Shown here one piece after another: positions 1-64,000 of a stretch of DNA of 64,000 nt. A program made the translations under genes and the position numbers. Source of the DNA: Bradyrhizobium sp. CB1650 (GTDB lineage Bacteria > Pseudomonadota > Alphaproteobacteria > Rhizobiales > Xanthobacteraceae). Within the stretch, counting starts at the first letter, position 1; each line of letters starts with the position of its first letter. The notes under the pieces are model-generated. The model was not told the DNA's origin. It saw only the letters and a list, made by a program, of their open reading frames with translations, and made no database searches. Where the stretch lies: positions 7,717,501-7,781,500 of the forward strand of contig NZ_CP121695.1 in the NCBI RefSeq assembly GCF_029761915.1, given 5' to 3'.

Positions 1-199
1 AACAACGCGGGTTTCAGGTCGGACGAGCTGAGGCTCAGCGATGCGTGAGGCACGTATTTCGGACACCAAAACTTTTGGCCCAGATTGCGTCCCGGCGACG
101 TAAGTTGCTATGGCGTGCTCAGCTAAGGCATGAGAGTGTTCAGGCGGTGTGAGCGTAGTGCCGCTGTGCCGAGCGGAACCCTGCGGACATAGCAGACAG

Positions 200-1060
200 G
201 CGAAGGAACAGCCGTTGCGGCTTTTCCTCCGTCTGGAGCATGGCGTGCCGCGGCACGATATGTTCAGCCGAGTAGTCCGCCTGCTCGAACCCGAAGCCTT
301 CGAGAGGATATTCCGCCGCTTCACGGCGGCCTTCCCAAAGCCAATGAGGTCAAGCTCACGGGGGTGGCCGTCGAGGCAAGGCGTTGCGAGGTGCCTACGA
401 GCGCGATGGGAAGGCTCCGCCGCTGCATCTGGTCAACGTCTTCGCGGTGGAAGCGCGGATGTCTTTGGCTCGACAAAATGCCACCGGTCGCAAGGACGCG
501 GCAGGCGCCCTGGAAGTGCTGGAGCTTCTCAGTTGGACGGCAGTACGCCGATGCACTGCATTGCAGCCGGGCATTGCCCGTGCAGTGTTGCAGCGAGGTG
601 GCGACTATGCGCTGGCGATCAAGGCCAACCGTGGGCCCATTATCAAAGCGGTTACGCAGCAGTTTGTGCGAACGGGCAGACGCAGCAGTGCCGCACAGAT
701 CGATCCCTCCAGTTGTGATCGGCACGAAGCGCGGCGCGCCACGGTCATGCGCGTTACTAGCCTGGAGACGCGCCAGGATTTTCGCATGTTTGTCGCGGTG
801 GGGTGCGTCACCTCGCGCAGGCGCCTGCGAGGCCGACGGGCCGGTGCGGCGGTCGTGCGCCACTATCCCTCATCCAAATACATCTCTCCCGAGCGGCTGC
901 TGCACGTCACCCGCAGTCATCGGCCATCGAGAACCAGCTCCATTGAGTGCTCGACGTTCATTTCTCCGAGAACGGCACCCATGCCCGAAAGGACAACGCT
1001 CCCGACGCGGGCGATCATCCGAAATGGCGCCTTGAACGCCGCAGTTGACGAGCCTCTCGC
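200..1060 (+). pseudogene. ISAs1-family transposase remnant
   Basis: Reading across frames gives recognisable ISAs1 transposase pieces in order. First comes an N-terminal stretch with HGVPRHDMFSRV and LEPEAFERIFRRF at about 250-330. The central DDE part follows in another frame from about 384 (LRGAY, LHLVNVFAVEARMSLA, GGDYALAIKANRGP). A C-terminal part near 885-1040 (YISPERLL, then IENQLHW-like DNA, then HARKDNAP-like DNA) lies in further frames. At least three frame changes are needed, so no functional enzyme can be made. No terminal repeats were identified. Family assignment is fairly firm; boundaries are approximate. Confidence 0.75.
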
Positions 1061-1084
1061 ACCTCAGGTTCGTTGAATCAGCCC

Positions 1085-1360
1085 GACCGATGTGGCGGCA
1101 AGTGTCATTGATGGTGCGCTTCTGAGCTAGCCGCATCCAGTGCTTGATCTTGGCGAACGCCTGCTCGATCGGATTTGAGGTCGGGCGAGTATGGCGGCAG
1201 ATACCGGAGCCCGGCGCCAGCGGCCTGGAACAACGAAGCACCGCGCCACGCTCGAACTCGCCGCTGTGCAACTTGCTTATCTTCGCTATTGTCGGTTCGT
1301 CTGCGTTCGTGCTGGCGCCACCTCCACATCTCGCAGCAATTTGGACATGCCTCGAACATG
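1085..1360 (-). pseudogene. IS630-family transposase C-terminal scrap
   Basis: Two overlapping minus-strand frames together give the typical IS630 tail: [12 protein letters not shown], then NPIEQAFAKIKHWMRLAQKRT, then DTCRHIG. A frameshift separates PDL from NPIEQ. The upstream catalytic part is missing. It lies directly next to the ISAs1 remnant, so one element probably landed in or recombined with the other. Confidence 0.75.
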
Positions 1361-1840
1361 GCCGGCAGAATCGATTAACCGTTCGAGACTGTTACCACGC
1401 GCCGGTCGTAGTCTGCCGAGTCGGCAATCCCGTGCTGCTGCAGAATGCACTCGGCTTGCGGCGTGGCGATTGAAGCTAGGCCGCACGCCTTCCACTGTTT
1501 CAGGCACAGGGTCGCAGTCAAAGACAAATCTGAAGAACCACGCTGCCTTTGATTCCCGCGCGAGCTTGATAGCTGTCACTCCATCCGAAGTACCAAATTG
1601 GATACACCTTCCACCGATACAAGACGTCCGCGCCGGCATCTAATCATGTTCCTGCATCGCCGCTCAACAGCGGATATCGTCCTGACACCAGCATCGAAAG
1701 AGGCGCCGTCGGTCGGGGTGGCGGCGTATCCGCCCGGTGAGGCTTTCAATTACCCACATGTAGCCGAGTGGGCTGAGGGAGCGCATAAACTGTTGCATCG
1801 CGGGAATCGACCGTGATTCCTTGTCTGGCACCGATTCGCA
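1361..1840. other. Unassigned stretch between IS relics
   Basis: No open frame here shows a recognisable domain or convincing start. Short frames on both strands look random in composition. It is probably filler left by successive insertions and deletions between the IS630 and IS4 relics. Confidence 0.5.
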
Positions 1841-3226
1841 GGGGGCGGTGCCAATGGACGGAGAAGCGGGCGCATGGTTTGTCGCGAGCTTGCAGGCTGC
1901 AGCCTTGCCGACGAGCGCTGAACAAGCGTCTCCGCAAACTGGTCGCGCAGATCGGGAGCGCCATGGGCGAAAGCATTCCGCTGGTGTGCCAGGACTGGGC
2001 CAACACCAAGACGGCCTATCGCTTTTTCTCCAACGACCGGGTCAGCGAGGCGGAGATCCTGGGTGGTCACTTTCAATCGACGCGTGACCGCATGGTTGCC
2101 ACCGATGGTCCCGTCCTTGTGCTCCATGACACGACGGAGTTCACCTATCAAAGAGAAAACACGGACGCGATTGGGATCACCAAAAGTATAAACAGCGGGC
2201 GCGACAAGGCAGGCCGCCTGAGATCGCACACCGTCTGCGGCATCCTGATGCACTCGAGCCTGACGGTGACGACCGAAGGCTTGGATTGACGACTGTCAAA
2301 TTCTGGACTCGGAAGAAGTTCAAAGGGACTGCCGCGCTTAAGAAGATCAATCCGACGCGCGTTCCCATCGAGAAGAAGGAGAGCATTCGGTGGCTGGACA
2401 ATGTTCGGCAATCCACAGAGCTGCTGGGCGATCCGGAACGATGCATCCATGTCGGTGATCGCGTGCTTGGCTCGAGAAGCTGGAACGCATTTCGTGATCA
2501 GGACTTGCGTTGACCGCTTGGCTGGGGATGGGGATCACACGATCGCCGACGAAATGGACGAGGTCGAAGGACTGCATCGCATCGACGTCAGAGACAACAA
2601 CGGCGATACCGATGAAGCCGTCCTCGAGATCAGATATCGCAAGATTCGCGTCCTGCCGCCGATCGGAAAGCAGAAGCGCTATCCCGCGCAGATCTTAACG
2701 GTGATCCATGCCGAAGAGCGCGTGACGCCGAAGAACAGAAAGAAAATCAAGTGGAAGCTGATCACAGATCTGCGTTGGCTCCCGCGCGGACGCTATTGAG
2801 AAGCTCGAATGGTATGCCTTGAGATGGAAAATCGAGGTCTTCCACAAGATCCTTAAATCGGGCTGCAAAGCTGAGGAATCGAAGCTCCGGACTGCCCAGC
2901 GTCTGACCAACCTGATATCGGTCTTTTGCATCCTCAGTTGGCGGGTCTTCTGGATGACGATGCTCAATCGATCAACTCCACGGGCACTACCGACTCTTGC
3001 GTTGACCGCGACTGAAATCGCCCTGCTCGATCGCCTCGTGAATGACAAACCGCAAGCTCGACGGAAAACCCTCTCACATTACCTGACCAAGATCGCACGG
3101 CTCGGCGGTTATCTCGCCCGCACCAGCGATCCGCCGCCTGGCAATACCGTCATGTGGCGCGGGTTGTCACGCCTCACCGATATCGCGCTGGGCGCCATGG
3201 TCGGAGCAGAAATTGTGGGTAATTGA
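1840..3226 (+). pseudogene. IS4-family (Tn5-like) transposase, frameshifted
   Basis: The protein can be followed through at least three frames. The N-terminal DNA-binding region (1920-2060) shows VCQDWANTKTAYRFFSNDR, typical of the Tn5/IS50 branch of IS4 transposases. The first catalytic Asp lies in VLHDTTEF (about 2125). A second conserved block, CIHVGDR, sits near 2440. The C-terminal YREK signature, Y-x2-R-x3-E-x6-K, is exact at about 2813-2855 (YALRWKIEVFHKILK). Frame breaks near 2287, 2500 and 2798 disable the gene. No terminal repeats were found. Family call is good; autonomy is lost. Confidence 0.8.
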
Positions 3227-3289
3227 AAGCCGGTGAGGGCCGCCTTGCCGAATGAGGCGTATTGTTGAGAACTGTCCCTATGGACGTGA

Positions 3290-3375
3290 TAGGCGCAGTG
3301 CCCAAGTCGAACGGCTGGAAGTGGTGGACACGCGCCGGCGGCGGCGCTGGTCGGAGGACGATGCGGCATATTGAT
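3290..3375 (+). pseudogene. IS66-type tnpA N-terminal scrap
   Basis: A short plus-strand frame reads VERLEVVDTRRRRRWSEDD, the usual start of IS66-type TnpA. It stops after about 25 residues and is joined to the truncated IS256 copy at about 3425. A similar scrap lies at 34680-34870. Confidence 0.5.
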
Positions 3376-4029
3376 GGACGATCTTGGCTGACGGCAGCGG
3401 ATGTCGCGCGAGTATGGCCCGCACCACGGCGAATGCATGTTGGTGCTGATCGGCGCGACGCCGGAAGGCAAGAAGGAACTGATCGGCTTTCAGGTCGGCG
3501 TGCGGGAGAGCGCGCAGAGCTGGCGTGAACTGCTGATTGACGTCAAGCAGCGCGGGTTGCAGATCGCCCCGGAAATTGCCGTTGGTGACGGCGCGCTCGG
3601 CTTCTGGAAGGCGCTTGACGAGGTCTTTCCCGGCACGCGGCACCAGCGCTGCTGGGTGCACAAGACCGTGAACGTCCTCGACAAGGTCCCGCTCTCGGTG
3701 CAGGCCAACATGAAGAAGGACCTGCGGGAAGTCTACTGGGCGCCGAACCGGGCGGACGCCGAAGTGGCGATCGACGTCTTCGCCGAGAAATACCGCGCCA
3801 AGTACGGCCGAGCGGTCGACTGCCTGGTCAAGGATCGCGACGCGTTGCTGGCCTTCTACGACTTCCCCGCCGAGCATTGAGATCACTTACGCACGACGGA
3901 TGAGATGGACAAGCGATTTCTTCATGGCCGGGACGTCGGAGATCGCTTGAAGTCCATTCTTTTGTTCGGCTGCGCTGCGGCCATTCTTCCGTCCCGGCCA
4001 CCGATCTCGCAGCCGCCGCGCGCAGGGGC

Positions 4030-4077
4030 GGTCAAAGCTGGCCGCATTTGCGGCCACCGCAAGGCTTGGCCTTGACC
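4030..4077 (-). ncRNA. Strong compound hairpin in the IS110 3' non-coding end
   Basis: A 48-bp segment has an outer stem GGTCAA/TTGACC (4030-4035 with 4072-4077). Inside it are two tight hairpins: GGCCGCATTTGCGGCC (near 4040-4055) and AAGGCTTGGCCTT. It lies in the 409-bp non-coding tail of the IS110. It could be a terminator or part of the element's guide RNA, since IS1111-type members carry the bridge RNA on this side. The stems are visible; the role is inferred. Confidence 0.4.
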
Positions 4078-4306
4078 GGCCCGAGCACGGCGGCACGCTG
4101 GCGTGGAACGGGACTGCGTTCGTGGCTAGAACTTGCCGTCAGCCGCGATTATGGTTGTGGGGCGCGGGCGACCTCGTGGCGAAGCGTGATGCGTCGGCTG
4201 CAAGCATCACCGGACTGCCTATTTTGTCTTGCCGAGCTGAGGCGCCCGCGCGCCGGTTTTTGGCCGCCGCGGTTTCCATTGCGACACAAATCGTTCGTAG
4301 CTTTGC

Positions 4307-5455
4307 TCAGCCGGCAATCAACATCTCGCGGTCGCGCAGCGCCTTGATGTTGTAGGCATAGGCTGGTCCACGCCGGCTCCCTTTTTGTTGCGGATGCCCG
4401 GCTTGAAGTTGCATCGCGCGGGTCTTGTTGGCGACCAGCGCCGGGCGCGCCCACAGGTAATCCTCGCCCTTCGTCAGCAAATGCCAGCAGAGCACAGTGA
4501 GCTTCCGAGCCACCGCCACAGCGGCGATCTGATGGCCGCGCCGGGCGCGGATTCGTACGAAAAACGCATGCAGTGGACCGGGCGCCTTCGCCGCTGCCCA
4601 GGCCGCCTCGACCAGCATCGCGCGCGCATGACTGCGGCCGATCTTGCTGATGCGGCCGTGGTGGGCGGCTCCCAGCCCGGACTGCCGCACCCGCGGGTTC
4701 AGCCCGAAATAGCTCACCAGCTTCTGCGGGCTGTTGAACCGGCTGATGTCGCCGATCGCTGCCATGATGCCGGCGGCGACCGCCAGGTTCACGCCGGTAA
4801 TCGTCATCAATCTGTTAACCGCGGAATCCTCAATTGCGTCCCGCGCGATCTCGCGGTCGAGCAGGGCCAGGTCTTCCGCCAGCCGTTCAAGCTCACGGAC
4901 GTGCCGATTAATGGCCGCTCGCTCATCGTCCGGCAACTGTTGAGCGGCCAACCATGCCCGGCCGCGCGCGTTGAAAAGATCGGCGTGAGGGCACTTCGGA
5001 ATCAGGTGCGCGTGCAGGATCGAATGCACCTCGTTCTTGAGACGCGTGCGATGCCGCACGACCTGATAGCGCCGCGCGACCAGTCTGCGTCTGCGTTCGG
5101 TCTCCGCGTCAGGCGTCCAGATCTGCGGCAGGTACCCGGCCGCCTGCAGACTGGCGAGCGTGCCGGCATCGATCTTATCGGTCTTGACGTGAGCTTGGGC
5201 GATCGCCTTTACCTGCAACGGATTGGCGATAATCACCCGTGCCACGAACGGCGCCAGAACCCGCGACACCGCCATGCTGTTGGCAGTCGCTTCGACCACC
5301 ACCTCATCACTGGCCAGCAGCGTCTTGCCAAACCCTTCCAGCGCAGTCCGCGTCATATCAATGCCGCCCGCATGTCGGAGCCTGCCGTCCTCCCAAAATA
5401 CGACCTCCCCGAAAGTTCGGTGGACGTCGATGCCAATCACCCGTCGCATTCGCAC
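4307..5455 (-). CDS. IS110-family transposase (DEDD recombinase)
   Basis: Intact 382-residue recombinase. The N-terminal RuvC-like domain shows VIGIDVH (first Asp), VVVEATANS (Glu) and KTDKIDAGTL (two Asp), which is the DEDD set of the family. The C-terminal Transposase_20-type domain begins near residue 215 with LMTITGVNLAVAAGIMAAIG, followed by FGLNPRVRQSG and GRISKIGRSHAR. A strong GGAGG lies just before ATG at 5455. IS110 enzymes excise and insert the element using a structured RNA from its own non-coding ends. This is the only IS110 copy here with an undamaged gene; two partial copies lie at 9705-10041 and 14866-15354. Confidence 0.93.
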   Translation of the reverse strand: MRMRRVIGIDVHRTFGEVVFWEDGRLRHAGGIDMTRTALEGFGKTLLASDEVVVEATANSMAVSRVLAPFVARVIIANPLQVKAIAQAHVKTDKIDAGTLASLQAAGYLPQIWTPDAETERRRRLVARRYQVVRHRTRLKNEVHSILHAHLIPKCPHADLFNARGRAWLAAQQLPDDERAAINRHVRELERLAEDLALLDREIARDAIEDSAVNRLMTITGVNLAVAAGIMAAIGDISRFNSPQKLVSYFGLNPRVRQSGLGAAHHGRISKIGRSHARAMLVEAAWAAAKAPGPLHAFFVRIRARRGHQIAAVAVARKLTVLCWHLLTKGEDYLWARPALVANKTRAMQLQAGHPQQKGSRRGPAYAYNIKALRDREMLIAG

Positions 5456-5694
5456 CTCCTGTCAGACATATGACGGGAGCTACGGGCGACACGACAACTA
5501 CGGATTCGCGCTCTCGGCGCAACCGGGCGAGTCGCAGAGGCGGCCAGCTACTAACTCGAGCTCTCGGCTCATCGAATGTATCGGCCTGCCCGCACATCAT
5601 GCTCCCGGTGCCTCTGTCCCGATGGTCGCACCATACGCTACGATGTAGAATACCGCAGCGGAACGTTGGCACCGAGACATCTCATACCGGTTAC
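5456..5694 (-). ncRNA. IS110 left non-coding end, candidate bridge-RNA region
   Basis: This is the 239-bp stretch between the element end and the transposase start. In IS110-group elements such as IS621 a bridge RNA that pairs with donor and target DNA is made from this region. That role is known for the family; no fold was computed here. The partial copy at 9705 keeps the last roughly 100 bp of this region with a few changes. Confidence 0.35.
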
Positions 5695-5951
5695 TAACCC
5701 CATCGAGAGCGTGTTCGCCACCGTGCGGCACAGGACGGTGCGCACGAAAGGCTCGTTGTCGCCGACCACCGCCAAGCCGATGGTGTTCAAGCTGGTGATC
5801 GCCGCGTCAAAGACCTGGCGGCGACTCAAAGGCACAAATCAGTTGCCGAAGATAATCGCAGGTGTCAGATTCAACGACGGCATCGAGGTCATCCAAGTGC
5901 CGGCAAACCACGCCACCTGATCGCCTCGTCACCCAAAATCCCGCATAGCTC

Positions 5952-6100
5952 ACGCCGAGGTCACGGGAAACCTCTTTTGCGATGGCCCCCACGCAATAAT
6001 AAAGTGTGCCGTAGCTGATAATTCCTGCACCGCCCAGTGCCACAACAATCAGCCTATCATCCTCCCAGAGGCATCGTGATCTTCTCGGTTGCGGTCGCAT
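5952..6100 (-). pseudogene. MFS transporter N-terminus cut by IS256
   Basis: A minus-strand frame starting near 6100 reads DRLIVVALGGAGIISYGTLY followed by YCVGAIAKEVSRDLGVS. This matches the first membrane helix and loop of major-facilitator transporters. It runs straight into the IS256 right end at 5951, so only about 45 residues remain. The rest of the gene is not found beyond the left end of the IS256. Confidence 0.6.
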
Positions 6101-6705
6101 AGCGCCTCATCTAATGCGTCACCTGAGCAAAAAGGCTCTGTTTTCAGCCACTTTCGTCCGACGTGATGTGGCAAGCCGACTTTCAACGCCGTTTGGTCGG
6201 GTTAACTGTGACGCCTCAGCCGGCCTCGATGTCACCGTCCACACTAGGCTAGATCACTCTTTAAATATTGTTGCGAAGGCCGCAGCCGATCGCGGGACGA
6301 CAGGGATCCGCTGCACTGCTAAGCCTACCCGGAAGATCAAGTTCTCGCGAGGATTTAGGTCGACAGCCCGAGTGGCGCGGCAATTATTGATGCAGGTTAA
6401 CGAGGTGGTACTCTGCACCTCCGTCTGCTGTCGCGTCAGGTCGCCTGGATCTGTAGGCACCTCTGATCGCTACCACGATCATGAAGGCGAAAGAGCCTCG
6501 TCTCCCCTTGGGGACGCCCGCTAGCACATTTGCCGCCGCGCAGCGCTGTTTCGGTTGGTTCCAGCCGAAAGGCGCTTACGTGACCGCGCAAGATGCGCGC
6601 TTGCGATTGGTCTAATTATGCTGCTTGGACTCTCCTGAGGAAACCTCCAAGTTCGAGTTTCAGCCGAGAGCTCTCCTCAGAAAGCAGTTCATCGCCTGAC
6701 TTTTT
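6101..6705. other. Non-coding or unrecognised 600-bp stretch
   Basis: Frames on both strands are short and show no domain I recognise. It probably held the promoter side of the interrupted MFS gene, but no clear promoter could be picked out. Confidence 0.4.
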
Positions 6706-6708
6706 GCG

Positions 6709-6900
6709 CTAATTGGCATTCCTCTTTAGAGAAGATATCGAGGAGTTCGCCGACCTTGCGCAAACTCGCTTCGACCTCACGTGTCTGCGCGGCTCCGCTT
6801 GGCGAAGACCTGCTCGGTCGGATTGAGGTCGGGGCTGTAAGGCGGCAGGACGAGGAGATGCGCCCCTCTGGCGCGGATGGCGTTTGCGGGCAGACTTGCC
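6709..6900 (-). pseudogene. IS630-family C-terminal remnant
   Basis: Across two minus-strand frames the tail of an IS630 transposase can be read: [18 protein letters not shown], then a broken linker, then VGELLDIFS-like sequence. The catalytic domain is missing. Confidence 0.55.
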
Positions 6901-7034
6901 CGTATGGCTGCCCAGGCTCGCCGGGCGCGCTGCCCCGGATGGAAGCGTGACGTTGCTTACGGCAGCGCTGTCTGCGCCGATGGACCTACTATACTCATAC
7001 TGTGTTCGGGCTGATCGCAGTGACGGGCATGCCG

Positions 7035-7505
7035 CGACAATCCGCCTAGAGCGTGATGAATCGACTAGATGCCAGCGTGCTGACGGTCCAGCTAACCAAG
7101 TTCGGCAAGTCGCGGCTCTTGCCATTGCATTCGACGACGAGAACCGCGTTCGCGACTGCGCCCATCGGTCCGACGCGATGCCCGAACCCACTGCGGCTCG
7201 ACCTTTCTTCGTTGCCGAACAGGGAGGCCGCTTGCTGCAGCAGTACGTTCATCGCATCTTCTGGCGATTGCACCGAGAGATCGGGCTGCGGAGCCCAGGT
7301 GATCGTACCGGACCACGTGTCCACGACTTCCGTCATCGCTTAGCTCCGGTATCGTGAAGGGAAGGACGTCGAGCAGCAACTTCCTGTGCTCTCCATTTAC
7401 CTCGGCCACACCTGCGTGCATGACGCGTACCTGTATCTCTCTGCCTGCCCCGAGTTGATGGAAAAATCGACGCCGCATCTCGATCGGCGGCGAGAGGGCG
7501 ACGCC
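7035..7505 (+). pseudogene. Tyrosine recombinase/integrase remnant
   Basis: Plus-strand frames combine to the C-terminal catalytic half of a phage-type integrase: LDASVLTVQLTKFGKSRLLP, QGGRLLQQYVHRIFWRLH, GPRVHDFRHR (catalytic Arg with HxxR) and LSIYLGHTCVHDAYLYLSA (His and nucleophile Tyr). Frameshifts lie near 7110 and 7350. Recombinases of this kind occur as sets of three in rhizobial islands, but no partner genes are here. Confidence 0.7.
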
Positions 7506-7555
7506 ATGAAGCCTGCCTGCAATGTCGCCATATTGATCGAGCGCGAAAGGTTGAG

Positions 7556-7965
7556 CTCTCGTGCCGGTCATAGTGTGGCGGCTGGCGGCCGCCATCGGAC
7601 AGCCGGCCGCCAGCGCGTCCTGCTCCGGAGCATTGATCGGCAGCCCATCAAAGGCGATTTTCCGCGGCCGCCACGCCGAACCTGATCCATCCAAGCTCAA
7701 GGCCCGCGCTCCTTTTCTTGCGCCTCGTCGCCGGGTAGACGTGAAGATGGTCGATACAACTTCTGTAGTAATCCAAACGCTCAATGCCACCGTCGGGGCT
7801 CCGTCGCTGTCGCCTATTCCTCCGATGGGAACCAATCACTACCATGTGGTTGATGACGATGACCGCCACCTCCAGCTCCCCTGCTAGGCTAGTCAGGCCC
7901 GACTGTACGGGAATGCGTTCGCCCGTGCGATGGCCTGTTAAAGTCCTCAACAGGCCGTAGCACTA
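7556..7965 (-). pseudogene. Decayed duplicate of the aldehyde dehydrogenase 3' end and mocR 5' end
   Basis: This segment aligns by eye with 50618-51095. On the minus strand it shows a broken GELEV-IVINHMVV aldehyde-dehydrogenase tail, then the short intergenic gap, then LDGSGSAWRPRKIAFDG, which matches the MocR start LDGTFSGWRPRKLASEG. Several indels and a deletion near 7885 break both frames. The segment is therefore a relic of a second copy of the hydroxyproline-locus junction. Confidence 0.8.
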
Positions 7966-7990
7966 CCGTAGCCGCATTCGCCTTCCGGCT

Positions 7991-8923
7991 TTACGTGATC
8001 CCTAGTGTAGCCTTTATGTCAGAAAACACGAGAGGCAGTTTTAGGCCCAACTGCCTATTGTTTTGTTCGATGAACCCAAGAAATTCTTTATCATACATGC
8101 TCACGCAGTTGAGCTCTCCGACTACTGTCTTCGATAGTATCGGAACTGACGACAGATCCACCACAGTGCGCGGCTCCAAGCGGAGAAGCGCTTCCTGAAG
8201 ATTAGTTTGATATTCATCAGTGAGATCGGCGGTTGCGATAACAACGATCGACCGTGGTTCGCGCGCGCCCCCCATGTCTGCTGGGCGCATAAGCGTCACT
8301 TCTATGTTCTTCAAGGGACGCAGGCGTTTGCGGAGGCTCTTAGGGTTCCTCGTTACGATCACCGTCGAGCGGAAACGCTCTCCGACACCACTCGTGATCA
8401 GCCCACGACCGAGCATACCCGCTCCGATGATGTAAAGGCGGTCGGGCGGCTCTCCACTCGCAAATCGATCGGCTATGATGTCTCGAACAATCTGATCGTA
8501 GTTCAGCGATGCGGTGAACCGCTGTCGCTCGCGCACGATACGACCTATATTAATCCCGGACTGCGCGATCTCGAAAATCGGAAAGGTTGGACTCACACAT
8601 TCGAGAGCTTTCGCGAGCTGCTGGCTTATGTAACTCTCACCGAGGATTTGGGAATGAGCGCCCGATGCAAGCTCAGCGATACGTCGTGCAATTGCAGCTT
8701 CACCTTCGACGCGTAGGTACGAAAGACCGGAAAATATCGTGCTATCGATTGCTCGGAGTTTGGTTTCTTCACCATAGACTTCAACTCGCGCGCAAGTTGC
8801 GAGCAGCAGAATCCCGTCTCTTCCCAAGCCGTTCGCAAGAGGCTTAACCTCCGCTGAAAGCTGCGCGATTGCTAGGGGCGCGGTCATCTTGTGGTCAATA
8901 TAAAAGCCAAGCAAGTCGCCCAT
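7991..8923 (-). CDS. Glutamyl-tRNA reductase-like protein without the dimerisation domain
   Basis: 310 residues, against about 415-430 for canonical HemA glutamyl-tRNA reductase. The N-terminal catalytic domain keeps the nucleophile Cys in LLLATCARVEVYGE (C44). It also keeps a form of the second family motif, SQILGESYISQQLAKALE. The NADPH domain shows YIIGAGMLGRGL near residue 165. The C-terminal helical dimerisation domain is absent, and the frame ends cleanly without it. Known GluTRs reduce the glutamate of Glu-tRNA to glutamate-1-semialdehyde for heme. Alphaproteobacteria normally make 5-aminolevulinate by ALA synthase, so a heme role is unlikely here. No HemL neighbour is present. I infer a biosynthetic role in the nearby amino-acid gene set; activity is unproven. 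Confidence 0.75.
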   Translation of the reverse strand: MGDLLGFYIDHKMTAPLAIAQLSAEVKPLANGLGRDGILLLATCARVEVYGEETKLRAIDSTIFSGLSYLRVEGEAAIARRIAELASGAHSQILGESYISQQLAKALECVSPTFPIFEIAQSGINIGRIVRERQRFTASLNYDQIVRDIIADRFASGEPPDRLYIIGAGMLGRGLITSGVGERFRSTVIVTRNPKSLRKRLRPLKNIEVTLMRPADMGGAREPRSIVVIATADLTDEYQTNLQEALLRLEPRTVVDLSSVPILSKTVVGELNCVSMYDKEFLGFIEQNNRQLGLKLPLVFSDIKATLGIT

Positions 8924-9600
8924 CTTTTCATCCTGAAGTTAACTTAAGCTCAAGCAGCGTTGACTTGAACCGCGCTCAAGGTCCGAGGTCCCTGGACCAA
9001 AGTTGTTTCCCGAGATGCAAGCCGGTATCCTTTGGCTTCGCCTGCGACATCACGCATCTCGAGCAGGCGGCTTTGGTATCATAGCAAAGGCCGACTCGAG
9101 GCCCGTCGATCTTGCTTTGGAAGTTGGATTTGTCGCTGCGGCCTGACATGCTGCGATCCTTTCATGGAGCCATTTAACGTTAGCCGGCAGTTCTTGCCGC
9201 CCTCCAACCCTGGGAATTCCAAATGTCATGCCAAGTACGAGCAGGCACAGCCCAGAGATCATTTCTGCACATCAGGTCAATTGCTTAGACGGGGGCTGCC
9301 TTAGCGGCGGGCCGAGCACCACCGCGTCGCGGACCCGACAAATTCGACAGTTCGTTGGTTTACCGCCGCGAATGGCGGCTCGGATTCTCACGCTTGGATT
9401 CCGAGCTCACGAGGCCTTTAAACTGCGTCGGCTCGTTGCCGCTGTCGGACAATGTCGAATATGCAACATGGCGATCGTTTGCCCGGGCGTGGTGTCGCTG
9501 GGTGGTCACCGTGTTGACCGGCCAGGGCCGGCAGGTCCGCTGGCGATAGCCGGAAGGCTGACGGTTGGGTCATTGCTCAAGGGCGTGATGGTTTCCAGCG
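8924..9600. other. Upstream region of the GluTR-like gene, no recognised gene
   Basis: Apart from the weak sigma-54 match, only short frames are present. A minus-strand stretch near 9330-9400 reads SEPPFAAVNQRTVEFVG and may be the tail of a lost gene, but I cannot name it. Confidence 0.4.
9016..9031 (-). promoter_or_regulatory. Possible sigma-54 (-24/-12) promoter upstream of the GluTR-like gene
   Basis: On the minus strand AGGATACCGGCTTGCA has GG and GC separated by exactly 10 bases and the preferred TTGCA at -12. The -24 side is weak (AGGATAC rather than TGGCACG). It lies about 90 bp before the gene. No NifA-type TGT-N10-ACA site was found nearby. A chance match is quite possible. Confidence 0.25.
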
Positions 9601-9606
9601 TCATGT

Positions 9607-9704
9607 AGTGGGCCGCTGGGCGGCGCATTCGTCATTCTGCTCGAGCAGGGTCGCGACGACGGCATCCTCGTCGGGGAAGATGCCGACGACCTCGGTCCGC
9701 CGCT
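9607..9704 (-). pseudogene. IS256-type transposase C-terminal scrap
   Basis: The minus strand reads VKRRTEVVGIFPDEDAVV and then LLEQNDECAAQR, the typical end of a different IS256-family transposase from copies 1 and 2. It is cut at 9704, where the IS110 fragment begins. Confidence 0.6.
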
Positions 9705-10041
9705 TGACTCTGCGACTCGCCCGGTTGCGCCAAGAACGCGAAATCCCTAGTTATCATGCCGCCCGCATTTCCCTTCATGTGTCAAGCAGGAGGTGCAAAT
9801 GCGATGGTGATTGGCATCGACATCCACCGAATTTTCGGGAGGTGGTGTTTGACGACAGGCTCCGACATGAGCCGCATTGATATGACGCGTACTGCGCTGG
9901 AGGGATGTGGCAAGATCCTGCTGGCCAGTGATGAGGGTGGTCGAAGCGACCGCCAATAGCATGGCGGTCTCGCGGCTTCTGTCGCCGTTCGTGGCGCGCG
10001 TGATTATCGCAAATCCGCTGCAGGTGAAAGCGATCGCCCAG
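9705..10041 (+). mobile_element. IS110 left fragment (5' end and first codons)
   Basis: From 9705 the sequence follows the non-coding left end and then the N-terminal codons of the intact IS110 at 3898-5694 (VIGIDIHR, DMTRTALEG, QVKAIAQ) with scattered differences. It stops at 10041, exactly where the IS256 terminal repeat begins. The last 9 bases, ATCGCCCAG at 10033-10041, recur in inverted form at 15346-15354 next to the other IS110 half. That identifies them as the IS256 target duplication. Confidence 0.85.
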
Positions 10042-10150
10042 GAGCTATGCGGGAAAGTGGGTGATGACGGACTGAGATAGGCGGCGTATCGAGGCCGTGT
10101 CGAGCCCGCCAGAACCTCTCAAGGAGAGCGATACGCCATGAACGAGACTA
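10042..10150 (+). mobile_element. IS256 copy 2, left end (first 109 bp)
   Basis: Begins with the terminal repeat GAGCTATGCGGGAAAG and runs through the leader to the transposase start codon and the first codons (ATGAACGAGACTAG). The gene is then interrupted by the 828-bp IS5. The remaining codons are at 16640 reading leftwards on the minus strand, separated from this piece by a later inversion. Confidence 0.85.
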
Positions 10151-10978
10151 GAACCCATCTCAAAATTGAAGATCAGCGTCGATCGGCTATAAAGGAAAGA
10201 TGATTCGGCTGACGGACGAGCGATGGGAGCGCATCCGGAAACCCTTTCCGGAAGAGCACATTGCCGACGGCCGGCGGGCCGGAAGCGGATTGCGACGCGT
10301 CAGGTTCTCGAAGCCGCTCTTTGGATTTTGAACACGGGCGCGCAGTGGCACATGCTGCCGCAGTGCTATCCGAACTATAAGACCGTACATCGTCCTTTTC
10401 AGAACTGGTGTCGCAATGAAGTGTTGCGACGCGTCTGACCGATACCGCCAACGAACTTCGCGAGAAAGGCTTGCTCGACGAAGAGGAGTGTTTCATCGAC
10501 GCGACCTTCGATGGCCAAAGGCGGCGGTGCAGAGATCGGCCCAACGAGGCGCGGAAAGCGCTTAAAAATCATGGCGATTGTGGATCGCCACGGTTTGCCG
10601 CTTTCAGCGAGCACGTATGCCGCGAACCATCACGAAGTGCGCTTGGTACAGCTCTGCTTTGATTTCTACATGATCGAGGCCAAGCCAGAGAACCTGATCG
10701 GCGACCGCGCCTACGACAGCGATGCGCTCGACGATGAACTGCGGCCACAAGGCATCGAGATGATCGCGCCACATCGTTCAAACCGAGTGAGGTCGCTCAC
10801 CCAGGACGGCCGCAGGCTCCGTCTTTATACTCGGCGTCGGCTGGTCGAACGCTTCTTCGCCTGGATACAGTGGCGGCGACGCCTGCTGGTCCGCTGGGAG
10901 TTCTATCCGCAAAACTTCCTCGGCTTCGACCAGCTCGCTTGCCTGCTGATCCTGTTTCGACAATTCTGAGATAGGTTC
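10151..10978 (+). mobile_element. IS5-family (IS427-like) element, copy A, 828 bp
   Basis: Terminal repeats of about 18 bp, GAACCCATCTCAAAATTG and its inverse with two differences, bound the element. CTAG lies at each end (10148-10151 and 10978-10981). The transposase starts at ATG 10200 (MIRLTDERWERI) and continues through other frames: LNTGAQWHMLPQCYPNYKTV (to 10438), LDEEECFIDATF, then a 152-residue frame 10511-10969 with the catalytic IGDRAYDSD and VERFFAWIQW. Compared with the usual single-frame protein it has small indels near 10277, 10436 and 10507. Copy B at 16641 has the same layout. Confidence 0.88.
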
Positions 10979-10990
10979 TAGACTCTCCTC

Positions 10991-11959
10991 TCATCGCGGC
11001 AGAATCCTTCCAATACCAAGAGATCGGGCCTTCCGAAGCGACAGTTCTGCGAGTGCTAGATCTGCGATGGCGAAACCCCGAAAGCCAAAAAAGACCCTGT
11101 TCGAGGCGACACGCTGCGGCGAACGAAAAGCAAGATGCACAAGATCATCCTGAAATTTGATCGACTCGATGTATCGGTCTGATGCATCTACCGGTGCCGA
11201 GGATTGCTCTAATGAGTCTGTCACAAATACCTTGAAAGCACCGAGTGTTTCCGGCCGCCAACTTCTGCCTCCATCGACAGCCGAAACAAAGCACGGAATT
11301 GGCAACAACCGAGCGTCCAGAAAGGATTTCAATCCCGACGAACTTGGTACCATAGAGACCACGATCTCGCTGTCTCTCAATAAGACATCAGGATCATGGG
11401 TGATGATCGGATCGAGCTGCTTCTCAGATGCTTCAATTGCAGCCCTCTCTGCAGAGCGCATACTTCGACTCAAGAGATGAATTCTCCGGAGCGATGGAAA
11501 CAAGTCGACAAACGCTTGAATGTGGCTAAGCGCCTGCAGCCCGCAGCCGACCAACCCAATACTCGCCGGTGTCTCAGGAGCGAGATAAAGAGCTGCGGAC
11601 GCTGACATAGCTGCTGTCCTCATCAGAGTGATGGAATTCCCATCGAGTACGGCGACAGGCACGCCTGTCTTGTAATCGCTCACACAGATTAGGCCGTTAA
11701 CTGTCGACCTTTCCCCATTCCCCTCAAGCGGAATAGCTGCCACCCATTTCGATATTGCCAGGCCATTAATCTTAGACGCGGAATTCATCGAGCTAAACCA
11801 GGAACCCGGACCGATGGTAATCGTCGATTTCGGCAAACCAACGCTACCGCCAGCCGCATTGTCGCGAAAAGCGGCAAGCACCGCCTCTCTCACCTCACGA
11901 GGCGAAATTTGCAAATCTTGGACGTCGGCATTCGACAGATAGAGCAATTCGGAGGACAT
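10991..11959 (-). CDS. Ornithine cyclodeaminase/mu-crystallin family protein
   Basis: 322 residues, the normal length for the family. The NAD-binding Rossmann motif IGLVGCGLQALSHIQAF lies near residues 133-149. Family residues are present: SKWVA, SVSDYKTGVPVAVLDG-type strand, the conserved Arg in ITLMRTAAMSASAALYLAP, and the Asp-containing SAVDGGRSW. The start has AAAGGAAAG upstream. Members deaminate ornithine to proline, or act as imine or opine-type reductases (SbnB makes a diaminopropionate precursor), so the substrate cannot be named. Its 3' end is only 12 bp from an IS5 copy, and it lies within the inverted segment. It probably belonged to the amino-acid pathway on the right. Confidence 0.85.
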   Translation of the reverse strand: MSSELLYLSNADVQDLQISPREVREAVLAAFRDNAAGGSVGLPKSTITIGPGSWFSSMNSASKINGLAISKWVAAIPLEGNGERSTVNGLICVSDYKTGVPVAVLDGNSITLMRTAAMSASAALYLAPETPASIGLVGCGLQALSHIQAFVDLFPSLRRIHLLSRSMRSAERAAIEASEKQLDPIITHDPDVLLRDSEIVVSMVPSSSGLKSFLDARLLPIPCFVSAVDGGRSWRPETLGAFKVFVTDSLEQSSAPVDASDRYIESIKFQDDLVHLAFRSPQRVASNRVFFGFRGFAIADLALAELSLRKARSLGIGRILPR

Positions 11960-13312
11960 TCGCCTGGTGCTTTCCTTTGGGAAGTAGTCCGACCCGCTTT
12001 GCGAGCCAACATAGCCGATCAGCCAAGCTCCAGTACCTACCGAAAAAGGTGGGCTGCAGGTATTCCGTCACTGAGCGACGTTTCACAATCACGGAAACTG
12101 CGAATCCGTGCCGCTGAACAGGTCACGCAACCTGAGGATGTCAATGCCGGCGCCGATACCTTTGAGAACCGCATGCTGATCTCATTACCGTCATCTGGAC
12201 GAAATCGCGTAGAAATCATCGTCGGAATACGTGTGAGATTCACAACATTAGAGCTGCTGGGGCCGTACCTGCATGGGAAACGCATGTGGTGCACAGCCGA
12301 CGCGTTGCTTGCGGCGTCGGCGGACTAGCGCACGAATACACTCAGATTATCTCCAGTCTTCTGGCCTGCAAAAAAAAATGGCTGGTTTCGCCTGAAGCAA
12401 AAAAGTGATCGGTTCTGATTTGCGAGCCCCAGAGGCGTTTGCATTGTTGCGTCGCTTCGCTCCTATACTGAGATCTAAGGCGTGCTCGCAATTCATAGCG
12501 CTTGCAGCACGTTGCGCAACGTGTGGCGCTGCTTCCAGCAAGGCCCGCCGAACCGTCAGTTAGGCAGCTCGGGCTATCACGTTGCTCCGACAGTACTTGG
12601 GTGGTTGGCGTTGCGGAGACCGACCTGATGAGCACGTCGGTCGGAACGTGATGTCATGGCTACCCGACCGTGCGGAAAAGCGCACGAGCGGATTACGTTT
12701 GATGAATGCGGGCTTCTGATGAAAACGCTTGAGTGCCAAGTCAGCTGTCACTACGAGTGTAGGTCTTGCCTGCGCAGCGTGTAGCGTGAGCGACGCGATG
12801 TCATGAGCGGACTTCTGCTCGGATTGTCGAATTGGCGACAGGACGTACGCCGCTTGCGCTTCAGAAGAGCGTGCATGATCCCTTCTCGGGGCATGGCACG
12901 AGCCTTGAAAGACGGTGCGATCTAGCATCGGCTGTCTCAACGGGCAGCCATGACTCACAAGAGCGGTACCTTGAGTTCATGCGATCGACTTGTTGTCAGC
13001 AAGCGGCGATCGATCAGCGAGCTTACCACGTTAATCGCGCTAGACCCAATGATGCAGCGATTGGCCGGTTCGATGTGGCGGTGACCTCCCGTCTCCGCTT
13101 ATGCATGAAAGGAGCGGCAGCAGCAGGGAGAGTCTGTAAGGGCTCCGACGCGCGCAGCACCTACGAGCGGGTGCGGCCTGTTGGCTCATCTTATGAGGCC
13201 CAACCTGTGCGACCCGGCACATCGCCCAGCACCAGCCGACGAACGTGAATCCTGGACGGCAGACTGAGCCCTGTCGTGTAGGCCGCCCCTCCGCCGACGC
13301 GCATTCGGCAGC
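11960..13312. other. 1.35-kb region between divergent OCD and MATE genes
   Basis: No frame of convincing length or composition carries a recognised domain. The region must hold the promoters of both flanking genes, but no clear -35/-10 or sigma-54 element was found. Its length suggests deleted or decayed genes. Confidence 0.45.
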
Positions 13313-14761
13313 ATGTTCACCATGATGAATAAGATACGAACAACAAAATCGACTTCGGCTCCTCAGCACGAGCTTACCGAACGAACGGCCGGCGATTATC
13401 TCGCTAACGAGCTCTTCGAGACTGCGAAACTCGCGTTACCAATGGCACTGGGCCAGCTAGGGCAGATCGCGATGATGGCGACCCACCTCGTCTTTATCGG
13501 GCGCATAGGTGTAGAGGCGGTCGCTGCGGCCGGCTTGGCCGGCAGGATCTATCTTGTTGTCCTCAATGTAGGCATGGGCCTGCTGGCGGCGATCGCACCT
13601 TTTGCAGCGGAGGCATTTGGAGCGGGTAATCTCAATTCGGTCCGGCGCTCGTTGCGCATGGGGCTCTTCGCCGCGTTTATGTTGTCACTTCCGATCATCG
13701 GGATTGGCTTGTGCGGAGAGAAAATGCTAATTTTCGTTGGGCAATCAGCCGAGGCTGCGCGACTCGCCCAACATTATCTGCTCGGCCTAACATGGGGTGC
13801 GGCGCCAGCACTGTTGTTTGTGCCCATCCGTAGTTGTATGGCCGCAATGAACCGGGCAACGCCAATCTTGTGGATTACGCTCGCTGCTATACCCGTGAAC
13901 GCATTACTTGTCTATGTGCTGACATCAGGCAAGCTTGGCTTGCCCAGGCTGGAGCTGTTTGGGGCAGGTCTTGCGACCACTCTGGTGAACTGCGCGACTT
14001 TCTTGGCCGGCTTGTTATTCATCACAATGTATCGACCTTTGCGTAGCTATTGCATGATCGCCGATCTCTGCCGCTTCGATTGGCCGCTGATGCGGCAGCT
14101 GATCACGATCGGGGTCCCGATCTCGATCTCATTCTTGATCGAGTCTGGAGTGTGGTCTGCCGCGGCTCTGCTCGTCGGCGTCATAGGCACCAAGTCGCTT
14201 GCCGCCCATCAGGTGCCGTTCCAGATTGCCGTTGCTTTGTTGAGTATATCTAACGGCATTAGCATGGCGGCTACGGTGCGCGTTGCCCATGCGGTCGGTC
14301 GGAAGGACCGCAACGGCATCAAACGAGCAGGGTTGGTCGCGTTGCTTCTAGGCGTTGTGATCGTTGCGATCCTGACACTTGTTGCAGCTGTCGCCCGCTT
14401 TGAGATCACCAAATTGTTACTGGGGCAGCCGGGGCACGATGAGGACGCGACAATCAATCTAGCTGCGACGCTCGTTTTGATCGCTGCAAGCTCTTTCGTT
14501 ACCGCTGGAGTGTGCAGCATTGCGACGGGCGGATTGCGCGGAATGAAAGACACGCGTGTGCCGCTTCTGTTCGCCGGGATCTCCTATTGGGCGATCGGTT
14601 TTTCCCTTAGCTACCTGCTTGGATTTAAGATCGGCCTTAACGTCGTTGGAGTCTGGATCGGTCTATCAATGGGAACGGCAGTCCACGCGGTGCTGCTAGT
14701 ATCCCGATTCTACCTGTTAGCAAGCAAGATTGCTCTTCATACAGAAAAGTTGGCTCGATAA
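13313..14761 (+). CDS. MATE-family efflux transporter
   Basis: 482 residues with about 12 hydrophobic segments arranged as two repeats, the size of NorM-type MATE exporters. The N-terminal half begins ELFETAKLALPMALGQLGQI, a typical first MATE helix. The repeat starts near residue 250 with LMRQLITIGVPISISFLIES. MATE proteins expel cationic or amphipathic small molecules using Na+ or H+ gradients. ATG codons at 13313, 13322 and 13325 compete for the start and none has a strong ribosome site. Its location suggests it exports the product of the neighbouring biosynthetic genes. It lies inside the inverted segment. Confidence 0.93.
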   Translation: MFTMMNKIRTTKSTSAPQHELTERTAGDYLANELFETAKLALPMALGQLGQIAMMATHLVFIGRIGVEAVAAAGLAGRIYLVVLNVGMGLLAAIAPFAAEAFGAGNLNSVRRSLRMGLFAAFMLSLPIIGIGLCGEKMLIFVGQSAEAARLAQHYLLGLTWGAAPALLFVPIRSCMAAMNRATPILWITLAAIPVNALLVYVLTSGKLGLPRLELFGAGLATTLVNCATFLAGLLFITMYRPLRSYCMIADLCRFDWPLMRQLITIGVPISISFLIESGVWSAAALLVGVIGTKSLAAHQVPFQIAVALLSISNGISMAATVRVAHAVGRKDRNGIKRAGLVALLLGVVIVAILTLVAAVARFEITKLLLGQPGHDEDATINLAATLVLIAASSFVTAGVCSIATGGLRGMKDTRVPLLFAGISYWAIGFSLSYLLGFKIGLNVVGVWIGLSMGTAVHAVLLVSRFYLLASKIALHTEKLAR

Positions 14762-14865
14762 ACTCACGAGCTCGGACGAAGCACCGCGCCAGATCCTGTT
14801 GAGTGGAAAATGATACTCTTCTTTTGACCACTCTACGGCAAAGTAACCTGGAGAGCGCGAATGTT

Positions 14866-15354
14866 CCAACCGCGGGTTCAGCCCGAAATCGCTCACCACC
14901 TTCTGCGGGCTGTTGAATCGGCTGATGTCGCCGATCGCCGCCACGTCCCGGCGGCCACTGCCACATTGACGCCGGTGATTTTCATCAATCTATTGACCTC
15001 GGCATCGTCCATTGCGTCCTGCGCGATCTCGCGGTCCAGTAGGGCCAGGTCTTCCGTCAACCGGCTAAGCTCACGGACGTGCCGATCGATCGCTGCGCGT
15101 TCAACTATTAAGCGGCCAACCACGCCGGCCGCGGGCTTGAAAAGTCGCCATGCGGGCGCTTCCGGACCAAGTGCGCGTACAGGATCGAATGCACCTCTGA
15201 GCTGGGTGTGATGCCGTACGACCTGGTAGCGCCGCGCCATCATCCTGCGCTGCCGTTCGGCCTCCGCGTCCGGCGTTCAGACTGCGGCAGATACCCTGCC
15301 GTCTGCAGTTTGGCCGGCATCGATCTTGTCGGTCTTGACGTGAGCCTGGGCGAT
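14866..15354 (-). mobile_element. IS110 middle fragment, partner of the 9705-10041 piece
   Basis: Minus-strand sequence continues the IS110 transposase exactly from where the left fragment stops: AQAHVKTDKIDAG, then VARRYQVVRH, HVRELSRLTEDLALLDREIA and NRLMKITGVNVAVAAG. Frames are broken and the last roughly 130 residues are missing past 14866, where the sequence next to the MATE gene begins. The first 9 bases, read on the minus strand from 15354, are ATCGCCCAG, matching 10033-10041. Confidence 0.85.
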
Positions 15355-16640
15355 GAGCTATGCGGGATTTTGGGTGACGAGGCGATCAGGTGGCGTGGTT
15401 TGCCGGCACTTGGATGACCTCGATGCCGTCGTTGAATCTGACACCTGCGATTATCTTCGGCAACTGATTTGTGCCTTTGAGTCGCCGCCAGGTCTTTGAC
15501 GCGGCGATCACCAGCTTGAACACCATCGGCTTGGCGGTGGTCGGCGACAACGAGCCTTTCGTGCGCACCGTCCTGTGCCGCACGGTGGCGAACACGCTCT
15601 CGATGGGGTTAGTCGTGCGTAAGTGATCTCAATGCTCGGCGGGGAAGTCGTAGAAGGCCAGCAGCGCGTCGCGATCCTTGACCAGGCAGTCGACCGCTCG
15701 GCCGTACTTGGCGCGGTATTTCTCGGCGAAGACGTCGATCGCCACTTCGGCGGCCGCCCGGTTCGGCGCCCAGTAGACTTCCCGCAGGTCCTTCTTCATG
15801 TTGGCCTGCACCGAGAGCGGGACCTTGTCGAGGATGTTCACGGTCTTGTGCACCCAGCAGCGCTGGTGCCGCGTGCCGGGAAAGACCTCATCAAGCGCCT
15901 TCCAGAAGCCGAGCGCGCCGTCACCAACGGCAATTTCCGGGGCGATCTGCAACCCGCGCTGCTTGACGTCAATCAGCAGTTCACGCCAGCTCTGCGCGCT
16001 CTCCCGCACGCCGACCTGAAAGCCGATCAGTTCCTTCTTGCCTTCCGGCGTCGCGCCGATCAGCACCAACATGCATTCGCCGTGGTCTTCCATGCGCGCC
16101 TGCACGAATACGCCATCGGCCCACACATACACATAGCGCCGCGCCGACAGATCGCGCCTTTGCCAGCGCTCGTACTCGCCCTGCCACTCGGCCGTCAGCC
16201 GCGAGATCACCGCCGGCGACAGGTTCGGCGCGTCCTTGCCCAGCAAGGCCGTCAGCGCCTCCTGGAAATCGCCGGTCGAGATGCCGCGCAGGTACAGCAC
16301 CGGCAACAGCGCATCCAGGCTCCTGGTCCGTCCCCACAGCGGCAGGATCGCCGAGCTGAAGCGGATCCGCTCGCCGTCGCCGGCCGCCCCGCGGTCCCGA
16401 ATCTTCGCCCGCGCGACCTCGACCGGGCCGATGCCGGTCGCAATCGTTCGCGCCGGGCCGTAACCATGCCGCACGAGACGGGCGCGCCCGTCGGCAAGCT
16501 TCAAATCCTTCACCGTGGCAAGAAACGTCTCGACTTCGATCTCCACGGCCTGCGCCAGAAGCTGCCGCGCACCAGCGCGCAGGATATTGGTCAGTGGATC
16601 ATCGACATCATCGGGCTGACGAAGGGCAATTATCTTGCTA
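15355..16640 (-). mobile_element. IS256 copy 2, main part with transposase
   Basis: Reading leftwards from 16640: SKIIALRQPDDVDDPLTNIL, AVEIEVETFLATV, YVWADGVF, HGECMLVLIGATPEGKKEL, RCWVHKTVNIL, to PAEH at about 15629. An in-frame TGA stop follows, then DHLRTTNPIESVFATVRHRT to the stop near 15386. The terminal repeat GAGCTATGCGGG begins at 15355. Apart from the TGA (Trp in the family) the frame is open, so copy 2 is complete once the IS5 and the inversion are removed. The missing first codons, MNET, are at 10129-10150. Confidence 0.9.
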
Positions 16641-17468
16641 GAACCTATCTCAAATTTGTCGAAACAGGATCAGCAGGCAAGCGAGCTGGTCGAAGCCGAG
16701 GAAGTTTTGCGGATAGAACTCCCAGCGGACCAGCAGGCGTCGCCGCCACTGTATCCAGGCGAAGAAGCGTTCGACCAGCCGACGCCGAGTATAAAGACGG
16801 AGCCTGCGGCCGTCCTGGGTGAGCGACCTCACTCGGTTTGAACGATGTGGCGCGATCATCTCGATGCCTTGTGGCCGCAGTTCATCGTCGAGCGCATCGC
16901 TGTCGTAGGCGCGGTCGCCGATCAGGTTCTCTGGCTTGGCCTCGATCATGTAGAAATCAAAGCAGAGCTGTACCAAGCGCACTTCGTGATGGTTCGCGGC
17001 ATACGTGCTCGCTGAAAGCGGCAAACCGTGGCGATCCACAATCGCCATGATTTTTAAGCGCTTTCCGCGCCTCGTTGGGCCGATCTCTGCACCGCCGCCT
17101 TTGGCCATCGAAGGTCGCGTCGATGAAACACTCCTCTTCGTCGAGCAAGCCTTTCTCGCGAAGTTCGTTGGCGGTATCGGTCAGACGCGTCGCAACACTT
17201 CATTGCGACACCAGTTCTGAAAAGGACGATGTACGGTCTTATAGTTCGGATAGCACTGCGGCAGCATGTGCCACTGCGCGCCCGTGTTCAAAATCCAAAG
17301 AGCGGCTTCGAGAACCTGACGCGTCGCAATCCGCTTCCGGCCCGCCGGCCGTCGGCAATGTGCTCTTCCGGAAAGGGTTTCCGGATGCGCTCCCATCGCT
17401 CGTTCGTCAGCCGAATCATCTTTCCTTTATAGCCGATCGACGCTGATCTTCAATTTTGAGATAAGTTC
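16641..17468 (-). mobile_element. IS5-family (IS427-like) element, copy B, 828 bp, inverted relative to copy A
   Basis: Same length as copy A and nearly identical inside, with the same broken reading frames (152-residue frame 16650-17108; 71-residue frame 17181-17396). CTAG is present at both ends (16638-16641 and 17468-17471). A few bases of the terminal repeats differ from copy A (GAACTTATC here at the transposase-start end). The two copies face each other and bound a 5.66-kb segment. Confidence 0.88.
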
Positions 17469-17493
17469 TAGTAACTTACTATAAAGTTCGCGG

Positions 17494-17815
17494 CTAAAGT
17501 CCGTTGGGCTTTGTGGCAGAAGCGTTTGAGGAAAGCCAGAATCTGGTCTGCGGGCTTTGGTTCGTTAAGGGCTTCGGATTTTTGTTGCAGGTTGATAAAG
17601 GTACGGATGTCAGCCTAGAGCTGCCCGACGGAAGTGTGAACACCCCGCTGGATCTGACTTCTGGGAGTTCTGCGAAACAGCGCTCGATCTGATTGACATT
17701 CATGACTCCTTGATTGCATATCGTCATGGATAAACTACGCCACCTGTAAGATACCAAGGTCAAGACCTGGCTCGCCCGTCGGCCGCACTATCATGTCCAC
17801 TTCCCGCCGACTTCA
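17494..17815. pseudogene. IS630-family remnant with an inverted half
   Basis: The plus strand at 17735-17812 reads TKVKTWLARRPHYHVHFPPT, the segment before the last catalytic Glu. The continuation, VNQIERCFAELPEVRSSGVFT and then NKNPKP and ILAFLKRFCHKAQ-like pieces, lies immediately to the left on the minus strand (17710 to 17494). The 3' half is therefore flipped in place, as well as frameshifted. Confidence 0.65.
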
Positions 17816-17899
17816 CAAAAACCCGAGACTCTAACCGCCGATCGATGAAAGTTCGGTGGCAGTCAAGTTTGGTCTCGCTCATTGTGCCTTCGAGCCGAG

Positions 17900-18400
17900 C
17901 AGCAGGCGATCGTTGAAGGCCTCGGATCGTAGATCCTATGTTATCGGCGAGTGATACAAGTGCAACCAGGTGGTCGAGTTCTCCAAGTTCTTAAAAGAGA
18001 TCGATGCTCAAGTCCCTGGACGCTGCAGCGAGACCGAACTTTGGAGCATGCAGGTCGACGGGCTGGATGCGCCGAGGTGGTTGTGCAGCAAAGGTTTTAT
18101 CGATGCACTCCGCCGCCGCCCTCATTAGGCGTTCCCGCCGCCCCGGCGGATCTTGCGACGGCTCGAGTTCCACTACCCCCAAAAACACCCAACATGGTCG
18201 AGATCGAAATCGGCGTCGTGCGGCCGGTGCCTGGATCGCAGGATCGACGAACCCAGGCGACTACGCCGCGAAATCACCGCCTGGCAACGACAACGAAATG
18301 CCGCCCGCTCACGCATCAATTTTATGTTCACAGCAGACAAGGCTCGCGCCAAATGACAGGCGCCTATCCCGCCACTTCCAACGAGTCATAATCGCTGTGA
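17900..18400 (+). pseudogene. Second IS630-type transposase remnant
   Basis: Plus-strand frames give EFSKFLKEIDAQVPGR near 17975, then LEFHYPQKHPTW, NMVEIEIGV, GRCLDRRIDEPRRLRREITA and FTADKARAKMTGAYP. This is the C-terminal half of an IS630-type enzyme of another subgroup. Several frame changes separate the blocks. Confidence 0.65.
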
Positions 18401-18558
18401 CGAGGTAGTAGTGTGCTAGCTTGGCGGCTTCATGTAAGAGCTGGCAAGACAGCGATTTCAGCGGCAATCGACTCAACGGACGCGCAACAAGCGGAAGGCG
18501 ATGAGAGTGGCATTGAGCCGCGTGGATCTCTTTTCTTAGGCCGACACCGACACGTCGA

Positions 18559-19851
18559 CTAGGTCGTCATCGTCTCCCTCAAAGTTGAACCATGATACTC
18601 TTTTCGGAAAAGGCCGCGTTTCTGGAGGATCGGAACGACCGATCGCGTGAAAGCCTCGAATGAGCCGGGCATTTGGGTGGGCATCACAACGAAGCCATCG
18701 CAGCACTCTTGTTCGAAGAGTTGCTGAAGCTGATCAGCAACTCTCTCCGGCGTGCCCACGACTTGAAGACAAGCCTCGCCGACTGCGACGCGCTTGACCA
18801 CTTCGCCGAGAGTTAAATTGTTGACGATGGCCGTTTGAATGACGCCTTCGAAGTGGGCATGAGGCGCGGCTTCCGACAGGATGTCGCCAACCTGCATATC
18901 TATTGGATACTGCGAAAAATCTAACCCGGTGTAGGCTGAGACGAGAGGGATAGCGAGACGAGGTTCAATCAGTGCATTGATGTAGGCCCGCTTTTCGCGG
19001 GCAATTGATTCAGTTTCGCCCACGATGGGGGCTACCGATGCAAGAACTGCGCAGTCCTCCGGATTCCGTCCCGCTTTCGTGACACGATCCTTCATATCGG
19101 CATAGAATTTCTGCATGTTCGCCAACGAATGCTGGACCGTAAAGACAATTTCCGCGTAAGTAGCGGCGAACTTGCGTCCGCGAGGTGTAGATGAGCCAGC
19201 GTACATGATGACCGGGCTCCCCTGAGGACTCGGAGGAACGGTGAACGTGCCTCTTGCCCCGACAAATTTCCCGGCGATTTCGGTTTGGCGTATCTTCGTA
19301 CTGTCAATGAAGCAGCCGCTTTCCTTATCGACTACGAGTGCTCCGTCGGACCACCCCTTCCACATCGCGAGACAGATTTTTAGGACCTCCTCGGCACGAT
19401 CGTATCGCTCATGGCGCGACGGGAATGTATCATCGTCTAAACTCTCAGCCCAATCGCTCTGCGAGGCCATGATGTTCCAGGCTAGCCGGCCGCCGCTCAG
19501 AACATCGAGCGATGATAGTAGACGGGCTATCGCATGAGGCTCATGCAAACCGGTCGATATCGTCACGCCGATTCCAATATGCGAAGTCGCGCGCGCCATG
19601 ATGGCTGCAAGCGGAATAGGATCAAGCAGCGAGATCTGTCCGCCCCATGCCATCGCCGCTTCAGTGTGGAAGCACGGGATATCGGCAAAAACAATTCCAT
19701 CAAATCTAGCGACCTCGAGCGTTCGCGCAATGCTTTCCCAGAATGCTGGGTCAAGAAACCTGTTCTCCGCTTCTGGGTGACGCCACATGGCGTGGTGACA
19801 CGAGGCAGGCCCCGTAATGAGGAACGCTACGAGTTTCATTTGACGCAACAT
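18559..19851 (-). CDS. FMN-dependent monooxygenase, NtaA/SnaA/DszA (LLM) family
   Basis: 430 residues from the ATG at 19851; a longer frame opens at 19935, but homologues start near LVAFLITGPASCHHAMWRHP. Family blocks are visible: SLDVLSGGRLAWNIMAS, FPSRHERYDRAEEVLKICLAMW, GTFTVPPSPQGSPVIMYAGS and CDGFVVMPTQMPGSFEAF. These two-component enzymes use reduced FMN from a partner reductase to oxidise substrates such as nitrilotriacetate or sulfur heterocycles, or to carry out late steps in antibiotic synthesis. No reductase gene is adjacent. It is the last minus-strand gene of the set starting at 24249, though separated from the ligase gene by about 950 bp. A role as a tailoring oxygenase is inferred. 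Confidence 0.9.
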   Translation of the reverse strand: MLRQMKLVAFLITGPASCHHAMWRHPEAENRFLDPAFWESIARTLEVARFDGIVFADIPCFHTEAAMAWGGQISLLDPIPLAAIMARATSHIGIGVTISTGLHEPHAIARLLSSLDVLSGGRLAWNIMASQSDWAESLDDDTFPSRHERYDRAEEVLKICLAMWKGWSDGALVVDKESGCFIDSTKIRQTEIAGKFVGARGTFTVPPSPQGSPVIMYAGSSTPRGRKFAATYAEIVFTVQHSLANMQKFYADMKDRVTKAGRNPEDCAVLASVAPIVGETESIAREKRAYINALIEPRLAIPLVSAYTGLDFSQYPIDMQVGDILSEAAPHAHFEGVIQTAIVNNLTLGEVVKRVAVGEACLQVVGTPERVADQLQQLFEQECCDGFVVMPTQMPGSFEAFTRSVVPILQKRGLFRKEYHGSTLRETMTT

Positions 19852-20797
19852 TTCATTGCCCTGACGTTCAGCTGCTGGGAGATATGCCACTAGCGCGGGT
19901 GTTCGAGGTTGCAGCGAGTTGAGCGTCAGCCCCACGCTTGCAAAGTCGTCGTGGTTTCCCTTTCGCTGCGAATTCTGATCGACCTGCGGCGCAAAGTAAG
20001 CGGCACATTGCCGGTACCTTTTCCGAACGCGAGCTGATCAGCATATGCGAGCCGAGATATACAGGCAGGCGCCGTATATGGTTGACCATTGTTGGCACTT
20101 CGGACTCGCCGGGCCGAGTAATATTCGGGTCGGTGATTATGCCGGCGACGGTAGAGCGACGAAGGTCAAGGAACGGATCATGGCAGAGACGTATGCGAGG
20201 GCGTTGTTGCGTCGGAGGAGCCGCCCCGGCGCGGCCGCGTACCGCGAACTCTCTTCGCTTGGCAGAGGGTGGCGCGTGGACTGAGCTTTTTGACGGGGGA
20301 TGCCCCACTCTCGTTCCGTCAATATCTGAGCTGCGCTGGGAGGTGCGTGGAAGCGGCCATATGCAACGCGACTACGATCAGCATCGTGATTGGCGGTACT
20401 GGGGTTCTCGCAGCCGCGGGAGCGACCCGGGCTCGTTACGCGATGTGCTGCGTGCCATGGTGGCGTGACGACATGATCCCCAGCTCCCAGGGTGTGACGA
20501 TCATTGTCGCAACGAGGTGACTTCCATGAAGAGGTCGATACTCCGCCACACCGTGTGCGAGCAACTTGCCTATGAACCCTTCGCGGACACAATTTTCGTT
20601 CTCCGTTGCAAGCGAGCGAACCGTCTGAAACTTCTGGCCTTGGGGCCGATGCGGGCTGCCGCGGCGGCTGGAGCACTCCGCGCTCTGTTTGCCGCCCGTT
20701 ACGCGGCCTACTGTTGTGAATAGCCCGGCAAGCCAGATGCCCAAATCTAACTGTGAGCGTAACTCGAATAGCTGAACTATTCGACAACAGCGGCCGG
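19852..20797. other. 950-bp gap without a recognised gene
   Basis: Frames of 60-245 codons exist on both strands but have no recognised domain or ribosome site. Part of a minus-strand frame near 20440-20500 is hydrophobic. The gap probably contains a promoter for the monooxygenase gene and possibly a decayed gene. Confidence 0.4.
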
Positions 20798-21817
20798 TTA
20801 CCTATTGAAGTAGGCAATGAGTAACTCGGCAACCTGATCTGAACGATCGATCCCAGAAGCAAGTTGTGTGTCATATAGCCCGCCGGTATTCGCTATATTG
20901 AATTCGAGTACATATGGATAAGCCATATCTATGCCGGCGAAAGTGATTCCATGTGCCATCAGTTTTTGACCAACCAACTCGGCAAGCTCAACTTCGCGGG
21001 AATGTAGATCGACGGGAACCAACCTTCCTCCTTGCGTAAGATTCGACCGATGATCGTCTGGAGAACTTTGCCGGCCGTGCCAGGCAACCGCCTTTCCGCA
21101 TGTCACAATGATGCGTTTTTCCCCTTGGGCCACCTCCGGGATATGTTGCTGAAGAATGGCGTACTCAGCTTTAAAGCCACGTACGCCATGCCCGAGCTCG
21201 TGTTTCCCGTGTTGCGCGACGGCACCAAATTCGTCTAGTGCGACGGTGTTTCCGGTGAGGCATTGGAGAATTGTTCGAACATTTGATCCATTTGGAGAGA
21301 GCAAAAAGACGTTCTGCCCGCCGAAGGCGTTGGGCGGTTTGGCGACCAAGCATTGATCTTGGATCTGCTGATAACGTTCCCACATTAACGAGAAATCGTT
21401 CGAGATATATGAGGTCGGCCTATTCTCTTTCGGTACGACATAACCAGCCGCGTGTTTCGTGTCTAGAAAGGCCAGCCCCTCGACGCTGTTAACGAAGCGA
21501 ACGTTTTGAGAAGCTAGCCACAACATTTGCCAAACATCGCGCGCCACGAGCGGATGAGGTGGAGTCATGACCCAGATCAGCTGGCACTCATCTAGGAAGT
21601 ATGCATCTCGATCTCCCAGTGCCGCAGAGCCTGGATAGTAGGGTTGGCCGTCTTCCGGCACCCGCACACCTCGTGCGAAATAACGATAGTCGTCCGCCGC
21701 AATAGTATTCACGTCACCGAGAATTACCTCCCAGCCGAGACGACGGAAAGCATTACTGATAGGTGCATCATTTTCACCCAAGCAATTGAGGTGCCTTGTC
21801 AGAATAAGCAATCTCAC
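20798..21817 (-). CDS. ATP-grasp ligase, glutathione-synthetase-like
   Basis: 339 residues starting at a GTG with a near-perfect AGGAGG 7 bases upstream. The fold order fits prokaryotic GshB: an N-terminal pre-ATP-grasp domain (LLILTRHLNCLGENDAPISN, AYFLDECQLIWVMTPPHPLV), then ATP-grasp strands (CLVAKPPNAFGGQNVFLL, GEKRIIVTCGKAVAWHGRQ). The end is YVLEFNIANTGGLYDTQLASG, equivalent to the GshB metal-binding E-x-N-x-x-x-P/G motif. Such enzymes join a carboxyl-phosphate to an amine. Here it would amidate or couple an amino acid made by the upstream genes. It is not the housekeeping GshB, whose sequence differs. Same strand as, and 333 bp after, the oxygenase gene. Confidence 0.85.
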   Translation of the reverse strand: MRLLILTRHLNCLGENDAPISNAFRRLGWEVILGDVNTIAADDYRYFARGVRVPEDGQPYYPGSAALGDRDAYFLDECQLIWVMTPPHPLVARDVWQMLWLASQNVRFVNSVEGLAFLDTKHAAGYVVPKENRPTSYISNDFSLMWERYQQIQDQCLVAKPPNAFGGQNVFLLSPNGSNVRTILQCLTGNTVALDEFGAVAQHGKHELGHGVRGFKAEYAILQQHIPEVAQGEKRIIVTCGKAVAWHGRQSSPDDHRSNLTQGGRLVPVDLHSREVELAELVGQKLMAHGITFAGIDMAYPYVLEFNIANTGGLYDTQLASGIDRSDQVAELLIAYFNR

Positions 21818-22150
21818 GACGTCCTCCTGGCCAGATTGGCAAACAGCGTACTAGTTGCGCGCAGAGCTGATGGTACCGAGGTCTCGCGTCATCCGGTCGA
21901 ACGTAACGTTTGCTCTCGTGATGCTAGCTAGAGTCTCGCTCGGTTCAAGGATAAATCGCAAATTCCATGCCAGGACTCTCTGGTCTCTAAGCGACTGATT
22001 TGGTTCGACACTCTAATCCGATGAATGATTGACGCGTGTTCTAGATCCGACACGATTGGTGCTGTTGTCACAGGTCGAACACCGGTCGCAGCTCCTACCA
22101 CTCGACGGTCTCGTTGACGTTGCCCTGGCCGCACGCGAGGTACTCCAACT
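21818..22150. other. 333-bp spacer within the minus-strand gene set
   Basis: No gene seen. A promoter for the ligase gene may lie here. The only sequence feature I can support is the strong ribosome site next to 21817. Confidence 0.4.
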
Positions 22151-22987
22151 TCAGGTCCACCAGAGAGCAAGGTCTGGCGCGGCAAACCCGAAGAAGCTAT
22201 TGAGGACCAGCCGCCGCTTTCCGGCGAATGGCGTAACCCCATGAACGAACCCACCGTCGATAAGGGCAATGTCTCCCGCCTTTAGCTGGAAGTCGTGATA
22301 GGGGACGTCTTTAAGATACGTGCCGGAGTAGGGATATCCCGTAGTCTGTACACGCTGAGCCTTTCGATCGGCGACTGTTGGCTTATGGCTCCAAATCCGC
22401 AAACTACCCCCTTGATCGGCAACGCTAGGATAGAAGTTCAGGGCAACAACGGTGTTGTTCGCCACCGAGGAGATATCGTAGTCGTTCCCAGCATAGAGCA
22501 CCTGAGCTACGTCATCGTGAGGCTCCAGAGCATACGTTCCGACACCAGACCAACAGATGGCGCGACAAGTGTTCGCTTCTCCGTGTTTTGAGCGGGACAA
22601 TCTTAATTCAATTCCTCGCTGGCGGAGCTCTCGCCTCAATGCCTCGAACAATCCGTGGACCGGGTTGACCATATTGGCAAAAAGAGCATCTACGAACGGT
22701 CGGGCGTTCTCCGAATCTGCGAAATACGTGGCTGCATCCTTACGATAGTGAGACGCACCAACATATTGTCCGGGCACTCCATCATTCCTTTCTTTGAGAC
22801 CGGGATTGCCAGTGAAGTTCGCGGTAATCTCGGCTGCAACTTCGAGATTGAAGCCTCCTTTGATATGCACGCCAGTGATCTCACCCTTCATAATAGAGAT
22901 AATCTCAGCGGTGCTGATCGAGCCGCTTCTTTCTCTGATCGCAAGAGGCGAGATCGTTGGCGCTTGAGTTGCTTGCTTCGCTGTCAT
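22151..22987 (-). CDS. Fe(II)/2-oxoglutarate-dependent oxygenase
   Basis: 278 residues. The facial triad is visible: H157 and D159 in LEPHDDVAQV, and H249 in LIDGGFVHGV, followed by Arg in FAGKRRLVLN (R258/R259), the likely 2-oxoglutarate anchor. The Asp of the HxD motif is present, so hydroxylation or desaturation is more likely than halogenation, where it is replaced by Gly or Ala. The ATG overlaps the stop of the aminotransferase gene (ATGA), implying translational coupling and a shared pathway. A natural guess is hydroxylation of diaminobutyrate or its derivative. EctD-type ectoine hydroxylase is a different subgroup. Confidence 0.85.
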   Translation of the reverse strand: MTAKQATQAPTISPLAIRERSGSISTAEIISIMKGEITGVHIKGGFNLEVAAEITANFTGNPGLKERNDGVPGQYVGASHYRKDAATYFADSENARPFVDALFANMVNPVHGLFEALRRELRQRGIELRLSRSKHGEANTCRAICWSGVGTYALEPHDDVAQVLYAGNDYDISSVANNTVVALNFYPSVADQGGSLRIWSHKPTVADRKAQRVQTTGYPYSGTYLKDVPYHDFQLKAGDIALIDGGFVHGVTPFAGKRRLVLNSFFGFAAPDLALWWT

Positions 22988-24249
22988 TGGCTTTGCTCCT
23001 GTATTGCGTGATCGAGAATGGCGATGGCATCATCTAATTCGGTATCCGTTATGGTGATCGGCGGTAGGACTTTGATGACGTCGCGATTTGGCCCCGAAGA
23101 TTCGATGAGCAAGCCCTTCTGGAAAGCAAGATCGTGCACACGACCGACAACCTCCTGTGAGCGGCACTTGAGGCCGGCCATCAGACCGCGGCCACGCTTT
23201 TGCTCGATGACGTCAGGAAATTTCTCCAGGAGGTGATCAAGGTGTGCTTGCAACTTGATTGCCGTCCGCTCTACGCCTGCAGTAAACTGCTTGTTGGACC
23301 ACATTTTGCACATGGCTACCGCGGTCACAAAGGCGAGATTGTTACCTCTGAAGGTCCCGCTATGTTCCCCAGGGGTCCATATGTCTATGTCGGGGCGAAT
23401 CAGAACAACGGATAACGGATTACCTGAACCGCTCAGCGATTTGGAAAGACAGATGATATCTGGTTCGATTTTTGCGGTCTCGAACGAGAAGAAGTCGCCC
23501 GTTCGTCCCGCCCCCGCCTGAATGTCGTCAACGATCAAAAGAACACCATGCTTACGGCAAATGCGCTGAATTGCCGCGAGCCAAGCTGGCGATGCGGTGT
23601 TCATGCCACCTTCCGCCTGGATCGTCTCCAAAATAATTGCAGCGGGTTTTTCCACGCCGCTCCCCGGATCACCCAATACATGGTCGATGTAACTTGCGGA
23701 ATCGAATGCGCGATTCGGGTAGCCCTCGTAGGGGACTCGGATCACATCCTGGCGAGAAACGCCGCCTAGGTTTCTGGTGGACGCCGAGCCCGACACCGCT
23801 AACGAGCCGAGAGACATACCGTGGAAGGCATTCGTGAAGGCCATAACGCTTGAACGGCCAGTATATTTTCGGGCGAGGGCAAGCGCCGCTTCATTGGCGT
23901 TGGTGCCGGTAGGGCCAGGAAATTGAATCTTGTAAGAGAGGCCCCTCGTCTTCAGAATCGATTCGACAAACACTTCAATGAAGTCCCGTTTCGCGGCTGT
24001 ATTCATGTCAAGCGACAAAAGAATGTTTCCGCCAGTGAGATATTCAATCGCCGGTTGGACTATATCGGGATTATTATGCCCGTAGTTAAGTGCTCCGGAC
24101 CCTACAAAGAAATCAATATAAGGTTTACCCATCTCGTCCCAGATTATCGCCCCACGAGCCTTCGTAAAGACTGTGGGGAATGATCGCGCATACCGGCGAA
24201 CGTTTGATTCATGAGCTGCGAAAGTGTCGGTATTCATCTTAGTATCCAT
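22984..24249 (-). CDS. Class III aminotransferase, EctB-like (diaminobutyrate--2-oxoglutarate type)
   Basis: 421 residues, full length. It is close to EctB/DABA aminotransferases: YIDFFVGSGALNYGHNNP, KIQFPGPTGTNANEAALALA, AFTNAFHGMSLGSLAVSG, LIVDDIQAGAGRTGDFFSFE, ICLSKSLSG (PLP Lys K270, with D242 contacting the pyridine) and HSGTFRGNNLAFV. Known members convert aspartate-4-semialdehyde to L-2,4-diaminobutyrate. The ectoine genes ectA and ectC are absent, so the diamine would be used for something else. ATG at 24249 (or the in-frame ATG at 24237) lacks a strong ribosome site. It is first in the minus-strand set and coupled to the oxygenase; an 88-bp tandem duplication lies just upstream. Confidence 0.92.
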   Translation of the reverse strand: MDTKMNTDTFAAHESNVRRYARSFPTVFTKARGAIIWDEMGKPYIDFFVGSGALNYGHNNPDIVQPAIEYLTGGNILLSLDMNTAAKRDFIEVFVESILKTRGLSYKIQFPGPTGTNANEAALALARKYTGRSSVMAFTNAFHGMSLGSLAVSGSASTRNLGGVSRQDVIRVPYEGYPNRAFDSASYIDHVLGDPGSGVEKPAAIILETIQAEGGMNTASPAWLAAIQRICRKHGVLLIVDDIQAGAGRTGDFFSFETAKIEPDIICLSKSLSGSGNPLSVVLIRPDIDIWTPGEHSGTFRGNNLAFVTAVAMCKMWSNKQFTAGVERTAIKLQAHLDHLLEKFPDVIEQKRGRGLMAGLKCRSQEVVGRVHDLAFQKGLLIESSGPNRDVIKVLPPITITDTELDDAIAILDHAIQEQSQ

Positions 24250-24305
24250 ATGCCTAAGATTCGGGAGATTCGTTCTTGCTTTGCCTAGCGCCTCTTACCT
24301 ACACA

Positions 24306-24481
24306 AGAACCGTTATCGGTGAACCTATAGAGATTGGTAGTTTCGTAAAATCGGGCCGCTTGTGGCTATCGTGTGTGTCATCAACATGGGGGCAGAACCG
24401 TTATCGGTGAACCTATAGAGATTGGTAGTTTCGTAAAATCGGGCCGCTTGTGGCTATCGTGTGTGTCATCAACATGGGGGC
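24306..24481. repeat. Perfect 88-bp tandem duplication upstream of the aminotransferase
   Basis: Unit 1 is 24306-24393 and unit 2 is 24394-24481; I see no mismatch between them. It begins 57 bp before the aminotransferase start, so it duplicates promoter-proximal DNA. On the minus strand each unit contains CGATTTTAC and CCAATCT, words that also occur in nod boxes but here in the wrong spacing. It may be a recent slippage event or a duplicated regulatory site. Confidence 0.9.
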
Positions 24482-25015
24482 TGTTACTTCGGACCGAGCG
24501 GCTGCGACGTAGCACAGAGTCTCTATCGAATCCTAAGTTCCCTCAGGCGGCTGAGAATTTGTCCGATCTGCCGATAGGCGCGATGTGATCGGTGCGCATA
24601 GCGCAGCACCCGATCCTGGTCCGGTTTGGCATGATGCCAGACTCCTGACGCGGTCTACCATCTGAGCTGCGATTGAAGTCTTGTGCTGTCGTACGTCCCT
24701 GCTCGACGATTTGGAAATCGATGAACACGATCACGCAGATGCGTTTTCGGTTGATCTATCGGATCCACGGGCGGCACATTACCAGCCTCCCAGATGTACG
24801 CACCTACCAAGTTCGCCCAAGCGGCCACTCGAGGCATCGCACGATCATTTCCGGCCAGGTCGCGTTTATGCTGCGCCAGTCGAACGGCTATGGCGCAGCG
24901 TCAAATGAGAGGGAGCGGCCCCATGACAGCGTCAGCGATGCACTCGCTTCGATCGGCCGATCACTCGATTTCTACAACCGCACATCAGAACACCCATCTG
25001 TTTATATCGTGGTTA
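24482..25015. other. 530-bp stretch without a recognised gene
   Basis: Short frames only, with no domain recognised. It may contain far-upstream control DNA of the aminotransferase gene or transposase scraps too decayed to name. Confidence 0.4.
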
Positions 25016-25019
25016 TCTC

Positions 25020-25520
25020 AGGTTCTGTTGCGCTCGTTCGGCGATAGATTGAGCGGCAGCTGTTGTCAGGGAGGCACGAGCAAACATCCACAGGCCGTCC
25101 GATAGCGGATGGATGGCTGCGATTTCGTCGGATTCGGAGACGAGCCGGGCGCAATCTTGAGGAGCTTTGCCGCGTTGCTGAGGTTTAGCCAGGGCTCGAT
25201 TCCGTCCTTTGCCGGGCTCGAACACCGGGATGCGACAGTTCGAGCGCTCGAGGTGACACGCTCGCGCGTCCAGCGATTGCTGTTACTGGTATTGAGGCTG
25301 TTGCGGTTGAGCAGGTCGGCGATCAGATCGTCACTCGCGATCAGCACCAGTTGGTGTACAGCTTCGATGATTTTGGCGGAGGTGCTGTTGCGCTGCCAGC
25401 GCCGGCGCTTGGGCAGGCGTATCTCGCTGACCCAGTGGACGATGAGGACGATCTCGGAAGCCGCATCGTCGATATCGGCCACGAGCTCATGGATGACGGT
25501 GCGCACAATCCGCTTCTTGA
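25020..25520 (-). pseudogene. Serine recombinase C-terminal remnant
   Basis: The minus strand reads KKRIVRTVIHELVADIDDAA, EIVLIVHWVSEIRLPKRRR, IIEAVHQLVLIASDDLIADLLNR and RWTRERVTSSA, then DGIEPWLNLSNAAKLLKIAP and, in another frame, IAAIHPLSDGLWMFARASL. This is the long C-terminal region of large serine recombinases common in rhizobia. The N-terminal catalytic Ser domain is absent and replaced by a TauD fragment. One frameshift lies near 25130. Confidence 0.7.
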
Positions 25521-25960
25521 GCCGCGAATCCGTTCTCGGCGCATGCTGGGTCGACCGGTTGTCCCAGATTACAACGTCGCCCGATTTCCAGCTCCCGCTC
25601 ACGGTATTTCCCGGTAGGAGTGAAGCCGCTCGAACAGCTTGTGACTAGCATATTTCTCCAGGCCATCAACGTTCTGCACGGAATGTCCGAGCACGAGCAA
25701 GCGCTCGCCCGTCTCGGGGATGGACGCGAACAACCGGACATGCGGTTTCGTAGCTTGTTCGTGAAGACATTATCGAATTGCTCCGGGTACGCACGGGGCA
25801 CACAGAGCCGAGATCAGCCGGGTTGCTTCGGGAACGAAGGGCGGATCTGATTGCCGCATGGTGAACGACCTCGCTGGACGTTGTTGATCGTAGAATGGAT
25901 CCCCGTTCAGTCAATGAAACGAAACCAGCTTTGCTTTCCGCGGCGAGCAATGATCGCTTC
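25500..25960 (-). pseudogene. TauD/TfdA-family dioxygenase remnant
   Basis: In minus-strand order: TSYETACPVVRVHPR (near 25740-25790), then PETGERLLVLGHSVQNVDGL, then LFERLHSY, then WKSGDVVIWDNRSTQHAP (25600-25550). These match the C-terminal half of alpha-ketoglutarate dioxygenases, including the distal metal His in the DNRSTQHAP motif. Frameshifts near 25740 and 25620 break it, and the end is fused in frame to the serine recombinase scrap. Confidence 0.65.
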
Positions 25961-26214
25961 GTCGGCCGTGCAGGCGCGGAAATATTTGCGATTATGATAG
26001 TCCATTCGATCAGTTGGCGCGCTCAACAAACAGTGCAAATTCATTTCATCGACAGCTTTGCGATCATCGACATAGAGTCACTCGTCAAATACGCAAGCGC
26101 GCCCTCCCGACAACGACCAACATTTGCGAGCCACTCCATGAGCGAACGGCAACACTTTCCCTAAACTTCTTCATCTATCCGGACGGCCCTCACGAGACGG
26201 CGTGGCGTCACAAA

Positions 26215-26830
26215 GCCTCGACGACGGACCGTCAGCTACTGCCAGGAGCTGGCGCAGCGCGCTGAAGCGCACAAGTTTGCCGCGGTCCTTTTCGCCGACG
26301 GCGCCCATGCTGTCGGACAATGTCCGTTACGCGCAGCGCTTTCGCGCCGAACCAGTCACCTCCTCACCGCGATCGCGTCTCCCACCCGGCGTATCGGCCT
26401 GATCGCGACGGCATCAACAATCTACACGGAGCCCTACAATCTCGCGCGACTGTTCGCCTCGCTCGACCACATCAGCGGCGGGCGTGCGGGGTGGAACATT
26501 GTCACGGCCAGCTCGCCGCAGGCAGCGCAGAATTTCGGGCTGCCCGAGCATCCTCCTCACCACGAGCGCTACGAACGGGCCAGGGAATATCTCGATGTCA
26601 TCACCAGGCTATGGGACAGCTGGGAAGACGACGCGCTGTTCAACGACCCGGTTTCAGGCATTTTTGCCGACACGAGCAAGATCCACACGATCGACCACAT
26701 CGGCAAGCATTTCTGCGTGCGCGGTCCGCTCAATGTCTCGCGACCGCCGCAGGGGCGGCCGGTCTACATCCAGGCCGGCTCGTCCGAAGATGGTGCGAGT
26801 ACTCGAACCGCCCGCTTGCGCCCGAGACCT
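26215..26830 (+). pseudogene. Second NtaA-type flavin monooxygenase remnant
   Basis: Plus-strand frames give CQELAQRAEAHKFAAVLFAD, TRRIGLIATASTIYTEPYNL, ARLFASLDHISGGRAGWNIV, HHERYERAREYLDVITRLWD, DTSKIHTIDHIGKHFCVRGP and GRPVYIQAGSSEDG. This is the middle of an LLM monooxygenase related to, but distinct from, the gene at 18559. The N-terminus and last third are missing and frames shift near 26330, 26470 and 26800. Confidence 0.8.
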
Positions 26831-27269
26831 TCCTCGAGTGGCGATCGGAGTCGACGCTGATTTCTCCCGAGGACGCAGCTTTCCCGTGCGTGCGTTTTTT
26901 CAACGCTGCATCGCTGTAATACGCCAGATTTCTGCGCCGGGAATGCAGTAATCTAGCAATTTCTGAGAGTTCAGCACCTCTTCGAGGTATACGAGAGGCG
27001 CTTCGATAGATGATTCCTCTACGGCAACTTTTAGCCAGGTGCGAGAACTCGCCGACAATCTGAATTCTGGGTAAAACATCGATGAGCTCAAGCGTTGAGA
27101 GACCGTTGCACATAACGTTCAACTAGGGAGCGAGTGGACCAATTTCCAGAATGACGGCCGCGACCGCGCAGGACAAACATTCCCTGATGCTGGCCAAAAG
27201 CTGCGCATCATCGCGCTTCCTTTCTGCCCGTTGGATCCCTGGGTCCAGCAAGGCACGGCAGGGGCTGCT
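26831..27269. other. 440-bp gap before the MFS_3 gene
   Basis: No recognised gene. A short minus-strand frame (26900-27091) has balanced composition but no ribosome site or domain. Confidence 0.4.
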
Positions 27270-28979
27270 ATGAGCATGAGGCAGAAGTCAGCGACGCTTC
27301 CCGGCGACGGCATCACAGCGCCCCTCCGACATGTCACCTTTCGTCGCATCTGGGTGGCGGGCCTTCTCTCAAACGTAGGGGCTCTGATTCGCAGCGTCGG
27401 GGCTGCGTGGGCGATGACACAAATGACGTCATCGGCCGACATGGTGGCGCTCGTCCAGACCGCGCTGACGCTTCCAGTAATGTTGATTGCAATGCCAGCC
27501 GGCGCGATTGCGGACATGCATGATCGCCGACTCGTGTCACTCATCTCGCTTGGCATTGCCCTCATCGGTGCCACTGTGCTCACAGCGCTTGCATGGCTCG
27601 ACATGGTCACACCGATCCTGCTGCTGGCGTTGTGCTTTGTCGTTGGCAGCGGCGTAGCGCTGATGGATCCAACGTGGCAATCTTCGGTAAGTGAGCAGGT
27701 ACCCCCCGACGCACTGCCCGCTGCCGTCGCGCTGAGCGGCGTCAGCTACAATATCGCGCGCTGCATCGGCCCAGCGCTCGGCGGCATCGTCGTGGCGACT
27801 TCCGGCGCGGTGGCTGCGTTCGCTTTGAATGCTTTGCTTTATTTACCGTTAATGGCCGCGCTGTTGCTATGGAAGCGCGTAGCGCGGCCTTCGCGACTGC
27901 CGCCTGAACAATTCAGTCGCGCGATTGTCTCCGGTGTTCGATACGTTACCAATTCCCCTTCGATCAAGATCGTCTTGATCCGTTCCATGGTGACTGGTGT
28001 AATCGGCGGCGCAATCCTCGCCCTGATGCCTATAGTAGCACGAGATCTGCTGCATGGCGGCGCGCAGACATATGGCCTCTTGCTCAGCGCCTTTGGCCTC
28101 GGGGCAGTAATTGGCGCACTCTACATCCCCGAAATGCGCAAGCGTTTGAGTGGCGAGGCAGCCATTCGCGCCTGCACGCTGTCGATGGGTGGAAGCCTTG
28201 TCGCAGTGGCTCTGAGCCACGGCCTGATCTTGACATCGGCCGCGCTGGTGTTGGCCGGCGCCGTGTGGATGATAGCATGGGTGCTGTTTAACGTGGGCGT
28301 TCAGCTGTCGGCGCCCCGCTGGGTTGCCGGACGTTCGCTTGCGGCTTATCAAGCAGCGGGATCAGGCGGGGTTGCAATCGGTAGTTGTGGATGGGGCAGC
28401 CTGGCTGACGCCGCTGGCGTCGAAACTGCGCTCCTGGTGTCGGGCGCGCTGATGCTGCTCTCGCCTCTGCTGGGGCTCTGGTTACCCATGCCACGCGTAG
28501 GCGCGCGTGGTGAAGAAGCCGAACTGCTCGATGATCCCAACGTGCAGCTGACGTTGACCGGCCGAAGCGGCCCGTTGGTAGTCGAGATCGAATATCGAGT
28601 TGCACAGGAGAATGCTCGAGCGTTTCATAATGCCATGCAGGCAGTGCAGCTGTCCCGTCAGCGTAACGGAGCTTATGGATGGTCGATAGCGCGCGACATC
28701 GCCGATCCGGAATCCTGGACGGAGCGCTATCATTGCGCGACGTGGTTTGACTATCTGCGGCAGCGTAACCGTGCGACGAGATCGGAACGCGCGCTGGAGC
28801 GAGAAGCGGAAGCTTTTCACATCGGACCTGATCCTGTGCGCGTTCGTCGACTGCTCGAGCACCCCTTTAGATCGGTGCGCTGGAAGACGATAACCCCAAC
28901 CGATTCGAAAACGAAGTCCTGTTCCATGAGAATACCCCTGGCCGGAGCCGATAGCCGCAGCTTCGTGGATGGGCGTTAG
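27270..28979 (+). CDS. MFS_3-family (EntS-like) exporter with a C-terminal cytoplasmic domain
   Basis: 569 residues from the ATG at 27270, preceded by GGCAGGGG; an upstream TTG at 27231 is less likely. The first 410 residues hold about 10-12 membrane helices with APLRHVTFRRIWVAGLLSNV at the start, typical of the MFS_3 (PF05977) group. The last 140 residues form a soluble domain (VVEIEYRVAQENARAFHNAM, WSIARDIADPESWTERYHCA) resembling a ferredoxin-like barrel, a known feature of this group. Relatives export enterobactin and other small molecules. It is intact amid relics and may serve the nearby oxygenase genes. Confidence 0.88.
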   Translation: MSMRQKSATLPGDGITAPLRHVTFRRIWVAGLLSNVGALIRSVGAAWAMTQMTSSADMVALVQTALTLPVMLIAMPAGAIADMHDRRLVSLISLGIALIGATVLTALAWLDMVTPILLLALCFVVGSGVALMDPTWQSSVSEQVPPDALPAAVALSGVSYNIARCIGPALGGIVVATSGAVAAFALNALLYLPLMAALLLWKRVARPSRLPPEQFSRAIVSGVRYVTNSPSIKIVLIRSMVTGVIGGAILALMPIVARDLLHGGAQTYGLLLSAFGLGAVIGALYIPEMRKRLSGEAAIRACTLSMGGSLVAVALSHGLILTSAALVLAGAVWMIAWVLFNVGVQLSAPRWVAGRSLAAYQAAGSGGVAIGSCGWGSLADAAGVETALLVSGALMLLSPLLGLWLPMPRVGARGEEAELLDDPNVQLTLTGRSGPLVVEIEYRVAQENARAFHNAMQAVQLSRQRNGAYGWSIARDIADPESWTERYHCATWFDYLRQRNRATRSERALEREAEAFHIGPDPVRVRRLLEHPFRSVRWKTITPTDSKTKSCSMRIPLAGADSRSFVDGR

Positions 28980-29084
28980 GCGCGACAGTTTTGATGCCCT
29001 CTCACGTCGGCATCACGTTCCACGTGACCTTGCGGCGTCGCACACCACGGTGGCGCGCCTTCGCAGTTCAGGGCGCATTTTTCA

Positions 29085-29690
29085 AGCCGCGGCTAATGTG
29101 CCCGCGTACGACTTCGTGACCGAAAACAAGGCATGAGGCAACTGCGTGCTCGAGCGCGCCCAAGCAGCGCTCGTACACGATGCGCCGGCGGTGCAGCACC
29201 ACGATGCCATCGGTGTAAGTGGTTTACGCAGGCCGATGCTGGACGACAAATACAGCTCGCGGACGCGGAAATGGCCGAGCAGGTCTGCATATTGCTTCGA
29301 GAATGGTCGACCTGCGGCCGGTTGGTGCTGGAGGCGGAATCTGCTTCGGCGCGCGCGGCAACAGCTCTGTGACGTCAAGCATCTCGCCGGCGAAGATTGC
29401 GTTCCAGCCCTCGCAGGAACTGCGCGTCCGAAATGCTGATGCCGAGTGATGCGCGCAGCGAGGCGAAATAGTTCGCGTCGCTGATCTCGCCCATCTCGTG
29501 CAGGCGGTAGGCCTCGTCGCGCACATAGCGCGCAATGATGGCCTCGGGCTGGCAGCCGGCATGTCCCTGCCAGCAGGCGATCGCCTTGGAGAAGTCGATG
29601 TCGAGCACAACGCGCCCGAGGTCGAACAGTCCGCGCTGCCGGGAGACAGCGACGTCATTGTCTCCTTTTCACTTCAGTATGGTCAGTAAC
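29085..29690 (-). pseudogene. HAD-superfamily hydrolase remnant
   Basis: Minus-strand pieces in order: VLDIDFSKAIACWQGHAGCQ (near the HAD motif I Asp), VRDEAYRLHEMGEISDANYF, ASLRASLGISISDAQFL, GEMLDVTELLPRAPKQIP, and ADLLGHF followed by ELYLSSSIGLRKP (motif III region). It matches HAD-IA phosphatase-like proteins. At least three frameshifts (near 29410, 29330 and 29250) inactivate it. Confidence 0.7.
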
Positions 29691-30310
29691 GATAGGGCTC
29701 GTGGTCGAACAGCGGGAACGCGCTGAACACGCTGGGCGCATTGGTCTCGGTCGCCCGATGCAGGCAGGATTTGTTGACCTCGGCGAACGACGTGGAGCCC
29801 AAGAGGCCGAGGCATGCTGGAGCTCGAAGACGAGGTGCCGCGCTGCGGGCTGGCGCGGCGGGCGCCTTGAGGACAGCTGCTTCCCGAAGCTGAACTCGCT
29901 CGTTGGTGAGCATCATCGGCCAGGTAAATTGCTCCGACCTGCCCTGGTATGACCATAGCATCGATTCCTGGTGCGGTTGCCGGGCGGCAGCGCAGCCCGG
30001 CCGCCGCAAGTGGTGTCTGTCACCGGATGTTTGTGCCCCGACGTTACTGCCTCGCCCACACGAGTCTAATCCGGACGATAGGGGCAATGACATTCTCTAA
30101 GATGACGCGCATTCTAAATAACGATGAAGTGCTAAAAAGAATCGTGATGCCCGTCGACTTCATCGCGCGCACCGTATCTATTTGAAGGCACGCGGGGTTC
30201 TGAAAATGATCTTGCGCAAAATTCCGATTTGATCGCGCGCATCTTCGGATGGTGTGAGGCCTTTCGGGCCATTTTAAGCTTGAAGAATTGGATGCACAAG
30301 GAGCGTTATC
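29691..30310. other. 620-bp stretch, unrecognised relic plus IS21 left flank
   Basis: A minus-strand frame (30093-29683) ends SAFPLFDHEPYRY and contains WSYQGRSEQFTWP, which look like real protein words. I cannot assign a family and the frame shifts. No start signal is visible. The last 100 bp before 30311 are non-coding. Confidence 0.35.
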
Positions 30311-30867
30311 ATGCGCCAGGTGCGAGAGATTGTGAGGTGGAGCCTTGAGGATGGGCTCTCGACGCGCGTTTTAGGCGAGCGTATCGGCATAGGGCTGCCG
30401 ATGGTACGTGACACGCTGAAGCGGTTTGTGCGCGCGGGTCTTGGCCCGTGCCGAAGCGATAAGCGAGGCCGAGCTGAAGGAACTACCGTACGGGGTTCCT
30501 GGCGTGAAGCCGGGTGGCCGCAAGGTGCGCCGAGCCTGACTGGTTCACTATTGTCAACGAGCACGGGCGCAAGCGCTGTGGGAAACGTACCTTGCAGAGC
30601 ATCCGGACGGGTGCCGGTATAGTCGTTTCTGTGACTTGTTTCCGCAACTGGGGAAGGCAGGCTCCCGCTGGCGATCCGCCAACACCACGACGGGCGCGAG
30701 AAATTATTTGTTGACTATGTCGACGACACGTTGCCGGTGGTTGGCCCTAAGACTGGCGAGGTGCGCGATGCGCACATCTTTGTCGCGGCCATGGGCGCAT
30801 CCAGCTTGTCTTCCGCGCTGACCGAGCAGCTCGGCGACTGGATCGCGGGATACAACGCGGTCTTTTG
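30311..30867 (+). pseudogene. IS21-family istA N-terminal remnant
   Basis: It starts MRQVREIVRWSLEDGLSTRV, then LGERIGIGLPMVRDTLKRFV (helix-turn-helix). Through frame changes it goes on to GVKPGGRKVRRA-like, EHPDGCRYSRFC-like, MRQHHDGREKLFVDYVDDTL-like, PVVGPKTGEVRDAHIFVAAM and GASSLSSALTEQL, ending DWIAGYNAVF. The rest of IstA and all of IstB are missing. Confidence 0.75.
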
Positions 30868-31045
30868 AGCGAATAGGTAAAGCGAGAGCGATCTTGCGCT
30901 TCCTGCCAGATTCGATAGGACGATTCCCTTCCCTTTTGCTGTACTCTTCAGGGGGCCACCAGCTCTCTCGAGTAAAGCGCCGCATTGTAAGTAGCGGCGA
31001 CCTGACGTGTCGAGACACCGAATCTATAGAGGAGATAAGCAGGCC

Positions 31046-31909
31046 ATGGAAAATGCGAGACCAGCCTCATCAATGGTAAACCGCGATCACTTGGAGTGTG
31101 TGCAAAGTCAAATTAACTTTGCTCGACGCACGTCCGACGAAAAAGCTCCCGAAGCTGTTTTGCCGGGATTCGACACGGCCTCCCCAGTTCAAGTCGTCCT
31201 GCCGCCAATGGTTGGCTACAACGTTACTATTCGCAACGCGCGTCCCATCGTGGGCGAACTATCCCTCGACCGGGAAGGTTTCACCCTCATTCAGCACAAC
31301 ATTTCCTATGCAAACGAGGGGGATCCAAGAACTTTGTCCCACAGATATCTGGAAGACATGGTTCCGTTCATCAAGAACTACTTCAATGCGTCGTGGGTCG
31401 TGCCCCGCCGACAAGCTGTTATTGTTCGTTCTACCAGCGGGAGATCCTTTCCCGAAGGATGTGAGCCGCGTCTATTGGCTCATATTGATTACGCACCGAT
31501 CTCCGGTCCTATAACTGGCGCGATCGAGGACCAATTGCAGGGCATTCCGTCAAAAATGTATTCTCGATTGATCATCGCTCAAACTTGGCATGCCCTCTCG
31601 CCGCCTCCGCAGGATTTCCCCTTAGCGTTCTGCGATGGCGCCTCCGTTGACGATACCGATAGTGTCGTGATGGACTACACGTTTCGTGGCACCAAGCTTA
31701 AGTTTTGCCTCATGCACTTCAATCCTGCTCAGCGTTGGTATTATTTTCCCGAGATGACCGCGGACGAGCTCATTTTGTTTAAGGGCTATGATTCGGAAGC
31801 GCATTGCAATGCAAAGGCGCCTCACTCGGCCTTCGATAATCGTCGCGCATATCCTAGTGCAAAGCCCCGTGAGAGTATCGAGGCGCGCTTCTGCGTGTAC
31901 TACGACTGA
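31046..31909 (+). CDS. CmcJ/NvfI-family Fe(II)/2-oxoglutarate-type oxygenase
   Basis: 287 residues from ATG 31046, chosen because GAGGAG lies about 11 bases upstream; an ATG at 31007 lacks a ribosome site. The signatures of the CmcJ/NvfI/AsaB group are clear: H146 and D148 in LLAHIDYAP, WHALSPPPQDFPLAFCDGAS, YYFPEMTADELILFKGYDSE, H260 in KAPHSAFD, and an Arg in PRESIEARFCVYYD. Characterised relatives hydroxylate, desaturate or rearrange natural products such as cephamycins, fungal meroterpenoids and aspergillic-acid-type or plant-like compounds. It stands alone between IS relics and is complete. Substrate unknown. Confidence 0.85.
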   Translation: MENARPASSMVNRDHLECVQSQINFARRTSDEKAPEAVLPGFDTASPVQVVLPPMVGYNVTIRNARPIVGELSLDREGFTLIQHNISYANEGDPRTLSHRYLEDMVPFIKNYFNASWVVPRRQAVIVRSTSGRSFPEGCEPRLLAHIDYAPISGPITGAIEDQLQGIPSKMYSRLIIAQTWHALSPPPQDFPLAFCDGASVDDTDSVVMDYTFRGTKLKFCLMHFNPAQRWYYFPEMTADELILFKGYDSEAHCNAKAPHSAFDNRRAYPSAKPRESIEARFCVYYD

Positions 31910-32099
31910 GCGGCCGAGATCACTTCTGCCATTTCAATCGCCGCGCAAGCTCAGAGGAATGTGCAGGCGTCAGCAGCCGCGGTCAATGCGCTTATTTCTT
32001 GCGCTTTCCTCAGCTCGTCGCCCGTAAGCGCAGCTTCGACGACGTCGGTACTGGGCACGCACGTCGATTTTCCTGGACGTGACTTAAGTCGCGGCTGTT

Positions 32100-33185
32100 G
32101 GTGGCCTTCTTGGTCGTTCGTGAAGAACTGGCGGCGGCGCCCGGCTCAGGCGGTGTTTCGAGCCGGGACGGTCTCGCAGAAGGCTCGGATGATGGCACGC
32201 AAGAGTTCTGCGAGCCAACGCAGCAGGAGGCTGAAGTTATAGCCGGCACCGGCGAGAACAGCGTTGATGCGGTCGCCGAGGCGTCCCGAGATCCAGACCC
32301 TGAACCGATGCGGGTGGTTGTGGCCTTGATACCCTTTGTCGATGTGGATGCGGCGCGCCTCCACGCCGGTGAGCTTCTCCATGTCGGTGATCACGGGGCC
32401 GAGCGTGTGCCGGTCGAAGGGATTGCCATGCAGGCCTTGGCATGGAGCACGAACTGGCGGCTCTTCGGAGACGTCACGGGCGTGGCGATGCTGACCTTGC
32501 AGCCGAACTCGTGGCGCGCGGGCTTTACCCTTGCCGATGCACTCGACCTCTGGAGCATGTAACGCATAGACTTTTGGACCGCGCTGATGCTGATCCTGGC
32601 TGCGCGCCTGTCGCGCTAGACCGAGCAACGGGCCGAAGCGAGCTTCCAGCACCGTATCGCATCGATTTTGCGGCGGATGTCCAGGATGATCCGGCCAAGC
32701 CGAGTCCGCAGGAACTTGAGCTGCCGCCGGGCGCGCTTGAACTGGTGGGCGTGGGTATAGCGGCCGACCATGATGGCGGCGCGCTTGGCCAGGCGCAGAT
32801 AGCTCTGGCGCAGCGGCACACGGTTACGCTTGGCGAGCCCGACGAGCTTGGTGATGGCCCGATGCATCAGCCGCGCGTCGGCCGGATGTGCAACCGCCTT
32901 GGGCTGCACTGTGGTGTCGACGACCACCCGTTCCAGGTCCTTGGGACCGATAGCGCCGGTCTTGTGCGCCCCTGAAAGACTTTCCTGGATCAGCGCGACG
33001 AGCTGTTCCTCGCCGAGCCGCTGCCGCCAGCGTGTCATCGACGACCGATCGAACGGCAGACGGTGGCAGAAGCCCAATTCGCCGCAGAAGTATTGGTAAT
33101 AGGGATTCTCGATCCATCGTCCCTTCGACTCGTAGTCCAAGGCCAAGGGATCGCCCGGCAATTGTGAAACCAGCTTCAATTTCGG
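32100..33185 (-). pseudogene. IS5-family (larger type) transposase remnant with internal deletion
   Basis: Related to the intact transposase at 45132-46490. The minus strand gives RWIENPYYQYFCGELGFCHR, RLPFDRSSMTRWRQRLGEEQ, VVVDTTVQPKAVAHPADARL and THAHQFKRARRQLKFLRTRL. After a frame change it gives VYALHAPEVECIGKGKARAP, IHIDKGYQGHNHPHRFRVWI and GDRINAVLAGAGYNFSLLLR. The N-terminus is missing and about 45 codons that include the last catalytic region are deleted between VWISG and GDRIN. Confidence 0.8.
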
Positions 33186-33189
33186 TCCA

Positions 33190-34080
33190 ACTATATGCCC
33201 TGGCAGTTACTCGAGACATTGGCGCCAATGTGCTTACCCGTAATACTTTGACCTTCTGGAGGAGAACGAACTCGTGTACGGTGCTACCATGCAGAAAATC
33301 GAAAGGATCTGTGTCGTGTTGTACCAGGGCATTGTAACGGCAGAAGCGCTCGATGGAAGCAAGCATATCATCGGCTGACTTGGTCCACCGGAACGGCTTG
33401 GGATCAGCGTTATGTCGTTCGATGAACGAGGCGATGTCCTTCCTGAGGGCGGCTACGCCGCGATGGACGCCGCGCCTGATCTTCTTATCGGTGAGAAGTG
33501 CGAAGAAGCCTGCGACCTGATTGGGACGCATCGGCAGCATCGGCTGACTGCGGTCCAGCGCCTGGATTTGAGACTTTTCGTCTACACACAGAACGATGGC
33601 CTGTGCCGGGCGAGCCGTAAAGGCCGACAACGTCGCGACGAAGTTCGGATCGGTCGAGAGCTTGAATGTCGGTAGCCGGTGCGGCTGGAGCCCCAAGGCT
33701 CGCCAGATACGTTGCGCCGTCGGCACCCACAGGCCGCTGGCTTTGCCATACCGCGGGAACTCCAATGACTGGCGTTCTCGGGGCAGCTTTCCAGCGTCCT
33801 CACAATCACGGCTTCGATCCGACCATCAATGGTGCGCGGTGCCCCCGAGCGCGGCTCATCCTGCAGCCCGGCCACGCGCTGCTCCGCAAAGCGCCGCCGC
33901 CATTTGCCTACCTTCCCGCGCTCCAGGCCCAGGTTGGCCGCCACGTCCTTGTTTTGACCGCCTTCCGCACAGGTCAGCACGATCCGCGCTCTGAAAGCCA
34001 GCGCCTGCGCCGTCTTGCGCCGCGTCGTCAGCGACTGAAGTTCAGCACGCTCATCATCGCTAAAAAACAGGGCGCAAGTC
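33190..34080 (-). pseudogene. IS630-family transposase remnant with central deletion
   Basis: The N-terminal helix-turn-helix part (34075 to 33790) reads FSDDERAELQSL-like and then GQNKDVAANLGLERGKVGKW and VAGLQDEPRSGAPRTID. It is followed by SGLWVPTAQRIWRALGLQPH, IVLCVDEKSQIQALDRSQPM and, directly after LPMRPNQ, the C-terminal GFFALLTDKKIRRGVHRGVA and NADPKPFRWTKSADDMLASI. The loss of the middle removes the second catalytic Asp. It abuts the IS5 relic near 33190. Confidence 0.8.
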
Positions 34081-34329
34081 GCTGGGCCGCCATCGATCCC
34101 CCGTCGTTGTTGCAGCCGCCATCGAATTTACGATTGCGAACTTATGGCTCAGGACACCAGCGCATTCACATCGTTCGAAAAGATATAGTCCGGCACAGTA
34201 GTTGGTGCATTCGCAGGTTTGGAAGTAACGAACCATTGAAGACCGCAGATACAAAGGCTTCGAATGGACCTCAATCTTCTGCACGAAACGCATTGCCACG
34301 AATGGCCATCTCCGCGAGTATATTGACGG

Positions 34330-34530
34330 TCGAGCGAGTGTGTGCGGGACGCCGAGGTATTACAGCAACGAGTGGGAACGCTGAAGACTGTAGTCGGCGA
34401 CCCAATCGGCGATTTTTGCGCGGGCGTCTTCGGGGCGAACACTCTCGTTGAGAAGTTCTGCATCGCTTTGCTGGTGCGATGAAGCGCCAATGGCGGCATC
34501 GGTGCCATCAGGCGATGACGGCGTTGCACG
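34330..34530 (-). pseudogene. IS3-family orfB C-terminal scrap
   Basis: The minus strand reads ELLNESVRPEDARAKIADWV, then ADYSLQRSHSLL, a stop, and YLGVP. This is the typical end of IS3-type transposases (DYN-x-RPHSSLGYLTP). Nothing of the upstream integrase core remains. Confidence 0.55.
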
Positions 34531-34679
34531 TAAACTCATGGTCGGGCAAGATCATCCCGGATTTGCTACGTCGCCCGACGATTGCCGTCAGCTACGCGGG
34601 ATGTCCCCCGGAGAAGGCCGCCTTGGCGGGCTAAGACGAATGCTGTGTAATAGCGCTTATGGACAGGCATAAGTTCAGT

Positions 34680-34870
34680 GCTCAGGTTGAACGGTTCGAT
34701 TGAGACTGGCAGTCGCCGTCGCTGGACAGATGACGAGAAACTCAAGATCGTTCTGGAGAGTTTGCAGGGCCCCGCGCGCGGTCTTGACGGCAGCACGACG
34801 ATACGGCATCTCACGCTCGCTCCTCTTGACTGGGCGACGATCGTTGGACCTTCCCTCATCGCTGCCACAG
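34680..34870 (+). pseudogene. IS66-type tnpA remnant
   Basis: The plus strand gives RRRWTDDEKLKIVLESLQ, then after a frame change APRAVLTAARRYGISRSLLL. This is the helix-turn-helix of IS66 TnpA-like proteins. It breaks off after RRSLD. Confidence 0.6.
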
Positions 34871-35706
34871 CTTGTGCACATTGATTTTCAGCTCATCTCG
34901 ATCATCCTCTCTGTGTGCTTCTGCAGCACATTGTCGTTCGCGTAGATACGCTCGGCCGCAAAGACATGGGTTGCATCTTGCGAAACACGTATTTGAGGTA
35001 CTGCCTCGAACGTTTCAGGAGCCGTTGTCTTCCGCAAGAAGCAGGTCAGGTACTCAAGTGATTCGCCACGCAACCGGCCTCTATGGTTGTCATGAATTGA
35101 GGCCCAAATTCGCAGCAACCAGACTAACGAGGCTACCGGGCGGCAACCGCCATTACACCCGACATCTTTGGCTAAAAGAAAGGAATGGGTCGTCAATTGT
35201 CATGAGAATAGCGACATCAGGTGCTGCCGTCGACCTATGCGCGACCGCCGCAAGCTGTCGCCTGAAGGCAGCGCTTAACCTATCGAATTCTCGCCGCGCT
35301 CGCTCTCAGGTTGAGCGCCATGGCCCTGCGAGCACGACTGACCCGTACTTATAGTCGTATGGGGCGTCACGCAGCGCTCTCATACAGACAATGTGTGCTC
35401 GTTGGCTCGCGCGAGAGTCCCGCAAGCACAGCTGCGAAAGCAGCGAGATTGCAAGTCTTCCAGCGCGAGTCTAGCGAGGCTCACAGCCGAGCCTTCGGTT
35501 TTCCGGAGGCGCCGATCAACCCGTACCCCTGCCAGACGCACGCCAACAGAACCTGACGCTCACTTTTCCGAGCGTTCCAAAGCAGTGGGTCTTGTGACCA
35601 AGGCAAGTTCGAAAATGCAACAAAGCTGTTCAAAATTATTGCTCTGAGACGCCGGGCTTTCAACGTAGGAAACGATCTCTTCGCCCGCATCTTTTCCAGG
35701 AGGACA
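34871..35706. other. 830-bp gap before the catabolic genes
   Basis: A minus-strand frame (35196-34888) contains ESLEYLTCFLRKTTAPETFE and VPQIRVSQDATHVFAAERIY, which look like true protein but are unrecognised and lack a start signal. Otherwise there are only short frames. The SDR promoter should lie in the last 150 bp; none was clear. Confidence 0.4.
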
Positions 35707-36471
35707 ATGATGGACTTGAACGGAATTCCGGCAATCGTGACAGGCGGCGGCTCAGGACTTGGTGCGGCAACGGCGCGCGCGATGGCACGCAGGGGTGCGA
35801 AGGTGACGGTCATTGACATCAGCCGGGACAATGTCGAACGCGTCGCAGCGGAGATTCACGGTGTGAGTGCTGTCGCAGACGTGTCCAACGAGGAACAAGT
35901 GAGATCCGCTTTGGACAAGGGCGAGGCAGCACACGGCGTGGCGCGCGTACTCGCCAACTGCGCCGGGATTGGCGGCGGCGGCAAGCGTACGCTTGGCAAA
36001 GACGGTCCCCACCCTCTCGACCAGTTCACACGCGTTATCAGTGTCAACCTGATTGGTACGTTCAATGTGATCCGCCTCGCCGCACAGAGGCTCGCAGCCG
36101 AAGCGACGCAAGCTGAGGAACGTGGCGTCTTCATCAATACGGCCAGTATTGCCGCCTACGATGGACAGATCGGCCAAGCCGCTTATGCTGCCTCAAAGGC
36201 GGGCATCGCCGGAATGACGCTGCCCATTGCGCGCGATCTCTCTTCGATCAGGATCCGGGTGAATACCATCGCGCCTGGCCTGTTTCTTACTCCGATGCTG
36301 ATGGGATTGAGCGAGGAAGTGAGGGCAAGTCTCGCCAAGCAGGTGCCCCACCCTGCACGGCTTGGCAGCCCCGACGAATATGCTGCCCTCGCGGTTCACA
36401 TCGCGGAAAATCCGATGCTCAATGGCGAAACGATCCGGCTCGACGGTGCGATCCGGATGGCGCCAAGGTGA
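35707..36471 (+). CDS. SDR-family dehydrogenase, 3-hydroxyacyl-CoA dehydrogenase type
   Basis: 254 residues, classical short-chain dehydrogenase. Cofactor motif [16 protein letters not shown] (residues 11-26), NAG-type ANCAGIGG, catalytic Ser in [15 protein letters not shown] and the YAASK pair (Tyr/Lys). It resembles HSD10-like enzymes that oxidise 3-hydroxyacyl-CoA with NAD. AGGAGG lies 4 bases before the start. Together with the acyl-CoA ligase, thiolase and enoyl-CoA hydratase nearby it would supply the dehydrogenase step of a beta-oxidation-like sequence; the substrate is not determined. Confidence 0.9.
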
Positions 36472-36567
36472 AGTCCAGACAGCCAACTGAACGACAGAGG
36501 TTTCGCGACGCCAACGCCCCGGAGCAACACGATCGAGGGCGCCACCCCGGCGCGCCCAACCTGGCGT

Positions 36568-36948
36568 CTACGCCGGATCGAAGTAGTGAATCTCCAGCAA
36601 CAGGCAGCCGGTTTCCGACTTGAACGGGCCGTGAAACGCTCCCGGCGGTCGGCACGCATAGGTGAACGGAGCAAACGACTGCCCTCCCCTTCCCTGCTTG
36701 TCATTCCCGACGGTCAGGTCGCCCGTCACGAGGAAAACTTCCTCCCAGTACTCATGAACGAACGGATCGGTGGTGAACGTTCCTGAGTCGAATTTGAGAA
36801 GCCTGGTGCGGCTGCCGCGGCGGTTCGGTTCATCGAGTGCGCCCGACAATATCTTCTGCTTGATGCCTGAAGGATAGTTAGGCGGGGTCTCCCATCCGGA
36901 CTCCATGTCCAGCGTGTAAAACTCGTCATGCGATTTCTGTACGGGCAC
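36568..36948 (-). CDS. Cupin-domain protein
   Basis: About 126 residues if started at the GTG at 36948, which has AGAGGAG 8 bases upstream; a longer frame with TTG/ATG opens at 36981. A single beta-barrel domain is visible: FTTDPFVHEYWEEVFLVTGD (metal-type His/Glu cluster) and ACRPPGAFHGPFKSETGCLL (second cupin motif with His), then EIHYFDP. Such small cupins can be dioxygenases, isomerases or sensors. It is the last gene of the minus-strand group after the DUF2848 protein, so a role in the same catabolic route is likely. Confidence 0.8.
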   Translation of the reverse strand: MPVQKSHDEFYTLDMESGWETPPNYPSGIKQKILSGALDEPNRRGSRTRLLKFDSGTFTTDPFVHEYWEEVFLVTGDLTVGNDKQGRGGQSFAPFTYACRPPGAFHGPFKSETGCLLLEIHYFDPA

Positions 36949-36992
36949 GATGAGGGCTCCTCTACTTATTTCCAACATCAAAAGGCGCAGCG

Positions 36993-37706
36993 TCAGCCAA
37001 GTACCGGCAACTGCTCGACCTGGTAGGTCTTCCGGATTGATCGACGAAGCCGTGGGTCGCTGAGCTCAAGTTCAAGTCCTTGCGCGGATCGTATTTCGCC
37101 ATGCACAGCGAGCGTACCGCAAAACATCAACGTGCCATCGGATAGCATTCCGCCGGCGGCATAGAGAGCAATCAGCTCCTCGGGTGGCCGAATCGCGGAA
37201 AGGGCTCCTTCCTGGTACAGGACGCGGTTTCCGTCGTTCACGGCGTACGCGCGGAGGATCAAGTCGTCCCAGTGCTCCTTGACATCGTCGTAAGCCCAGA
37301 ACTCGCTGGCTATCGGCTTGTCGCACATCTGCTTTGAGAGCGTGACGCCGATGGCTTCGGCTTCGCGGTCGGTGTGGTCGGAGCCGACCCCTACCCAGAG
37401 CCTTCCGCCGCTCTGGAGCAACAGGAATTCCACCTCTCCGCTGGATGATTTGCCGATTACCTCGATCGTCTCGGCAGTCGAGAGGCGCGAGGCCGATACA
37501 CGGTAGAAGATCGGGACAGATGCCGGTCGACTGACTCCGATCTTCTCGAGCTCCGCGATGTGCGCTTCGAGCGCGCCACGATCTCTTCCCGTCCATCCGG
37601 CGATCACACACCGGTTGATCGTGACGATTCGTGCTTCCCAGCGTGCACTCCGAAGGAACCGGAGTGAGAGATCATGTGTCGCCATCTTTTCCCCGTTACC
37701 GCTCAT
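36993..37706 (-). CDS. DUF2848-family protein
   Basis: 237 residues. It has the layout of DUF2848 proteins, related to the fumarylacetoacetate-hydrolase-like fold: CVIAGWTGRDRGALEAHIAE, ELEKIGVSRPASVPIFYRVS, VEFLLLQSGGRLWVGVGSDH, TDREAEAIGVTLSKQMCDKP, MLSDGTLMFCGTLAVHGEIR. The start overlaps the stop of the monooxygenase gene (ATGA), so the two are co-translated. Families with this fold often hydrolyse C-C bonds or decarboxylate after ring opening; its own reaction is unknown. Confidence 0.8.
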   Translation of the reverse strand: MSGNGEKMATHDLSLRFLRSARWEARIVTINRCVIAGWTGRDRGALEAHIAELEKIGVSRPASVPIFYRVSASRLSTAETIEVIGKSSSGEVEFLLLQSGGRLWVGVGSDHTDREAEAIGVTLSKQMCDKPIASEFWAYDDVKEHWDDLILRAYAVNDGNRVLYQEGALSAIRPPEELIALYAAGGMLSDGTLMFCGTLAVHGEIRSAQGLELELSDPRLRRSIRKTYQVEQLPVLG

Positions 37707-38902
37707 CCGAGCTCGGCCGCGCGTTTCAGGCTCGCGAGCATTGAAATTTTCATCAGATAGTTGCGGGCGAGTTCGGGATTTGCCGCCCTCCGCGCCATTT
37801 CCTCACGGAACGATTGTTGCTCGTGGGGATCCCGCGACTCGAGGTTCCGCTTGTTCGCGATCGTGTGCTTCTGAACGTATTCCAAAGTCACAAGGCGGCG
37901 CTGGCGATCGTAACGGTCGAGCTCGGAGAGATCTGCTTCGCGGCGCCAGACTTTCGTAAGCCGGCCGCAGAGGTTGACAGCATCATGGATGCCCCCATTC
38001 ATGCCCATCCCCCCGAGAGGGTTGTTGATGTGAGCCGCGTCGCCAGCAAGAAATACGCGGCCTGACCTGAATGTCGCCGCCACACGCTGATGCACGCGGT
38101 ATAGCGTGACGTGATCTATCGGCGCAGTCGCAGCCACGGCGAAGTGCCGTGCGAGCGTGTCTGCTGCGTATTGTAGGGTTCCCGCTTCTTCATCCGGCAC
38201 CTCCGGGCCAATCGGAAACATCGCTCGCCACATGCCGGGCACCTTGAGCAGGAAGTACCATTGGACGGGGTCCGCCACATAGCTCACCGAGGCCAGATCG
38301 GGAAAGATCGTGGGAAAATCGAACTGAGTCGAGATGACCAGGAAACGCTCCGGCCAGGTGAACCCGTCGAACGTGACGCCAATCGATTTGCGAACGGCGC
38401 TGCTGGCACCATCTGCGCCAATCAGCCAGAGTCCCTCGTGCTTCTCTATCGAACCATCCGGCCTGCGGACCTTTACCGATACTCCGTCCTCCCCCTGGCG
38501 TGCTTCCAGTATTTCGGAGTCGAACTCGATGCTGAGGTTCGGATCCGTCCCGTATGCCTTGGCGATGGTGCGTGTCAGTTTGTACTGCTCGCACTGCAGC
38601 CGGTACGGATGACCTGTGAGATCGGAAATATCACCGAAATCGAAGTTCGCGATGGGCCCCTCGCTGTTGCGATACTGGACAATCGGAGCGATCAACCCTT
38701 GCGCAACAAGGTCTTTCGCCACCCCGATATCTTCGAGCATGTCCAGGGTCGGCGGATGAAAAGTTGAAGCCCGGGATTCCGTGCTGAGATCAGATGCCGC
38801 TTCCAGCACGGTAACGGGAATTCCCTGCTTCACCAGTGTGGCAGCGGCCACCATTCCTACCGGACCGGCGCCGGCAATCAGAACCCGCTTAGCATCAGCC
38901 AC
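37703..38902 (-). CDS. FAD-dependent aromatic hydroxylase-type monooxygenase
   Basis: 399 residues, PHBH/MhpA-type class A flavoprotein. FAD motif VLIAGAGPVGMVAAATLV at the N-terminus, the DG motif in LWLIGADGASSAVRKSIG and the GD motif in RVFLAGDAAHINNPLGGMGM. These enzymes use NAD(P)H and O2 to hydroxylate a phenolic or heteroaromatic ring. It heads a minus-strand operon (monooxygenase, DUF2848, cupin) divergent from the acyl-CoA synthetase operon. The shared 455-bp upstream region carries two 51-bp direct repeats. Confidence 0.9.
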   Translation of the reverse strand: MADAKRVLIAGAGPVGMVAAATLVKQGIPVTVLEAASDLSTESRASTFHPPTLDMLEDIGVAKDLVAQGLIAPIVQYRNSEGPIANFDFGDISDLTGHPYRLQCEQYKLTRTIAKAYGTDPNLSIEFDSEILEARQGEDGVSVKVRRPDGSIEKHEGLWLIGADGASSAVRKSIGVTFDGFTWPERFLVISTQFDFPTIFPDLASVSYVADPVQWYFLLKVPGMWRAMFPIGPEVPDEEAGTLQYAADTLARHFAVAATAPIDHVTLYRVHQRVAATFRSGRVFLAGDAAHINNPLGGMGMNGGIHDAVNLCGRLTKVWRREADLSELDRYDRQRRLVTLEYVQKHTIANKRNLESRDPHEQQSFREEMARRAANPELARNYLMKISMLASLKRAAELG

Positions 38903-38987
38903 GCTGTTACCTCACTTCTTCGAACAATGTTTCGAGAGCACCGCACCCCTGCCGGGGACCTATTCTCGCAGATTCCGCCCAAATGCA

Positions 38988-39282
38988 AACTTTCAAAGCC
39001 GATCCTTGCGAATCTCCAAATCTGCACCGCTTGTTTGCCCACTCCTCCCCACTTTTGCGCAGATCCCTCAGCGTCATGCGAACTCCAAAGACTCTCCGGA
39101 GCTCGCGCGTTTGAAACGTGACACTCCGGCGGGGAGGTTTTGCACCGAAATGCGCCAAGGGTGCGCAGCGATTTAACGGCCGAACCGTTTCAGATGCAGT
39201 TTTTCGCCGTGGCCATGCTACACGAAATACGAACTTTCAAAGCCGATCCTTGCCAATCTCCAAATCTGCACCGCTTGTTTGC
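38988..39282. repeat. Two 51-bp direct repeats in a divergent promoter region
   Basis: Copies at 38988-39038 and 39232-39282 differ at one base (TTGCGAATC versus TTGCCAATC). They lie 244 bp apart between the monooxygenase (minus) and acyl-CoA synthetase (plus) genes. They could be regulator sites for both operons or the scar of a duplication. The flanking DNA is not similar, which argues against a simple long duplication. Confidence 0.85.
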
Positions 39283-39357
39283 AAGTTTGCTTGCTTTCAT
39301 GGGGGAAGCCTCTCGCTGTAGGATTTTAAGCAGTTCATGACCTGCAAGGCCTTCTGA

Positions 39358-41022
39358 ATGACAGACGCAGCCCTCCGTCGGCGCGATCCCTCCCGAACGT
39401 TCGCGCTTTCCAGTTCGACGTTGACTGACAACCTCCTCGTCACTGCGGCGCGCTTTCCCGATGTTGCCGCGATCCACTTTTTGGGCACCTCGATCTCCTA
39501 TCGTGACTTTCACCGCCAGGTGGAACGTCTTGCGGGTTGGCTGCAGAAGCGCAACGGTCTGAAGCAGGGCGATCGCGTCGCACTGTTCATGCAGAATTCA
39601 CCGCAATGGCTCATTGCATGTTACGCGATCTTCCGCGCCGATCTCGTCGTGGTGCCAATCAGTCCGATGAACCGCGAGGCCGAAGTCGCCCACTACCTCC
39701 GGGACAGCGGCGCGCGCGCAATGTTTGTCGCGCAGGATCTGGCGGATATCGCCATCGCCGCCGCCAGCGGTTCCGACGTCGGTACGCTGATCGTTGCGAC
39801 CTACTCGGATTACCGATCGAACAAGACGAAGTACAAGCTTCCCGACTGGCTCGCTGCCGGACGCAAGAAAGTGGATGGCTGCATGGTCTGGTCGGATCTG
39901 ATCGACGCAGAGGTACTCCCGGAGGCGCCGCAGGCGGAACCGCTCAGCCTCTGCGCCATGCCGTACACCTCGGGTTCGACCGGCAAGCCAAAAGCCTGCA
40001 TGCACACCCATCGCAGTCTTGGGCATAATGCCACAGGTTTGACCTTGTGGCACGGACTGCGTCCCGGAGACGTCTCACTCGGAGCGGCGCCGATGTATCA
40101 TGTCTCAGGCTTCAATCATGCGGTGACCAGCCCGGTGTACGCCGGGGCCTCCGTCGCGATCGTACCGCGCTGGGACCGCGACCTCGCCGCGGCGCTGATG
40201 GCCGACTACGGCGTCACACACGCCTCGCTGGCGCCGACCGCCATTATCGACCTGCTGGCAAATCCCCGGCTCGACGAATTCGACCTTACGCGGCTTCGCC
40301 GTATCACCTCAGGGGGCGCCGCAATGCCCGAAGAGGTGTGGAAACGGCTGAACGAGACGCTTGGGTTGCCCTTCATAGAGGCGTACGGCATGACCGAGAC
40401 GGCCGCCACCACGCACCTCAATCCGATCGAGGATCCCCGGCCGAAATGTCTCGGAATCCCGTTCTTCAACACTTCGGCTTGCATTATCGATGCTGAAAAG
40501 AGAGAGGAACTCGCGGTCGGCGAAATTGGTGAGATCGCCGTGTATGGGCCGCAGCTCTTCAGCGGCTACTGGAACCAGCCGGAAGCGACGCGCGAAGCCT
40601 TCATTGAGATTGACGGCCGGTCCTTCTATCGCACCGGCGACATCGGATATCGCAATGCGAACGGTTTCTTCTACATGACTGATCGCGCCAAGCGGATGAT
40701 CAATGCGTCGGGCCTGAAGGTCTGGCCGGCGGAAGTCGAAAACGTGCTCTACCAGCACGAAAGCGTGCTCGAGGTCTGCGTGATCGCCGTCAAAGACGCT
40801 TATCGCGGCGAGACAGTAAAGGCGCTGATCAGGTTGCGGGATAATGTGCCGGGTAGGATAACTGAAAATGACATCATCGAATGGTCGCGCCAGCGCATGG
40901 CGGCCTACAAGTGTCCCCGAACAGTGGCATTCGTCGACTCGCTGCCGAAATCGCCAGCGGGGAAGATTCTCTGGCGCGAGTTGCAGGATCGGGAGAATGC
41001 AAAGGAGGTTGGTCTGCCATGA
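39358..41022 (+). CDS. Acyl-CoA synthetase (AMP-dependent ligase)
   Basis: 554 residues, ANL superfamily. Visible motifs: the P-loop-like YTSGSTGKPKACMHTHRS, AYGMTETAATTHLNPIE, YRTGDIGYRNANGFFYMTDR (ATP-binding Asp), and the C-terminal LPKSPAGKILWREL with the catalytic Lys. It activates a carboxylic acid to its CoA ester. It is the first gene of a plus-strand operon; the next start overlaps its stop (ATGA). The substrate is unknown; with the flavin hydroxylase across the divide, an aromatic or alicyclic acid is plausible. Confidence 0.93.
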   Translation: MTDAALRRRDPSRTFALSSSTLTDNLLVTAARFPDVAAIHFLGTSISYRDFHRQVERLAGWLQKRNGLKQGDRVALFMQNSPQWLIACYAIFRADLVVVPISPMNREAEVAHYLRDSGARAMFVAQDLADIAIAAASGSDVGTLIVATYSDYRSNKTKYKLPDWLAAGRKKVDGCMVWSDLIDAEVLPEAPQAEPLSLCAMPYTSGSTGKPKACMHTHRSLGHNATGLTLWHGLRPGDVSLGAAPMYHVSGFNHAVTSPVYAGASVAIVPRWDRDLAAALMADYGVTHASLAPTAIIDLLANPRLDEFDLTRLRRITSGGAAMPEEVWKRLNETLGLPFIEAYGMTETAATTHLNPIEDPRPKCLGIPFFNTSACIIDAEKREELAVGEIGEIAVYGPQLFSGYWNQPEATREAFIEIDGRSFYRTGDIGYRNANGFFYMTDRAKRMINASGLKVWPAEVENVLYQHESVLEVCVIAVKDAYRGETVKALIRLRDNVPGRITENDIIEWSRQRMAAYKCPRTVAFVDSLPKSPAGKILWRELQDRENAKEVGLP

Positions 41023-41399
41023 ATGAAGCGCAACAGGTATCCGGCCCGGAGGAGGCCTATCAGCGCGCGCTCGACGCAGGCAGGCTGATCATCCAGCGCT
41101 GCGGCGAGTGCGACCGGTCGGTGTTTTATCCTCGCACCATCTGCCCTCATTGCGGTGCCAACAATCTGTCCTGGTTCTCGCCCATGGGAGACGGCCACGT
41201 CTACTCTACGACGACCGTCCGCCGGAGCCAGGAAGACGGCGGTGATTACAATGTCTGCATTGTCGAGTTGGCGGAGGGCGTGCGCTTGATGAGCAGCGTC
41301 CGGGGGATTTCGCCAGATCGTGTTATCATTGGTACTAAGGTCCGGACCAAGGTCGTCAAGATCGATGGCAAAGGCCTCCTGGTTTGCGAAGTGAAATAG
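41019..41399 (+). CDS. Zn-ribbon/OB-fold (DUF35) acyl-CoA-associated protein
   Basis: 126 residues from the ATG at 41019, preceded by AAAGGAGG and overlapping the ligase stop. The rubredoxin-like zinc ribbon CGECDRSVFYPRTICPHCG supplies four Cys. The OB domain follows (GHVYSTTTVRRS, RLMSSVRGISPDRVIIGTKV). DUF35 proteins bind thiolase-like partners as substrate-channelling subunits (for example PhlB with PhlAC, and the aldolase complexes of steroid side-chain loss). The thiolase gene next door is its expected partner. Confidence 0.9.
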   Translation: MNEAQQVSGPEEAYQRALDAGRLIIQRCGECDRSVFYPRTICPHCGANNLSWFSPMGDGHVYSTTTVRRSQEDGGDYNVCIVELAEGVRLMSSVRGISPDRVIIGTKVRTKVVKIDGKGLLVCEVK

Positions 41400-41404
41400 G
41401 CATT

Positions 41405-42580
41405 ATGGCTCGAGACAATCTACGCGGTGCGACCGCAATCGTCGGTGTTGGCATGGCTGGCTGCGGCGAAGCCCGCGGCTACAGCGAGATCGAAATCCTG
41501 GCGCAGGCAGCCCACGCAGCAATAAGCGACGCAGGCTTGCGCTTGCAGGATATCGACGGGCTTTGCACCGCCAATCTCAATGCCGCGATGTGGCCACTCA
41601 ATGTCGCCGAATATCTCGGCCTTCGGCCTTCCTTCATTGAAGGCACGAATATCGGCGGATCCGCCTTCGTTGCGCACCTTCAGCCGGCCATGCTCGCACT
41701 TTCCGCCGGTCTGTGCAATGCGGTGCTGGTGTGTTACGGCAGCACACAGAGGACTGCTACATTCGGGCGTAAGGCACGAACGGCAGCGCGCAACATGCTC
41801 GATCCGGCACCGTTCGATGCGCCGTATCAGCCATTCAATCCGCCCTCGAGCTATGCCCTCATCGCGGCCCGTCACATGCACGAATTCGGCACGACCCGCC
41901 AGCACCTCGCGGAAGTCGCGGTCTCGGCCAGATCATGGGCGCAGCTCAATCCCGCCGCATTCAGCCGCAAGCCCCTGACGATTGACGACGTCCTCAGCGC
42001 CAGAATGGTCTCCGATCCCTTTACTGTGCACGATTGCTGTATCGTGACAGATGGCGCCGGCGCCTTCGTCCTGATGCGCGCCGACGCCGCCAAGGACCGA
42101 CCCCAAAGGCCAGCCTATCTGCTCGGTATTGGCACTGCGGTCTGGCATCGTACTGTCTCCAACATGGCCGATCTCGCTGTAACGCCGGCGCAGGACTCCG
42201 GCCGGCGCGCTTATGCTATGGCGGGAATGCAGGCAAATGATATCGACATGCTGCAGCTCTATGACGCCTTCACGATCAACCCAATCCTGTTTGTTGAAGA
42301 TCTCGGGTTCTGCCGCAAAGGCGAAGGCGGGCCCTTCATTGCGAGCGGTCTGACGCGGCCGGGCGGAAAGTTACCTATCAACACCAATGGGGGCGGCCTG
42401 TCATGCGTGCAGCCGAACATGTATGGCGTATTCGCAGTCATCGAGGCCGTACAGCAGCTCCGAGGCGCATGCGGCGACCGCCAGGTCGCGAACACGAATG
42501 CCGTCCTGGTCAATGGCAACGGCGGGAATGCCGCTTCCAGCCAGTCGACCGCCATTCTTGGAAGCTCGGCCACGCTTTAA
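41405..42580 (+). CDS. Thiolase-family protein (lipid-transfer/SCP2-type)
   Basis: About 391 residues from the ATG at 41405, five bases after the DUF35 stop. It has the thiolase fold: ATAIVGVGMAGCGEARGYSE, SDAGLRLQDIDGLCTANLNA, MLALSAGLCNAVLVCYGSTQ, MLQLYDAFTINPILFVEDLG and NTNGGGLSCVQPNMYGVFAV. Such thiolase-DUF35 pairs catalyse condensation or its reverse, retro-aldol or thiolytic cleavage. With the dehydrogenase and hydratase nearby, chain shortening of a CoA ester is the likely role. The classical N-terminal Cys of true thiolases is not obvious, which favours the aldolase-like subgroup. Confidence 0.85.
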   Translation: MARDNLRGATAIVGVGMAGCGEARGYSEIEILAQAAHAAISDAGLRLQDIDGLCTANLNAAMWPLNVAEYLGLRPSFIEGTNIGGSAFVAHLQPAMLALSAGLCNAVLVCYGSTQRTATFGRKARTAARNMLDPAPFDAPYQPFNPPSSYALIAARHMHEFGTTRQHLAEVAVSARSWAQLNPAAFSRKPLTIDDVLSARMVSDPFTVHDCCIVTDGAGAFVLMRADAAKDRPQRPAYLLGIGTAVWHRTVSNMADLAVTPAQDSGRRAYAMAGMQANDIDMLQLYDAFTINPILFVEDLGFCRKGEGGPFIASGLTRPGGKLPINTNGGGLSCVQPNMYGVFAVIEAVQQLRGACGDRQVANTNAVLVNGNGGNAASSQSTAILGSSATL

Positions 42581-43109
42581 CAAAGCGTGGTCACAACGGA
42601 TCTCTACTACGGGACGGTTCAGTGAATAGCGCTCCACGGTAGCTCATCCTTTAAGAAGACTACCGAGCGTGCTCGATCCGAATGTATTCCTGACGAGCCG
42701 TTCACTTTTTTGGGGAAGGGAAGCTAGACTGAAGGCGGATACCCCGGGTACGGCCATCGTCCACCCATTGGCACCCGGATCGCACTGATGCTCGGCGCGA
42801 CGGCCCCAAACACCTTTGAATTTTTTCCAGCCTGTTGAATCAGCCAATCGCCTCTTCGGTCCGACGATTTCGTCATCTGGTGGCAGCCGATTTCGCCTGC
42901 AGCATTGGCCTCCTCGATGCTCCGCCGGAACGGCGCCTAGACTCAGATGTATGGGAGAGCAAGACTGCACGGACTAACCATCTCGATAGACATCGGAGAC
43001 ATGCTCGCAATCTCTGCCGAAGACCGCGCCGCGGGCTGCGTTGAAAAAGCGACACTGCCAATGTTCTCACAACCCTTCAAAGCACGCTTCGGCTGTCGGC
43101 TATTATCGA
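42581..43109. other. 530-bp gap after the thiolase gene
   Basis: A minus-strand frame (42970-42644) reads ADSTGWKKFKGVWGRRAEHQ and may be a decayed transposase, but the match is too short to name. Nothing else was recognised. Confidence 0.35.
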
Positions 43110-43892
43110 TCAGCCCAGTCCCGCGGGCTTCGTTCTCCTTTCCAGAAACTCCCTCAAGCGTTTGACGGTCTCCGGCGGCCTCACCATTGCCGTATTCAGG
43201 TATTCCATGAACAATCCGTCGTCGTGTGAGAGGTCGTTCATCCGCGGAAGTACGTTGGTGATCTGCCAGTTCGTTTGGGGCGTATTCTGCGCGATTAGGG
43301 ATGCCAGTCTCTTAGCTTTTTCCAGCGTTCCGCCCGCATCAACGACGTACTGCACCAGTCGGACCTCTCGCGCTTCTTCGGCTGTGAGCATTCGCCCAGT
43401 TAGCATCAGGTCAGCCATGGTAGAGTAGCCAATAATCCGCTGGATACGTACCGAACCGCCACCGCCAACGAAAATGCCGCGCTGCCCTTCCGGTAGCCCG
43501 AAGATGGTCGTCTCGTCCGCGACACGAATATGCGCTGCTGCCGCCAGTTCGAGCCCGCCACCTATCGTGGCCCCATGCAGCGCGGCGACGAACGGTATCG
43601 TTCCTCTTGCAATTAGGTCAAAGGTGGTGTGCCAGATGTAGCGCTTGCGCTTTCTGACCTTGGGTGCATCCGGACGCAACCGTTCCGCTAGTTGCGCAAG
43701 ATCGAGGCCGGCGGAAAAGTTTGGGCCATGACCGAAGATCACGCCAGCATCCGCGTCGTCGCCGGCACGTACCACCGCCTCGCCGAGCGCTCGCAGGAGA
43801 TCGTCATTAAGTGCGTTGCGCTTGTTGGCTCGATTCAAGCCGATCAGCGCGACATTACCCTCGAGCTCGTAGGTCACGAGTTCAGACGACAT
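43110..43892 (-). CDS. Enoyl-CoA hydratase/isomerase family protein
   Basis: 260 residues from the ATG at 43892, preceded by GGGGGG; the TTG at 43904 is less likely. Crotonase motifs: LNRANKRNALNDDLLRALGE, FSAGLDLAQLAERL (oxyanion-hole part) and ALHGATIGGGLELAAAAHIR, with FGLPEGQRGIFVGGGGSVRI. The acid Glu of classical hydratases should lie in the GLPEGQ segment. Divergent from the LysR regulator, which probably controls it. It probably contributes the hydration step of the neighbouring CoA pathway. Confidence 0.92.
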   Translation of the reverse strand: MSSELVTYELEGNVALIGLNRANKRNALNDDLLRALGEAVVRAGDDADAGVIFGHGPNFSAGLDLAQLAERLRPDAPKVRKRKRYIWHTTFDLIARGTIPFVAALHGATIGGGLELAAAAHIRVADETTIFGLPEGQRGIFVGGGGSVRIQRIIGYSTMADLMLTGRMLTAEEAREVRLVQYVVDAGGTLEKAKRLASLIAQNTPQTNWQITNVLPRMNDLSHDDGLFMEYLNTAMVRPPETVKRLREFLERRTKPAGLG

Positions 43893-43988
43893 GACACCCC
43901 CCAAAACAACGTGTTCACGGCAAAAGCGGAGTAATGGCGGCCGTTTTCTGCGTGCAAGGCTAGTTGGCAGCTCCGGGCTCGGCTATAC

Positions 43989-43998
43989 TCAAATTTGA
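43989..43998. promoter_or_regulatory. Palindrome in the ECH-LysR divergent promoter
   Basis: TCAAATTTGA is a perfect 10-bp palindrome in the 131-bp space between the divergent hydratase and regulator genes. LysR proteins usually bind T-N11-A sites with dyad symmetry in such spaces. The match is short and the role unproven. Confidence 0.3.
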
Positions 43999-44023
43999 AA
44001 AGGAGCGGTTCAGATTCTGTACG

Positions 44024-44923
44024 ATGAGGAAAATGGCTGGCGGATTCGAAGTTGATGCGTTGCTGTTGTTTTCGGAGGTCGTTCGGTCCGGAAACTTGAC
44101 GCGCGCCAGCGACTCAACTGGGCTCTCCAAGGCGACGATCAGTCGAAGGCTAGCTTCTTTCGAAGAGCAGGTCGGCGCGCTGCTTCTGAAGCGCAATTCC
44201 CGCGGCCTCGCCCTGACGTCGATCGGTGCGCGCCTTCTCGAGTATGCGCAGCGGATCGATAGTGAGGTCAAGGAAGCGCGAATCGAAATCGACGAGCTAC
44301 AGGCCGTCACCCGCGGCACGCTGCGGGTCAGCATTCCGATGGAATTCGGCAACGCCTGGCTCGGCAAGGCAGTCGCAGAATTCGCACTCGAATACCCCGA
44401 CATTTCCTTGATCGTGGGGACTAACAATGGCGTCGTGGACTTGGTTCGGGAACAGTTCGACATCGCCATCATTCTCGGAAAGCTACCCGATTCCAGGCTC
44501 ATTCACCGAAAGCTGACATCGCTCAGACGTGCAGCCTATGCCTCACCGAAATATGTCGAGAGACACGGCATGCCGAGGACACTTGAAGAACTATCCCACC
44601 ATCGCTGCATCTTCACCGAACTCCAACAGCGAGATGGCGTCTGGACATTCCTGAAGCGTTCCCAACGACGCCACGTCGAGGTGACCGCCCACACCACTGT
44701 CGCCAACATCAGCCTTGTGCGCGAGCTTCTGCTTAGCGGTGTGGGGATCGGTATCCTGAATGATACTATGTGCTTGAACGACCTCAAGCATGCTCGACTG
44801 GTCCGCGTGTTGCCCGATTGGGAGAGTCCTCCGCTTCACACGTCGGCCGTTACACTGAAGCGCACCTTGGTGCCGAAGCGCACTCGCCTTTTCCTCGACT
44901 TCATGGTGCGGCGGTTGCGTTAA
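44024..44923 (+). CDS. LysR-family transcriptional regulator
   Basis: 299 residues from the ATG at 44024; AAAGGAG lies about 18 bases upstream, a long spacing, and an upstream TTG at 43964 is possible. The winged helix is at residues 10-70 (LLLFSEVVRSGNLTRASDST, GLSKATISRRLASFEEQVGA, LLLKRNSRGLALTSIGARLL). The rest is a two-lobed effector domain (GTLRVSIPMEFGNAWLGKAV). It belongs to the CrgA/AaeR-like branch. It likely senses the substrate or a CoA intermediate of the adjacent catabolic genes. Confidence 0.93.
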   Translation: MRKMAGGFEVDALLLFSEVVRSGNLTRASDSTGLSKATISRRLASFEEQVGALLLKRNSRGLALTSIGARLLEYAQRIDSEVKEARIEIDELQAVTRGTLRVSIPMEFGNAWLGKAVAEFALEYPDISLIVGTNNGVVDLVREQFDIAIILGKLPDSRLIHRKLTSLRRAAYASPKYVERHGMPRTLEELSHHRCIFTELQQRDGVWTFLKRSQRRHVEVTAHTTVANISLVRELLLSGVGIGILNDTMCLNDLKHARLVRVLPDWESPPLHTSAVTLKRTLVPKRTRLFLDFMVRRLR

Positions 44924-45131
44924 CATCTCTACAGGCTAATGGTTGCCCGAGACATTGCGTGAAAACAGCAGGGCCAGGATTCATCGAATTGCGAGGCCAT
45001 TGCTGTTCGCTTCAGCAGCCGCACGTCGGCGGAAGAAAAGGAGGCGTCGCTCTGGCCTGCCATCGGAGTGCCGCTCGACAGCTCTCCGGCAGAGCTGGGT
45101 CTGATGCCGGCTGCCAATTGCTGCGTTCTGG

Positions 45132-46490
45132 CTAGTCGTCCGTTAAGAAGCCGGATTGAGCTTGGGTGGACAGGCGAGCGTTCGCGATAGGCAGCCCCAG
45201 GAACAGGCACAAGAGTTCTCTGAGCCAGGCGAGGATGCGGCGGAAGTTGTGGCCCACTGCTGAGAGCACGACGTTAGCGGCGTCGCCGGCGCGGCCCTTG
45301 AGGTAGCAGCGGCCGAGGTGACCTTCGGCCTTCAGGTGTCCGATGATGGGCTCGATGGCGGAGCGGCGGCGCAGCTCGCGCTTGATGGTACCGAACACGC
45401 CGCGCTTCTGGCCGGAGATGAAGACGCGACGGGGATTCTGCGTGTCGTGGCCGCGATATCCCTTGTCGACATAGGCCCGCTCGATCGGACAGCCGGTGAG
45501 CGTCTCGGTGCGGTCGATGACGTCCCGCAGGGTATGACCGTCGTAGGGATTATCGGGCAGCGACCTGGCGTGCAGCACGAACAGGCCACCGGGAGCCCGG
45601 CGGTTGTTGGTGACGATGGAGGCCTTGACGCCGAACTCGTAAGGCGCGGCAGCCTTGCCTTTGCCGATGCACTCCACCTCCGGGGCGTGGAAGGAATAAA
45701 GCTTCCAGCCACGCTGGCGCTGTTGTTGCGAGCGGATCTGCATGGCCCGGCCAAGCGGGAGGGCGAATGCCTCCTCCAGTGCCGGGTGGTCCTCGATCCT
45801 GCGGCGGATGTCGCGGATAATCCGGCCGAGCCGGCTGCGCAGGATCTGCAACTGTCGCTGATGTCGTTTGAACTGTTTGGCGTGGGCGTAGCGGCCCGCC
45901 ATCATCGCCGCGGCCTTGGCCACGCGAGAGTAGGATTGCCGCAGCCTGACGCCGTGCCTTTTCGCCAGGCGGTTGAGCCCCTTGATGGCCGCATGCAGCA
46001 GCTTGGCATCGGTCGGAAAGGTGATGGCCTTTGGCTGCACCGTGGTGTCGACCGTGACGCGCTTGAGGTCCTGGCCGCGTAACGCGCCGGCCTCGTGCGC
46101 CACCCGCAGGCTCTCGGCCAGCAGCAGCTCCAGCTTGTCGCCGAGCCGCTTGCGCCAATGGCTGAGGTCCGAGCGCTCGTGCGCAAAGGTGTGCTGGAAG
46201 AACTCTTCGCCGGTGAAGAACTGGAAATACGGGTCGTGGACCCAGCGCTCGCATATCCCCTCATCGGACAGCCCGTAAATGTGCTTGAGCAGCAGCAGCC
46301 CGATCATGAAGCGGGTCTCGATCCCGGGCCGGCCATTCTCGCTGTAGAGCGGCGCGACCTCGCCGTCGATCCAGTCCCAATCGATCTTGCCAGCGAGCTG
46401 AACCACCTCGTGCTTCATGTTGATGATCTGGTCCAGCCTCGCCCGGAACAGGTCGTTCGATCCCGTCGCCTTGTGCTTCTTCGGCCGCAT
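45132..46490 (-). CDS. IS5-family transposase (larger type), intact
   Basis: 452 residues, open from ATG 46490 to the stop at 45132. An N-terminal DUF772-like part (ETRFMIGLLLLKHIYGLSDE, RWVHDPYFQFFTGEEFFQHT) leads into the DDE domain: VTVDTTVQPKAITFPTDAK (first Asp), IERAYVDKGYRGHDTQNPRR (second Asp) and RSAIEPIIGHLKAEGHLGRC (Glu). The TAG stop (CTA at 45132-45134) straddles the element end, so its last bases come from the target DNA. A damaged relative lies at 32100-33185. Confidence 0.92.
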   Translation of the reverse strand: MRPKKHKATGSNDLFRARLDQIINMKHEVVQLAGKIDWDWIDGEVAPLYSENGRPGIETRFMIGLLLLKHIYGLSDEGICERWVHDPYFQFFTGEEFFQHTFAHERSDLSHWRKRLGDKLELLLAESLRVAHEAGALRGQDLKRVTVDTTVQPKAITFPTDAKLLHAAIKGLNRLAKRHGVRLRQSYSRVAKAAAMMAGRYAHAKQFKRHQRQLQILRSRLGRIIRDIRRRIEDHPALEEAFALPLGRAMQIRSQQQRQRGWKLYSFHAPEVECIGKGKAAAPYEFGVKASIVTNNRRAPGGLFVLHARSLPDNPYDGHTLRDVIDRTETLTGCPIERAYVDKGYRGHDTQNPRRVFISGQKRGVFGTIKRELRRRSAIEPIIGHLKAEGHLGRCYLKGRAGDAANVVLSAVGHNFRRILAWLRELLCLFLGLPIANARLSTQAQSGFLTDD

Positions 46491-46656
46491 CGTCCCCTCC
46501 GATGCACCACAGAATCACGGTCCGCAGCGAAAGGGAATCCACAAATCAAACTGCAGGGTTTGAGCGGCTCAAGCGCCCAATCCCTGCAATTCAAATGCCT
46601 CCGCATCCGAAAAACAGCCTCTCGCTCAATCGCTTAGAGACTTGTTCACGGACGAC
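45135..46656 (-). mobile_element. Complete IS5-family element with terminal repeats and target duplication
   Basis: Imperfect inverted repeats bound the element: GTCGTCCGTTAAGAAG at 45135 and the inverse of GTCGTCCGTGAACAAG ending at 46656. TGGCTA is present immediately outside both ends (45129-45134 and 46657-46662), consistent with a target duplication. If the repeats include one more base, the duplication is GGCT. About 1.52 kb. Confidence 0.85.
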
Positions 46657-46726
46657 TGGCTATTAACTCCATTATTCATATGCCGATCGCTTCATATGCT
46701 TCGTCGACCTGTCGGATGGATACGAC

Positions 46727-48075
46727 CTAGGCGGCGGTCCTGTAGTCGCCGAGCTCCGGCTGCTCTTCGAGCAAATCTGCAATGCGCGTCCAAGTGCTGC
46801 GCATGACATCCTCAAGACCGGATCGAACAACATCGATCTCTGCGCTTCCTTCAAGGAACTCATCCGCATGTCGGCGGAACTCCTTGCCGGTCATCTGTTC
46901 GAGCGCTGCGGCGATGGTCTGGTTTCTCCTTTCTCGGCGCCGTCTTTCCATCAATCCGAACGGAATACGCGTCAGGTTCTTCGCCCACTCAAAGTAGCTG
47001 ACAACCACGCCGCCGGCGTTGACATAGAGATCCGGAAGGATTGTTACTCCGCGGGAGCGCAGCATCTTATCAGCTTCGAAAGTGACAGGGGTGAGCCTTT
47101 ATGCGGCTTGCGTTTTCCGAATCAATTGCACTCTCCATCGCGGCAGGGATGAGAACGTCACAGGCCAATTCAATGCCCGTCATGTCCCCCGCCAGGGAGG
47201 TTGCGTCAGGAAAGCCAAGAATGCTGCCCGTTAGAAGCTGGTGCTGCTTTAGCGGTTTAATCGGAAGGCCCTTCGGGTTGGCGACATAGCCGTCCCGTTC
47301 CGCAACGACGACCATCGAGCGCCGTCCTCCTCCGAGAGGAACTTGGCGAGGTGATAGCCGACATTGCCAAAGCCTTGGACGACAACGGAAGCGTCCCTGA
47401 GATCGCGTCGACCATTCAAACCTGAGGTGCGCGGGTCGCGAAGATAGCTCTGGATCGCGAACTGCACGCCCTGCCCGTTGCCTCGGTACGATCGGCAATC
47501 CCCCTTCGACAAAGGCTTTCCCATTATGCATCGGTCGGATTTGCGCGGCGGAATTCATCCATCACCCAAGCCATTTCACGCTCGCCTGTCCCGACGTCGG
47601 GCATTGGGACGTTGACACCGGGACCGATCAGACCGCGCTTATTGAGTTCCTGGGTGAAGCGGCAAGTAATGCGCTCAAGCTCCTCTGGAGTCCATTCGCG
47701 CGGATCAATCTTGAGAGGCCCTTTCGAGCCGCCCAACGGTACGTCGACAAGCGAGCATTAAAGTGTCATCGGCGCAGCAAGCGCTTCTACCTCTTCGGCA
47801 TCGGCATTAGGGGCGTAGCGAACACCACCTTTTACTGGTTCAGAGTGTTCGCCGTGGACTGAGCGCCAGCCGATAAAGCTGTACATGCGGCCACGCAGTC
47901 TCACGTCGAAACGGACCGTGTAGGTCGAGTTGCATTGAATGATCCGCTCCGCCAAACCCTCGGGCAGATTGAGAAATGTCATGGAATGGCGGAAGTTCTT
48001 GTCGACGCTCGCAAGAAAGCCGGTAGAGTTAGCCTGCATTGCATATCCTTCGTTGCAATCATGATGATTGCACAT
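46727..48075 (-). pseudogene. Glutamate dehydrogenase pseudogene
   Basis: Minus-strand pieces in order. An N-terminal part (SMTFLNLPEGLAERIIQCNS, EPVKGGVRYAPNADAEEVEA) ends at a TAA at 47757, where a single base change from a Lys codon explains the stop ([20 protein letters not shown]). Then comes [20 protein letters not shown], then NGQGVQFAIQSYLRDP and VVVQGFGNVGYHLAKFLSEE (NAD motif), then SLAGDMTGIELACDVLIPAA and [20 protein letters not shown]. Frameshifts near 47524, 47300 and 47068 complete the damage. The order and size (about 430 codons) fit a Glu/Leu/Phe/Val dehydrogenase. Confidence 0.88.
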
Positions 48076-48379
48076 GCGCTATCATTTATCTAAAGGCGCT
48101 GGGTTCGACGCGCGCACCTGCTCGGGGCTGAGTCTCTAAAAGGCCATGCGATGCCTCGTCCGCAGACTGTCTGCTGAACTATCCAGCATGCTGGATGTTA
48201 CGTCGTTCAAGAAATGTATGGGCGTCGCTCGGCTGAAATCACCGTTTCCAATCGGGGTGACCGAGCACATCAGGACAGACAGCGGCACACACTGCATCGA
48301 GGCCTTACTCCCCTTTGCGATTTCTTCTTCATAGCTGATCTCCCCAAGCAGAGCCAACAAGGCTACAGTGCGCCACACG

Positions 48380-49210
48380 TTATATGTTGGTCGGATTAGT
48401 TCGCTCCTCCCGGAGGCGCGTCATGCGATCCAACATCAACTCAACAATTCCAAAGAGCTCGCCGCTGAGATGTTCTCTGCGGCCTAGTGCGACCTCTGTT
48501 ACGCCACCGGGCGTCGAGCGTTCACTTTCGGCTCGTTGGGACGATTCGTTGCTGCCGAGCGATCGCCTCACCAGTTGTTTGATTACGATATTTTGGAGCT
48601 CATCCTTGAATTGAATCGGAAGCCGGCCAGCCTCAAGGCTTTTGTCGACCGTTCGCGACAGGGCCGATCTCAGAAGCGTCAGAAGCGGGCCAGCAAGAAG
48701 CGTCGTAAGATCATAAAGGGCTTCTTCGTGATCTGTCACCGGTCCAAGCAACTCTGAAGCGGCTCTTGCTAAATCCAAGCGGTGATCCGCCAAAGCGGAT
48801 GCATCTAAAAGCCCAACGCACGCGATTTCGCCGCCGCCAGGCGCACTCAGCCGAACGACCAAAGCTTGTGGTAACTTCTCGGACGCGCTGAACCTCCGCA
48901 TCGATTCCTAATGCGAATGTGACTCCATTGAAGCTGCGCCACCACTCGTGTGAAGAAAGGCGGAAAAGAGCTTGATTCGGTATAGCCGAAAACAAAACGT
49001 CAACTCTATCGAGATAGTCGAAGCGCACTGGCAAGTAGGTTCCTGCAGCAATGGCGCGCAGCTGAGTACCATTCCCGTATCTTCGCTCCAAAGCGGCACA
49101 TCCAGCCCTAGGGATTTCAGTCGACTTGCCAAGGCTAAGCCAAGCCTTCGTGCGCCCAAAATGCCCAAGCGGTGTGAAAATTCGTCGCATCGGGCGTTGG
49201 CCATAGTCAT
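48380..49210 (-). pseudogene. Pyrroline-5-carboxylate-reductase-like pseudogene
   Basis: The N-terminal frame from 49210 reads RLGILGARRLGLALASRLKS (Rossmann motif). A second frame continues DRVDVLFSAIPNQALFRLSS and NGVTFALGIDAEVQRV. A third gives ALVVRLSAPGGGEIACVGLL and ends with RSTPGGVTEVALGRREHLSG, the ProC C-terminal TPGGxT motif, and GELFGIVELMLDRM. Two frameshifts (near 49090 and 48900) separate the parts. Length after repair would be about 270 residues, normal for ProC. It is divergent from typical housekeeping ProC. Confidence 0.65.
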
Positions 49211-49385
49211 TGAATAGGCCTCAAAGAGTTAAAGGCGAATCGAGATCTGGGGAAGTCGATGATCATGTCCGGCGTGCACCAACCGGCCTCGCCGGTCATC
49301 TCATAGTTCAGCTGGGAGCACGGCCACTTCTGTTACATCTCGCCCGCATCATCCAGAACCCAGGACCGAGCGCATCGATCAGCGG

Positions 49386-50777
49386 TTATGCGACCGACAC
49401 AACGTTCACCGGGTGGCGCCTCAGGATATCGTAAAGAGTCTGAAGGGCATTAGAGAGCTCTTTGGTATCTTTCGGCGCACCAAGGCAGATGCGAACTGCG
49501 CCAGGTTCAGTCTCTCCCACCGCGGAGGCAATGCGCGGGGTTATTAGAATGCCGCGAGCTCGTGCAGCGGCTGCAAATTGATCTGCGGACCACTCCTGTG
49601 GCAACGGCAACCAGCCGTAGAAGGCTGGAAACTTAAGCGTTTCGGCTTTCGGAAACACATCCAGAAACACCCGATACCGCTCGAGCGCCTGCACCCGCCG
49701 CTCACGCAGAAGTTCTTCAAGCTTGCCACTCTCGATCAACCGCAACACTGTCTCGCTCAGCATCGGAGCCACGAACCAAGCGGATGCGTGGAGGAGGAGC
49801 TCGGCCTGCGCAATGTAGGCCTTCGGGACTGTTAATGTGCCGAGCCGGAACGCTGGTGCAAGGCATTTGGAGTAGGACGTGACGTAGAAGGCGCGCGTTG
49901 GTGCCAAAGAGGCGATCGGTACAGGACGCTCGGTGAAGAAAAAACCGTAGACATCATCTTCGATGACGGTGAGATCAAGCTCTTCGACAACTTCGGCGAT
50001 ACTCTGCCGACGAGCAAGGCTCATGGTGCGAGCCGTCGGGCTCTGCAAGGTCGGCATGCAATAGAGCACTCGCGCCCTGGACGTGCGGCAGGCCTGTTTC
50101 AGCTCCTTCGGATCCAGTCCCTCCCCATCCATCTCCACAGGGACCAAGTTGAGGTGACTAGCAGCGGCGATGGCTTTGAACCCAGAATAGGTGTACGCAT
50201 CCACCAATATACTGTCGCCCGGATTTGCCGTAAGGCGCAGGGCGACGTCTATGGCATGCTGAGCACCATTGCACAGGAACAGGCGTTCAGTCTCAACCGC
50301 GAACGCTGTATCAGACAACGAGGCTGCGATGATTTCGCGATGTCTTCGGATTCCGCCGTGTGGATGGTAACCCAGCAAAGGTGCAAGATCACGCTCGCGC
50401 ACCACCTCGCCAAAGAACGCGGACAAGATCTGCGTTTCGCTTCCGTGGGCAGGCACATTCAGCGCTAAATTGAGCGCTTCATGCCTCGCTGATGCCACCT
50501 CGGCACTGGCGGCGGAACGCCGCCGGACAAAAGTGCCCTGCCCGACATGGGCGCTGACGATGCCGCGCTGTTCGGCTTCCTGATAGGCTTTGCTGACGGT
50601 ACCGACAGAAAGATTGAGCTCTCGTGCCAAGTCACGGTGGGGCGGCAGACGGTCGCCATCGGACAGCCGTCCGTCAGCGATGTCCTGCTCGAGAGCACCG
50701 ACGAGGGCAAGGTAACGCGGTCCCTCGGAAGCTAGTTTCCGTGGCCGCCACCCCGAAAATGTCCCATCCAAGCTCAC
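49386..50777 (-). CDS. MocR-type (GntR/aminotransferase) regulator of hydroxyproline genes
   Basis: 463 residues. The N-terminal GntR winged helix (residues 20-85) reads LEQDIADGRLSDGDRLPPHR and LNLSVGTVSKAYQEAEQRG. The C-terminal domain is a fold-type I aminotransferase used as a sensor: LFLCNGAQHAIDVALRL, VEELDLTVIEDDVYGFFFTE, RAFYVTSYSKCLAPAFRLGT (PLP Lys in SYSKCL). MocR proteins respond to amines or amino acids through PLP. It lies just after the dehydrogenase gene (35-bp gap), so it is probably in the same transcript or autoregulated. It is the best candidate for controlling the locus. Confidence 0.92.
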   Translation of the reverse strand: MSLDGTFSGWRPRKLASEGPRYLALVGALEQDIADGRLSDGDRLPPHRDLARELNLSVGTVSKAYQEAEQRGIVSAHVGQGTFVRRRSAASAEVASARHEALNLALNVPAHGSETQILSAFFGEVVRERDLAPLLGYHPHGGIRRHREIIAASLSDTAFAVETERLFLCNGAQHAIDVALRLTANPGDSILVDAYTYSGFKAIAAASHLNLVPVEMDGEGLDPKELKQACRTSRARVLYCMPTLQSPTARTMSLARRQSIAEVVEELDLTVIEDDVYGFFFTERPVPIASLAPTRAFYVTSYSKCLAPAFRLGTLTVPKAYIAQAELLLHASAWFVAPMLSETVLRLIESGKLEELLRERRVQALERYRVFLDVFPKAETLKFPAFYGWLPLPQEWSADQFAAAARARGILITPRIASAVGETEPGAVRICLGAPKDTKELSNALQTLYDILRRHPVNVVSVA

Positions 50778-50812
50778 GTGCCGCGCTCCTTTCCCATTCC
50801 TCTCATCACCAG

Positions 50813-52246
50813 CTAGACATGAAGATGACCGACATACTTTCTTACAGTGTAGGATTCTAACCCCTCGATGCCGCCTTCGCGGCCCCAGCCGCTGTCGCCG
50901 ATTCCGCCGAAAGGCGTTTCTGGGATCGTCACCACCATCTGGTTGATGCCGATGACGCCCACCTCCAGCTCGCCTGCTATCCGATTGGCAACCGCGGCGG
51001 AGCGGGTGAAGGCATATCCGGCCAGACCGTATGGCAAGGCGTTCGCCCGGGCGATGGCCTGTTCTACGTCATCAACAGGTTGTATCAGTGCAAGCGGGCC
51101 GAATGGCTCCTCCCTCATGGCCCTCGCCTGGTCGGGCATATCGGCCAGGATGGTAGGCCTGTACATCAGGCCCGTCGCCTTCAGCCGCTCGCCTCCGACT
51201 ACAAGGCGGGCCGAATGTGATAAGGCGTCGGAAATCAGGTCATCCATGGCAGCGACACGGCGAGTGTTTGCGACAGGCCCCACCGTGGTGCCCTTTTGCA
51301 GGCCGTCGCCAACAACCTGCTTCTCCACGAATACGCGAGCGTGTTCGAGGTACTCTTCGTACACGGAGTGCTCCACGAAGAAACGTGTCGGCGAGGTGCA
51401 AACCTGGCCAGTATTGCGCAGCTTGATTGCCATGGAGAGCTCCGCCGCGCGCTGAACGTCAGCGTCTTTCGCGACAATCACGGGCGCATGGCCGCCGAGC
51501 TCCATGGTGGCGAGCGTCAACGTCTCTCCTGCCAACCGAGCGAGATGACGTCCAACCGGGGTCGATCCGGTGAAGGAAATCTTCCGGATCACCGGCGAGC
51601 GAATGAGGTACTCAGAGACCTCTGCCGGTACGCCGAAGACCACGTTCAGCACGCCTTTGGGTATTCCTGCATCGGTGAGCGCCCGTGCGATTTCTAGTGT
51701 GGTGCCGGGCGTTTCCTCAGCCGGCTTGATGATGCAGGTGCAACCAGCGACCAGAGCGGGCGCGATTTTGCGGGCGGGCGTTACCGCAGGGAAGTTCCAC
51801 GGCGTGAAGCAAGCGACGGGGCCGACCGGCTCCTGTGTGACTGTCTGGCGCATATCCGGCAGACGCGCCGGAATAACACGCCCATAGGTGCGCCGGCCCT
51901 CTTCGGCGAACCAGTCAAAAAACTCTGCCGCAGCGGTGATCTCGCCTTTCGCCTCCGCCAGGGTCTTACCTTCCTCCAAGGTTAGCACGGCTGCGATGTG
52001 CTCCACCCGCTCGCGCATCAGATCAGCGGCGCGGCGCAAGATCTGGCCACGTTCGTAAGGCGAAGTACGCTTCCAACCCTCAAAAGCCCGGCTTGCCGCT
52101 GCGAGTGCGCGGTCAAGCTCGGCCTTTCCTGCGTGCGGCAGCGTACCGAGAGGCTGTTCCGTAGCAGGATTGAGAACGATCTCGCTCCCAGCGTTGCTCT
52201 CCTCGATCCATTCGCCGTCGATGAGGAGTGCAAGTTTGGTATACAT
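50813..52246 (-). CDS. 2-oxoglutarate semialdehyde dehydrogenase-type aldehyde dehydrogenase
   Basis: 477 residues of the succinate/glutarate-semialdehyde dehydrogenase group. Catalytic E249 in LATMELGGHAPV and C283 in NTGQVCTSPTRFFV; coenzyme motif FTGSTPVGRHLARLAG. In hydroxyproline catabolism this step oxidises 2,5-dioxopentanoate (alpha-ketoglutarate semialdehyde) to 2-oxoglutarate with NAD(P). The neighbouring epimerase, dehydrogenase and deaminase genes make this substrate far more likely than succinate semialdehyde. It is followed by the MocR gene. Confidence 0.9.
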   Translation of the reverse strand: MYTKLALLIDGEWIEESNAGSEIVLNPATEQPLGTLPHAGKAELDRALAAASRAFEGWKRTSPYERGQILRRAADLMRERVEHIAAVLTLEEGKTLAEAKGEITAAAEFFDWFAEEGRRTYGRVIPARLPDMRQTVTQEPVGPVACFTPWNFPAVTPARKIAPALVAGCTCIIKPAEETPGTTLEIARALTDAGIPKGVLNVVFGVPAEVSEYLIRSPVIRKISFTGSTPVGRHLARLAGETLTLATMELGGHAPVIVAKDADVQRAAELSMAIKLRNTGQVCTSPTRFFVEHSVYEEYLEHARVFVEKQVVGDGLQKGTTVGPVANTRRVAAMDDLISDALSHSARLVVGGERLKATGLMYRPTILADMPDQARAMREEPFGPLALIQPVDDVEQAIARANALPYGLAGYAFTRSAAVANRIAGELEVGVIGINQMVVTIPETPFGGIGDSGWGREGGIEGLESYTVRKYVGHLHV

Positions 52247-52495
52247 CTTTTATTCCTTAAACGAGGTGAAATGGGCTCAGTTGCTAGTAGCCAAGCCCAA
52301 CTGCATAAACCCTTGCGTCGATGCAGATATGAAACGAGTCGTTACGTCGGTACCGTCATCCCAACACGGGATGTAATTTTTGATTTGCGGCCGCTAGTTA
52401 TCTGCACATCCGAAAAATCCACCTCTTCCGTCGCCGGCGCCGCCATAAACTCTCGACCTCTCCGGCGATCAGATAGGACCACATGTCGACTCTCC
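52247..52495. other. 250-bp spacer between deaminase and dehydrogenase genes
   Basis: No gene. It might contain an internal promoter or processing site, but I see no strong hairpin or promoter. Confidence 0.4.
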
Positions 52496-53395
52496 TTAAG
52501 CGTTGGCCCAGCGAGCAAGTCCGGACTCGGCGATGATCTTCGCAATGGCCGCTTTCTGCTCGGCTGCCAACGGCAGCAAGGGCAGACGCGGGCCACCGGC
52601 GTCGCGGCCAAGCTGGCTCATGGTCTCTTTGATGGCGGCGTAATAGGCGCCGGACTGGAAGCAACGGTAGAAGGCGAAGACGTCGCGGCCGAGGGCATCC
52701 AATGCTTTATCGCCAGTGAGCGCCTTGTCCCAGTAGTCCCGGATCAACGGCCCGGCGATTTGGTGGGCCATGGCGACGACGCCATGGGCGCCAACGGCGC
52801 GGGCCGGAACGATCATGGTCTCATAGCCGACAAAAACACGAATTCTATTGCCCACGCGCTGCACAAGCTCAGTGACCTGAGTAATAAGGCCGGAGCTGTC
52901 CTTGATAGCGACCACAGTTGGTAGTGCAGAGAGCTGCTCTACAAGAGCCGGCGTGATGTCAACACCCGCGCGGCGGGGGCTGTTGTAGAGCATCAGCGGC
53001 AGCGACGTGTTCCGGGAGATGTACTCGAAGAAAGCAACGATCTCACGCGGGCTCGGCATAGCGTAGATGGGTGGAAGGATCATGCCGCCTGCGCAACCCG
53101 CAGCGATCGCCGACTGACACGCTTCCAGTACGTCTTCTACACGCAAGTCGGCGACACCTGCCAGTACGGGCACGCGCTTGGCCACATGATCAACCGTCAA
53201 TTTGTAGAGCCGCGCGCGCTCGGCCGTCGTAAGTGCATAAAATTCGCCAGTGCTGCCAGCCGCCACGATGCCCTGTGCGCCATTGGTAATGGCTTCGTCG
53301 ATGAGCGCCTTGTATCGGGACTCATTGATGGAGCCATCGGCTCCGAACGGAGTGACGAGAACAGGGAAAATACCGCCCCAGTTTGCACCAGTCAT
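52496..53395 (-). CDS. DapA-family 1-pyrroline-4-hydroxy-2-carboxylate deaminase (predicted)
   Basis: 299 residues, class I aldolase-like fold. Schiff-base K165 in VVAIKDSSGL, Tyr Y137 in LMLYNSPRRAG and the GSTGEFYAL motif near residue 47-55. Homologues in the hydroxyproline pathway deaminate and dehydrate 1-pyrroline-4-hydroxy-2-carboxylate to alpha-ketoglutarate semialdehyde. The sequence alone would also allow dihydrodipicolinate synthase or another keto-acid aldolase; the gene neighbourhood decides. It lies 12 bp after the ABC ATPase gene. Confidence 0.88.
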   Translation of the reverse strand: MTGANWGGIFPVLVTPFGADGSINESRYKALIDEAITNGAQGIVAAGSTGEFYALTTAERARLYKLTVDHVAKRVPVLAGVADLRVEDVLEACQSAIAAGCAGGMILPPIYAMPSPREIVAFFEYISRNTSLPLMLYNSPRRAGVDITPALVEQLSALPTVVAIKDSSGLITQVTELVQRVGNRIRVFVGYETMIVPARAVGAHGVVAMAHQIAGPLIRDYWDKALTGDKALDALGRDVFAFYRCFQSGAYYAAIKETMSQLGRDAGGPRLPLLPLAAEQKAAIAKIIAESGLARWANA

Positions 53396-53407
53396 GATCT
53401 GTTTTCC

Positions 53408-54250
53408 TTACTTGGGAGATGTGAATGAAAGTGCGGCCGGCTGCCCGGCGAGTGGGCCGAGCAGACGAGCCTGTTCTGTGAAACGTGCGACAAAAGCGGC
53501 GAGCCGCGGATTGGCGGCTGACAGCAGGAGCTCGCGGGGAGCACCGCTGGCAACAACGACGCCTTGGTCCATGAAGACAACGCGATCAGCCAATTCGTAG
53601 GCGAAGCCGATCTCGTGGGTAACGATGACCATGGTCATTCCTTCGGCCGCGAGCTGGCGGATAGCGGCGAGTACTTCGCCGACTAATTCCGGATCCAGCG
53701 CCGAGGTCGGTTCGTCGAAAAGCATGATGGTGGGCTGCATAGCGAGCGCCCTGGCGATGGCGACGCGCTGCTGCTGGCCGCCCGATAGTTGCGAAGGGTA
53801 TTTATTCCCGGCGTCGGGAAGCCCCATTCGGGTGAGGAGTTCGAGCGCTCGAGCGTCGGCTTCGGCACGCGGCACCTTCTTCACCACCATCGGGGCTTCG
53901 ATAATGTTCTCGAGCGCGGTGCGGTGGGGGAAAAGGTTGAAGCTCTGGAACACCATGCCGGTCTTGATGCGCACAGCGCTGACCTGCCTGCCGGAGAGCT
54001 TCAGCCGCTCGTCACCCGCGCTGCGGAATAGAGGCGCCCCCTCGATGAGGATCTCCCCCTGGTCAGGCTCCATCAATAAATTCATGCAGCGCAACAGCGA
54101 GGTTTTGCCCGAACCGCTCGCACCAATCAGGCAAACCACCTCTCCGCGATGGACATCGAGATCGACCCCGCGCAGTACATGGTTCTTCCCGTAAGACTTC
54201 TCGATGCCACGCACGCTCAGTACTACTTCGGTGGATGTTGCAATCATCAC
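53408..54250 (-). CDS. Polar amino-acid ABC transporter ATP-binding protein
   Basis: 280 residues (GTG at 54250 overlapping the permease stop, or ATG at 54247). Walker A GASGSGKTSLL, Q-loop in GMVFQSFNLFPH, signature QLSGGQQQRVAIARALA and Walker B IMLFDEPTSALDPEL. It energises uptake together with the permease and the periplasmic protein in the same operon. HisP/GlnQ-like. Confidence 0.93.
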   Translation of the reverse strand: MMIATSTEVVLSVRGIEKSYGKNHVLRGVDLDVHRGEVVCLIGASGSGKTSLLRCMNLLMEPDQGEILIEGAPLFRSAGDERLKLSGRQVSAVRIKTGMVFQSFNLFPHRTALENIIEAPMVVKKVPRAEADARALELLTRMGLPDAGNKYPSQLSGGQQQRVAIARALAMQPTIMLFDEPTSALDPELVGEVLAAIRQLAAEGMTMVIVTHEIGFAYELADRVVFMDQGVVVASGAPRELLLSAANPRLAAFVARFTEQARLLGPLAGQPAALSFTSPK

Positions 54251-54900
54251 GCGGCCTCCTTGCGTTCGAACCGGCGCGAAAGAGCGCTAAGGGGAAACAG
54301 CATGAGGATGAAGACGGCACCGATAACGGTGTAGACCTCCATCGGCCGGTAGGTGAAACTGGCGATGTAGCCGGCTTGATAGAGCAGATCGGGAACAGTC
54401 AGAACAGAGAGAAGGGTCGTGTTTTTGAGCTGCATAATGGTCTGCCCCATCAGTGGCGGCACCATGCGGCGCAGTGCCTGCGGCAAGATGATCCGCTTCA
54501 TGCGCTGGAAGTACCCCATGCCCAACGCGATGGCTGCGTCAGTCTGGCCACGATCGATCGACTGGACGCCGGCGCGCAGGATCTCGGCATAGAAGCCACT
54601 CGCGTAGAACCCGAGACCCAGAACGCCCGCCGTTTCCTTGCCGATCTGGATCTGAAGAAAAATTGGCAGAGCGTAGTAGGTCCACATTAGCAACACCAGC
54701 AGTGGGATGTTGCGGAAGAACTCGACCCAGACTCGCCCGGTCCATCGCACGAGTGGCCATGGGGTGAGCTGAAGCAGCGCCACAAGAAGACCGATCGCGA
54801 GTCCAATGGTGCAGGTGTAGATCGTGTATTTCAGAGTGACCAGAAGTCCGTAGGCAAGGACGTCCCAATTCGCAAAGACAATGGACGGATCGAATTTCAT
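54247..54900 (-). CDS. Polar amino-acid ABC transporter permease
   Basis: 217 residues with about five membrane helices and the HisM/HisQ-type coupling motif (ALGMGYFQRMKRIILPQALR). Only one permease gene is present, so it should form a homodimer. Overlaps the ATPase gene by 4 bases and follows the epimerase gene by 11 bp. Substrate inferred from context: hydroxyproline. Confidence 0.93.
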   Translation of the reverse strand: MKFDPSIVFANWDVLAYGLLVTLKYTIYTCTIGLAIGLLVALLQLTPWPLVRWTGRVWVEFFRNIPLLVLLMWTYYALPIFLQIQIGKETAGVLGLGFYASGFYAEILRAGVQSIDRGQTDAAIALGMGYFQRMKRIILPQALRRMVPPLMGQTIMQLKNTTLLSVLTVPDLLYQAGYIASFTYRPMEVYTVIGAVFILMLFPLSALSRRFERKEAA

Positions 54901-54911
54901 CGTGCTCTCCG

Positions 54912-55883
54912 TCAGGTGGGAAGGAAACCTGCGGGCAGCGGGTCGTCCGCTTCCAGCACAAGGGTGGAGAATGCGCTGATATGAGCCATACCTCGCACCT
55001 CCGGAATCACGGCGGGTTTACCGTCACTCGCCTTCGCCAAGCCCGCCACTTTGGCCTGGAAAGAGACGCCGAGAATGTTCTCTGCACGGTATGAGGCGCC
55101 TATTTCCAACTGCCCGCGGGAGTGGAGTTGGGCAAGCCGAGCGGAAGTACCTGTACCACAGGGCGAACGGTCGAACTTGTTGGCGGCCAGAATGACCAGA
55201 TGGCGCGCACCACCGTCGATGGAACGGTGAAATAACACGCTATCGACCTGCGGCACTCCGCTGCGACCATTAAGCGTTTGCTTGATGGAGATGCCCGCGC
55301 GGCACCATCCGGTAGCATGGTCGAGATCGAAGGGAAGATCGACCTGATCAGCGTCGACAAGCGCGTATGTGATGCCGCTATAAGCGATGTCACACGCCAC
55401 TCTGCCGACGCCTTCGATCTCCGAAATAACGTCCGAGGCAAGAACGTAAGAGGGTACATTCCGCAACAGGACGGAAGTGAGCCGGCCGGAATCGAACGTA
55501 CCGGTCACATGGACGATACCCGCCGGTGTCTCTATGGACATGCCATTTTTCTCGAAGCCCTGCGGAAGAGCTCCCATAGCCGCCAGACTGGTGATGTAGC
55601 CGATCGTGGCATGACCGCACATGTCGGCGTAAACGTAAGAGAAGATGAAGAACAGCCCCTGGTCCGCTTCGCGGGAGGGCACGGGCACCGCCGCCGCCAT
55701 GGCGGCATGCCCGCGCGGTTCATGCAGCAGAAGCGTTCTCAGACCGTCATGGTTGTTGCGGAAATCATCCCGCTGCTCGCGCACACTCTGCCCGCGCAGC
55801 GGAGGGATGCCCGCCATGACCGTTCGGGTGGGATGCCCTGCGGTGTGACTGTCGACGACAGTGAACAGACGACTCGCACGCAT
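54912..55883 (-). CDS. Proline racemase-family 4-hydroxyproline 2-epimerase (predicted)
   Basis: 323 residues. Both catalytic Cys of racemases and epimerases are present: C89 in DMCGHATIG and C242 in DRSPCGTGTSAR. This rules out the dehydratase subgroup, in which the first is Thr. Early motif VDSHTAGHPTRTV. The enzyme would convert trans-4-hydroxy-L-proline to cis-4-hydroxy-D-proline, the first intracellular step. It is enclosed by the transporter genes and 4 bp after the binding-protein gene, consistent with import-coupled catabolism. Confidence 0.92.
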   Translation of the reverse strand: MRASRLFTVVDSHTAGHPTRTVMAGIPPLRGQSVREQRDDFRNNHDGLRTLLLHEPRGHAAMAAAVPVPSREADQGLFFIFSYVYADMCGHATIGYITSLAAMGALPQGFEKNGMSIETPAGIVHVTGTFDSGRLTSVLLRNVPSYVLASDVISEIEGVGRVACDIAYSGITYALVDADQVDLPFDLDHATGWCRAGISIKQTLNGRSGVPQVDSVLFHRSIDGGARHLVILAANKFDRSPCGTGTSARLAQLHSRGQLEIGASYRAENILGVSFQAKVAGLAKASDGKPAVIPEVRGMAHISAFSTLVLEADDPLPAGFLPT

Positions 55884-55887
55884 GGCG

Positions 55888-56730
55888 TCAGCAATACTTG
55901 CCGGACTGAGGAACGACTTTCATGTCGATGCCGCGATCGAGCATGTAGCGAGTGATGCGCGAGCAGGCGAGGCCGAGAGAATTCTGCTGGGACATCCAGT
56001 TGGCCAAGAAGTTGGAGAACCCCTCGTTGCCAGCTTCGCGACGGATGCCGATTGTCGCCGGGTTGCGCAGGACCGGCGTGGGCACCACGGCCTTGCCGAC
56101 GCCCTTGGAGTCGAGGAGTGCGGCGTCCTGGTCGGCCACGATAATCGCATCGACCTTGCCTGACTGCAATTCCAGCACTGCCTGGTCGCGCGTCGGCACT
56201 ACGACGATGGTGGAGCTGGGAATCACGGCTTCAGCGATCACCTGCATGGTGCCGCCCTTCTGCACAGCGACGCGAACTTCCTTCTTGTCCATTTCACGCC
56301 AGGTCTTTGGCGCGAAGCCGGGGCGCGCGACGAGCGCCCAGATGCCTTCAACGATGGATCCCGGCACGTAATCGATAACGAGCCCGCGACGCGGATTGGG
56401 GTTCAGCGCTACCGCGAGATCCACCTTGCCGGCCTGGAAATCGGCAGCAAGATTGCCCCAGGTCGTCTCATAAAATTCGATCTGAACGCCAAGCAGACTG
56501 GCAATGTCCCTGCCCCAGTCGACGAAGAATCCGGACCATTCGCCGGTGCGCGGATCCTTGATGTAGCCCGGCTCCTCCGCAACCATCACCGGAAATTTGA
56601 GCTTGCCACTGGCCTTGATCCGGTCGAGCACCAGGGAGGGGTTTTCGGCTCGAGCGGGCACGGAGGCCGGCCCGCACAGCGCAACCACACCTACAACAGC
56701 TGCGATGATTGCACCTATCCAACGACTCAT
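55888..56730 (-). CDS. Periplasmic amino-acid-binding protein of the ABC transporter
   Basis: 280 residues, SBP_bac_3 type. The signal peptide is clear (IGAIIAAVVGVVALCGP, cleavage near ARA-E at residue 28). Mature motifs: LKFPVMVAEEPGYIKDPRTG, EWSGFFVDWGRDIASLLGVQ and DLAVALNPNPRRGLVIDYVP. First gene of the transporter operon, with GGAGA 7 bases before its ATG and an inverted repeat just upstream. It likely captures hydroxyproline. Confidence 0.92.
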   Translation of the reverse strand: MSRWIGAIIAAVVGVVALCGPASVPARAENPSLVLDRIKASGKLKFPVMVAEEPGYIKDPRTGEWSGFFVDWGRDIASLLGVQIEFYETTWGNLAADFQAGKVDLAVALNPNPRRGLVIDYVPGSIVEGIWALVARPGFAPKTWREMDKKEVRVAVQKGGTMQVIAEAVIPSSTIVVVPTRDQAVLELQSGKVDAIIVADQDAALLDSKGVGKAVVPTPVLRNPATIGIRREAGNEGFSNFLANWMSQQNSLGLACSRITRYMLDRGIDMKVVPQSGKYC

Positions 56731-56750
56731 TGACGTCTCCTCTATTGAAC

Positions 56751-56773
56751 TATGTCAATTTCACAATGACATA
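56751..56773. promoter_or_regulatory. Inverted-repeat operator upstream of the transporter operon
   Basis: TATGTCA, 9 bases, TGACATA: a perfect 7-bp inverted repeat 21-43 bp before the binding-protein start. On the minus strand TTGCAC and TATATG, 16 bp apart, could be -35 and -10, in which case the repeat covers the -10 and start site. It is probably a GntR/MocR-type operator; repression is inferred. Confidence 0.45.
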
Positions 56774-56921
56774 TATCATTTTAGCTGACGCGTGCAAGAT
56801 TAAACTTGAGCGGCCCACCGGCTTTATCGAAGCCGATGAGGCGAGCTTGAAACGGACGCGCGCGGAGGCCGGATAATGGCGGCCCCCTCGATCGAACCGG
56901 ATCAACGCAAGACTAAACCAC

Positions 56922-58157
56922 CTATCGCACCCGATAAGGGGCGGCTGAAATTCGGGGCGCGCGACCCGCGACGAGGTCGGATATGATCGCCGCGGTCATA
57001 GGGGCCCCGCTGATGCCCATGTGGCCATGGCCAGTGGCGAACAGGATAGTCGCGTGCCTTGGATGAGGACCGATGATGGGCAGGCTGTCTGGCGTTGAGG
57101 GCCTTACGCCCATCCAGTCAGTTACTTTGGCAATGGATATGTCCGGCAGCATTGCGCGGGCATATGCTTGCAGCTTTTTGCTTTGCTTTGGGTCACGCGG
57201 CGCATTGGGTACGTCGAATTCGGCGATACCCACGATTCGCAGCCCCTCGTCGAGTGGCGTGGCAACGAAGGCCGAGGCTGCATCGGTTACGGGTCGGCTG
57301 ATCGCACTGGAAATACCGGGCATAGTAATGTGGTAGCCACGCTCGCTCGCCAGCGACAGGGAAATTCCGAGGGAGCGCGCCAGATCGCGGCTGGCGATAC
57401 CAGCTGCGATAACCGCTATGTCGCAGTGATGGGCCCCGCTGCTGGTCTGCAGCGTTACACCTTCGGTGCCGGGCTCTATAGATTGGACCCGCGCCACCCG
57501 AAGTGAAACTCCAAGCGTGCCGGCTCGATCCATCATCCCCTCCACCAGCGCCCGGGGTGAAATGACGTGGCCACTACCTGGAAAGAAGATCCCGCGCTTG
57601 TAATCCTGCGACAAGGCTGGCTCTAACTCGCGAAGCTGGTCGGCGTTGAGGCTCTCAAACGCGACGCCATGCTTTCTCCGCAGACTTTCCACCAGCATGT
57701 CCAGGGCGGTTAGTGATTGATCGCGCCAGACGTGGAGAGCACCGCTGGGGCGGAACAGCCGTTTCCACTCAGAGTCGCCGAGCATATCGCGATAGAGGGA
57801 AGCACAGGGCTGGTTCAGAGCGTGCAGGGCCGCATACACCGTCTCCCAAGACTCGAGCCGTCCGGTGCGCAGGAAACGAATGAGCCATGGAAGGGTACTG
57901 GGCAGCTCACGCGGGGCGAGGCGCACTGGGCCGTTAGTATCAGCAAACCAGCGAAGCGCACGCCACAGAACACCAGGATGAGCCATGGGAAAAGCTGATC
58001 CCGCATTGTATTGGGCTCCGTTGCCCCAGGAGCAGCCATAACCTACCCGGCCCTCCTCTACCACGGTGACGCGGTGCCCTTCCCGGGCCAGCATGAGCGC
58101 GCAGCTTACGCCAACTACGCCGCCGCCAACGACGGCAACCGTGCGAGGTTCAGCCAT
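56922..58157 (-). CDS. FAD-dependent D-amino-acid dehydrogenase (cis-4-hydroxy-D-proline type)
   Basis: 411 residues from the ATG at 58157, chosen because GGAGAC lies 7 bases upstream; a longer frame opens at 58211. DadA-like: VAVVGGGVVGVSCALMLARE, GYGCSWGNGAQYNAGSAFPM, LSQDYKRGIFFPGSGHVISP, and the C-terminal DWMGVRPSTPDSLPIIGPHP with FATGHGHMGISGAP. In the pathway it oxidises cis-4-hydroxy-D-proline to 1-pyrroline-4-hydroxy-2-carboxylate. It is a single polypeptide, like HypO of sinorhizobia rather than the three-subunit LhpBEF of pseudomonads. Furthest upstream gene of the locus. Confidence 0.9.
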   Translation of the reverse strand: MAEPRTVAVVGGGVVGVSCALMLAREGHRVTVVEEGRVGYGCSWGNGAQYNAGSAFPMAHPGVLWRALRWFADTNGPVRLAPRELPSTLPWLIRFLRTGRLESWETVYAALHALNQPCASLYRDMLGDSEWKRLFRPSGALHVWRDQSLTALDMLVESLRRKHGVAFESLNADQLRELEPALSQDYKRGIFFPGSGHVISPRALVEGMMDRAGTLGVSLRVARVQSIEPGTEGVTLQTSSGAHHCDIAVIAAGIASRDLARSLGISLSLASERGYHITMPGISSAISRPVTDAASAFVATPLDEGLRIVGIAEFDVPNAPRDPKQSKKLQAYARAMLPDISIAKVTDWMGVRPSTPDSLPIIGPHPRHATILFATGHGHMGISGAPMTAAIISDLVAGRAPRISAAPYRVR

Positions 58158-58325
58158 GCGATGTCTCCTGTCCAAGCCGACTCGCGACTGAGGCCCGATG
58201 CGCCCGCTCATTGCCGAGATGTGGGCTAATCTTCGCGGTCACTCTGACTACCCGGGATTGATCTAGTTCATTCAGCGATATTTCGCAGATTGCCATGATA
58301 CAAACACATCCAATGGAGGGATTCA

Positions 58326-58574
58326 ATGGCGTTTGCGACCTCGGGACCTTGCCTCAGAAATGGCCGAGGCGGAGCACGACCGGACGGCTCTCAGCGCCTG
58401 AAGTCCCACGGTTCTGGTCCGGTGAGGTTCAAGAATTACGATCGGTGGAGTCTCAAGTGGCAGGAGAGTGCGAATGAGCGTCCCCCTCGATCGCAACAGG
58501 GTGGCGGAGCCAGTCCTGCTCTCGTTCAGGGCTCAATGAAAGAGCCGCTGAAGCAGCGGCACGCATCGGAATGA
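58326..58574 (+). CDS. Small hypothetical protein
   Basis: 82 codons with GGAGGG about 8 bases before ATG. No recognised domain; rich in Gly, Arg and Ser. It may be spurious: composition and short length give little support beyond the ribosome site. Confidence 0.25.
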   Translation: MAFATSGPCLRNGRGGARPDGSQRLKSHGSGPVRFKNYDRWSLKWQESANERPPRSQQGGGASPALVQGSMKEPLKQRHASE

Positions 58575-58949
58575 CTCCTGAAAACATCGGTCACAGGCAA
58601 CTCACCAGGACGCCGCGACCACCCCGCTCAAATTTCGGGATCTTCGCTGGGCGATCGCAGCGCCCCCGGCATTGAACCCTCCGCCCAGCGGTAGAGAACT
58701 GATCATCAAGCCGTCGCTCGCATCGGTTGCCCTCCGAGACGAAGAATGGGTTGGACATGCGCGGATCAGTCTTCCGACTGAGCAGGTTACAGGCCGCAAT
58801 GCGAGCATCCCGCGTATCAAACGGGGCGAGGTGGCCATTGTGACGATCATGAAATTCGGTTCGAAAGAAATTGGGAAAAGCAACGCGTTTTCGAAATCGA
58901 TGTATGTTGCATAGCCCCATTCGAAGACCCGTCCTGTTGACCAGTCTAG

Positions 58950-59300
58950 ACATCAACTTGAAACCCAGATCGATCTCTGATGCGGGATAGCCACCTCCGA
59001 GTCCCCAATTCTCCGCCGGCACTTCAAGCGGGATGATCTTGATTTCAGTCGCCGGAATACCGAACCCGGAGAGATTCGTGACGAGTCCCTTATAGAGCGC
59101 GCGTTTTGCTTCAAGTAATCGGCCCGAGAACATCACCACCTCAATACGAGTGTAGTGCTCGGAACGACCGGTCAGGACGATCCGAGCGGCAGCATCGCTG
59201 ATGTCGAGGACTGCATCACGATCGTATTCAGGTATCTTCAGCGCAGAGAGGAGCGTTGACTGGACGGCTTCGATAATCTTCTGCTCGCTCCCACTTGCCC
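58950..59300 (-). pseudogene. Tautomerase-family remnant
   Basis: The minus strand reads RIVLTGRSEHYTRIEVVMFS, GRLLEAKRALYKGLVTNLSG and IKIIPLEVPAENWGLGGGYP, as in 4-oxalocrotonate-tautomerase-like proteins (KKALYK, ENW motif). The N-terminal catalytic Pro region is not intact, and the 3' end runs on into unrelated frames (to 58591) without the usual stop. A further unrecognised fragment (DASDGLMISSLPLGGGFNAG) lies at 58700-58610. Confidence 0.55.
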
Positions 59301-59423
59301 AGCCGCCCGTCGTGATCCGTGTACTTCCCCTTGAGCGGCTCGGCGTCGGATGTTTCAGCCTTAAGCAGGGAAGCTAGTATCTCCACTCTCAGAGCGCTGT
59401 TCGTACAAGGCGCTTCGTTCCTT

Positions 59424-59984
59424 TCAAAATGTTGGCGGCGAGCACGCGCTCACGACCTCGCATGGCTCTCCTCCGATGCACCTGAATCGATGCGGCAGAC
59501 GGCTAGAGAAATAATATGCATCGCCAGGGCCAAGTACGCGCCGTTGATCTTCAACCGTGATCTCCAAGCGTCCCTTGATGATAATACCACCTTCTTCACC
59601 GGCGTGAGTGAGTCTAACCTTCCCCGTATCGGATCCTGGCGTGTATGTTTCCTTCAGAATCTGAATTGAACGACCAACCATACTGCTTCCAATCTGAAGG
59701 TAAGAAATTCCGCCTTTGCCGATTTCCGTGAGCTCTTTGTTCCTGAAGAAGATCTGCTCCCTGCCCGCGTCTGTCCGCGAAAAGAAATCAGCAACGCTGA
59801 TCGGAATCGCGTCCAATATGCGTTTAAGTGCTCCCACTGATGGATTAGTCTGCCCGGATTCAATCAAGGAGATGGTTGAGTTCACTACGCCGGCCCTTTT
59901 TGCAAGCGCGCGCTGTGAGAGCCGATTATGCTGTCTGACCTGACGGAGGCGAGCACCGATTTGTTCGTTGAGACAACCAGTCAT
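59424..59984 (-). CDS. XRE-family regulator with C-terminal cupin domain
   Basis: 186 residues from the ATG at 59984 (a second ATG at 60017 adds 11). Helix-turn-helix in residues 8-65: LRQVRQHNRLSQRALAKRAG and NSTISLIESGQTNPSVGALK. The cupin is at residues 105-185 (KVRLTHAGEEGGIIIKGRLE, VLGPGDAYYFSSRLPHRFRC). PuuR-like layout, typical of repressors of amine or amino-acid catabolism that sense a ligand in the cupin. Target unknown; possibly the nearby hydroxyproline genes or the lost tautomerase operon. Confidence 0.92.
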   Translation of the reverse strand: MTGCLNEQIGARLRQVRQHNRLSQRALAKRAGVVNSTISLIESGQTNPSVGALKRILDAIPISVADFFSRTDAGREQIFFRNKELTEIGKGGISYLQIGSSMVGRSIQILKETYTPGSDTGKVRLTHAGEEGGIIIKGRLEITVEDQRRVLGPGDAYYFSSRLPHRFRCIGGEPCEVVSACSPPTF

Positions 59985-60017
59985 GCTAGCTGCGCCACCG
60001 CAATAGGTTAACGGCAC

Positions 60018-60430
60018 GACAACGTGAGTTCAGAAACAAGACTTCGCAGTGACGTGTCAAGCAGCCGGAGTTGTGGGTCCGCAATTGCTTTGGGCGGGTA
60101 CATGAGAGAGCCAATGTTTGCGACGCCATCAACTGAGCATAGCCAAGTTTAAAGCCGAAAATCTCTAATCGGGCTGCAATTTTGCAGAAATCCGGCGGTC
60201 ATCGGGGCGCTCTCCCTGCAATCACGCAAACATTGCGGAAACGCTTGGCGTACATTTTCGCTGACGAAATCCTACGTGTTTCGCTAGTCGGTGAGGCCAA
60301 CGTTCGCGTTGGCACCACCGATTGTCTTGCCATGGTCCGGCTCGCCTCGCCTCGGCTGAAACCGCGCGATTGTGAGTCTACGGTCTAGCACTACTTTGGC
60401 AGAATCTATTTGCGCCAGTGTTTTTCAGGG
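60018..60430. other. 410-bp gap between regulator and IS701 remnant
   Basis: Only short frames; no gene recognised. Presumably contains the promoter of the XRE regulator. Confidence 0.4.
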
Positions 60431-60431
60431 A

Positions 60432-61370
60432 TTAGTTTTCGGCAGTATGGGCACTGCTGAGACGGCGGCCGAAGGATGAGATCGACGATGGAGTGACGTA
60501 CCGCGGGCATGGTTGGCTGAGGCGGAGGCCCGTTGATTCTTTTTTTTCCGCCCCGCGTATGCGAGGCGACGGTGTTGCAAGAAGGTATAGGCGATCATGG
60601 TCATTAGGGCGTGACGATGAAGACCTTGCCATGATCGCCCTTCGAAGTGATCAAGTCCAAGCTTCTCTTTCAGCTGCTGATGCGCCTGCTCGCAAATCCA
60701 GCGTGCCTTGATGGTGGCGGCAAGTGTGCGCAGATCCGTCGCCGCGGGCAGGTTGGCGAGATAGTATTTCTTCTCCCCTGAGGCACGTTGCTCGCCAATG
60801 AGCCAGGCTTCGTCGCCCGGGAGATCCTGCTGACCCTTATCCCATATCCGCTGCGGAGGTCCGTCGGCGGTGCGGACACGGCACGCGAGCGCGCTTCAAA
60901 CGAGACACGTCGCTTGTCCAACTGTCAGGCAGAAAGAGACGTAACGCGACCATCGCTGGCACTTCACCGCGCGCAAGCGTTAAAAACACCAGCGTTTGGC
61001 AATTTGCCGTTTTACCGAGAGCCGACGCGTATTGTGCCGCAACACCGACCGAGCGCTCACCCTTCTTCGGCAGTGAGGTATCATCAATAACCAGCACCGC
61101 ATCGCGGCCGCCGACAAGTCGGTCTGCCTGGTTGAGCAGCTCTGTTTCCAGGAGCGTCGCGTCCCAGACACCGTCCGCAATGAAATGGTGCAACTGGTCG
61201 TAGTTGCTCGTGGCAAGGCGTTCCGCCATCGGCTGAACGCTCTTGCGATCGCCCGGACCGATCAATCCCGCAACCTACAGAGGACGCATTCGCTGCCGGG
61301 TCTTATGACCCAGTCGGTCCAAGAACGGCGTCAACCAGCGTTCGAGTTCGTCTTCCCATCCCGGCATGGT
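60432..61370 (-). pseudogene. IS701-family transposase remnant
   Basis: It starts at about 61367 with MPGWEDELERWLTPFLDRLG, then a TAG stop (RMRPL-stop-VAGLIGPGDRKSV). It continues LHHFIADGVWDATLLETELL, AVLVIDDTSLPKKGERSVGV and CQTLVFLTLARGEVPAMVAL. After a deletion and frame changes the C-terminus reads [20 protein letters not shown] and [13 protein letters not shown]. Nonsense codon, internal deletion and frameshifts make it inactive. Confidence 0.8.
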
Positions 61371-61778
61371 CAGCCCTCCAAGAGCCGACCACCCATGAAT
61401 CATTGAAAAATTGATTCGGGAATCTTGAGGGTTCTGTGAGGTCGCGGGGCAAAGGCCAGCCGCGCGCTCTGTCGGAACGTGCGACCTCATAGAAGCCGGA
61501 TTGAACGAAGGCGCGGAGTTGTGGGCGCTATGGCGATAGTGCAGCCAGTGCGGCTGCGGAGAAGGCGCGCCTGTGGTCGCCGCACGCCGCCAAGACAATC
61601 AGCTGATGTGAGCGACCGCATTGATCGGGCCAAGAGCGCGAGGCCGCGAGCGATTTGCTGTGCTGGAATGCGCGGCCGAACGATCGGCGGGATGTTCGGT
61701 GACGAGCGCGGCCACGGCGACATCGGACGTTGCCACCGAGAAGGTGATCACGGAAGGGGTGGATGGTGCAGGCGCTGG
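61371..61778. other. 400-bp stretch between IS701 and IS91 units
   Basis: No recognised coding sequence. It may hold the terminus of the IS91 unit, but no characteristic end sequence was identified. Confidence 0.35.
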
Positions 61779-62957
61779 TCATGACGTGTCACAACGAAAC
61801 GGATGGTCGCGCGCGCCGGCTCGCAGGACGACGTCGACGCGCCGCATGGTACCGCCGCAAGGTGGGCAGGCGGGGATCTCGCATTTGACGAGGGGATCAT
61901 CGCCGGCTTCTTGATCAGCCGGAGCGTTGCGGACGTCAAGGAGTTGACGGCAGAGAGCGATTTTATCGTTGCGTCCGCCATTGGCGAGGAAGCCATAGTG
62001 GCGAATGCGATGGAAGCCGTCCGGGAGGGCGTGCAGGAGAAAGCGCCGCATGAACTCACCGGCATCAAGCGTCATCACCTTGGCTTTGCTATTCTGCCGA
62101 TAGTCCTTCCAGGAAAAGCTCACCTTACCATCGGCGAGCGAGATCAGCCGGCTGTTGGCGATGGCGACGCGATGCGTATAGCGGCCGAGATAAGCCAGCA
62201 CCTGTTCGGGCCCGCCGAATGGCGGCTTGGCGTAGACGACCCAGTTGGTCCGTCGGAGCTGATCGAGCCGCTGGGTGAACGCGGCCGGATCGGCGAGGTG
62301 GGCGAGATCAGCAAAAAAGCCTAACTGGCCAGCCGCGAAGGCAGCTTGCAGCTCTTGCAGAAACAGGCGGCGGAATAGCCGGGAGAGGACGCGGACCGGC
62401 AGGAAGAAGCCAGGCCGGCAAGCGATCCAGCGTGTGCCGTCGAGCGAAGGTCCACCACCAGGCACGACACAGTGGACATGCGGATGGTATTGCAGAGTCT
62501 GGCCCCAGCTATGGAGGACGGCAGTCACGCCGAGCTGGGCACCGAGATGCTTGGGATCGGCCGCGATGGTGGTGAGCGTCTCCGCCGCGCAGCGGAACAG
62601 GATGGCATAGACCACCGCCTTGTTCTGGAAAGCAATCTCTCTGGCCGGCGCCGGCAAGGTGAAGACGACGTGGAAGTATGGCACGGGAAGGAGTTCGGCC
62701 TGCCGCTCGGCAAGCCATTGCGCGCGCGCCGCGCCCTGGCACTTCGGACAGTGCCGACTGCGACAGGAGTTGTAGGCGATGCGCGTCGCGCCGCAGTCGT
62801 CGCATTGCTCGACATGGCCGCCGAGCACCGCCGTCCGGCACGCGGTGATGGCGCCCATCACGCGTCGCTCGACGCGGCCGAGATGGCCGGCATGCGCCAG
62901 TCGAAAAGCTTCGCCGTGGCGGCGGAATATGTCCGCCACCTCCAAAGCCGGACCCAT
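61779..62957 (-). CDS. IS91-family transposase (Y2-type, zinc-finger)
   Basis: 392 residues, intact. The N-terminal zinc-binding module is CDDCGATRIAYNSCRSRHCP followed by KCQ. The catalytic domain includes PYFHVVFTLPAPAREIAFQN, HPHVHCVVPGGGPSLDG (HUH-like His pair) and YLGRYTHRVAIANSRLISL (Tyr). IS91-type enzymes move by rolling-circle transposition and can mobilise flanking DNA. The tyrosine recombinase gene 8 bp upstream is its usual companion in rhizobial IS91-like units, but it is truncated. Confidence 0.92.
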   Translation of the reverse strand: MGPALEVADIFRRHGEAFRLAHAGHLGRVERRVMGAITACRTAVLGGHVEQCDDCGATRIAYNSCRSRHCPKCQGAARAQWLAERQAELLPVPYFHVVFTLPAPAREIAFQNKAVVYAILFRCAAETLTTIAADPKHLGAQLGVTAVLHSWGQTLQYHPHVHCVVPGGGPSLDGTRWIACRPGFFLPVRVLSRLFRRLFLQELQAAFAAGQLGFFADLAHLADPAAFTQRLDQLRRTNWVVYAKPPFGGPEQVLAYLGRYTHRVAIANSRLISLADGKVSFSWKDYRQNSKAKVMTLDAGEFMRRFLLHALPDGFHRIRHYGFLANGGRNDKIALCRQLLDVRNAPADQEAGDDPLVKCEIPACPPCGGTMRRVDVVLRAGARDHPFRCDTS

Positions 62958-62965
62958 GATCCCGG

Positions 62966-63285
62966 TCAGCTGGGCGGAACGATCTCCAATCGCAGCCGGT
63001 CAAGCGGACTCGGGGTCTGGCTGATCGTTTTGGTGGCGACTTGGGCGTAGCGTGCCGTGCTTTGCAAGCTGGCATGGCCGAGCAGCACCTGGATGACACG
63101 AATGTCGGCGCCGTTCTCCAGAAGATGGGTCGCAAAACTGTGCCGTAGTGTGTGCACCGTCACGCGCTTGTTCAGACCGGCTGCGATGTAGGCCGAGCGA
63201 CACGCGGCGTGCAGCACCGTCGCATCAAGCGGCCGCTCACTGTCGCGGCCAGGAAATAGCCAGCGTGTCGGTCGGGTTAGCCCGC
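62966..63285 (-). pseudogene. Tyrosine recombinase C-terminal part, cut by IS1380
   Basis: The minus strand holds [40 protein letters not shown] (HxxR), [20 protein letters not shown] (His and Tyr) and the end [10 protein letters not shown]. An open frame extends to 63496, but beyond about 63285 it reads through IS1380 DNA. The N-terminal half and first catalytic Arg are missing in this window. Confidence 0.75.
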
Positions 63286-64000
63286 ATTTCTCACAGTGTT
63301 GAGGCGCATCGGGGCGCGAATCAGCGAAAGTTCTTTTGCGAGAAGGACTTTGCGATGATTCAAGGAATGCCCCGATGCCGACAGAGTGTAGCGCAGAACG
63401 GTTTGATTTTGGAGTGGTGGAAGGCCGGGCTGTGGAAGCGGCCTTTGATGCTGGGCTGGTGACGTCGGATGCTGGAGCGCTGCTTCTGGGCGCCACCGAT
63501 CGAGCGATCGATCTGGTGGGGCGCTTTGCAGCTTGCTTTCGCGATCATCGCCGCGCGGACCTGATCGAGCATGCGGTCGAGACGTTGATCGGACAGCGGG
63601 TGTTTGGCATTGCGCTCGGCTACGAAGATCTCAACGACCATGATGAACTGCGGCACGATCCGCTGATGGCGGTGCTGGCGGGCAAGCTTGCGGCCCGGCG
63701 GCAGGACTGCGCACCGGTGGCCGGCAAGTCGACGCTGAACCGGTTGGAGCTGAGCCGCAGCGAGCCTTCGCGCTATCACAAGATCGCCTATGACGCGGCG
63801 GCGATCGAGGCGCTGCCGGTGACGCTGTTCCTGGAGGCCCACAAGCGACCGCCGGCGCAGATCATCCTCGATCTTGATGCCACCGACGACCCGCTACACG
63901 GCCATCAGGAGGGACGCTTCTTCCACGGCTACTAGGACTGCTACTGCTATCTGCCGCTGTACGTGTTCTGTGGCCGGCATCTGTCGGCAGCCAAGCTGCG
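63285..64000 (+). mobile_element. IS1380-family element, left part, runs past the window
   Basis: The transposase starts at 63336 or at the ATG 63375 ([20 protein letters not shown]). It continues [60 protein letters not shown] and IILDLDATDDPLHGHQEGRF, all typical of IS1380 with the first catalytic Asp in LDLDATDDP. A TAG at 63933-63935 follows FFHGY; the frame then continues DCYCYLPLYVFCGRHLSAAK to the edge. The family has a second Tyr codon there, so this is a nonsense mutation. The element cuts the IS91-linked recombinase gene. Confidence 0.85.

Follow-up and report, generated by a model that had tools for sequence, protein, structure and literature searches.

WelO5-type halogenases carry glycine (or glycine/alanine) at the position of the aspartate metal ligand. 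The nfe locus of Sinorhizobium meliloti GR4 comprises nfe1, nfe2, which encodes the nodulation-efficiency protein Nfe2, and an OCD (nfeD-type) gene. HilA of Pantoea ananatis hydroxylates free L-isoleucine and, in the published description, is encoded in an operon with HilB, a second oxygenase (PF10014), to which some strains add an ATP-dependent ligase, HilD, and an MFS exporter, HilE (PMC3684760). Coupling of hilA and hilB is reported for some bacteria, and the authors proposed a dipeptide antibiotic as the product (PMC3684760). In Mesorhizobium loti R7A, msi260, a putative 2,4-diaminobutyrate (DABA) transaminase gene, gives 1339 Miller units in nodules, the highest nodule expression among the rows listed of the published table, and 5.1 Miller units without nifA2; by the authors' account its insertion mutant is symbiotically fully effective and direct control by NifA is unlikely (PMC3538637). 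A DABA transaminase of P. phymatum is described as likewise NifA-dependent (PMC8305402). For Dat of Rhizobium leguminosarum, the account of the enzyme gives demonstrated DABA aminotransferase activity, DABA in pea nodules and an aid to growth on homoserine (PMC10228743).

We analysed a 64,000-nt stretch of DNA from Bradyrhizobium sp. CB1650 (here called the window; NZ_CP121695.1, positions 7,717,501 to 7,781,500), whose 9.43-Mb genome is a single contig with nodA present. Its features are collected in Table 1, where AT and OXY denote the aminotransferase and oxygenase genes with which we are mainly concerned; G and L numbers below are our own handles for genomes and loci. The sequence-only reading of the window had proposed an EctB-like aminotransferase whose stop overlaps the start of a hydroxylase-type oxygenase, and these calls stand. 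AT scores 621.2 bits against the TIGR02407 equivalog cut-off of 552.2, the two reading frames are both open and share 4 nt on the minus strand, and OXY keeps the HXD..H metal site that would be expected of a hydroxylase. The ATP-grasp ligase and the NtaA-type monooxygenase were located by ORF and profile annotation where they had been placed, downstream on the same strand, and the ORFs that we annotated include no NRPS or PKS. A PHROGs search gave no match.

Table 1 Features of the locus, in window coordinates
Feature	Position	Strand	Remarks
Nfe2 homologue (GluTR-like)	7991..8923	-	TC44xRxExY and S..LGE motifs kept
IS5 copies, inverted, 835 nt, 99%	10147-10981 and 16638-17472		
OCD/mu-crystallin-family protein	10991..11959	-	Domain match
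MATE exporter	13313..14761	+	Between inverted IS5 copies
NtaA/DmoA-family FMN monooxygenase (LLM)	18559..19935	-	862 nt beyond ATP-grasp
GshB-like ATP-grasp ligase	20798..21817	-	GSH-S_ATP; 333 nt 3' of OXY; apart from pair in relatives
OXY: Fe(II)/2OG oxygenase, HilA/WelO5-type, 278 aa	22151..22987	-	Pfam WelO5, H157-X-D159...H249 + R259
AT: EctB-like class III aminotransferase, 421 aa	22984..24249	-	Pair's first gene, TIGR02407
Perfect 88-bp tandem duplication 5' of AT	24306..24481	.	Sequence repeat
MFS exporter (MFS_3)	27231..28979	+	3 kb beyond AT

Both frames of the pair are under purifying selection and are not chance ORFs: eight comparisons of the window AT with relatives give dN/dS values of 0.07-0.10, and nine of the window OXY give 0.05-0.17; dS is often near saturation, exceeding 1 in 14 of the 17. 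OXY occurs at at least 67% identity in 16 of 195 Bradyrhizobium genomes, a 17th match (G132, 27% identity) being weak and excluded from the count. AT occurs at at least 80% identity in 14, the next-best aminotransferases of these genomes being only 50% identical, and OXY adjoins it in all 14. Among the 108 NodA-positive genomes, members of the AT clade accompany OXY in 14 against 2.07 expected by chance. The OXY genomes that lack a member of this clade are G061, in which an AT fragment adjoins OXY, and G131. Stops flagged in the ATs of G070 and G141 fall at the frame edges (aligned residue 3, or the end), so both genes look open, as do all 14 ATs.

The pair extends beyond the genus. An order-wide scan of 279 genomes, the window's included, gave two further OXY genomes at E 1e-20, and seven plasmid records carry OXY, two of them from Streptomyces (28%) and five rhizobial; in each of the five (two Mesorhizobium, two Sinorhizobium, one Rhizobium) AT adjoins it. 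Of 26 OXY loci (the window and 25 others, some of them near-identical to one another, others short), 23 have a full-length AT, which is the sole gene generally adjoining OXY; the second commonest family, once frames antisense to AT or OXY are excluded, is a LuxR-type regulator found at six. In pair loci the position of OXY residue 1 varies between 128 nt within the AT frame and 4 nt beyond the AT stop, with R. jaguaris (L099) as the exception; the 62 rows of this comparison repeat one genome many times, and the residue-1 codon is not always a start codon. OXY has 227 homologues at E 0.001, and among the 120 listed the closest proteins are from named Bradyrhizobium species, with 98% identity in B. 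tunisiense. The conservation beyond this strain on which the sequence-only reading depended is therefore found for the AT-OXY pair, across several rhizobial genera, and the coupling of the two genes is genuine and kept well outside their source. Among the papers listed by our literature searches, none deals with the pair or with a WelO5-type enzyme in rhizobia; in the literature searched, this cassette is not described.

A strong NodA match is present in 16 of 16 OXY genomes, against 108 of the 195 Bradyrhizobium genomes overall (p 4.6e-5; 16 genomes with weak NodA matches only were left out before the count), and in the six with both genes on one contig OXY and NodA are 116-286 kb apart. The pair thus belongs to symbiosis DNA, on islands and plasmids with differing neighbours; it is widespread, and in Bradyrhizobium it is tied to nodulating strains. 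In M. loti, msi260 is numbered two genes away from iscN-iscU (msi262-263) in the published gene table (PMC3538637). The same iscN-iscU genes are neighbours of the pair in Mesorhizobium sp. 131-3-5, so that msi260 is probably the AT orthologue, on the basis of synteny and not of sequence comparison. Control of the pair by NifA and sigma-54 was rejected: none of 39 stretches of 230-500 nt upstream of AT (one genome's repeats included) has a -24/-12 match, and the 36 sigma-54-like matches in the window are at chance level (mean of 31.9 in shuffles). The element TGT-N10-ACA is found 5' of AT in five of the 39 stretches, all from Mesorhizobium, and no conserved palindrome was found there. A link to queuosine, raised by queEDC genes that lie close to the pair in one Mesorhizobium and to a 28% identical homologue in Streptomyces, was dropped because queEDC is absent from the recurring families shown for the 26 OXY loci.

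Databases name the OXY family after the halogenase WelO5. OXY scores 39.7 bits against the Pfam WelO5 model (PF22814), above its cut-off of 27, and its sole NCBIfam match is the HilA equivalog (NF041274), at 84.4 bits against a cut-off of 500; residues 50-278 align to 55-285 of the 285 positions of the HilA model. Residues H157, D159, H249 and R259 are invariant in all 121 aligned OXY proteins (the window protein and the 120 listed of the 227 homologues) and are still kept after a 26% identical relative from Streptomyces is added. OXY accordingly has the HXD..H iron site and the 2OG arginine of a HilA-type enzyme. A PDB sequence search returned no relative of OXY, the structure model (mean pLDDT 46.6) was too poor for use, and an assay of any enzyme of the OXY subfamily was not found in the literature searched.

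In the aminotransferase tree, AT falls in a clade of its own of 26 of the 55 rows (25 besides the window), made up of OXY-paired ATs, with 100/100 support and a long stem of 1.03 changes per column. The clade is apart from two ectC-linked EctBs and from R. leguminosarum Dat (L088), which groups with L095, L096 and L097; the tree program warned of a possible misplacement of L127, a long row outside the clade. With L127 left out, 28 rows remain outside the AT clade; at nine positions that are conserved among them the clade differs, its changes including K124A, D200E, G212A and loss of H78. The PLP lysine K270 is conserved; Y275, present in 23 of 29 other DABA aminotransferases, is S in 24 of 26 rows of the clade, and L277, present in 29/29 other rows, is N, S, T or I in 26/26. 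Separately, we observe that the residue changes track the presence of OXY. Given these conserved changes, the substrate may not be aspartate semialdehyde. DABA is nonetheless the best guess for the product, because AT is otherwise EctB-like and because of the gene set of G131, where OXY has no AT-clade partner and asd, an amino-acid kinase and an ordinary DABA aminotransferase lie 6-13 kb off. A methylaspartate ammonia-lyase is near OXY in G131 too, which makes a 3-methyl substrate for the OXY cassette conceivable.

Two relatives carry the pair in a wider run of genes. In Coralliovum (G237), whose OXY is identical to a Coralliovum pocilloporae protein, the order on one strand is a MetRS-like gene, AT, OXY, a methyltransferase, a LysE-type exporter and a PF10014 (HilB-type) oxygenase; AT and OXY overlap and are 61% and 44% identical to those of the window. 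Seven of the nine clade-diagnostic positions are common to the Coralliovum AT (A124, D168, E200, A212, K351, K361 and I398), in which H78 is also lost and V368 is not shared, and it groups with the clade with a support of 0.74 at the nearest node. In gene content this run is Hil-like, but headed by an aminotransferase and equipped with an exporter from a family that transports amino acids. Neither the window nor the rhizobial loci match any of its four extra proteins, and a search with the HilB-type protein at E 1e-4 hit nothing else in either the window or the loci fetched. In S. meliloti LMB1, one of the five rhizobial plasmids, AT, OXY, an ATP-grasp ligase with LAL_C2 and a MATE exporter follow on one strand, with 0.8-1.0 kb separating OXY from the ligase and the ligase from the MATE exporter. 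This ligase belongs to an ATP-grasp family different from that of the window ligase and is not its orthologue, and the MATE has no match to the window MATE at E 1e-5. L-amino-acid-ligase-type ATP-grasps are common on rhizobial plasmids (117 plasmid records, 246 places, some not rhizobial). The suggestion of ligase and exporter partners for the pair holds in LMB1 (ligase and MATE) and in Coralliovum (LysE); the window ligase, a possible partner, is found apart from the pair in relatives.

The sequence-only reading had gone further and joined seven genes of the window (AT, OXY, ATP-grasp, LLM, OCD, GluTR-like and MATE) into one pathway. Comparison does not support this: only AT and OXY stay together among relatives, and the seven families are not together in any locus examined. 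OXY and a close ATP-grasp are both present in 4 of the 108 NodA-positive genomes (1.63 expected, p 0.057), and in the three of these other than the window's genome they are ~89 kb apart, ~134 kb apart or on different contigs. OXY with OCD is seen in 2 of the 108 (1.19 expected, p 0.34); in the same set, mere co-presence of OCD with aminotransferases of other clades is 6 against 4.37 (p 0.20), and of OCD with the ATP-grasp 2 against 0.81 (p 0.19). The LLM gene is found at E 1e-150 in 1 of 195 Bradyrhizobium genomes, no other than the window's, and it has relatives on Mesorhizobium and Rhizobium plasmids, with the pair not in the same match. Fifty-three plasmid records are similar to window positions 18500-24500, none with a place covering 80%, and among the best 20 of the 53 the pair, part of AT, the ligase or the LLM is matched but never two of these units jointly.

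The neighbours appear to have a history of their own. Two of the three genes that had been assigned to an inverted segment, OCD and MATE, do lie between the IS5 copies; the GluTR-like gene is outside. The window ATP-grasp has only GSH-S_ATP and RimK domains and no LAL C-terminal domain; a close relative (at least 61% identity) is present in 11 of 195 Bradyrhizobium genomes, and any match, mostly distant and GshB-like, in 191. In G139, relatives of OCD (80%), ATP-grasp (68%) and the GluTR-like gene (71%) form a 5.4-kb run behind a DHDPS-family gene, in a 16.7-kb stretch with no AT or OXY, and plasmid p187_1 has ATP-grasp (65%) and GluTR-like (66%) genes 2.8 kb apart, plus another OCD-family gene. 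Because of these two runs, the three were probably once one module, later split by IS elements. A GluTR-like relative at E 1e-40 is missing in 9 of the 11 genomes with the close ATP-grasp. OCD relatives lie 5-30 kb from a DABA aminotransferase of another clade in five of seven other genomes, in G118 the neighbour of the OCD relative is a MATE 47% identical to that of the window, and MFS_3 relatives are near OXY in L014 and L080 (in L080 split over two frames). The ATP-grasp, OCD and GluTR-like genes seem to belong to a different module with a mosaic make-up. What had been read as a seven-gene cluster appears to be two or more neighbouring modules and some single genes; the ATP-grasp may be a partner of the pair. 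Several pair loci of Mesorhizobium, Sinorhizobium and Rhizobium have close by a LuxR-type regulator with an autoinducer-binding domain (57-72% identity), which also accompanies other DABA aminotransferases in NGR234 and CIAT 899 (55-56%) and an Nfe2 gene of R. etli bv. mimosae (56%) and has no match in the window; it hints at a common theme without making the window genes one pathway.

The explanation that we favour, with a confidence slightly better than even, is that AT-OXY is a portable, translationally coupled two-gene cassette that would oxidise a free amino acid. The substrate of AT would be an omega-semialdehyde, with L-aspartate semialdehyde the likeliest and L-2,4-diaminobutyrate then the transamination product, and OXY would hydroxylate the free amino acid with Fe(II), O2 and 2-oxoglutarate, a two-enzyme route from central metabolism. 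The likeliest position would be C3, because hydroxylation at C4, beside the amine, would revert to the semialdehyde. The product might be exported or, in strains with a ligase, ligated. The constant AT-OXY pairing, the invariant OXY site, the HilA match and the gene sets of Coralliovum, LMB1 and G131 count for this explanation; against it count the position of AT outside the ectC-linked EctB and Dat clades with its conserved changes, the full effectiveness of the msi260 mutant as described in the M. loti report (PMC3538637), and an OXY far from the HilA cut-off with too poor a model. The main competitor, that AT has changed substrate and aminates another semialdehyde or keto acid, OXY then oxidising a product not derived from DABA, draws on the long stem, on the nine diagnostic positions shared as to seven by Coralliovum and on the replacement of Y275 and L277 near K270. 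We consider it rather unlikely, with AT still above the EctB equivalog cut-off and with asd, an amino-acid kinase gene and a DABA aminotransferase of the ordinary kind in the vicinity of OXY in G131. An ectoine or hydroxyectoine remnant was rejected and is barely credible, although AT passes TIGR02407. The absence of ectA and ectC that had been noted applies to the entire genome, with no TIGR02406 or PF06339 match anywhere in its 9.43 Mb (the PF06339 model for ectC detected its target in another Bradyrhizobium genome, G182), and AT does not group with the ectC-linked EctBs. That OXY is a halogenase, as its present database name implies and the Pfam WelO5 score allows, is very improbable and was rejected on the metal site: D159 is invariant in the 121 aligned sequences where WelO5-type halogenases have glycine, which makes the site one of oxygenase type, and OXY should hydroxylate, not halogenate.

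Two further readings each have only a small chance. The pair could serve nutrition, DABA being made from a homoserine-derived semialdehyde and used, as proposed for R. leguminosarum Dat, whose reported activity and growth effect speak for such a role (PMC10228743); Dat, however, is in a different clade from AT, and the 29-kb Dat stretch has no OXY match. A joint construction of one small amide by all seven genes would fit their position within 17 kb of the window, the other-clade DABA aminotransferases within 30 kb of OCD in five of seven genomes or adjoining the ATP-grasp (L070), the R. leguminosarum DABA aminotransferase with Nfe2 and ATP-grasps, and the AT-OXY-ligase-MATE order of LMB1, with its ligase of another family and its unmatched MATE. 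The seven are nevertheless together in none of the relatives' loci examined, the co-presence values are those given above, the LLM is confined to a single Bradyrhizobium genome at its threshold, and IS copies stand between the parts. Building on the cassette that we favour, we suggest tentatively, and as something that may well prove wrong, that symbiotic replicons of four rhizobial genera share an undescribed cassette whose oxidised diamino-acid product would act in or around the nodule. It would belong to a broader family of diamino-acid products, put together on such replicons from parts that can replace one another (DABA aminotransferases, ATP-grasp ligases, Nfe2/OCD proteins, MATE/MFS exporters), some under the shared LuxR-type regulator. 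If so, there would be a biochemical setting for Nfe2, with its conserved GluTR-type cysteine.

Compared with the described systems, the GluTR-like protein of the window is 58% identical to S. meliloti GR4 nfe2 over residues 1-308 of 310, a full-length similarity, and the cysteine motif and S..LGE are kept in 10/10 aligned Nfe2-like sequences; the window OCD, 2 kb from this homologue, differs in being just 23% identical to the GR4 OCD. No paper devoted to the nfe genes came up in our literature searches. OXY shares the Pfam family PF22814 with the halogenase WelO5 and differs by retaining the Asp ligand. The best PDB sequence match of AT is EctB (6rl5), with which it has in common the PLP lysine and the equivalog score, whereas its genome has no ectA or ectC and its clade has altered conserved residues. 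Dat of R. leguminosarum UPM791 is likewise of DABA-aminotransferase type and, by the account of its expression, nodule-linked and on symbiotic DNA (PMC10228743), but it is 51% identical to AT and has no OXY partner. As annotated in the M. loti R7A table, msi260 is a DABA transaminase near iscN-iscU (PMC3538637), as is the pair in Mesorhizobium sp. 131-3-5. The Hil operon differs in that the constant partner of OXY is a DABA-type aminotransferase, a HilB-type gene was not found in the window and OXY is far below the HilA equivalog score. Both have a HilA-type oxygenase, with a free amino acid as the reported substrate of HilA and the probable one of OXY, both have ligase or exporter partners in some strains, for Hil as described in the published account, and a HilB-type (PF10014) partner is present in Coralliovum. 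By analogy, AT-OXY can be seen as a variant of the Hil-type theme.

A LuxR-type regulator is common to loci of the EctB-like aminotransferase and its partner Fe(II)/2OG oxygenase, to loci of other 2,4-diaminobutyrate (DABA) aminotransferases and to Nfe2 loci (L020, L099, L101, L095, L096, L090). S. meliloti RRI128 (L097) has a DABA aminotransferase gene accompanied by genes for an aspartate-semialdehyde dehydrogenase, an ATP-grasp ligase and a lysine 2,3-aminomutase as well as by a kinase-like gene; together they look like a dedicated biosynthetic set.

The oxygenase also occurs without its usual aminotransferase, in the Bradyrhizobium genome G131 (L077, L152), where it is surrounded by an AMP-ligase, BKACE, aldehyde dehydrogenase, methylaspartate ammonia-lyase, asd, an amino-acid kinase and a DABA aminotransferase, a neighbourhood that is possibly a 3-methyl-diaminobutyrate pathway. 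B. tunisiense apparently has two oxygenase copies (P0001 and P0006, at 98% and 73% to that of the window), which lie on contigs of equal length. The aminotransferase frame of Rhizobium jaguaris (L099) extends beyond the usual stop, the result of a frameshift or stop loss, and both genes of the pair lack annotation there. The run containing the pair in Coralliovum pocilloporae (L156) begins with a MetRS-like gene; this could be a self-resistance copy, and as such would hint at a methionine-like product.

Within the window itself, the inverted IS5 pair could allow inversion of the segment carrying the OCD-family and MATE exporter genes, and the CmcJ/NvfI-family protein may be a further 2OG oxygenase.

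Repeats, IS elements and further genes of the window
Feature	Position	Remark
Perfect 88-bp tandem duplication	24306–24481	Upstream region of the aminotransferase gene
IS5 copy	10147–10981	Inverted pair, 99% identical
IS5 copy	16638–17472	Inverted pair, 99% identical
GluTR-like gene	7991–8923	Nfe2 homologue; Nfe2 is a nodule formation efficiency protein of S. meliloti GR4
CmcJ/NvfI-family oxidoreductase	31007–31909	NF041278, 226 bits
MocR-type regulator, aldehyde dehydrogenase, DHDPS-family, ABC transporter, proline-racemase-family and DAO genes	49386–58211	

The gene set that includes the MocR-type regulator looks like one for hydroxyproline catabolism. In Mesorhizobium sp. AR02 (L094), genes for a binding protein, racemase, permease, ATPase and DHDPS lie close to Nfe2 in the same order as in the window. 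The search of plasmid records placed members of the Nfe2-like family on 18 rhizobial records, and the catalytic-cysteine motif of GluTR is retained across the family.
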